A DNA stretch of 27,494 nt, from the IMG/VR virus record IMGVR_UViG_3300001213_000192, positions 1 to 27,494 of that record, one strand, 5' to 3'. This DNA comes from a virus. The notes under the pieces are model-generated. The model was not told the DNA's origin and made no database searches. It was given only the letters and a program-made list of their open reading frames with translations. Shown in pieces: positions 1 through 27,494 of the stretch (position 1 is the first letter of the stretch; the number at the start of each line of letters is the position of its first letter). The position numbers and the translations under genes were made by a program.

Positions 1-56
1 GCGAGGGCTTGGGGGGAGGGGATGCTTCATAACCTCGTTCACACCTATTTTCAAAA

Positions 57-73
57 AAATTTTCTAAAAATTT
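57..73. repeat. AT-rich 7-bp inverted repeat upstream of terS
   Basis: AAATTTT and AAAATTT form a perfect 7-bp inverted repeat around a 3-base centre (CTA). It lies in an A/T-only patch (about 49-73) that contrasts with the GC-rich surroundings and sits just upstream of a -10-like element. It could be an operator, an UP-like element, or simply AT-rich promoter DNA; no regulator is visible to pair it with. Confidence 0.35.
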
Positions 74-74
74 C

Positions 75-83
75 TGGTACACT
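75..83 (+). promoter_or_regulatory. Extended -10-like element (TGG-TACACT) directly before terS
   Basis: TACACT at 78-83 is preceded by TG plus one base, as in an extended -10 promoter. It ends 6 bases before the terS ATG, so a sigma70-type start would fall on or near the A of the ATG and give a leaderless message. No Shine-Dalgarno sequence precedes this ATG. A clear -35 box is absent; the upstream DNA is A/T-rich. Bases 1-74 hold no gene that I can support. Confidence 0.4.
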
Positions 84-89
84 TTCCCT

Positions 90-629
90 ATGGCTCATCA
101 ATCGCCGAGAGTAGAGAAAACTACACCGTTGGCAGGTCTGAATGAGCGCGAGAAGAAGTTTGCGTTGTTTGTCGCAGAAGGTAAGAGCGCGACCAAGGCC
201 ACGCAGTTGGCGGGATACAGCACCAAGGGTAGTGGCACGCAGACGGATCGACTGCTACAAAGACCAGACGTGATCAACGCCGTGCATCACCTTCAGAGGC
301 GGTACGAAGAGAGCATCGTCGCGAGCAGGAAGATGGTGCTTGAAGGCTTCCTTGAGGCGATTGAGCAGGCACGGTTGCAGGCTGATCCAGCGGTGCAGAT
401 TGCAGGTTGGCGAGAAGTAGGTAAAATGTGTGGGTATTACGCGCCGGAAGTGAAGGAAGTGAACGTGAACGTCGGCGCGAAGCGGATCATCGGCCAGTTG
501 GAAGTGATGAGCGATGCGGAGCTTCTGGAAATGATTGAGAAGGACCGCGAAGCGATAGAAGGCGAAGCATTAGAAGTCCTGACTTCTTCGCCTGTGTCAG
601 TCGATGAGTCAAGCTCTCCCGAAGCTTAA
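90..629 (+). CDS. Terminase small subunit (putative)
   Basis: 179 aa. Recognises phage DNA and hands it to the large subunit for packaging. The N-terminal third (residues about 18-70: NEREKKFALFVAEG, then KATQLAGYS and a segment like RLLQRPDVINAV) matches the usual helix-turn-helix DNA-binding pattern of the Terminase_2-type small subunits. The rest is helical and charged and would oligomerise. It lies directly upstream of, and overlaps by 26 bases, the large terminase, which is the standard order. The ATG has no Shine-Dalgarno; a -10-like TACACT lies 6 bases upstream of the ATG, so translation may be leaderless. Family call is from pattern recognition and position. Confidence 0.8.
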   Translation: MAHQSPRVEKTTPLAGLNEREKKFALFVAEGKSATKATQLAGYSTKGSGTQTDRLLQRPDVINAVHHLQRRYEESIVASRKMVLEGFLEAIEQARLQADPAVQIAGWREVGKMCGYYAPEVKEVNVNVGAKRIIGQLEVMSDAELLEMIEKDREAIEGEALEVLTSSPVSVDESSSPEA

Positions 630-2199
630 CTCCGCGCAACGTGCGGAGTTGGCGAGTCGTGTTCTCGCACGACGGAACCTGATCCATTTTATTCAGCGCA
701 TGTACCCGCAGTATGAGGCGGGATGGGTGCATCACGACATCGCGGCACGGCTTGAGGCGTTCAGCAAGGCCGTAGTGGAACGACGCTCTCCGAGGTTGAT
801 GCTTCTCATGCCACCCCGGCATGGCAAGAGCGAAATGGCATCCATCAGGTTCCCCGCGTGGCACCTTGGGCATAACCCAAGCCACGAAGTGATCAACTGC
901 GGCTACAACATGGATCTCCCGATGCGCTTCTCGCGGCGGGTGCGCGAGATCGTCCGCGATCCGGCCTATCAGGCGTTGTTCGAATCGTGCAAGATCGATC
1001 CGGAGAGCCAGAGTGCAGAAGCTTGGAACACTACGATGGGGGGAGGCTTCACGGCGGCGGGTGTGGGTGGTGGTATCACAGGCAAGGGAGCGCACGTACT
1101 CATCATCGACGATCCTATCAAGAACCAAGAAGAGGCCGATAGCGTCCTCACCAGAGATAATTTGTGGGAGTGGTACTGGTCTACGGCGTACACGCGTCTG
1201 GCCCCCGGCGGGGGAGTCTTAGTCATTCAGACGTGGTGGAACGACGATGACCTCGCAGGCCGTCTTCAGCTTCAGATGAAGGGCAGTGACGGTCATTCGG
1301 ATCAGTTCGATGTGGTGAAGTACCCCGCGCTCGCAGAGAGCTTTGAGTATCTGCATGTCGAGGACAACAAGATTGAGCGGTTCACCGAGAAGTTGCATGA
1401 TCCGGAGTTGCTGAGTCAGTTCCGATTCATCAGAGCGCCGGGAGAGGCGCTGCATCCGGAGCGGTACAGCGAGCAGATGATGCAGAACTACCGGGACAAT
1501 ATGCCCCGGCGTACGTGGTCGGCGCTGTATCAGCAGAATCCGGTGCCTGATGAGGGGATGTATTTCCAGAAGGAGTGGCTGCAGTACGAGGTCGTGTCAC
1601 CGGCAGCGTTCAACCGCAACGTGTATCAGGCGTGGGACTTCGCGATTGGGGAGAAACAGACCAATGACTACACCGTTGGGGTCACGCTCGTCCAAGACGA
1701 GAACGATCATCTGCATCTGGTCGAGGTTGTGCGTTTCAGGGGTGATGCGTTTACCATCGTCGAAGAGATCGTTGATGCTGCTGTTCGTTGGGGATCGGAA
1801 CCGACTGCACCCCTTACCCTCGGGTTTGAGGACGGACAGATCTGGAAGAGCATCAGACCGCTCTTGATGTCACGCTTTTCAGAGCGGGGGGTGTACCCGC
1901 CGTTCGAAGAGTTGAAGCCGCTCACCGACAAGATGGCGCGGGCGCGGCAACTGCAAGGGCGGTTGCAACAGAAGCGGGTGTGGATACCGCAGGACGCAGG
2001 ATGGACTCAAGAAGTAGTGAAGGAACTGCTCAGGTTCCCCGCAGGCGCGCATGACGATATTGTAGATGCGCTGGCGCACGCGGTTAATTTGTGCGTGACC
2101 AAGGCACCGAAGTTGGCAAGGCGTGCACCGAGGCGGCTGAAGAGTTGGAAGGACAAACTCACGACGGCTGAGCAGGGTTCAAGCCATATGAGCGCATGA
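604..2199 (+). CDS. Terminase large subunit (packaging ATPase/nuclease)
   Basis: 531 aa, normal length for the family. Motor that translocates DNA into the capsid and cuts concatemers. ATPase part: Walker A at residues 70-77 (PPRHGKSE), Walker B at 165-170 (VLIIDD), coupling-type segment VIQTWWNDDD around 207-216. Nuclease part (RNase H fold): WDFAIG with D345, FED at 408-410, and the C-terminal HDDIVDAL at 483-490, which supply the expected metal-binding acids. The ATG at 604 overlaps the small subunit and has no obvious Shine-Dalgarno, so it is probably translated by coupling. The end overlaps the next gene by ATGA. Confidence 0.95.
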   Translation: MSQALPKLNSAQRAELASRVLARRNLIHFIQRMYPQYEAGWVHHDIAARLEAFSKAVVERRSPRLMLLMPPRHGKSEMASIRFPAWHLGHNPSHEVINCGYNMDLPMRFSRRVREIVRDPAYQALFESCKIDPESQSAEAWNTTMGGGFTAAGVGGGITGKGAHVLIIDDPIKNQEEADSVLTRDNLWEWYWSTAYTRLAPGGGVLVIQTWWNDDDLAGRLQLQMKGSDGHSDQFDVVKYPALAESFEYLHVEDNKIERFTEKLHDPELLSQFRFIRAPGEALHPERYSEQMMQNYRDNMPRRTWSALYQQNPVPDEGMYFQKEWLQYEVVSPAAFNRNVYQAWDFAIGEKQTNDYTVGVTLVQDENDHLHLVEVVRFRGDAFTIVEEIVDAAVRWGSEPTAPLTLGFEDGQIWKSIRPLLMSRFSERGVYPPFEELKPLTDKMARARQLQGRLQQKRVWIPQDAGWTQEVVKELLRFPAGAHDDIVDALAHAVNLCVTKAPKLARRAPRRLKSWKDKLTTAEQGSSHMSA

Positions 2200-2426
2200 G
2201 TAACTTACTTCGTGAGAAGAGCGGTATGCGTCGGTTCAGAGTTCACTTGGACGGGATACTGATTGCGAACGGGTATCGGTGTAATGGGCATTACGACGTA
2301 GCGAACCATCTGTTCCCCGGCCCTGATGGGTTCGCCAAGGTGGCAAGTGTTGACCGGACGGATGGTAAGTACGAGTTGGTGCTGCTAGAGTACGACAACG
2401 CGCACATGGTCATCACGCCGCTGTGA
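2196..2426 (+). CDS. Hypothetical protein, 76 aa
   Basis: Starts in an ATGA overlap with the large terminase stop and ends in a GTGA overlap with a possible next small gene. I do not recognise the protein. It looks globular and soluble, with alternating beta-like segments (RFRVHLDGILIANGY, KYELVLLEYDNAH) and no membrane segment. The position between terminase and portal, and the tight coupling on both sides, support a real gene; a function cannot be assigned. Confidence 0.65.
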   Translation: MSNLLREKSGMRRFRVHLDGILIANGYRCNGHYDVANHLFPGPDGFAKVASVDRTDGKYELVLLEYDNAHMVITPL

Positions 2427-2596
2427 GTATCTACGAAGACATTTGGGTAGCGGCGATGAAGAAGCACCTGTGCGGTGATGGCCGTGCTGTCGAGGAAATT
2501 TACGAGGAACTGAAATGCCAGTCGATACCGAGATTGCAGGAAAAGTGTGGCGGCGGTATGAGTACCTCCGTGACAACGGCCACAACGAGTTCATAG
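2423..2596 (+). CDS. Possible small protein, 57 aa, overlapping portal start
   Basis: A GTG overlaps the stop of the preceding 76-aa gene (GTGA). The first ~33 residues read like an acidic/basic amphipathic helix (EDIWVAAMKKHL, then VEEIYEEL) and cover the otherwise empty 88 bases before the portal gene. The frame then runs 82 bases into the portal gene in another frame, where the composition becomes Ser/Thr-rich and less protein-like. Either a real short gene with a long overlap or a chance open frame. Confidence 0.35.
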   Translation: MSIYEDIWVAAMKKHLCGDGRAVEEIYEELKCQSIPRLQEKCGGGMSTSVTTATTSS

Positions 2597-4713
2597 AGAA
2601 GGCCGAGAAGTGTGAGAAGTTCTTCCTCGGCTTGCAGTGGGACCCGCTTGACTTGGCGAAGCTGCGGGCGCAGCGACGCCCCGCGCTGACGATCAACAAG
2701 ATCCTCAGCACGGTGAGCAACGTCCTCGGCGAGCAGATCTATAACCGGACGGACATCAATCTGCAGCCGCGCAGTGGAGCGCCTATTGAGACAGCGGAAG
2801 CGCTGACCAAGGTGTACCGGCAGATCAGCGACACCAACCAAGTTGATTGGAAGCGCGGCGACGTGTTCTGCGACGGCATCATCACCAGCCGTGGCTTCTT
2901 CGACGTACGCTTGGACTTCACCGATGCGATGGAGGGTGAGGTTCGCGTCGATACCCTGAATCCCAAGAACACGCTGATCGACGCCGACGCGGAAGAGTAC
3001 GACCCCGACACGTGGAACGATGTGCTGCTCACCAAGTGGATGACTTGGGAGGACATCGCGATCCTGTACAACGAAGACGACGCGGAGCTTCTGAAGGGGC
3101 GCGACCAGAGTTGGTATCAGTATGGGTTCGACAGCATCGAGCGATCAAGAGATCGCTTTGGTCCGGACACGCAGCGCGGCTATGCGGAACAGGCGAGTCA
3201 GGACATCAACGTGCTGCGCAACATCCGCGTGATTGAGCAGCAGCAACGACGGATGGCGAAGCAGCGGCATCTGGTCGATCCCGTGACCGGCGATATGCGC
3301 CCCATCCCCGATGGGTGGAGTCGCGAGAAGATCGGCATGGTCGCCAAGGCGTACGGCCTGAACGTGGTGGAGAAGCTGATCAAGCGGATCAGGTGGACGG
3401 TGATCGCGGATAATGTCGTCCTGCACGACGCGTGGTCGCCGTTTGAGCATTTCACCGTGGTGCCGTTCTTCCCCTACTTCCGGCGCGGCAAGACGATGGG
3501 TCTGGTGGAGAACCTGCTCGACCCGCAGGAGTTGTTGAACAAGGTCACATCCCAAGAGTTGCACGTGGTGAACACCACGGCGAACAGCGGGTGGATCTTG
3601 AAGGAAGGCTCGCTGAAGAACCTCACCATTGAAGAGCTTGAGCAGCGTGGCGCGGAAACAGGGTTGGTGCTAACCTTGGCCGATGTCAACGACGCACAGA
3701 AAATCCAGCCTAACCAAGTCCCTTCGGGGTTGGATCGCGTATCGTACAAGGCCGAAGAACACATCAAGACGATTTCGGGCGTCAGCGATTATCAAACAGG
3801 CGCGGCTCGCGAGGATGTGTCGGCTAAGGCTGTACAAGAGAACCTCAAGCGCGGATCGCTTAATCAGGCGAAGTCAACTGATAGTCTGAACCGGACCGAC
3901 TACATGCTTACACGCATGGTGCTGAGTCTGGTGCAGAACTTCTACACTGAGCCGCGACTGATCAATATCACGCACAACAAGATGACGGGCGAGCAAGCTC
4001 AGGTCGAGATCAATCAGCCCACCCCTGAAGGCGAGATTGTCAATGACATGACGATTGGCGAGTACGACATCGTGATCACGTCAGTGCCGCATCGGCAGAC
4101 GCTTGAGACAAGTCAGTTCGAACAGGCGATCTCACTTCGTGAGCAAGGCATTCCGATCCCCGATGATGTGATCATCGAGCATTCGTCACTGTACCGGAAG
4201 AACGACATCCTGAAGAAGATGGCCGAAGCGGCGCAGAGCGACGAGGCGGTGCATCAGGCCGAAGTGCAGAAGATGGGCGCGGAGCTTGAGTTGGCGAACC
4301 TGAAGGCCGAAGCGGCGCGGGTTGAGGCCGATGCAGTGCTGAAGCAGGCCAAGGCGCAGAAGGAAACGACGGCCACTGCCATTGCGATGAAGGAAGCGCA
4401 AGGCGGCGGCACGGATGCGATGAAGGCTCAGGCCGAGATTGAGCAGAAACAGGCCGAAGGACAGATAACGCTTGAGATCAAGCGCATGGAGTTGGCGATC
4501 AAGCGCGAGGAACTGGCTCTGAAGAAGGAAGAAATGCTCCTGAAGCAGCAGGAAGCGCAGATGGGGCTGCAGGTGAAGGCTGCGAACGCGCAAGCGGACG
4601 TACAGATCGCAGGGAAGAAGGTGCAACAGCAGGATCAGATGCACAAGCAGAAGATGCAACAGCAGCAACAGGCTCAAAAACTGAAGGCTAAACAGGAGAA
4701 ACGCAATGGCTGA
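2515..4713 (+). CDS. Portal protein (P22-like class)
   Basis: 732 aa, in the size range of the large P22-like portals. It would form the dodecameric ring at the capsid vertex through which DNA enters and leaves. The N-terminal region (FLGLQWDP; QRRPALTINKI; a segment predicting membrane-free alpha/beta core) and the central VVPFFPYFRRG and GLDRVSYKAEEHIKTISGVS segments are typical of this class. Residues from ~560 to the end form a long Ala/Glu/Lys/Gln-rich coiled coil that becomes poly-Gln-like, the barrel region in P22-type portals. The start is set by GAGGA at 2504-2508, six bases before ATG. The stop overlaps the scaffold-like gene by 8 bases. Confidence 0.9.
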   Translation: MPVDTEIAGKVWRRYEYLRDNGHNEFIEKAEKCEKFFLGLQWDPLDLAKLRAQRRPALTINKILSTVSNVLGEQIYNRTDINLQPRSGAPIETAEALTKVYRQISDTNQVDWKRGDVFCDGIITSRGFFDVRLDFTDAMEGEVRVDTLNPKNTLIDADAEEYDPDTWNDVLLTKWMTWEDIAILYNEDDAELLKGRDQSWYQYGFDSIERSRDRFGPDTQRGYAEQASQDINVLRNIRVIEQQQRRMAKQRHLVDPVTGDMRPIPDGWSREKIGMVAKAYGLNVVEKLIKRIRWTVIADNVVLHDAWSPFEHFTVVPFFPYFRRGKTMGLVENLLDPQELLNKVTSQELHVVNTTANSGWILKEGSLKNLTIEELEQRGAETGLVLTLADVNDAQKIQPNQVPSGLDRVSYKAEEHIKTISGVSDYQTGAAREDVSAKAVQENLKRGSLNQAKSTDSLNRTDYMLTRMVLSLVQNFYTEPRLINITHNKMTGEQAQVEINQPTPEGEIVNDMTIGEYDIVITSVPHRQTLETSQFEQAISLREQGIPIPDDVIIEHSSLYRKNDILKKMAEAAQSDEAVHQAEVQKMGAELELANLKAEAARVEADAVLKQAKAQKETTATAIAMKEAQGGGTDAMKAQAEIEQKQAEGQITLEIKRMELAIKREELALKKEEMLLKQQEAQMGLQVKAANAQADVQIAGKKVQQQDQMHKQKMQQQQQAQKLKAKQEKRNG

Positions 4714-5611
4714 CCAAGAAGTAGTGGATCGTGGTGACAATTTCGCGCCGACAACCATCGAAAAGGAGCCTGAGAAGGTCGCAAACACCATTGAAGAGCT
4801 GAAAAACGACCCCGAAGTCAAAGAAGTCGTTGAAAAAGGCGAAGAAAAGGCTGAAACGACGGAAGAAAAGCCCAAAAAGGGCGATTTCATCCCTCGCGAC
4901 CGCTTTAACGAGGCTGTACAGAAGGAGAGGGCTAAGGCTGAGGCTGCGCAGGCCCGAGCGAAGGATCTTGAGGCTCAGTTAGTCACCCAAAAGGTGACGG
5001 AAGATGTAGTCGAAGCGCAGAAGGCGGTGAAAGATCTCATCAAGCAGCGCAATTCGCTGCTCGCGGATGGGGATCTGGACAAGGCGGGCGAGGTAGACGA
5101 GAAAATCTTCGCTATGCAGGAAGCCATCGCTGAGCGCAAGGCTGAAGCGAAGGCTACGGCGCTGAAGGAAGCGACGAAAGAGGAAGTTCGCTACGACGCC
5201 GTGGTGTCGAGGCTGGAAGCGGAGTATCCGCAGATCAATCCGGAAGCGGAAGAGTATGACGCGGACTCCGTAGCCGAGATCCGCGCCCTCATGCGCGGGT
5301 ATCAGGCCGAAATGGGGCTGACGCCATCAGCGGCGCTTGCCCGTGCGACGAAGCGAGTGTTTGGCGCTCCCGTCGCAGCCAAGACGGATGATAAGATCGC
5401 TGAAGACGCAGGTGTGCGTCGGAAGCAAGAGGCAACGGAGCGGAACGTCAAGGCCGCTGCGGCGCAACCGGCGTCCCAAAAGGATGTCGGGCTGGATCAT
5501 GACAAGAAGGGCGGTGGCTTGGATGCCAAGACGGTCATGAAGATGTCGTACTCGGAGTTTTCCAAGCTAGGTGAAGATGTTCTGGCGAAAATGCGTGGTG
5601 ACACTTTCTAG
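4706..5611 (+). CDS. Scaffold-like capsid assembly protein
   Basis: 301 aa, highly charged, almost no aromatic residues in the N-terminal half. Residues 1-60 are acidic and disordered, followed by PRDRFNEAVQKERAKAEAAQ and a long helical/coiled-coil stretch to about residue 160; the C-terminus is Lys/Asp-rich (LDHDKKGGGLDAK). This composition, and the position between portal and capsid genes, fit an internal scaffolding protein that guides procapsid assembly. AGGAGA lies a few bases before ATG. Function is inferred from composition and order; no catalytic protease motif is seen. Confidence 0.7.
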   Translation: MADQEVVDRGDNFAPTTIEKEPEKVANTIEELKNDPEVKEVVEKGEEKAETTEEKPKKGDFIPRDRFNEAVQKERAKAEAAQARAKDLEAQLVTQKVTEDVVEAQKAVKDLIKQRNSLLADGDLDKAGEVDEKIFAMQEAIAERKAEAKATALKEATKEEVRYDAVVSRLEAEYPQINPEAEEYDADSVAEIRALMRGYQAEMGLTPSAALARATKRVFGAPVAAKTDDKIAEDAGVRRKQEATERNVKAAAAQPASQKDVGLDHDKKGGGLDAKTVMKMSYSEFSKLGEDVLAKMRGDTF

Positions 5612-5620
5612 GAGATCGAC

Positions 5621-5668
5621 ATGGCTGCGAAGAAGAAGGGTAAGGGCAAGGGCGGTAAGGGTTGTTAG
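5621..5668 (+). CDS. Micro-ORF, 15-aa Lys/Gly peptide ending in Cys
   Basis: The ATG at 5621 follows GGAGA (5611-5615) at a good distance. The reading frame gives MAAKKKGKGKGGKGC: six Lys, five Gly, one terminal Cys. It sits between the scaffold-like gene and a strong hairpin (5676-5708). It resembles a tiny nucleic-acid-binding or anionic-surface-binding tail. It may be a real microprotein, or a leader whose translation affects the hairpin just downstream. No homology is claimed. Confidence 0.45.
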   Translation: MAAKKKGKGKGGKGC

Positions 5669-5675
5669 TTTGATC

Positions 5676-5708
5676 TGGATCAAGGGAGAGTGGATCTCCC
5701 TTGATCCA
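5676..5708 (+). terminator. Strong 14-bp perfect hairpin (terminator or RNA-processing site)
   Basis: TGGATCAAGGGAGA (5676-5689) and TCTCCCTTGATCCA (5695-5708) are perfect reverse complements around the 5-base loop GTGGA. It fills most of the gap between the micro-ORF and the next gene, ending 15 bases before that gene's ATG. No U-tract follows, so a classical intrinsic terminator is not certain; an RNase III-type processing site or a 5'/3' stabiliser is equally possible. Confidence 0.55.
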
Positions 5709-5723
5709 CATTAAGGAAATACC

Positions 5724-6884
5724 ATGGGCGAGATCCGCAACACACCGCAGAATCCGTACGCAGCGTACGCAGCAGAGGGGTTGCGTTCGATGCGTGATGC
5801 GCTCGACGTAGTGCCGTTGCCGGAAATGCTTGGTGGGGGCTTGGGCAAAGCCCTGATCGGCAAAGCCCCTGAAGAAGTGACAGAGTGGTCGTACGGCAAT
5901 TCGCCGCTGCGACAGAATCCGACACATACCCCGTATCTGCCGCAGTTGAAGCAGGAGCGGGCGCAGGGCGTAGCCGATGTGGCCTTCCTGCCGGGGGCCG
6001 AAGCACTGGCGGTGGGGAAGTTGGCCGGGGCGGGGCTACGCAAGGGCTACGACGCGGCGATGTCGGGAGCTACCAACGTCGGGCGGCGGGAGTTCTTGAA
6101 CAAAGCCGGGGCGGTGGCCGGGGCAGGAGCCGTCGCCGCAGCCGTGCCACAGGTGGTGAAGCAAGTCGCGAAATTGGCCGACGCGCCCGTGGAGTCTGCC
6201 GTGGCGAAACGTGCCGCAGGATCTGCAGCAGTCAAGGCTGCAGCCAGAGCGGCAACGCCGCATGAGTTCTACGCCGCACTGCGGGTGATCGATCACGACG
6301 CGGAGACTGCGCTGAACGAGATCAACCGCAGCTACATGGGTCGGCTGAAAGAAGCGAGCCACGCGGACTACAACGATTGGATCAAGACACCGGAAGGGCG
6401 TGATTACTTCAACAGCATCGGCCCCTCGGATGGGGAAATGCCGCACTGGACGGATGTTGCTGCACCGGACTATCGTCCGCGTTCAGCGCCGTTGGAAGAG
6501 CAGATGCAGAAGGAAGTACAGGCTGCGCGAGCGCGGCAGAGGGCTGGACATGATCAGGTGATGGCTAAGCCTGAACATAAGGGTTATATGTCACCGGCGC
6601 AGGAAGAAGAGATGTTCTTCACTGGTGGTAGGGGCGAGTTGGACAACTACTACCGCAGGATCGGTGCTTTACCGGAGGAAGAGGTAGACGCGTTGGTGCG
6701 GAAGGGTGGGCAGTACATCGATCCTCGTACCGGCCTGCACGCAGTGTTGGACTCGCGGCAGAACCTGACTTGGTTCAGCCCGCGCACTGGGGATGCAGCG
6801 GCGCACCCGCATTGGGTGAACGACAACCCCCGGTTGCCCGAGCGGCACACCTTCGATCCGAGGCAGATGGATTATTCGTACTAG
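5724..6884 (+). CDS. Virion-region protein with internal Tat-like motif, 386 aa
   Basis: Not recognised as a named family. Residues 1-110 are Pro/Gly/Ala-rich. At 121-127 is RREFLNK, followed by an Ala/Gly/Val hydrophobic stretch to about 145: the layout of a twin-arginine signal, but internal. An ATG at 6060 lies 8 codons before the twin arginines and could start a shorter product. Residues 150-386 are hydrophilic, with Pro- and Asp-rich segments (RTGLHAVLDSRQNLTWFS). The gene lies between scaffold and capsid genes, after a hairpin. It could be an internal or minor capsid protein. The ATG at 5724 is preceded by a weak AAGGAAA. Confidence 0.75.
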   Translation: MGEIRNTPQNPYAAYAAEGLRSMRDALDVVPLPEMLGGGLGKALIGKAPEEVTEWSYGNSPLRQNPTHTPYLPQLKQERAQGVADVAFLPGAEALAVGKLAGAGLRKGYDAAMSGATNVGRREFLNKAGAVAGAGAVAAAVPQVVKQVAKLADAPVESAVAKRAAGSAAVKAAARAATPHEFYAALRVIDHDAETALNEINRSYMGRLKEASHADYNDWIKTPEGRDYFNSIGPSDGEMPHWTDVAAPDYRPRSAPLEEQMQKEVQAARARQRAGHDQVMAKPEHKGYMSPAQEEEMFFTGGRGELDNYYRRIGALPEEEVDALVRKGGQYIDPRTGLHAVLDSRQNLTWFSPRTGDAAAHPHWVNDNPRLPERHTFDPRQMDYSY

Positions 6885-6887
6885 GGC

Positions 6888-6916
6888 TTGACCTAGTGCG
6901 TGGTAAGTAGTACAAA
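6888..6916 (+). promoter_or_regulatory. Sigma70-like promoter upstream of the capsid gene
   Basis: TTGACC (6888-6893) and TACAAA (6911-6916) are separated by exactly 17 bases; they match the consensus at 5/6 and 4/6 positions. The expected start near 6923 leaves a leader of about 100 bases before the capsid ATG. This is the longest non-coding gap in the window (6885-7023, 139 bases), placed ahead of the gene that needs the highest expression. No other clear signal is seen in the gap except the capsid ribosome-binding site. Confidence 0.5.
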
Positions 6917-7023
6917 GGCAGTAATTCGTCACGCAGGACGTAAAACTGCAGCTTCGCGGGTAGCAGCGTCATTAGCTACGCACTCAACGGGTAGTATTCA
7001 TTCACTTTTTGAGGAGTAGCCAA

Positions 7024-8142
7024 ATGGCACTTACCAATTTTGGATTGCTCACGACCGAGCAAAAAACGATTTGGTCGATGGACCTGTGGAAGCAGGCCCG
7101 CAACATGTCCTTCGTGAATCAGTTCCTCGGCAATGGCCCGAACTCACTGATTCAGCACATCACCGAACTGAAGAAGAGCGAGAAGGGCGCACGCGCTGTC
7201 ATCACGCTGCTCGCTGATCTGGAAGGCGACGGTATCGCCGGGGATCGTTCGCTGGAAGGCAACGAAGAGGCGATGAAGGCGTACGATCAGGTGATCCGCA
7301 TCGATCAGCTTCGCCACGCGAATCGGATCGAAGGTCGGATGGCCGATCAGAAGTCCATCGTCGAGTTCCGCAACAACAGCCGCAACGTCCTCGCGTACTG
7401 GCTCGCTGATCGCGTCGATCAGATGGCCCTGCTCACCATGGCGGGTTACAGCTACGCCAAGGCGAACAGCGCGATTGGTACCAACCGTGTTGGCTCCGAT
7501 CTGCAGTACCTTGAGTTCGCAGCGGATGTCACCGCGCCGACGAGCAAGCGTTTCGGTCAGTGGGACATCGGTACACCGAACCAGATCGTTTGGGGTACGG
7601 GTACTTCGGCTGTCGCCGCGACTGATCTGCCGACGTGGGAACTGTTCATCCAAGCCAAGGCGTACGCGAAGGACCACTACATTCGCGGCGTGAAGGAAGC
7701 GGGCGGTGAGGAAACTTACCATGCGTTCCTGACTCCGACCGCGATGTCGAAGCTGAAGCTGGACCCGATCTATCGCGACAACCTGCGTTATGCGCAGCCG
7801 CGTGGTGACGGCAACCAACTGTTCGCGGGTGGTTCCTCGGTCAAGATCGACGGCATCTATCTCCATGAGCATCGTCACGTACCGAACACGCGCTTGTCGG
7901 CGTCGGGTTCGAAGTGGGGCGGTGGTACGGTTGATGGCTCCGTCATCCTGTTCTGTGGCGCGCAAGCCCTCGGTATGGCCGACCTCGGAAATCCCGAGTG
8001 GGTCGAAGAAGAGTTCGACTACGGCAATCAGTCGGGCATTTCGGTGTCGAAGATTCTCGGCTTCAAGAAGCCGGTGTTCTACAGCCAGTACGAAGGTTCG
8101 GCTGAAGACTTCGGCGTCCTTTCCATCTACGTCGGAGCGTAA
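7024..8142 (+). CDS. Major capsid protein (N4-gp56-like family)
   Basis: 372 aa. The ATG at 7024 is chosen because GAGGAG (7011-7016) lies 7 bases upstream; a TTG 15 bases earlier overlaps the ribosome-binding site and is unlikely. The N-terminal segments (LLTTEQKTIWSMDLWKQAR, NMSFVNQFLG, IQHITELKKSE) and the helix with FRNNSRNVLAYWLADRVDQM match what I know of the N4-gp56-type capsid family (DUF4043). It forms the icosahedral shell. Context supports it: scaffold upstream, decoration-like gene 5 bases downstream, its own promoter candidate. Confidence 0.85.
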   Translation: MALTNFGLLTTEQKTIWSMDLWKQARNMSFVNQFLGNGPNSLIQHITELKKSEKGARAVITLLADLEGDGIAGDRSLEGNEEAMKAYDQVIRIDQLRHANRIEGRMADQKSIVEFRNNSRNVLAYWLADRVDQMALLTMAGYSYAKANSAIGTNRVGSDLQYLEFAADVTAPTSKRFGQWDIGTPNQIVWGTGTSAVAATDLPTWELFIQAKAYAKDHYIRGVKEAGGEETYHAFLTPTAMSKLKLDPIYRDNLRYAQPRGDGNQLFAGGSSVKIDGIYLHEHRHVPNTRLSASGSKWGGGTVDGSVILFCGAQALGMADLGNPEWVEEEFDYGNQSGISVSKILGFKKPVFYSQYEGSAEDFGVLSIYVGA

Positions 8143-8147
8143 TCATC

Positions 8148-8612
8148 ATGGCGAAACTTATTGCTGCGCGTGGCTCGCAAAACGTTCAGTGCTCGGAGTT
8201 CATCTTCAGCTACAACGACACGATGAAGGATGTCAATGGCGCGGAGAAGACCTTCGGTTCTGTCTACACCGATGCGGGCAACTTCGAAATCATCAATCTG
8301 CCGGTAGGTGCGCAGATCGTTGGTGGCGATGTCGTGGTGGAAACGCAGGGTGTAGGCCCGACTGCGTACTCCATCAACCTTGGCACTTCGGGCGGCGCGG
8401 CGATTCTCGCCTCGGCGTTCGATCTGAAGGGTGCGGTGAATGCTCGTACGGCGCTGCTGCTGACGACCCTCACGGGGGCGACCAGCAACAACACCGGCCT
8501 GAACATTCGCATGGCGGTCACTTCGTCTGTCGCGAATGCGTCGGCGGGCAAGTTCCGCATCACCGTACTGTGGAAGCTCGACGGTCGTATGCAAGAAGCG
8601 GTCCCGGCGTAA
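8148..8612 (+). CDS. Capsid decoration/stabilisation-like protein
   Basis: 154 aa, starting 5 bases after the capsid stop. Beta-rich and small-residue-rich (EIINLPVGAQIVGGDVVVE, FRITVLWKLDGR), with no membrane segment. A short beta protein immediately after the major capsid gene is commonly a head-decoration or stabilising protein that binds the outside of the capsid. GGAG precedes the start. Assignment rests on position and fold-like composition; it could also be another minor head protein. Confidence 0.6.
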   Translation: MAKLIAARGSQNVQCSEFIFSYNDTMKDVNGAEKTFGSVYTDAGNFEIINLPVGAQIVGGDVVVETQGVGPTAYSINLGTSGGAAILASAFDLKGAVNARTALLLTTLTGATSNNTGLNIRMAVTSSVANASAGKFRITVLWKLDGRMQEAVPA

Positions 8613-8634
8613 TCGCAGCGACTGTGCGGTAAAC

Positions 8635-8665
8635 TAGGGACTGAGGCCACAAGCCTCGGTCCCTA
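8635..8665 (+). terminator. Strong 13-bp hairpin after the capsid block
   Basis: The arms 8635-8647 and 8653-8665 pair over 13 bp with one G-T wobble, around the 5-base loop CACAA. It sits in the 77-base gap (8613-8689) after the decoration-like gene; nothing else is seen in that gap except the next gene's GGAGAA. A terminator/attenuator that limits read-through from the highly expressed capsid genes is likely, but there is no U-tract, so an RNA-processing hairpin is the alternative. Confidence 0.6.
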
Positions 8666-8689
8666 TTCACATCAATCGGAGAAAACGCA

Positions 8690-9079
8690 ATGCCCATGTT
8701 TACTCTAAACAGGAACTACACCCTCTCGACCACCAAAGGTCATTCGATCACGTTCAAGAAGGGTGAGAAAACGTACGTGCCAGATGGCATCCTCGCGGAA
8801 GCCATCGCCATCGGTGCGACTCCTGAAGTACCCCTCGACGTTCTGCCGCCAGAAACTCCGGAGCGGAAGCAACTCGCGGATGAAGAATTGCGGGCGAAGA
8901 TTTTCGCTGCGTTTGAGAAGATGCTGCTACGTAACAACCGTGGCGACTTTTCTGCGAGCGGAGCGCCGAACCCGAAGAAGCTGGAAGAAATGATCGGTGT
9001 TGATCTGCCGCAAAAGATGCGAGACACGCTTTGGGTAGAGTACAACACGCTGAAGTCCGAGGAAGCTAATCAAGCGTAG
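8690..9079 (+). CDS. Hypothetical head-region protein, 129 aa
   Basis: Not recognised. Starts at ATG 8690 after CGGAGAA. Residues 1-60 look beta-rich (FTLNRNYTLSTTKGHSITF, a GEKTYVP turn, then a helix), followed by a Pro-rich linker (PLDVLPPETPE) and a helical acidic/basic C-terminal half. It lies between the decoration-like gene and the adaptor candidate, so a role in head completion or as a virion component is plausible. It follows a strong hairpin and so may be expressed less than the capsid genes. Confidence 0.7.
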   Translation: MPMFTLNRNYTLSTTKGHSITFKKGEKTYVPDGILAEAIAIGATPEVPLDVLPPETPERKQLADEELRAKIFAAFEKMLLRNNRGDFSASGAPNPKKLEEMIGVDLPQKMRDTLWVEYNTLKSEEANQA

Positions 9080-9087
9080 GAGGGGTG

Positions 9088-9729
9088 GTGGACTCTACAG
9101 GGGTCGTTGAGTATTTCCGGTCGCAAATAGTAGATCAGAACCGACCGTATCTTTGGTCGGATGCAGAAGTCATCACCTATCTGGACGATGCACAGAAGTG
9201 GTTCTGTCGCAAGACCGAAGGCATCGGTGACGTATCGACCCCTGAAGTAGTCAACATTCCTATCGTGACGGGTGAGATTCTTGCGAAGGCTCACCCATCC
9301 ATCCTTACCTTCCGGCTCGCACTGCGTGCTTCTGACGGCGCGAAGATCGACATCATCAACCACACCGATGTGCGGTCGTGGTCGAACACCACCGGACGCG
9401 TCACGCAGATGATCGTCGGGATGGAGAATGGTGTCGTGCGTTGGGGTGCAACGCCTCAAGAAGACGACGAAGCGAATCTGATGGTGTACCGTCTGCCGCT
9501 CGACGACATCACGGATTTCGACCAAGAGTTAGAGATCGAAGCCAAACACCACATCCATCTTGTAGATTGGATGCGGCACCTTGCCTACCTCAAGGACGAC
9601 ACCGAGGTTTTCGATAAACAGGCTTCTGATCGTGCCGAGCGCATCTTCAATGACTACTGCGACCAAGTGGCTGCAGAGCAGCGCCGCTACAAGCAGAAGC
9701 CGCGTGCCGTTGCCTATGGTGGGATATGA
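9088..9729 (+). CDS. Head-tail adaptor-like protein
   Basis: 213 aa. Two adjacent GTG codons (9085, 9088) follow AGGAGG at 9078-9083; 9088 gives the better spacing. The N-terminus (RPYLWSDAEVITYLDDAQ) is the pattern of connector/adaptor proteins that dock under the portal: a short helix beginning W(S/T)D.E...YL.DA. The middle is beta-rich and the C-terminal half helical (HHIHLVDWMRHLAYLKDDTE, then a Lys/Arg/Gln tail). Position after capsid genes and before lysis genes fits. The precise adaptor family cannot be fixed by eye. The stop overlaps the next gene by ATGA. Confidence 0.65.
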   Translation: MDSTGVVEYFRSQIVDQNRPYLWSDAEVITYLDDAQKWFCRKTEGIGDVSTPEVVNIPIVTGEILAKAHPSILTFRLALRASDGAKIDIINHTDVRSWSNTTGRVTQMIVGMENGVVRWGATPQEDDEANLMVYRLPLDDITDFDQELEIEAKHHIHLVDWMRHLAYLKDDTEVFDKQASDRAERIFNDYCDQVAAEQRRYKQKPRAVAYGGI

Positions 9730-10061
9730 ACGAACATGCACCGGAGCTTCTATCTTTTACGTTTTGGGTGATCACTGTTCTTGGGGCGCTGATCATCGCG
9801 CTTTTTGGCGTCGGGATACAGTTTGTACGATGGGCGGTGAAGCGTTATGAAGAAGGAGCCGCCGAAGCGCAGAAGCGGCTGAATGATCGCCTCGACGTTC
9901 AGGATGCCACGTTGAAGTCGATCAAGGACTTCATGGCGAAGGAGTTGTACGAGTTGCGTGAGTGGTTTCACCGACTCGACAAGGACGTACTGGTCTTGCG
10001 CGAGCGTGAGCAACGCAACGGTGTGCAGTTTCGCCACGACGATTTCAAGCATGACAAATGA
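9726..10061 (+). CDS. Single-TM protein with coiled coil (lysis-cassette membrane protein)
   Basis: 111 aa. One N-terminal membrane segment at about residues 12-32 (FWVITVLGALIIALFGVGI), then a charged helical/coiled-coil region (AQKRLNDRL through LREREQ). The start overlaps the adaptor stop by ATGA and the end overlaps the lysozyme start by ATGA. It may be a holin-like or antiholin-like protein, or a virion-associated membrane protein; the genuine spanins lie further downstream, so it is less likely to be one. Confidence 0.7.
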   Translation: MNEHAPELLSFTFWVITVLGALIIALFGVGIQFVRWAVKRYEEGAAEAQKRLNDRLDVQDATLKSIKDFMAKELYELREWFHRLDKDVLVLREREQRNGVQFRHDDFKHDK

Positions 10062-10525
10062 TCGCCTCGCACGCCATCATCAAGTTCATCAAGGGCTACG
10101 AAGCTTGCAGGTTGGAGCCGTATCTTGATGCAGGTGGGAAGTGGACGATTGGTTGGGGTCACTTGATGCAGGAGTCTGATCCGCACGTGTCGATCACGCA
10201 GGAGGAAGCGGACAGCCTGTTCGAACTGGACTTGATGCGCTTCGAAGAGGGTGTGACCGGCTTGGTGACGACGGACCTTCGGCAGCATGAGTTCGACGCA
10301 CTGGTGTCGTTCGCTTTCAACTGCGGCTTGGACATTGACGAAGATCAAGTCGCGGAAGGCTTGGGTGATTCATCCTTGCTCAAGTTCGTAAACCAAGGGC
10401 AGTTTGCAAAGGCCGCGTGCGAGTTTACAAAGTGGGTCAGGGCGGGGGGCAAGGAAGTGATGGGGCTGTATCGCCGTAGGTGCGCGGAGCAAGCGATCTT
10501 CCTTCTGGCCGAGTACGTGCGATGA
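10058..10525 (+). CDS. Endolysin, GH24 (T4-like) lysozyme
   Basis: 155 aa, a single-domain muramidase that cleaves the MurNAc-GlcNAc bond of peptidoglycan at lysis. The catalytic triad spacing is exact: E15 in KGYE, D24 in YLDAGG and T30 in WTIGWGH, that is E-8-D-5-T. The C-terminal MGLYRRRCAE matches the family's GLxxRRxxE element. There is no signal peptide or SAR-type hydrophobic N-terminus, so release through a holin lesion is expected. It is coupled by ATGA overlaps to membrane-protein genes on both sides. Confidence 0.95.
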   Translation: MIASHAIIKFIKGYEACRLEPYLDAGGKWTIGWGHLMQESDPHVSITQEEADSLFELDLMRFEEGVTGLVTTDLRQHEFDALVSFAFNCGLDIDEDQVAEGLGDSSLLKFVNQGQFAKAACEFTKWVRAGGKEVMGLYRRRCAEQAIFLLAEYVR

Positions 10526-10650
10526 AACGAAGCCACGACACCACTATGTTGTTAGTCATCGCCATCGCGCTGTTCGCTTTGGCAGCGGTGGGGCTGTGGT
10601 ACGTTTATGACGCGACAGTTACCGGATTGATTGTACGGTGGCCCATATGA
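10522..10650 (+). CDS. Small single-TM protein, 42 aa
   Basis: The ATG overlaps the lysozyme stop (ATGA). A short basic N-terminus (MKRSHDTT) is followed by one membrane segment (MLLVIAIALFALAAVGLWYV, residues 9-28) and a short C-terminal tail. The stop overlaps the next gene's ATG in the same ATGA manner. The unbroken coupling makes it a real gene. It could be a pinholin/antiholin-like regulator of lysis timing; family not recognised. Confidence 0.65.
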   Translation: MKRSHDTTMLLVIAIALFALAAVGLWYVYDATVTGLIVRWPI

Positions 10651-10994
10651 TCATTTCTTGGACCAACGCTGTCTTGGTGATCTCGGGCCTTCTGGTTCTC
10701 TTCCTTCTTGGGCGGTGGCACGCAGATAAGAAAAATCCTTACGATGTGCGTGATCTGCTGATGGATCAAACGACACGCAAGGCGGCGCTCGACAAGCACA
10801 TCCTGTTGTGGTTTGCCGGGTTGAGTGGGTGGGTAGTGGTGACATGGACGCTGGACGGCAAGAACGTCGAGACTCTGCTGTTGGGTGTGCTGGCGGTGTT
10901 CATCGTTAATCGTGCTGCAACAAAGGCCGTGGATGCTTACGTAGCAACGCGCCCCGAAGGCAGCGAAGAGCCACGTGAGATCGAAAGGAAGTGA
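10647..10994 (+). CDS. Three-TM protein, holin candidate
   Basis: 115 aa. ATG at 10647 is preferred because it makes an ATGA overlap with the 42-aa gene; an in-frame GTG at 10638 is the alternative. Three hydrophobic segments: about residues 5-21, 51-69 and 74-92, separated by charged loops, with a charged C-terminus (RPEGSEEPREIERK). Three membrane helices, this size, and position next to the lysozyme fit a class I holin that permeabilises the inner membrane. The second and third helices are close together. No family is recognised by sequence. Confidence 0.7.
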   Translation: MIISWTNAVLVISGLLVLFLLGRWHADKKNPYDVRDLLMDQTTRKAALDKHILLWFAGLSGWVVVTWTLDGKNVETLLLGVLAVFIVNRAATKAVDAYVATRPEGSEEPREIERK

Positions 10995-10995
10995 C

Positions 10996-11142
10996 ATGGA
11001 GATTCTGCTCATCGTACTTCTGGTCCTCGTCCTTGGCGTGATCTTTTTCCTGTGGAAGCGCGGCGCGCTGAAGGTGGACAAAGACAAGATGCAGAACGTG
11101 ACCGACCGCGTGCGTGAAGAAGTGGACAAGATTCGGAAATGA
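10996..11142 (+). CDS. Small membrane protein, 48 aa
   Basis: ATG at 10996, one base after the preceding stop, with GGAAG just upstream. An N-terminal membrane helix (ILLIVLLVLVLGVIFFLW, residues 3-20) is followed by a charged helix (KVDKDKMQNV..VREEVDKIRK). The stop overlaps the i-spanin start by ATGATG. It may modulate the holin or be a small anchored lysis protein. Real gene judged from the ribosome-binding site and coupling on the downstream side. Confidence 0.65.
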   Translation: MEILLIVLLVLVLGVIFFLWKRGALKVDKDKMQNVTDRVREEVDKIRK

Positions 11143-11597
11143 TGTTCTACGTCCTCGCCATTGTGTTGATGGTTGGCGGGTCGAGCTTCGCCACATGGCA
11201 CGTCACTTCAGGCTACTACCAGATGAAGGAGGACCGCGCCATAGCGGAGGGTGTAGCGGTTGAAGCGGCGAGGCGTGCGGACATTGCAACGAAGCTGGCC
11301 GCACTAGAGCGGGAGAAAGCAAAGATACAAGAGATCGAAGTAATCAAGTGGAAGACCATCAAGAAGGAGGTCGAGCGTGTTGTCCAATCTGATCCGGTGT
11401 ATGTGCGCCTTGAGTGCCGCGTCACTGATGATGGGGTGCGCGTCTACAATGCCGCAGCCCAAGGCTTGCAGTTGGCAGTTGCCACCGGAAAAGATGCAAC
11501 CGTGTCCCAAGAGCCTCCCCCTGCTAAAACAGGGGGCGTTGTTGGGCGACCTTCTGGAGACAGCGGTAGCAGCGTCAGGCCAGTACCACGAATGTAG
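11139..11597 (+). CDS. i-spanin (Rz-like inner-membrane spanin)
   Basis: 152 aa. N-terminal membrane segment at residues 2-17 (MFYVLAIVLMVGGSSF), then a long helical periplasmic coiled coil (EAARRADIATKLAALEREKA to about 80), ending in a Pro/Gly/Ser-rich tail. With the o-spanin encoded inside its 3' half it would bridge inner and outer membranes and fuse them at the last stage of lysis. Starts in an ATGA overlap with the preceding membrane gene. The embedded lipoprotein gene makes the identification firm. Confidence 0.85.
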   Translation: MMFYVLAIVLMVGGSSFATWHVTSGYYQMKEDRAIAEGVAVEAARRADIATKLAALEREKAKIQEIEVIKWKTIKKEVERVVQSDPVYVRLECRVTDDGVRVYNAAAQGLQLAVATGKDATVSQEPPPAKTGGVVGRPSGDSGSSVRPVPRM

Positions 11598-11655
11598 GCT
11601 AATGCACGATGAACTCATAGCTGCGGTACAGGTACACGCAGCCGTGTGTAAATAA
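11377..11655 (+). CDS. o-spanin (Rz1-like lipoprotein), partly embedded in the i-spanin gene
   Basis: 92 aa in the +1 frame relative to the i-spanin, beginning inside it and running 58 bases past its end. GTG at 11377 follows AAGGAGG (11364-11370) by six bases, a very strong site inside another coding region. Residues 1-21 form a signal peptide ending in a lipobox (ASLMMGC), predicting lipidation at Cys21. The mature part is Pro- and Cys-bearing (PQPKACSWQLPPEK). Overlapping Rz/Rz1 organisation is classic. Confidence 0.85.
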   Translation: MLSNLIRCMCALSAASLMMGCASTMPQPKACSWQLPPEKMQPCPKSLPLLKQGALLGDLLETAVAASGQYHECRLMHDELIAAVQVHAAVCK

Positions 11656-11665
11656 AGGAGTGATC

Positions 11666-12343
11666 ATGGGATTGCATACTGACTTTGTTGCGAAGCTGCG
11701 TGCCGTTGCTGATGCGTTGGAAGCTCTTGATGGTCCAGCCATCCCTGCTCCGGAGTGGATGTCGCAGATTCCGGCAGGGTTTGATGAGAAGTTCTACTTG
11801 ACCAAGTACACCGACGTTGCTGATGCGGTGAAGGCGGGGTACTTCGTCAGCGGCGCGCATCACTACGTCACCAATGGTCGCGCAGAGAATCGGGCAATCT
11901 CCGCGAGTGTGCAACCGCCCCCGCCGATTCCTGTGCCGTTGCCAGTACCACCGACTGCGTGGGAACCGGCAGAGCGGTACACCAGTGTGTCGAATTTCCG
12001 CGAAGTGTTGTCGGCACACACAGACTTCTCGTACGGCATCAATCTCGACAACAAGGATGCGTTCGAAGATGGCAAAGGGCGCTTTGGCCCCGCCATGAAC
12101 TACTACACGTGGCCCGATGGTTCGGTGCGACAAGGTACAGCACCGGAAGGGATGTTGCCCACACGTCGCCCCGGCGATGCGTTGCTTGCCTCGTACAAGA
12201 GCATCGATGCGCTGCAAGAAGACGTACGGCTGGTGAATTGGTCGTGGGCGGTGCTGCTTGACGGTGAGCCGGTCGTTGGCGGCTTCAAAGCAACTCCACC
12301 GGCAGAATACGTCACGCGGAACGGACGATTGGAAAAGGTATGA
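11666..12343 (+). CDS. 225-aa protein with a bacterial-surface-type FDxxFYL...DVA motif
   Basis: ATG at 11666 is chosen because AAGGAG (11655-11660) lies five bases upstream; a GTG inside that site is less likely. Residues 39-76 carry GFDEKFYLTKYTDVADAV and then AHHYVTNGRAENR, a pattern I know from repeats in bacterial secreted or glycan-related proteins (YL..N.DVA...G...HY...G..EGR). A Pro-rich linker follows (84-97, PPPPIPVPLPVPP), then an unrecognised C-terminal part with WPDGS and VNWSWAVLLDGEPV. No signal peptide. Likely a virion or host-contact accessory; function unknown. Confidence 0.75.
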   Translation: MGLHTDFVAKLRAVADALEALDGPAIPAPEWMSQIPAGFDEKFYLTKYTDVADAVKAGYFVSGAHHYVTNGRAENRAISASVQPPPPIPVPLPVPPTAWEPAERYTSVSNFREVLSAHTDFSYGINLDNKDAFEDGKGRFGPAMNYYTWPDGSVRQGTAPEGMLPTRRPGDALLASYKSIDALQEDVRLVNWSWAVLLDGEPVVGGFKATPPAEYVTRNGRLEKV

Positions 12344-12582
12344 TCCGTTACTGGCTGTTTGGTGCGTTGCTCGGGGCGGCGACTGTGCTGTTCGCGCAGA
12401 TTGCCGTACCACCGACGACCAAGACGCTGACAATCACCGGGATGTGTGAAGGCACGACTTGGAAAGCGTACAGAACGAAGACTGATGACCTGTGGGTCGG
12501 GTGCGGAGCAGCAGTCCCACCGGCAAAAGCGGTGGAGTTGCGTGAATACTACGTTGTGCCGTCCGGTGGGCCAAGAAAATGA
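12340..12582 (+). CDS. Small exported protein, 80 aa
   Basis: ATG overlaps the preceding stop by ATGA. The N-terminus is a short signal peptide or membrane anchor (residues 4-20, YWLFGALLGAATVLFAQ), followed by a small domain with two cysteines (about 36 and 55) that could form a disulfide in the periplasm. The stop overlaps the next start by ATGA. Unknown function; could be a lysis accessory or superinfection-type envelope protein, but nothing specific supports either. Confidence 0.65.
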   Translation: MIRYWLFGALLGAATVLFAQIAVPPTTKTLTITGMCEGTTWKAYRTKTDDLWVGCGAAVPPAKAVELREYYVVPSGGPRK

Positions 12583-12920
12583 TCCCGTGGTGGGGGCCAC
12601 CGCGCCCGCCTGTGGTCACTGATCTGTCAGAGGTAATCGCCCGCCTCGACAGGTTGACTCTCGTAGTGAATGGGCTTGTCGTAAAAGGAGATCGCATCAT
12701 GGCAACGACGCAAGAACTGTTGGACGCAGTAACCGCACTGGCGACGGCATTCGCGCCGCTGCCCGCTGCGATTGACGCACTGGAAGCTGCAGTTACGGCT
12801 GTTCCCGGCATTCCCGCTGCGGATCAGGCGAACATCGATGCGGCGTTGACCGCCGTCAAGAATCTCACCGCTGGTGTCGTCGCGGCTGTTACCGACGCGA
12901 CTGACGGTACCGCAACCTAA
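12579..12920 (+). CDS. Ala-rich helical protein with two possible starts, 113 or 73 aa
   Basis: The long form starts at ATG 12579 in an ATGA overlap and begins with MIPWWGPPRPPVVTDLSEVI. An in-frame ATG at 12699 is preceded by AAAAGGAG (to 12690), a better site than the upstream one, and would give a 73-aa product starting MATTQELLDAVTALATAF. The shared part is Ala/Thr/Val-rich and likely helical. Both products may be made. Unrecognised; a small virion or assembly helper is possible. Confidence 0.65.
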   Translation: MIPWWGPPRPPVVTDLSEVIARLDRLTLVVNGLVVKGDRIMATTQELLDAVTALATAFAPLPAAIDALEAAVTAVPGIPAADQANIDAALTAVKNLTAGVVAAVTDATDGTAT

Positions 12921-12932
12921 TAGGAGCAAGAC

Positions 12933-13442
12933 ATGGCTTCGGCAAACGCAAACGGCAGCACCTTCAACATCGATGTGCACAGCATCCATCGCCGGTATAA
13001 CCGGATGCTGGTCGAAATCACCAAGTCGCAGTCGTCGGGCATTTCGCAGACGATGCCGTTCGATGTGGTGCGGATCGAAAGCTACGTCAACGCCATGAAT
13101 CAGTTCATCGACTTCGTGGTGGGGCAACCGCTGCTCGACTGTCCGGAAACTGGCCCGACCGAGATCGCGCTGCAAGCGAATCCGGCGGTGCCGTACATCG
13201 AGAACGAATCGGCGTACGACGTGATGCAGTTGATCCAGATCGCTCGCGACGAGATCGCTGCTTCGCAGTCGAGTCGTATCCCGACCAATTTGGTCAGCTT
13301 CGACTATCAACGGCAGAAGAGTTATCTGCAGAAGATCACGAACCTGCTCGCTTACGTCAAGAATGCGGAACCGCTTGATCTGCCGGAATCGTCGCCGTCG
13401 CAAGCGATGACGGGGCCGGGACATCTTGGGGTTAACCCGTGA
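12933..13442 (+). CDS. Conserved-looking virion-region protein, 169 aa
   Basis: ATG at 12933 preceded by TAGGAGC. Mostly helical and soluble (VVRIESYVNAMNQFIDFVV; ESAYDVMQLIQIARDEI; QKITNLLAYVKNAEPL) with a Pro/Ser-rich C-terminus. I do not recognise a named family. It lies at the beginning of the post-lysis tail block, and its stop overlaps the NrdD-like mini-gene by GTGA. A structural role is likely from context only. Confidence 0.7.
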   Translation: MASANANGSTFNIDVHSIHRRYNRMLVEITKSQSSGISQTMPFDVVRIESYVNAMNQFIDFVVGQPLLDCPETGPTEIALQANPAVPYIENESAYDVMQLIQIARDEIAASQSSRIPTNLVSFDYQRQKSYLQKITNLLAYVKNAEPLDLPESSPSQAMTGPGHLGVNP

Positions 13443-13609
13443 TTGTACTGACTGACGAAGAGCGTCAGCCATGTGAAGTGTGGACACGGGTGATGGGCTA
13501 CCATCGCCCTGTGTCCTCCTTCAACATCGGCAAGAAAGGTGAGCATCTTGAGCGTAAGATGTTTCGTGAACTGCCTCTAGGAGAAACGAATGCGACTGTC
13601 CGATGCTAG
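13439..13609 (+). CDS. Stand-alone NrdD C-terminal-like glycyl-radical mini-protein, 56 aa
   Basis: GTG start in a GTGA overlap with the preceding gene. Residues 12-35 read CEVWTRVMGYHRPVSSF then NIGKKGE, closely matching the C-terminal region of class III anaerobic ribonucleotide reductase (family pattern C.V.(S/T)RV.GY.RP...N.GK..E), in which the Gly of RVxGY carries the radical; here that is Gly20. The catalytic barrel, the allosteric domain and the paired zinc-binding cysteines are absent, so it cannot reduce nucleotides alone. It may donate a radical domain to a host enzyme, as GrcA does for pyruvate formate-lyase, or the fold may have been reused. Short NrdD-like proteins are known in phages, but their role is not established. 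Confidence 0.7.
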   Translation: MIVLTDEERQPCEVWTRVMGYHRPVSSFNIGKKGEHLERKMFRELPLGETNATVRC

Positions 13610-13754
13610 TCCGCACCGTGATCCGCAGCCCAAACTTCCGCACGAAGTGAAGGTAGCGAAACAAGTGCGACAGATTCACCATGCAATCGTGAAACCGCAG
13701 AAGCCGCAGTGGCCTGCGCCGACTCTTTCTGTAATGCTTCCTGACGCAGAGTAA
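13590..13754 (+). CDS. Small Pro/His-rich basic protein, 54 aa
   Basis: ATG at 13590 is preceded by TAGGAG (13578-13583) six bases upstream, and overlaps the NrdD-like gene by 20 bases in another frame. The product (MRLSDASPHRDPQPKLP.. VKPQKPQWPAPTLSVML) is Pro- and basic-rich with no membrane segment. Not recognised. The good ribosome-binding site and the fill of the gap before the next gene argue for a real gene. Confidence 0.6.
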   Translation: MRLSDASPHRDPQPKLPHEVKVAKQVRQIHHAIVKPQKPQWPAPTLSVMLPDAE

Positions 13755-13759
13755 ACAAC

Positions 13760-14368
13760 ATGGCGGCGAAGAAACTCAATCTGGTTTTTCGGCAGGGCGA
13801 AACCTTCCTTCGGATTATCAGGTGGGAGACTAAGCCGTATGTCTACAAGGCAATCACCGCGATCTCCAAGGCCGCACCCGTAGCGATCACCGCTACGGGT
13901 CACGGCCTGAAGACGGGATGGCGAACCGCTATTGTCAGTGTGCAGGGCATGACGGAGATCAACGCCGTCAACACGCCCCCGCGTGACAACGAAATGAAGC
14001 AAGTGACGACAACGGGCAATGACACGCTCACCATCAACGACATCAATAGCTCGGAGTTCTCCACCTACGCGTCCGGTGGGTATCTGCAGTTTTATACGCC
14101 GGTCAATCTGGCGGGCTACACCGCCCGCATGACGGTGCGTAACCGCGTCGGTGGAACGACGCTGACGACGCTGACTTCGGGCGCTCCTGACAACAGTTTC
14201 GCTATCGACACCAACAACAATACGATTACGTTGACTGTGACGGCGTTGGCTACTGCTGCGTTCACCTTCGTATCGGGGGTGTACGATTTGGAAATGGTTT
14301 CCCCGACCGGGGCCGTCACGACGATCTACTACGGGTCCGTGACCGTGACGAAGGAGGTCACGACGTAA
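13760..14368 (+). CDS. Tail/virion protein with an FCCH-like beta module, 202 aa
   Basis: The ATG at 13760 follows the preceding stop by five bases. Residues about 32-70 (APVAITATGHGLKTGWRTAI, then QGMTEINAVN) match the phage beta module often annotated as ubiquitin-activating-enzyme FCCH-like, common in tail and fibre proteins. The C-terminal half is beta-rich (TARMTVRNRVGGTTLTTL; GVYDLEMVSPTGAVTTIYYG), as in tail-tip or chaperone-like proteins. The stop shares bases with the next ATG (TAATG). Structural role inferred from module and position. Confidence 0.7.
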   Translation: MAAKKLNLVFRQGETFLRIIRWETKPYVYKAITAISKAAPVAITATGHGLKTGWRTAIVSVQGMTEINAVNTPPRDNEMKQVTTTGNDTLTINDINSSEFSTYASGGYLQFYTPVNLAGYTARMTVRNRVGGTTLTTLTSGAPDNSFAIDTNNNTITLTVTALATAAFTFVSGVYDLEMVSPTGAVTTIYYGSVTVTKEVTT

Positions 14369-14793
14369 TGGCCCAAGCAATGTGCACTAGCTTCAAGGTT
14401 GAGCTTCTCAAGGCTCAGCACAACTTCTTGGCGTCGGGCGGGCATACCTTCAAGTTCGCGCTGTTTACGTCGAGCGCAACACTGGACGCGACCACTACGG
14501 CGTATTCCGCGACCAACGAAGTGTCCTCGGTCAATTACACGGCAGGGGGATTTACGCTCACCAACGTCGATCCGAGTTCGTCTGGAACGACTGCGTTGAC
14601 CACCTTTTCTGCGAACCCTACGTGGTCGAACGTGACGTTCACAGCCTCGCAAGCTTTGATCTACAATACCAGTGCAAGCAATAAAGCTGTCGCCGTTCTT
14701 GACTTCGGCGGCAGTCAACCTGTCACAGCAGGTACGTTCACGGTGAACATCCCTTCTGCGACTTCAACCACCGCTATCCTGCGGCTAACCTAG
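14368..14793 (+). CDS. Beta-rich tail protein, paralogue A, 141 aa
   Basis: Starts in a TAATG overlap. A beta-rich, Thr/Ser/Ala-rich protein of the kind common in tail modules. It is clearly related to the 154-aa gene at 15046: C.SFK.EL...H.F near the N-terminus, FK.AL...SATL..TTT.YSAT.EVSS..YTA.G in the middle and V.F...A.(I/L)YN towards the end. The two are probably tail surface or fibre-base components. No named family is assigned. Confidence 0.7.
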   Translation: MAQAMCTSFKVELLKAQHNFLASGGHTFKFALFTSSATLDATTTAYSATNEVSSVNYTAGGFTLTNVDPSSSGTTALTTFSANPTWSNVTFTASQALIYNTSASNKAVAVLDFGGSQPVTAGTFTVNIPSATSTTAILRLT

Positions 14794-14802
14794 AGGCAAA
14801 AG

Positions 14803-15036
14803 ATGAACGACCAAATGGAGCAAATGGTAACGACGACTCTTGGCGATGTTCCCAGTTCCGATCTGCATTGGACGAACGCGGAAGAAGACAGGGGCGATGT
14901 TGTTGTCGTGACCCGCGAGTGGATTTACCAAGGTAGTGATCCTGAGAAGGCTGAGCATGTCGGCAAGATGGTTCGGCGCGATGTGTGGGCCACTTTCAAA
15001 ACCGGCCTTGCGACACAGGTTGCAGGCGACTTGTAG
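14803..15036 (+). CDS. Small acidic protein between the paralogues, 77 aa
   Basis: ATG at 14803 preceded by GAGG. Acidic, soluble, with a beta-like centre (DRGDVVVVTREWIYQGSD) and a C-terminal segment MVRRDVWATFKTGLATQV. It separates the two paralogous tail genes and is not related to them. Not recognised. Its own ribosome-binding site and close fit in the gap support it. Confidence 0.6.
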   Translation: MNDQMEQMVTTTLGDVPSSDLHWTNAEEDRGDVVVVTREWIYQGSDPEKAEHVGKMVRRDVWATFKTGLATQVAGDL

Positions 15037-15045
15037 GAGTAACAA

Positions 15046-15510
15046 ATGGCTAATACTGCTGCAATCTGCAATTCGTTCAAGACGGAGCTTATGCTCGGCG
15101 CGCATCAGTTCGGCAGCGTGACGATTGTCTCGCGTACGAGCTTAACTTCGCCAACGACAGACGCGTTCAAGATCGCGCTGTATCAAACTTCGGCGACTCT
15201 GAACAAGACTACGACGGTGTACTCAGCGACGGGCGAAGTGTCGAGCGCCGGATACACGGCTGCGGGGGCGGCAGTGACGAACGGCAACGCACCGGCGAAT
15301 GCATCGGACGTTACGTATTGGACGCCAAGTGCGAGCGTGTCGTGGTCGGGCGTGACGTTCACCACCGACTGCGCGTTCCTCTACAACGACACGCAGGGTG
15401 ACAGAGCGGTGGCGGTGTTCACGTTTGGCTCGCAGTCGCCTTCAGCGGGTAACTTCACACTGACGATGCCGACCAACGACCAAACGACGGGCCTGATCCG
15501 TATTGCGTAA
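15046..15510 (+). CDS. Beta-rich tail protein, paralogue B, 154 aa
   Basis: ATG at 15046 preceded by TAGGAG. Related to paralogue A at 14368 with a ~13-residue insertion near the N-terminus (VTIVSRTSLTSPTTDA). The shared core (FKIALYQTSATLNKTTTVYS) is well kept while DNA identity is clearly lower, so the duplication is old. Likely a second copy of the same structural building block. The stop overlaps the next ATG (TAATG). Confidence 0.7.
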   Translation: MANTAAICNSFKTELMLGAHQFGSVTIVSRTSLTSPTTDAFKIALYQTSATLNKTTTVYSATGEVSSAGYTAAGAAVTNGNAPANASDVTYWTPSASVSWSGVTFTTDCAFLYNDTQGDRAVAVFTFGSQSPSAGNFTLTMPTNDQTTGLIRIA

Positions 15511-15824
15511 TGACCGAAGCGGAAGAGGTTCTGCAGTGGCTTCGCGATCTTACCGTTGAGGCACAGCAATCCGTCAACTTCTTCGAGGGCTTTCGCATAA
15601 AACATGCAACGTTGCTATCTGAAGTTGAGCACGTTCGTGAGTTGGTTTCGAAAGCCTTGGAGTGGCGGGTTGCTGGCTTACTGATGGCTAAGAATTTGCA
15701 TGGCCCCGATGAGGCATCTGCCAGAGCGGGGTTAGCTGCTGCAGAATCGAATCTTCGTGCCGCGATAGATACGTTGTTGGAAGAAACGCTGCATCCCTCT
15801 AAGCCTATTGGCAGGGAGTCGTAA
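15510..15824 (+). CDS. Small helical protein, 104 aa
   Basis: TAATG overlap at both ends. Helical and charged (EEVLQWLRDLTVEAQQSVNF; SEVEHVRELVSKALEWRVAG), no signal or membrane segment; resembles a small chaperone or coiled-coil assembly factor, but not a recognised family. Position between tail genes is compatible with an assembly role. Confidence 0.65.
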   Translation: MTEAEEVLQWLRDLTVEAQQSVNFFEGFRIKHATLLSEVEHVRELVSKALEWRVAGLLMAKNLHGPDEASARAGLAAAESNLRAAIDTLLEETLHPSKPIGRES

Positions 15825-16987
15825 TGGGGCTGACCTACAACTTCGCATCCTCTGATACAGGTGCGCCGACGATCAACAACACAGCGGGTGGGTTGATCAC
15901 GCTGCTCGACGCGTGTTTGGTCAACGGGTACAACTCCAAGACGGTCACGATTACGCGCAGCGGCTCAACAGCGACTGCAAGCTGTACGTCGCACGGTTTC
16001 CGTAACGGGCAGATTCTCAAGCACACAGGTGCGGGGCAGACCGAGTACAACATCGAAGCGCGCATCACCTACATCGATGCCAACTCGTATTCGTATCAGG
16101 TAACAGGCACGCCCGCTACACCCGCTACAGGCACCATCACTGCCATCGTCGCGCCGCTCGGGTGGACCAAGCCGTACACCGGCACCAACCTCGCAGCGTT
16201 TCGGCAGAAGGCAGGTACGAATCAGTTTTACCTCCGTGTGGATGATTCATCTGCTACGGATACGTATCTGCGCGGGTACGAAGTGATGACGGCTATCTCT
16301 ACTGGTACGGGCGACTTCCCCACCGCTGCGCTGTTAGCTGGAGGATCAACTGTCTACAAGAGCAGCAACGCGACAAATCGTCCGTGGAAGCTATGGAGCG
16401 ACGGAAAACTTTTTCATCTACTGATTGCGTCTGGGGCAACCGCATGGACGGATTCGGCGCAGGGGAGTGCATTCTCTTTCGGTGACTTCATCAGCTACAA
16501 AGCGGGGGACGCGTACAACACTTTATTGATGGCGTCCACCAGTACGAGTTCCACAGGGTCAGGTTGCTATTGGCAATCAGTAAGTAATTCTGTTGGCAGT
16601 ACGTGTTACGGATGTTATGTCGCGCGTAATGCAGCAGGCACAGGAGCAGCGTACCTATGCCCCAAAACGAACGGCGCATTTATGTCTGTTTCTAACTATA
16701 TTGGTAGTACGTCATTTACGACGAACTACCCTGACCCGGTTCATGGGGGGATGAACTTGTCGCCTGTGTTCATAGGTAATGAACCAACAACGGGATCATA
16801 CGGAATTCGTGGGTATATTCAGGGATTGTGGGGATGGATGCATCTGAACTCATGGGCGCAGGGGGACACATTCACCGGAGCAAATGGCACCGAGTTAGCA
16901 GGACGTACGTTCGAACAAGCTTCGCCATATACCAATGCCTACATAGTCTTGGAAACCTCCGACACATGGGGTGGTTTAAGTGGCTGA
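15824..16987 (+). CDS. Tail-tip/fibre-like protein with FCCH-like module, 387 aa
   Basis: TAATG start. Residues about 45-105 form an FCCH-like beta module (ATASCTSHGFRNGQILKHTG, then ITYIDANSYSYQVTG), related in pattern to the one in the 202-aa gene. The rest is Gly/Ser/Thr-rich beta structure with LRGYEVMTAIS, an aromatic FHLLIASGATAW segment and DPVHGGMNLSPVFIGNE, a pattern known in phage tail-surface proteins. Three Cys cluster around residue 260 (SGCYWQ...TCYGCYV). The end overlaps the next gene by 8 bases. Likely a virion surface component. Confidence 0.75.
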   Translation: MGLTYNFASSDTGAPTINNTAGGLITLLDACLVNGYNSKTVTITRSGSTATASCTSHGFRNGQILKHTGAGQTEYNIEARITYIDANSYSYQVTGTPATPATGTITAIVAPLGWTKPYTGTNLAAFRQKAGTNQFYLRVDDSSATDTYLRGYEVMTAISTGTGDFPTAALLAGGSTVYKSSNATNRPWKLWSDGKLFHLLIASGATAWTDSAQGSAFSFGDFISYKAGDAYNTLLMASTSTSSTGSGCYWQSVSNSVGSTCYGCYVARNAAGTGAAYLCPKTNGAFMSVSNYIGSTSFTTNYPDPVHGGMNLSPVFIGNEPTTGSYGIRGYIQGLWGWMHLNSWAQGDTFTGANGTELAGRTFEQASPYTNAYIVLETSDTWGGLSG

Positions 16988-17336
16988 TAAAGGCACACTG
17001 ACGCCGGGAGTTCGCGGGTGTAGGTATAGGGGGAAGAACCCCGGTCCTTCGTATTTCAGTAATACTAGAAATCGATGGGCCACAGACCAAACAGGTACGT
17101 TGTCAGGCACCGTCAAAGAGTCTGGCGTGGCGCAGATTGGCGTCATCGTGCGACTGTACTGGCGACCGAACGGATTGCTAGTGGGTAGTACCTTCACAGA
17201 TCAGTACGGAGCATGGTCGTTCTCAGGACTTATCAAAGGCACTGATGGCGATACGAACTACGTCGTCATCGCTCTCGATCCGCCCACAGGAACGCAGTAC
17301 AACGATGCGATCAAGGCGTTGTTGTCACCGGGGTAA
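16980..17336 (+). CDS. Small protein with Ig/CNA-B-like beta domain, 118 aa
   Basis: GTG start overlapping the preceding gene by 8 bases. The N-terminus is basic and Gly-rich (GVRGCRYRGKNPGPS). Residues 40-105 look like a carboxypeptidase-regulatory/CNA-B-type beta sandwich: GTLSGTVKESG, VRLYWRPNG, STFTDQYGAWSFSGL, YVVIALD. Such modules decorate phage tail and capsid surfaces and bind carbohydrate or protein loosely. Placed between fibre-like genes. No strong ribosome-binding site, so translation is probably coupled. Confidence 0.65.
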   Translation: MADKGTLTPGVRGCRYRGKNPGPSYFSNTRNRWATDQTGTLSGTVKESGVAQIGVIVRLYWRPNGLLVGSTFTDQYGAWSFSGLIKGTDGDTNYVVIALDPPTGTQYNDAIKALLSPG

Positions 17337-17339
17337 TCC

Positions 17340-18578
17340 GTGGCGTACTCGCCGCCGTCATATAACGCCGTCGAGCTTCTTCTAGCCGATTCGTACACCC
17401 CGCCAGCGTATAACGGGGTAGAGCTTCTTCTTACTGACGCCACCAACGTAATACAGCCCCTTGAGGGGTTTGCCGCCGCTGTATCGCAAGGCACGATCAC
17501 GGCAGGATGGTCTGGCGGAACAATCTCGCAAGCACTGACGGGGCAGAGCCTCGCGGTCAGTCGCGGCGATATGACCGCGGAAGTTACGGGTGGGGCTTAC
17601 ACACAGCCCCCGGCGTACAACGCGGTCCACATCACCTTCGCAGATGCGTACACAGTACCGGCGTACAACGCTGTAGCGTTAGAGTTTAATCTTGGTTACA
17701 CCGGCGAGAGTGGGATCGACCAAGCCCTGACGGGGCAGAGTGTAACGATCTCGCAAGGTACGCTGTCAGCGTCATCGACTAGCAGCGTTACTCAAGCCCT
17801 GACGGGGCAAAGCGCAACAGTCAGTAGGGGCAGTTTTGGTACAGGCATCGGCCTCAGTGGTCTGAGCGCCACAGTCTCCAGAGGCGCGCTTGGCACTGGC
17901 ATAGGGCTGACAGGGCAAGGTGTAACGATCTCGTATGGGACGTTGACACCGCAGTTGGGGAGTAACGTTTCCCAAGCCCTGACCGGCCAAGCTGCCACGG
18001 CCAGCTACGGCAACCTCGCCCCCGGCTTGAGCATTGCCCTGTCTGGCCTTTCTGCGGCCTTTGGACGGGGCAACCTAGCTCCGACCTACCTTGCGAGCCT
18101 CAGCGGCCTTTCTATGGCCTTTGGGCAAGGTACGCTCACACCCAGTACAAGCGTCAACGGTGGTGCAACGCTGAGTGGTATGGAGCTTACCGTAGCTCGC
18201 GGCGTGATGGCTGCAAATTCCGGTGTAGGAGTGAACGTAGTTCTCACAGGGCTGAGTGCTACGACGGGGTATGGATCGTTCGGTGTGGCGCTCGTAAAAG
18301 CCCTCACAGGGCAGAGCGCAGCAGTGTCGTATGGCACGTTGGGTAAGGGCATCGCACCCTCCTTGACAGGCCACAGCGTTACGATGTATTCGGGTATCAT
18401 CACTCCTGCGGCGTCAAGCAGCGTGACGGTGCCTCTTGTGGGTCAAAGTATGACAGCCGCATACGGCTTCATGCGCTTTGAGGGACGCGACCGAGGCGAT
18501 CTTCAGTTGTGGGCAAAACTGGCGGTCGAAGAGTTGGTGGTCCGCACCGAAGCTGAAGAGGAAGAAGCATGGCTATAA
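17340..18578 (+). CDS. Repeat protein with LTGQ-type tandem units, 412 aa
   Basis: GTG start 3 bases after the preceding stop, with no clear Shine-Dalgarno. Residues 5-30 and 87-118 carry a second repeat, (P)PAYNAVELLL/F with Tyr-Thr-x-Pro links. Residues 41-382 hold about 14 imperfect units of 18-24 aa of the form L(T/S)G(Q/L)sxTvSxGTL plus a variable spacer, a beta-solenoid or stacked-strand pattern. The C-terminus is a charged helix ending EAEEEEAWL. Probably an extended fibre-like structural protein. It shares its repeat with the 1252-aa protein at 21776. Confidence 0.75.
   Translation: MAYSPPSYNAVELLLADSYTPPAYNGVELLLTDATNVIQPLEGFAAAVSQGTITAGWSGGTISQALTGQSLAVSRGDMTAEVTGGAYTQPPAYNAVHITFADAYTVPAYNAVALEFNLGYTGESGIDQALTGQSVTISQGTLSASSTSSVTQALTGQSATVSRGSFGTGIGLSGLSATVSRGALGTGIGLTGQGVTISYGTLTPQLGSNVSQALTGQAATASYGNLAPGLSIALSGLSAAFGRGNLAPTYLASLSGLSMAFGQGTLTPSTSVNGGATLSGMELTVARGVMAANSGVGVNVVLTGLSATTGYGSFGVALVKALTGQSAAVSYGTLGKGIAPSLTGHSVTMYSGIITPAASSSVTVPLVGQSMTAAYGFMRFEGRDRGDLQLWAKLAVEELVVRTEAEEEEAWL
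17460..18485 (+). repeat. LTGQ-type repeat array 1 (~14 units)
   Basis: Tandem imperfect units of roughly 54-72 bases encoding L(T/S)G(Q/L)-x-x-T-(V/I)-S-x-G-(T/S)-(L/F) plus a spacer. The amino-acid pattern is kept much better than the DNA. Spacers of 18 aa (GTGIG type) and ~24 aa (ending SQA or TQA) alternate without strict order, suggesting several duplication events. Confidence 0.85.
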
Positions 18579-20200
18579 CGCACGCCAAGTCGAACACCAT
18601 CGGCGACTTCACGGGGACCGTCACCGTACTCAACAGCCAAGGCTCCACCGCCACGGCTAATGCGACGGACCTGATCCGCCCCGGCGATTGGAACAGCGCC
18701 CACGCGCACATCATCACGCTGTCGGGCAACACATCAAACTCAAGCGTCATCAGCGGCACCAACATCGTATGGCAGGGCGGCAACAACATTACCTTGTCAG
18801 GTAGTACCGCAGCGGATGCAGCGACTGTCGTCATCAGTGCCGGTGCGGGCGGTGGTTCGCAGACGTTGGGCATGTCCAACCTCGGCAATACCGTAGGCAC
18901 GTCCGGTGTGATCTCTGCCGCAGCCGTGCGGATGCTGTTCGCCGGGGGTAACAACATCACCCTCAGTCAGTCGATCAACGGCGCGAGCGCGACCGTGACG
19001 ATCAGCGGAGCCGCTGCGCCCACGGTGTACAGCAACACGTTCGGGATGTCGAACCTTGGCAACACGGTCGGCACTTCCGGGGTGGTATCAGCCTCGCAGG
19101 TTCGGGTGCTTTTCGCGGGCGGTAACAACATCACGCTCTCGCAGTCCACCAACGGTGCTTCGGCCACGATCACGATCAGTGGCCCCAATACCGTAGCACA
19201 GACGAATCAGTCGATGGGGTTGTACGCCTCGTCGCAGACGCTTGGGCAGTCGTCATCCTCGACGGTGGATGCTCGCAGCTTGAGCATCGTTGGATCGGGC
19301 GGCGCGTCGGTCGGGATGAGCGCAGGCAGTCTGCTCATCTACGCACCCCCTGCGGGTGGAGCCACGGGTGCGCTCACAGTTGGCGTTTCGACAGGCGGCA
19401 ATACGTCGAACGCGTCGGGGATGGTGTCGGCGCAGATGGTGCTCGCCGGGGGCAACAACATCACCCTGTCGGGATCAGTCAACGGCCAGAGCCTTACCGT
19501 CAGCATCGTTGGTGGTGGCGGTGGCGGCGCAGCCGTCACCATGTTGTCGTACCAACCCCGGCAGTTGGGCGCATCGACCACAACCGCGTGGACGAACAAT
19601 CAGATTTGGATGGCCCCCTTCCGCATCGAACCGGGGATGGCGGTGCAAGCCAGTACGTTGATGTACTTGCAATCGCTCGGCGGGACTTACACCAGTGCGG
19701 TGACGGCGGGCCACTACGAAACGATGTCATGGTGCATCTACACGCAGCACGCGACCAACAAGAGCCGTTTCGATTCGGCGTCGTCAAGTAGCTTCACTTG
19801 GAACGTGTGGAACAGTGGCACCACCAGCGCTTCCTATGCCTACAACGGGGCTACGTCATCGAGCGGCGCGACCGGCATCTTGACGCAAGTCAGTGGTGTG
19901 CGGATGATGAATATCCCGCTCAACCTCACGCTCACTGAGGGGCTGTACCTGATGGCGATGGGCCTTAGCACCAACTCATCCAACTACTCAGGTCTGATCT
20001 CGCGTTACGCTATGTACATGGATGCCCCCGCACTGGTCGCCATGGGCAGTGGGTTCGGCAGTGCGGCGGCGACCAACATGGGGTTCCAAGACGCGGGCAG
20101 TTACGGCACCACTTCAGCGGCAATGCCATCTTCTGTGGTACTCAGTGACATCAAGCAGCACAGCAATCTTGTTCCCTTCTTCAAAATGGGCGCAATCTAA
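18569..20200 (+). CDS. Tail fibre/receptor-binding-like protein, 543 aa
   Basis: Overlaps the preceding gene by 10 bases. Residues 1-45 look like a virion-attachment N-terminus (ending RPGDWNSAHAH). Four imperfect ~48-aa units follow (about 46-92, 99-147, 157-205, 269-315), each containing GNTxxxSG...FAGGNNITLS and an NGxSxTxxISG end, a pattern common in phage fibre shafts. A Gly run (316-320) leads to a globular C-terminal part (330-543) rich in Ser/Thr/Tyr/Met, the probable receptor-binding head. Ends TAATG with the next gene. Confidence 0.8.
   Translation: MAITHAKSNTIGDFTGTVTVLNSQGSTATANATDLIRPGDWNSAHAHIITLSGNTSNSSVISGTNIVWQGGNNITLSGSTAADAATVVISAGAGGGSQTLGMSNLGNTVGTSGVISAAAVRMLFAGGNNITLSQSINGASATVTISGAAAPTVYSNTFGMSNLGNTVGTSGVVSASQVRVLFAGGNNITLSQSTNGASATITISGPNTVAQTNQSMGLYASSQTLGQSSSSTVDARSLSIVGSGGASVGMSAGSLLIYAPPAGGATGALTVGVSTGGNTSNASGMVSAQMVLAGGNNITLSGSVNGQSLTVSIVGGGGGGAAVTMLSYQPRQLGASTTTAWTNNQIWMAPFRIEPGMAVQASTLMYLQSLGGTYTSAVTAGHYETMSWCIYTQHATNKSRFDSASSSSFTWNVWNSGTTSASYAYNGATSSSGATGILTQVSGVRMMNIPLNLTLTEGLYLMAMGLSTNSSNYSGLISRYAMYMDAPALVAMGSGFGSAAATNMGFQDAGSYGTTSAAMPSSVVLSDIKQHSNLVPFFKMGAI
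18704..19513 (+). repeat. Four ~48-aa fibre-shaft repeats
   Basis: Protein-level repeat centred on AGGNNITLSxSxNGxSxT. Copies 2 and 3 are nearly the same in protein (GMSNLGNTVGTSGV..) but differ at many third codon positions, so the unit is kept by selection rather than by recent DNA copying. Copies 1 and 4 are more diverged. Confidence 0.85.
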
Positions 20201-20919
20201 TGAATCCGCAAATCATCAGCAGTTACGATGGAGGTCGGCACAACGTCGATCTCGACAAAACTGTATCTCGGTTAGAGAAAAATGCTGCGTATAAGGATTT
20301 GTCCACCGTCATCATCATTCCTGCTCTCGGCAGCATCCCCACCAAAGCGGTTGCCTCATGGTGGAATATGTATACCCCGCCGAATCAGAAATGCGCCAAA
20401 CTGTTCGCTGTGGGTATGGAGGTCGGGGAAGCGTACTCGCGCACAATCGAATCGATTTTGGCGCATCCGGATTTGAAGAATTGGAAATACGTGTTGACGT
20501 TGGAACACGACAACGTACCGCCGCCTGATGGGCTGATCAAGTTATTGGAGAGGGCCGAAGCGAATCCAGACTTCAGTGCCATCGGCGGTCTGTACTTCAC
20601 GAAGGGTGAAGGCGGTGTGGCGCAGATTTGGGGGAACGTTACTGAGTTTCCGCTGAACTTCAAGCCACAGCGTCCGGTGCAGGATGCGTTGGTGGAGTGT
20701 AATGGAACGGGGATGGGCTTCACCCTGTTCAGGATGTCGATGTTCAAAGACGAGAGACTTCGTAAACCTTGGTTCAGAACGACTGCGGATACGCAGAACG
20801 GGATGTTCACGCAAGACCTCTATGCGTGGACTGACTTCAAAAAGCATGGTTATCGGTGCGCGATCGATTGCAGCGTGCGCGTCGGTCACTATGATCAAAC
20901 TCAGGACATCACATGGTAA
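20200..20919 (+). CDS. Glycosyltransferase-like protein (GT-A type), 239 aa
   Basis: TAATG start. N-terminal STVIIIPALGSIPTKAV gives the first beta strand of a GT-A Rossmann-like fold; residues 98-107 read YVLTLEHDNV, where EHDN stands in the place of the metal-binding DxD; SAIGGLYFTKGE and NGTGMGFTLFRMSMF follow, as in family-2-type phage transferases. It would transfer a sugar from a nucleotide-sugar, substrate unknown. No signal or membrane segment: cytoplasmic. The C-terminal DLYAWTDFKKHGYRCAIDCS fits the acceptor end. It is followed directly by zinc-ribbon and methyltransferase genes. Confidence 0.75.
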   Translation: MNPQIISSYDGGRHNVDLDKTVSRLEKNAAYKDLSTVIIIPALGSIPTKAVASWWNMYTPPNQKCAKLFAVGMEVGEAYSRTIESILAHPDLKNWKYVLTLEHDNVPPPDGLIKLLERAEANPDFSAIGGLYFTKGEGGVAQIWGNVTEFPLNFKPQRPVQDALVECNGTGMGFTLFRMSMFKDERLRKPWFRTTADTQNGMFTQDLYAWTDFKKHGYRCAIDCSVRVGHYDQTQDITW

Positions 20920-21170
20920 TGAGTTGCATAACTACGGGGCATGTTTCCGGCATTAGGTGGTCTACACACAATCCGGGGTCGTTCATGACGTGCGAGGATT
21001 TGTCGAGGGTGTACGCACTGCCGCAGAACGATAGACTGTTCTTCGACAACTGCCGCAACTGCGGAGCGCCGCCGCATACTCCCGGCGCGAAGTGTGTGTA
21101 CTGCGGCTCAGGCCCGACACCGCTATATCGTCAGGTAGGAACCAACAACACGCTCGGAGTTGCGCGATGA
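20919..21170 (+). CDS. Zinc-ribbon-like small protein, 83 aa
   Basis: ATG at 20919 overlaps the glycosyltransferase stop (TAATG); an in-frame ATG six bases earlier is the alternative. Residues 45-62 form a CxxC-10-CxxC zinc ribbon (CRNCGAP .. KCVYCGS). The N-terminal part (residues 1-40) is not recognised. Ends in an ATGA overlap with the methyltransferase, so the three genes are one coupled unit. Could be an adaptor or a nucleic-acid-binding helper; an actual partner is not shown. Confidence 0.65.
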   Translation: MSCITTGHVSGIRWSTHNPGSFMTCEDLSRVYALPQNDRLFFDNCRNCGAPPHTPGAKCVYCGSGPTPLYRQVGTNNTLGVAR

Positions 21171-21751
21171 AGCCGGTGAAGGTAAGGAAGCTGAAGATCG
21201 TCGATGGGCGGTGGCACGCACCGGAGGGATTGCCGTTCGCGCTCGACCTCGGCTGCGGCGACAACAAGAAGGAAGGTTGCCTCGGCATCGATAAGTTCGA
21301 AACCAAATCAACTGACTTCGTGCACGACCTCACGGTGTATCCGTGGCCGTGCGATTCAGGCATAGTGGACAGCATTCACTGCTCTCATTTCTTTGAGCAT
21401 CTGTCGGGGCCGCAGCGTCCGTACTTTATGGATGAGTGCTACCGCATTCTGAAGCCGGGATCGCAGTTGACGATCATCACGCCTGATGCTGACTCGCATC
21501 GTGCGATTCAGGACTTCACACATGCGTGGCCCCCGGTCTGCGCCGAGTCGTTCCTGTACTTCAACAAGCAGTGGCGCGAGCAGAACAAGCTGTTGCACGG
21601 CGCGTACAGTATGCAGTGCAACTTCGACTTCGGGTATGGCTTCTCGCTCGACGCCGACATGGCAGTACGCAATGCCGAGCAACAACAGTTTGCTCTGAAG
21701 CACTACCGCAACCACAGCACGGACCTTATCGTCACTTTGACGAAGAAGTAA
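21167..21751 (+). CDS. Class I SAM-dependent methyltransferase-like protein, 194 aa
   Basis: ATG at 21167 is chosen for its ATGA overlap with the preceding stop; the frame is open further upstream but inside the zinc-ribbon gene. Motif I is FALDLGCGDNKKEG; the acidic residue after strand 2 is in LGIDKFE; IVDSIHCSHFFEHL and ECYRILKPGSQLTIITPDAD complete the SAM-binding core as in Methyltransf_11-like enzymes. It may methylate a sugar or other small group made by the adjacent glycosyltransferase. No DNA-methylase catalytic motif (NPPY or PC) is seen. Confidence 0.8.
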   Translation: MKPVKVRKLKIVDGRWHAPEGLPFALDLGCGDNKKEGCLGIDKFETKSTDFVHDLTVYPWPCDSGIVDSIHCSHFFEHLSGPQRPYFMDECYRILKPGSQLTIITPDADSHRAIQDFTHAWPPVCAESFLYFNKQWREQNKLLHGAYSMQCNFDFGYGFSLDADMAVRNAEQQQFALKHYRNHSTDLIVTLTKK

Positions 21752-21775
21752 ATCCAACAACGGTAAGGGCGTTGT

Positions 21776-24700
21776 ATGGCCGCGTTTCTTAACGACACTT
21801 TTACCGATACTAATAGTACCGATATAACGTCGCACACCGGAGAAACTGGGGCGACGTGGATTCATCTATACCCCGGCGATGCTACCAATCCGACGATTGT
21901 TAGCAATCGCCTTGCGTCCCGCAACGGGACGACAGGGATGCACTGGTACCGAGCCAGTGGCGCAGCACCGTCTGTAGACCAATACGTCGAAGCAGTAATT
22001 CGCTACGCGCAGGATGGTGGCACTATCGCTTATGGAGACATCAGCCAAGGCGTGATTGCGCGCTGTAGTGGAACTGATATATCCAACATGAACATGGACG
22101 CGTATGGGTACGCGTTCGGGTGGAATGACGCGGATAAACGCTGGCAATTGGAGAAGATTCTAGCCAGCAACTACTCATCCGCGCCCATCACGCAGACCAA
22201 CACTGTCTACGATGTAACGCGGACGGTTGGCGAGTCGCGGACGATCAAGATCGTTGTTACGGGCACGACGACAACGAACATTAAGTGCTATGTCAATAAC
22301 TATCTTGTTATCGAGTACAACGATTCGACAGATCCAATTACCACGGCAGGGTATGGTGGTTTGTGGGAAATCGGGTACGCATATTCGTTTGAGTTTGACA
22401 GCATTACAGGCGGCGATCTATCCGCCCCCGATACCTCATTCCAAGGCAATGCGTTCCAGAGCAGCGCATTCCAACAGTTCGGTGGTGTCCTTGCCGTAGG
22501 CGACATCAACCAAGCACTCACGGGGCAGAGCCTTACTGTCACCGGAGACAAGCTCGGCGTCGGCCACGGACTTACTGGACAGAGTGTCGCTGTTTCACGG
22601 GGTACGCTCGGTGTAGGTCCGCAGCTTACTGGTCAGCAAGTATCGATCTCGCAAGGGACGCTAGGCGTACAAGTAGGCAGTGATGTCTCGCAAGCGTTGG
22701 CGGGGCAGAGTGCCACTGTAAGCCGAGGCACGCTTGCTGCGTCGACAGATCAGACGGTTGCGCTGACAGGACAGAGCGTCACCGTAAGTCGCGGCACACT
22801 CGGTGTCGTAGTTACTCAGTCAGTAGCCCTGACAGGGCAGAGTGCCACTGTCTCTCAAGGCACGTTGTCGCCCTCACTGAGCATCATGGTCGGCGCAACG
22901 GGGGCGCAGTCGCTCGCCCCCGCAGCGACGACTACGTACTTCTCCACCGGAGGTACGAAGGTCTTCATCAAGTCACACAACTCCGGTGTCTGGAAGGGCG
23001 ACTACTACCTCTTCCAAACAGAGTTGGGAAGCTTCGGTGGTGCCGGTAGTGGTCGTTACCGTGCGGCTCCGCAGCAAGCACAGATCTCGACAGAAGGCTT
23101 CCCCACGCTGTCGGATGCTGCGTATCAGAAGCAGAATCCGTACTTCAACGGTGCAGGGCAAACACAGACGTTCGGTCGCGGCAGCGATGCTGCGCCGAAT
23201 CAGTACTACGACGATAGCTCACCGTACTCCTACGGTGGCTACATATCGGTGGACGAGGAAGATAACGTCCACTTGATGTACACGCGCATTCGGGCGTTCC
23301 ACAGCGGCTCTCTGAATGGCAACTACGCTGACGCGCAGATTCACTTCGCATATCAGCACAGCGACATCACGACCAACGCTTACATTGGTCCTGAAGTAAC
23401 GAAGACCCACCAAGACACGCTCAATACCAACCTCAACGCCTACAACACAGGCGGTCTTGGTGTCTACGGTATCTACACCGACAAAGCGCTTATCTTCTAC
23501 ACGCAGGAGTACAACACTGCGGGTGAGAAGGCGCTAACGGGTAAGGCAGTTACCGTCAGTGGTGGCTTGCTGACCCCGGTCGGATCGAACGGCGTCGAAC
23601 TGACAGGGCGTGCCGCAACGATCAGCGGTGGCACCCTCACTCCGAGTATCAATGGTGTAACTGCCGACGCAACCGTGCAACTCACGGGGCGGTCGATGAC
23701 CGTCAGTCGTGGCACGATCATCGCGTCGGACTTCAAGCAAAACTACGTTCCTGCTGTTGTTACGCGCACCAATCGTGGAACGACGCTCGGTGGCTTGCAC
23801 AGTGCTGAACAGATCATCGCGTCGTTCACGGGCGCAGATGAAGTCTACGCCATCGAAGACTTCTTCACCGTGGTCAAGTCGGGCTACGGTGATCTGATCT
23901 ATGTAACGTATCTCAGCGGCACAAAGAAGGCACCATCAGTACCGGCGTATGTTGGCTTGGTGGTCATGGATGCGCTGACGCTGAGCGTCACTTCGCACAT
24001 CCTGACTTCGCTCGGAACGCAGCTTACTCCGGTACTAGGCACAAGCAATTACGCAGCGAATCGCACCGGCTATTGGGTCAGCGTACCCACGGCGCAGACA
24101 GTCAAGCTGTCGAACGGTACGAGTGTCACGCAGTACGTGCTTGGTCGGCACGTAGTCCACCTTAGTTGGACGAGCGGGACCAAGAATTCACCGACGCTGA
24201 CGGTGAAAGCAGGGCCGAGTGTCACAGGCGGGCGCTACCTTGTCGAGTCCTTGCAGTCGTTGGAGCAGAAGGGCGACGAGGTTTATCACGTTCTCGTCGA
24301 AGCTTCGTCGTCGTCCGCAACGGGCTTCTACCTTGAATACAACGATGCCACCACTTCTGGCGCATCGTGGACTGTAACAGGCTCTACGGTTTGGACTACT
24401 GCATCAGGGTTCAGCAGCGCGAGCTTCGAATCCGGCTTCGCCAAGGGCAAGAAGACGCTGTTCTACGGCGCGCAGCAAGCAGCAGATCCGACATCAGATA
24501 CACCGGCGCGGTCGTTCACAGCGTGGACAAACTTTTGGGCGGGGCAGCAACCGTACCTGACCGTCGAAGCGGAAGGTCGTGTTGGCCGCGTAACAGTCAC
24601 CATCGTCAACGCTATCGAACAGCAACTGACGGGGCAGAGCCTTACTGTCTCGCAGGGCAAGCTCGGTCTGGTGCAGCCGCTCACAGGACAGAGCGCAACA

Positions 24701-25534
24701 GTCTCGTACGGAACGCTGACGCCGACCGTTGGCGGCGCAGCCATCGATCAGCCCTTGACGGGGCAAAGTGTAACTGCGGCGTACGGCGCACTTACTCCGA
24801 CGATCAGTGTTGCGCTGACCGGACAGGCAGTCACAGTCTCTAAGAGCAACGTCGGTGTCGGCCACGGGCTGACCGGACAGGCAGTCACAGTCTCCAAGGG
24901 CAACGTCGGTGTCGGGCATGGCCTGACAGGGCAACAAGCGACGGTACAGCAAGGCACGCTCACCCCGACCATCGGTTACAACGTCACGCTGACCGGACAG
25001 AGCGTAACAGTTGCACGCGGATCACTTGCTGCTTCTTCAGGCGTAACGCTGGCAGGGCAACAAGCGACGGTGCAGCGGGGATCGTTCGGGGTGGGGTTGG
25101 CGGTAGTCCCGACCGGACAAGTAGCGACAGTTTCGTACGGCACGCTGACGCCGGGGATCAGCAAGGCGCTGACAGGTCAGCAAGTAGCGGTGTCCCGTGG
25201 CAGCTTCCAAGTCTTCATGGACTTGGTGCTGTCGGGTCTGCAGATCACGATCTCGCACGGCGATGTTTCCAACGCGATCTCTACAACCGTCAACGTCACT
25301 GGGGTCTATGCAACAGGCGAGGTAGGAACAGTAACAGCGGGCGACACGCTGATACCGGAGAGCGCCTACCTGTGGGTGGTCCATCTAGACGATCTGTTGT
25401 TCGTGGTGGAGAAGCCGGTCGAACAAGCGCGAGTGGAGGAGCCGGTAGACATCTACGCCACGCTGACCACAAGCGAGCTTTTCCAGAAGACGGACGACGA
25501 CGAACTGTATGCTGACGCTACACTTGTAGACTAA
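21776..25534 (+). CDS. Giant repeat-bearing tail fibre-like protein, 1252 aa
   Basis: ATG at 21776, with only a weak TAAGGG upstream. Residues 1-215 resemble a concanavalin/LamG-type jelly-roll (FLNDTFTDTNSTDITSH; WEIGYAYSFEFDSITGG). Then LTGQ repeats: array A at 248-370, array B at 587-651, array C at 951-1191. Between them are globular parts: 371-586, with SVDEEDNVHLMYTR, and 652-950, both beta-rich and propeller-like. The C-terminus (1192-1252) is acidic (AYLWVVHLDDLLFVVEKPVE; TDDDELYADATLVD). Probably a long host-contact fibre. The shared repeats link it to the 412-aa protein. Confidence 0.75.
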   Translation: MAAFLNDTFTDTNSTDITSHTGETGATWIHLYPGDATNPTIVSNRLASRNGTTGMHWYRASGAAPSVDQYVEAVIRYAQDGGTIAYGDISQGVIARCSGTDISNMNMDAYGYAFGWNDADKRWQLEKILASNYSSAPITQTNTVYDVTRTVGESRTIKIVVTGTTTTNIKCYVNNYLVIEYNDSTDPITTAGYGGLWEIGYAYSFEFDSITGGDLSAPDTSFQGNAFQSSAFQQFGGVLAVGDINQALTGQSLTVTGDKLGVGHGLTGQSVAVSRGTLGVGPQLTGQQVSISQGTLGVQVGSDVSQALAGQSATVSRGTLAASTDQTVALTGQSVTVSRGTLGVVVTQSVALTGQSATVSQGTLSPSLSIMVGATGAQSLAPAATTTYFSTGGTKVFIKSHNSGVWKGDYYLFQTELGSFGGAGSGRYRAAPQQAQISTEGFPTLSDAAYQKQNPYFNGAGQTQTFGRGSDAAPNQYYDDSSPYSYGGYISVDEEDNVHLMYTRIRAFHSGSLNGNYADAQIHFAYQHSDITTNAYIGPEVTKTHQDTLNTNLNAYNTGGLGVYGIYTDKALIFYTQEYNTAGEKALTGKAVTVSGGLLTPVGSNGVELTGRAATISGGTLTPSINGVTADATVQLTGRSMTVSRGTIIASDFKQNYVPAVVTRTNRGTTLGGLHSAEQIIASFTGADEVYAIEDFFTVVKSGYGDLIYVTYLSGTKKAPSVPAYVGLVVMDALTLSVTSHILTSLGTQLTPVLGTSNYAANRTGYWVSVPTAQTVKLSNGTSVTQYVLGRHVVHLSWTSGTKNSPTLTVKAGPSVTGGRYLVESLQSLEQKGDEVYHVLVEASSSSATGFYLEYNDATTSGASWTVTGSTVWTTASGFSSASFESGFAKGKKTLFYGAQQAADPTSDTPARSFTAWTNFWAGQQPYLTVEAEGRVGRVTVTIVNAIEQQLTGQSLTVSQGKLGLVQPLTGQSATVSYGTLTPTVGGAAIDQPLTGQSVTAAYGALTPTISVALTGQAVTVSKSNVGVGHGLTGQAVTVSKGNVGVGHGLTGQQATVQQGTLTPTIGYNVTLTGQSVTVARGSLAASSGVTLAGQQATVQRGSFGVGLAVVPTGQVATVSYGTLTPGISKALTGQQVAVSRGSFQVFMDLVLSGLQITISHGDVSNAISTTVNVTGVYATGEVGTVTAGDTLIPESAYLWVVHLDDLLFVVEKPVEQARVEEPVDIYATLTTSELFQKTDDDELYADATLVD
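22517..22884 (+). repeat. LTGQ-type repeat array 2A (6 units)
   Basis: Six units of L(T/A)GQ-x-x-T-V-S-x-GTL type; spacers run from 18 to 24 aa, some ending SQA as in array 1. The phrase VGHG followed by LTGQ also recurs in array 2C. Confidence 0.85.
23534..23728 (+). repeat. LTGQ-type repeat array 2B (3 units) between globular parts
   Basis: Three units (LTGK, LTGR, LTGR forms) lie between ALIFYTQEYNTAGEKA and DFKQNYVPAVV. They separate two beta-rich regions of the same protein, which look as if they belong to one domain. Confidence 0.8.
24626..25349 (+). repeat. LTGQ-type repeat array 2C (~11-12 units) with a recent 54-bp duplication
   Basis: About a dozen units. Units at 24815-24868 and 24869-24922 are near-identical in DNA (49 of 54 bases by eye), encoding LTGQAVTVSK(S/G)NVGVGHG twice, a recent in-frame tandem duplication within an otherwise diverged array. 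Confidence 0.85.
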
Positions 25535-25542
25535 CAGAGAAG

Positions 25543-25548
25543 TATACT
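25543..25548 (+). promoter_or_regulatory. -10-like TATACT at leaderless distance before the 387-aa tail gene
   Basis: TATACT ends 6 bases before the ATG at 25555, the same distance as TACACT before terS. The 17 bases GTATACTATCGCTATGG (25542-25558) match GTACACTTTCCCTATGG (77-93) at 14 positions. A clear -35 box at 17 bp is not seen; AGAGAAG just upstream is a weak alternative ribosome-binding site. Confidence 0.35.
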
Positions 25549-25554
25549 ATCGCT

Positions 25555-26718
25555 ATGGACACTGCCAAGAAACAGATCAAGTCCTTCAAGGGCTTGAACA
25601 ACGTTGTCGATCCGCTTCGACTCGGCGTTGATTGGGCCGCGCAAGCCGACAACGTAGATATCAATTCGGACCAGATGATCTCGCGCTGTGACGGCTACGT
25701 ACGCAGTACTACCAATGCTGCAATAACCGGGGCGTACGCGACCAAAGACCAGAAACGGCTGTACATCATCGATTCGGGCGAACTCAGACAGGTCAATCCC
25801 GACATGACGTACAAGGTGCTGAAGACGGGGCTGAGCAGCGCAAAGGCGTGGTTCGAAGAAGTGAACGGCGTGGTGTTCTATGCCAATGGCACCGACTACG
25901 GCATGATCGAACCGAGTGGTTGGCGTCCGTGGGGGATCGAAGAGCCACAGTCGCAGCCCACGCTGACATGGGCCACAGGCAGTATGCCGTACGGGATGTA
26001 TCGCGTGGCGTGTACGTACGTCGATGACCGAGGCTTGGAGTCGTCCAACAGCTTCGTCGTGGAGACTATCGGCCAAGGGATGCTACAGATCACGAACATC
26101 CCACAGAAGGCGGGCTACTCAACCAACGTCTACGCAACGGCGTGCAATGGCACGGTGTTCATGCTGCTGCGTCCAAAGTCAGGCACATCGTGCACGATGG
26201 TCGATGAAGTCAGTCTCGGACTTGAGATCGAGTATTGGGATTTGAACGGGCCGCAGGGAACAATCGTTGCTCACTTCGGCGGGCAGATGTACCTGTCGCA
26301 GTATTTCCCATCGCAGGATTACACGGCGATCTGGTTCAGTTTCCCGCTGCATTACCATCACTTCGACTTCGGTAGCCAAGGCATCACGGTTCCCGGCGAA
26401 GTGCGGATGATGAAAGCAGGAGAGAAAGGGTTGGTGATCGGCACGGACCGGAAGATTTTCGTCTATACCGGGGAAGAACTTTCCGAACTGGCCGATTACG
26501 GTGTTGTGTCGGGATGGCACGCAACAGAGTTCGACGGCGATCTGTACTTCTGGTCGCAGCGTGGTCTGTGCACCGTCTTCCCGTTCAAGAATCTGACCGA
26601 AGAAACGGTCAGTGTGGCTCCCGGCCAGAGCGCAGGGGCGATGGTGTTGGAGAAGGATGGAATGCGCCGATACATCGTGGCGCTGCGTAAAGACGGCTCA
26701 GCTTACAACAGGAGATAG
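25555..26718 (+). CDS. Virion/tail protein (FKGLNNVxDP type), 387 aa
   Basis: The N-terminus (IKSFKGLNNVVDPLRLG, WAAQADNVDI, SRCDGY) is a pattern I know from conserved virion proteins of podovirus-like phages. The rest is beta-rich with repeated strand motifs (KRLYIIDSGELRQV; GVVFYANGTDYG; GLVIGTDRKIFVYTGEELSEL; DLYFWSQRGLCTVFP), resembling a beta-propeller or tail-nozzle protein. No signal or membrane segment. The start is preceded by a -10-like TATACT. A tail-hub or stabilisation role is plausible. Confidence 0.8.
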   Translation: MDTAKKQIKSFKGLNNVVDPLRLGVDWAAQADNVDINSDQMISRCDGYVRSTTNAAITGAYATKDQKRLYIIDSGELRQVNPDMTYKVLKTGLSSAKAWFEEVNGVVFYANGTDYGMIEPSGWRPWGIEEPQSQPTLTWATGSMPYGMYRVACTYVDDRGLESSNSFVVETIGQGMLQITNIPQKAGYSTNVYATACNGTVFMLLRPKSGTSCTMVDEVSLGLEIEYWDLNGPQGTIVAHFGGQMYLSQYFPSQDYTAIWFSFPLHYHHFDFGSQGITVPGEVRMMKAGEKGLVIGTDRKIFVYTGEELSELADYGVVSGWHATEFDGDLYFWSQRGLCTVFPFKNLTEETVSVAPGQSAGAMVLEKDGMRRYIVALRKDGSAYNRR

Positions 26719-26720
26719 TA

Positions 26721-27182
26721 ATGTCACTGAAACTTAGCACTGGACTTCGTAACGGGATGCTCAACGCGACGGGTTTCACGACCGCGTTCAACGATGGCAT
26801 CATCTACATCTACTCGGGTCCGCAACCGACCGATGCCGATCAGGCTACGCAAGGCACGTTGCTGCTGCGGATCACGCAGAACAACGGTGCGTGGTCGGCG
26901 GGATCGGCGACCAACGGCCTCGGCTTCGACGCGCCCGCATCGGGTGTCATCAGCAAGGCAGCGGCAGAGACTTGGCGTGGCCTTGGCGTAACGGATGGCA
27001 CGGCGGGTTGGTTCCGGCTGTGCGGTAATCCTGCGGACGCGGGTGGTTCCTCGACTACGCTGCCGCGCATGGATGGCACCGTTGCGGTGTCGGGTGGTGA
27101 CATGAACGTGGCGTCGATCAGCATTGTGACCAACGCTCCGACAACGCTCGACACATTCACGTTCACGCTGCCGTCGTCTTAA
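26721..27182 (+). CDS. Small tail protein, 153 aa
   Basis: ATG at 26721 preceded by AGGAGA, two bases after the preceding stop. The N-terminus (KLSTGLRNGMLNATGFTTAF, then GIIYIYSGPQPTDADQA) is typical of short beta-rich phage tail proteins. The middle (ETWRGLGVTDGTAGWFRL) and the C-terminal strand DTFTFTLPSS add to the beta pattern. It is distantly like the 141/154-aa paralogues in general style (Thr/Ser/Ala-rich, similar length), but I see no firm homology. Confidence 0.75.
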   Translation: MSLKLSTGLRNGMLNATGFTTAFNDGIIYIYSGPQPTDADQATQGTLLLRITQNNGAWSAGSATNGLGFDAPASGVISKAAAETWRGLGVTDGTAGWFRLCGNPADAGGSSTTLPRMDGTVAVSGGDMNVASISIVTNAPTTLDTFTFTLPSS

Positions 27183-27186
27183 TCTT

Positions 27187-27494
27187 GTGAATGTTCACAA
27201 GCTGCTGTTTGGCGAAGGGGCGGCTACATACCTCCCCTTCGCCTTGGCACGTCTACGGGCGTTGGAGAGCATTTCGCCCAATGGATTTCTGTCACAGACA
27301 TTCATCGTAGACGATGCCACCATCAAGGTGTGGCAGGTAGGCAGGCAGAAGTACATCACCATCACGGTCGGTGGTGGGTTCTACTTCGAATTCCTCACAT
27401 CAGGCAAGCCAGTTACGTCTGTCGTGAAGCCGGGATATGGCGAGATCTACAACCCACTCGTTGTGGCAACTGATGTCAGCGCCAAGGACGGCAG
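27187..27494 (+). CDS. Partial protein, cut by the window end
   Basis: A GTG at 27187, four bases after the preceding stop, opens a frame that runs to the end of the window (102 codons). The protein starts VNVHKLLFGEGATYLPFALA and continues with beta-like segments (FIVDDATIKVWQVG, KYITITVGGGFYFEF, VVKPGYGEIYNP). Not recognised. An ATG four bases further on is in another frame. No clear Shine-Dalgarno; the next genes are needed to judge its role. A 10-bp inverted repeat (GGCGAAGGGG...CCCCTTCGCC, 27210-27242) lies within its 5' end. Confidence 0.6.
   Translation, partial: MNVHKLLFGEGAATYLPFALARLRALESISPNGFLSQTFIVDDATIKVWQVGRQKYITITVGGGFYFEFLTSGKPVTSVVKPGYGEIYNPLVVATDVSAKDG

Follow-up and report, generated by a model that had tools for sequence, protein, structure and literature searches.

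Genomic context of the repeat genes

The DNA analysed here, called the window throughout, is a stretch of 27,494 nucleotides from an IMG/VR virus record (IMGVR_UViG_3300001213_000192). Judged by its sequence, it is an uncultured KPP25-like podovirus. The portal protein was 46% identical to that of KPP25 and the major capsid protein 59% identical to that of CRPAP1904, while the portal, capsid and neck genes were homologous to those of KPP25-like relatives and occurred in the same order. An Hc3-like gene was a further likeness to these podoviruses (Kochitakasuvirus), although CRPAP1904 was without homologues of the proteins in the window's variable module. A repeat of approximately 20 residues, hereafter LTGQ, made up most of two genes of this short-tailed phage, A412 and B1252, and the module containing them was delimited as follows.

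16980-17336, + strand: 118-aa protein with an SdrD_B / carboxypeptidase-regulatory-like domain, directly 5' of A412
17340-18578, + strand: A412, 412 aa, 14 LTGQ units from aa 41 to 366
17340-17435, + strand: A412 head, a YSPPSYNAV/YTPPAYNGV repeat pair; a second repeat family, unlike LTGQ (from the sequence)
17460-17582, + strand: A412 LTGQ units 1-2, aa 41-81 (sequence, unit search)
17598-17693, + strand: second copy of the PPAYNAV pair, aa 87-118 (self-score with the first copy, 82)
17727-18479, + strand: main LTGQ array of A412, 12 units, aa 130-380 (unit search, profile)
21776-25534, + strand: B1252, 1252 aa, 21 LTGQ units in arrays of 6, 3 and 12
21776-22480, + strand: putative N-terminal ConA-like domain of B1252, aa 1-235 (weak PF06439 match, E = 3e-4, below cut-off)
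22517-22888, + strand: B1252 array 1, 6 LTGQ units, aa 248-371 (unit search)
22889-23533, + strand: B1252 globular region 1, aa 372-586 (homologue searches empty)
23534-23728, + strand: B1252 array 2, 3 LTGQ units, aa 587-651 (unit search)
23729-24625, + strand: B1252 globular region 2, aa 652-950 (homologue searches empty)
24626-25345, + strand: B1252 array 3, 12 LTGQ units, aa 951 to about 1190; includes a 54-nt tandem duplication
25346-25531, + strand: acidic C-terminal tail of B1252 (sequence)
25555-26718, + strand: head-closure (Hc3)-like gene, bounding the variable module (phrog_8040, E = 2.4e-21)

The run of LTGQ units in A412 was itself broken, with the PPAYNAV pair lying between units 2 and 3 and producing a spacing of 64 residues. 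Two Pfam families, PF17210 (E = 4.8e-4) and, more weakly, PF13620 (E = 0.01), matched the 118-aa protein without reaching the curated cut-off, and similar proteins occurred in two relatives, L155 (39% identity, E = 7e-11) and L130 (32%, E = 1e-4). The ConA-like domain of B1252 was 33-43% identical to sequences from relatives L166-L168, and homologues of the Hc3-like gene were present in 18 of 42 relatives' records.

Other genes lie between A412 and B1252. One (18569-20200), 3' of A412, encodes a 543-aa protein with a third type of repeat (AGGNNITLSQSxNGxSATVTIS) and was without a family match. It is followed, within the putative appendage module, by genes for a glycosyltransferase-like protein (20200-20919; weak PF00535) and a SAM methyltransferase-like protein (21092-21751), both of which may modify virion proteins.

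A repeat with a fixed core and a stepped linker

The first-pass annotation of this DNA had proposed a single repeat family in both genes, with about 14 units in A412 and about 20 in B1252, the latter in three arrays. The layout and counts agreed closely with the units delimited above, and membership of both sets in one family was confirmed by reciprocal profile searches. A profile of A412 units recovered 19 of the 21 B1252 units, exceeding the 95th percentile for shuffled B1252, and a profile of B1252 units recovered 12 of the 14 in A412, likewise above shuffled controls. Comparison of each protein with itself gave self-similarity values of 135 (A412) and 285 (B1252), where shuffled sequences averaged 0.6 and 1.7. 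At the DNA level, the exact core pattern occurred four times in the window and never in 100 dinucleotide shuffles.

A 13-residue core, L-[TS]-G-[QS]-x-[VAL]-T-[VA]-S-x-G-T-[LVI], could be aligned over 147 units without gaps; glycine occupied position 3 in 146 of these and position 11 in 144. No model in Pfam, PHROG or NCBIfam covered the repeat, 13 array members returning scattered weak matches that included a single one to PRD1_P5_spike_N (E = 0.052). The LTGQ family is unnamed, and merits a profile of its own for the annotation of such proteins.

The distance from one unit to the next was 18, 20, 22 or 24 residues, and odd values were rare. In ten foreign arrays, 97 of 100 spacings were even; the window gave 27 of 30, and the overall figure was 127 of 133. 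With each distinct spacing entered only once per array, even values outnumbered odd ones by 30 to 5 (p = 2e-5). A linker belonging to a beta hairpin or strand, with its register to be maintained, would be expected to change in steps of two residues, so that a fixed core joined to such a linker would be the signature of a beta register. An AlphaFold prediction of A412 (AF2, monomer, 13 aligned sequences) was consistent with this, returning an all-beta array at a pLDDT of about 55-75 (overall 56, pTM = 0.55). Foldseek produced no significant match to this low-confidence model; the best match in the PDB was tapirin (E = 0.63), and the weak matches at the top, none of them significant, included the beta-helices of tapirin, HxuA and the HK620 tailspike.

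Occurrence of LTGQ arrays in other phages

The exact core pattern was found in 16 stretches of IMG/VR, ten of which contained arrays of 8-20 units, while several of the remainder were unrelated single matches. Blastp agreed with the presence of one family in these independent contigs (E = 4e-6 to 1e-28). The same pattern, sought in bacterial and archaeal contigs totalling 257 Gb, occurred in 11 stretches, none of which held an array. A tblastn search of phages with the repeat arrays gave no match, probably through the low-complexity filter, and is not evidence of absence.

Outside the window, LTGQ genes were located among head and neck genes, including those for the major head protein, the portal and the phrog_3287 virion protein. 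The 20-unit array of L014 was accompanied by neck genes and a capsid gene of the window's type (67% identity), which places L014 in the same phage lineage. In L014, L015 and L021 the array could be most of the protein.

Repeat proteins at a hypervariable locus

Portal searches provided 80 relatives from IMG/VR. In those that were read, the order of capsid and neck genes was kept, and the stretch from there to Hc3 was hypervariable; B1252 and most of its neighbours had no homologues among the KPP25-like relatives. Tandem-repeat proteins belonging to families other than LTGQ were often present at this position (L134, L131, L124, L137, L151, L155 and L160). The repeats were of the ATATSALTT type in L134 and L160, WTEANDVAAV in L124, YxxTG in L137 and ATSTTSGLTTAITLA in L151, while a GFxxTxFGTP repeat was seen at the locus in L130, L132, L134 and L160. 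L155 had a head, a short repeat array and a globular region, the array being a divergent one of LTGA units with a core of the same length as that of LTGQ (14 matches, against 0.6 when shuffled). In six relatives (L126, L127, L128, L129, L133 and L135), no long tandem-repeat protein stood out clearly at this position. Repeat proteins are therefore frequent here and not universal, and the lineage can do without a shaft of this kind.

A related observation concerned the Manatee Spring podovirus (L022, MW202615), where positions 1778-4774 form a plus-strand ORF of 998 aa composed of IIKQGNKVLSIS-type repeats. An annotated minus-strand CDS (2836-4647) overlaps this ORF and is probably on the wrong strand, since 7 nt separate the start of the repeat ORF from the plus-strand CDS before it.

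One case of apparent replacement came from L132, in which a head of the A412 type (YTPPAGDEADLQFAGAYVPF...) was joined to a GFxxTxFGTP body. Alignment of the two heads scored 45, where shuffled sequences gave a mean of -9.6 (sd 8.3) and none of 20000 reached the observed score. Among relatives, therefore, an N-terminal part has been kept while the body differs, and the repeat body appears exchangeable behind the head. The gene context agreed: the L132 head gene lies 3' of a carboxypeptidase-regulatory-like gene akin to that encoding the 118-aa protein, as in the window, and the same pairing with a YTPP-head gene was present in L130, L138 and L155 (the order in L132 and L138 being read from sequence). 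The head in L130 resembled that of A412 by eye, without significance (p = 0.14). The suggestion in the first-pass annotation that the repeat acts as a portable spacer gains support from these relatives, where other repeat families occupy the same position.

In L138 (8478-10701), a contig with lambda-like tail genes, the carboxypeptidase-like gene is followed by a YTPP-head protein, which here carries three LTGQ-like LANATVSM repeats.

Movement of units within and between genes

Exact DNA matches of at least 14 nt were counted and compared with 200 synonymous-codon reshuffles in which the proteins were held fixed. Within genes, there were four such matches in A412 (0.27 after reshuffling) and six in B1252 (1.05), values that none of the 200 reshuffles reached. 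Arrays 1 and 3 of B1252 shared an exact match of 21 nt, and a recent 54-nt tandem duplication was identified at 24814-24927 (91% matches), evidence of ongoing change in copy number. These data support the movement of units within a gene. The earlier suggestion that units also move between genes fared less well; A412 and B1252 shared three matches of at least 14 nt where 0.85 were expected (P = 0.06), and the longest was of marginal significance (P = 0.04). A common, older pool of units explains this sharing as well as recent exchange does.

The alternative, that each gene took its array separately from the phage gene pool and there was no exchange within this genome, falls somewhat short of an even chance. 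In its favour, the excess of shared DNA was only marginal, units tended weakly to have their nearest neighbour in the same gene (23/35 against 17.7 expected, P = 0.08), and some window units were nearest to units in foreign contigs; however, 5.5 of the amino-acid nearest neighbours of A412 units were in B1252, compared with at most one in any foreign contig, and the two genes have an exact match of 18 nt.

A role for the repeats as recombination sites was considered and rejected; with the exception of the 54-nt duplication, units average 45-60% DNA identity and are poor substrates today.

Position of the second array in B1252

One rival reading has array 2 inserted within one globular fold, perhaps a beta-propeller of approximately seven blades, the repeats having entered a loop between blades. 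Counted by eye, seven strand motifs of the DNVHLMYT kind are spread over the two globular regions (about aa 408, 497, 570, 705, 791, 834 and 892), and once the 65 residues of array 2 are removed the interval across it (70) fits those between the other motifs. Region 1 also had weak, non-significant matches to propeller lectins (E = 0.44-0.67), and neither half (aa 372-586 or 652-950) looked obviously complete. Against this, the AlphaFold model of aa 366-962 (single sequence; pLDDT = 31, pTM = 0.22) was unusable, no relative was found that lacked array 2, and searches of IMG/VR, INPHARED phages, the PDB, Pfam and the relatives' records produced no homologue of aa 371-950. A parallel layout in L151 also weighs against insertion. 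This 1000-residue protein has seven units, a domain of 193 residues, three units, a domain of 190 residues and a long third array, and its two domains are complete, duplicated copies with 35% identity between them (E = 4e-24). By sequence comparison, it has the three-array layout of B1252 built from a different repeat, and since the layout there separates two complete domains, it is not in itself proof of insertion into a fold. On balance, insertion of array 2 is less likely than not.

Proposed function of the arrays

The reading we prefer, with a probability of roughly 0.55, is that A412 and B1252 are virion appendage proteins, of the tail-fibre-like or decoration kind, in which LTGQ arrays are exchangeable spacer shafts between globular domains. 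The sequence comparisons show the repeats and their spacing rule, their wide spread among phage contigs, the hypervariable locus with its replaced repeat families and the matching layouts of relatives; we infer that both proteins are part of the virion, that the arrays serve as shafts and that a receptor is bound. Each unit would be a small beta spacer with a rigid 13-residue core and a linker lengthened only by pairs of residues, and copies in tandem would build a shaft whose length can be adjusted. The N-terminus would serve as the anchor (the YTPP head in A412, the ConA-like domain in B1252), and stretches of shaft would alternate with globular domains that probably bind surfaces. Duplication within a gene alters copy number, and one whole repeat family can give way to another. 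No receptor-binding domain was identified; regions 372-586 and 652-950 of B1252 had no homologues in the searches. Should the repeats prove to be rods, a fixed core with two-residue linker steps would help to predict and test their structure.

That the repeats are themselves adhesive modules, binding glycans or surfaces, is improbable: where arrays of 8-20 units are most of a protein (L014, L015, L021) there is little else to bind, but the unit is small, its core is nearly invariant across unrelated phages and sibling phages swap in repeats of unrelated sequence at the same position, a combination more easily explained by a structural role than by the binding of one specific ligand.

Tail-fibre mosaicism is usually presented as an exchange of receptor-binding tips, the shaft or anchor being retained. 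In the present phages, it is apparently the repeat of the shaft that has been swapped among close relatives. The exchangeable-shaft reading might be extended to a locus dedicated to repeat shafts, in which whole families are swapped as rods under a common beta-register rule and complete sensor domains are placed at similar rod positions regardless of the repeat; this is distinctly doubtful, and if true it would represent a general shaft-exchange system that goes beyond domain shuffling at fibre tips.

Comparison with known systems

Triple beta-spiral shafts of the adenovirus and PRD1 type consist of beta repeats of 15-20 residues with a conserved glycine, alternating hydrophobic positions and variable copy number. 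By analogy, LTGQ arrays share the short repeat of predicted beta structure, the glycine, the alternating hydrophobics and the variable copy number, and may share the role of a shaft; unlike the beta-spiral, their linker varies in steps of two residues, and the only family match was the weak one to PRD1_P5_spike_N. The predicted model also likens them to the all-beta repeat rods of phage beta-helix or beta-solenoid tailspikes, from which they differ in having no significant Foldseek match and no match to pectin-lyase or tailspike families.

In the portion of PMC10684548 considered here, phage tail fibres and tail spikes are mosaic receptor-binding proteins subject to frequent domain shuffling. 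The putative appendage genes resemble those systems, as that portion presents them, in retaining an N-terminus while the body is exchanged, and in occupying a hypervariable locus of genomes that are otherwise alike; they differ in that the exchange extends to the repeat family of the shaft, and in having globular domains interspersed with the repeats. The LTGQ repeat is not described in that portion of the source. Fibre mosaicism is already known; what is new is a repeat without a name, the rule that its linkers change by two residues, and the substitution of one shaft repeat for another.

Two small, related genes lie upstream of the module (14368-14793 and 15046-15510), the product of the second matching phrog_644. 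A homologue of these proteins was present on six of the LTGQ contigs, and they are possibly partners of the LTGQ repeat proteins.
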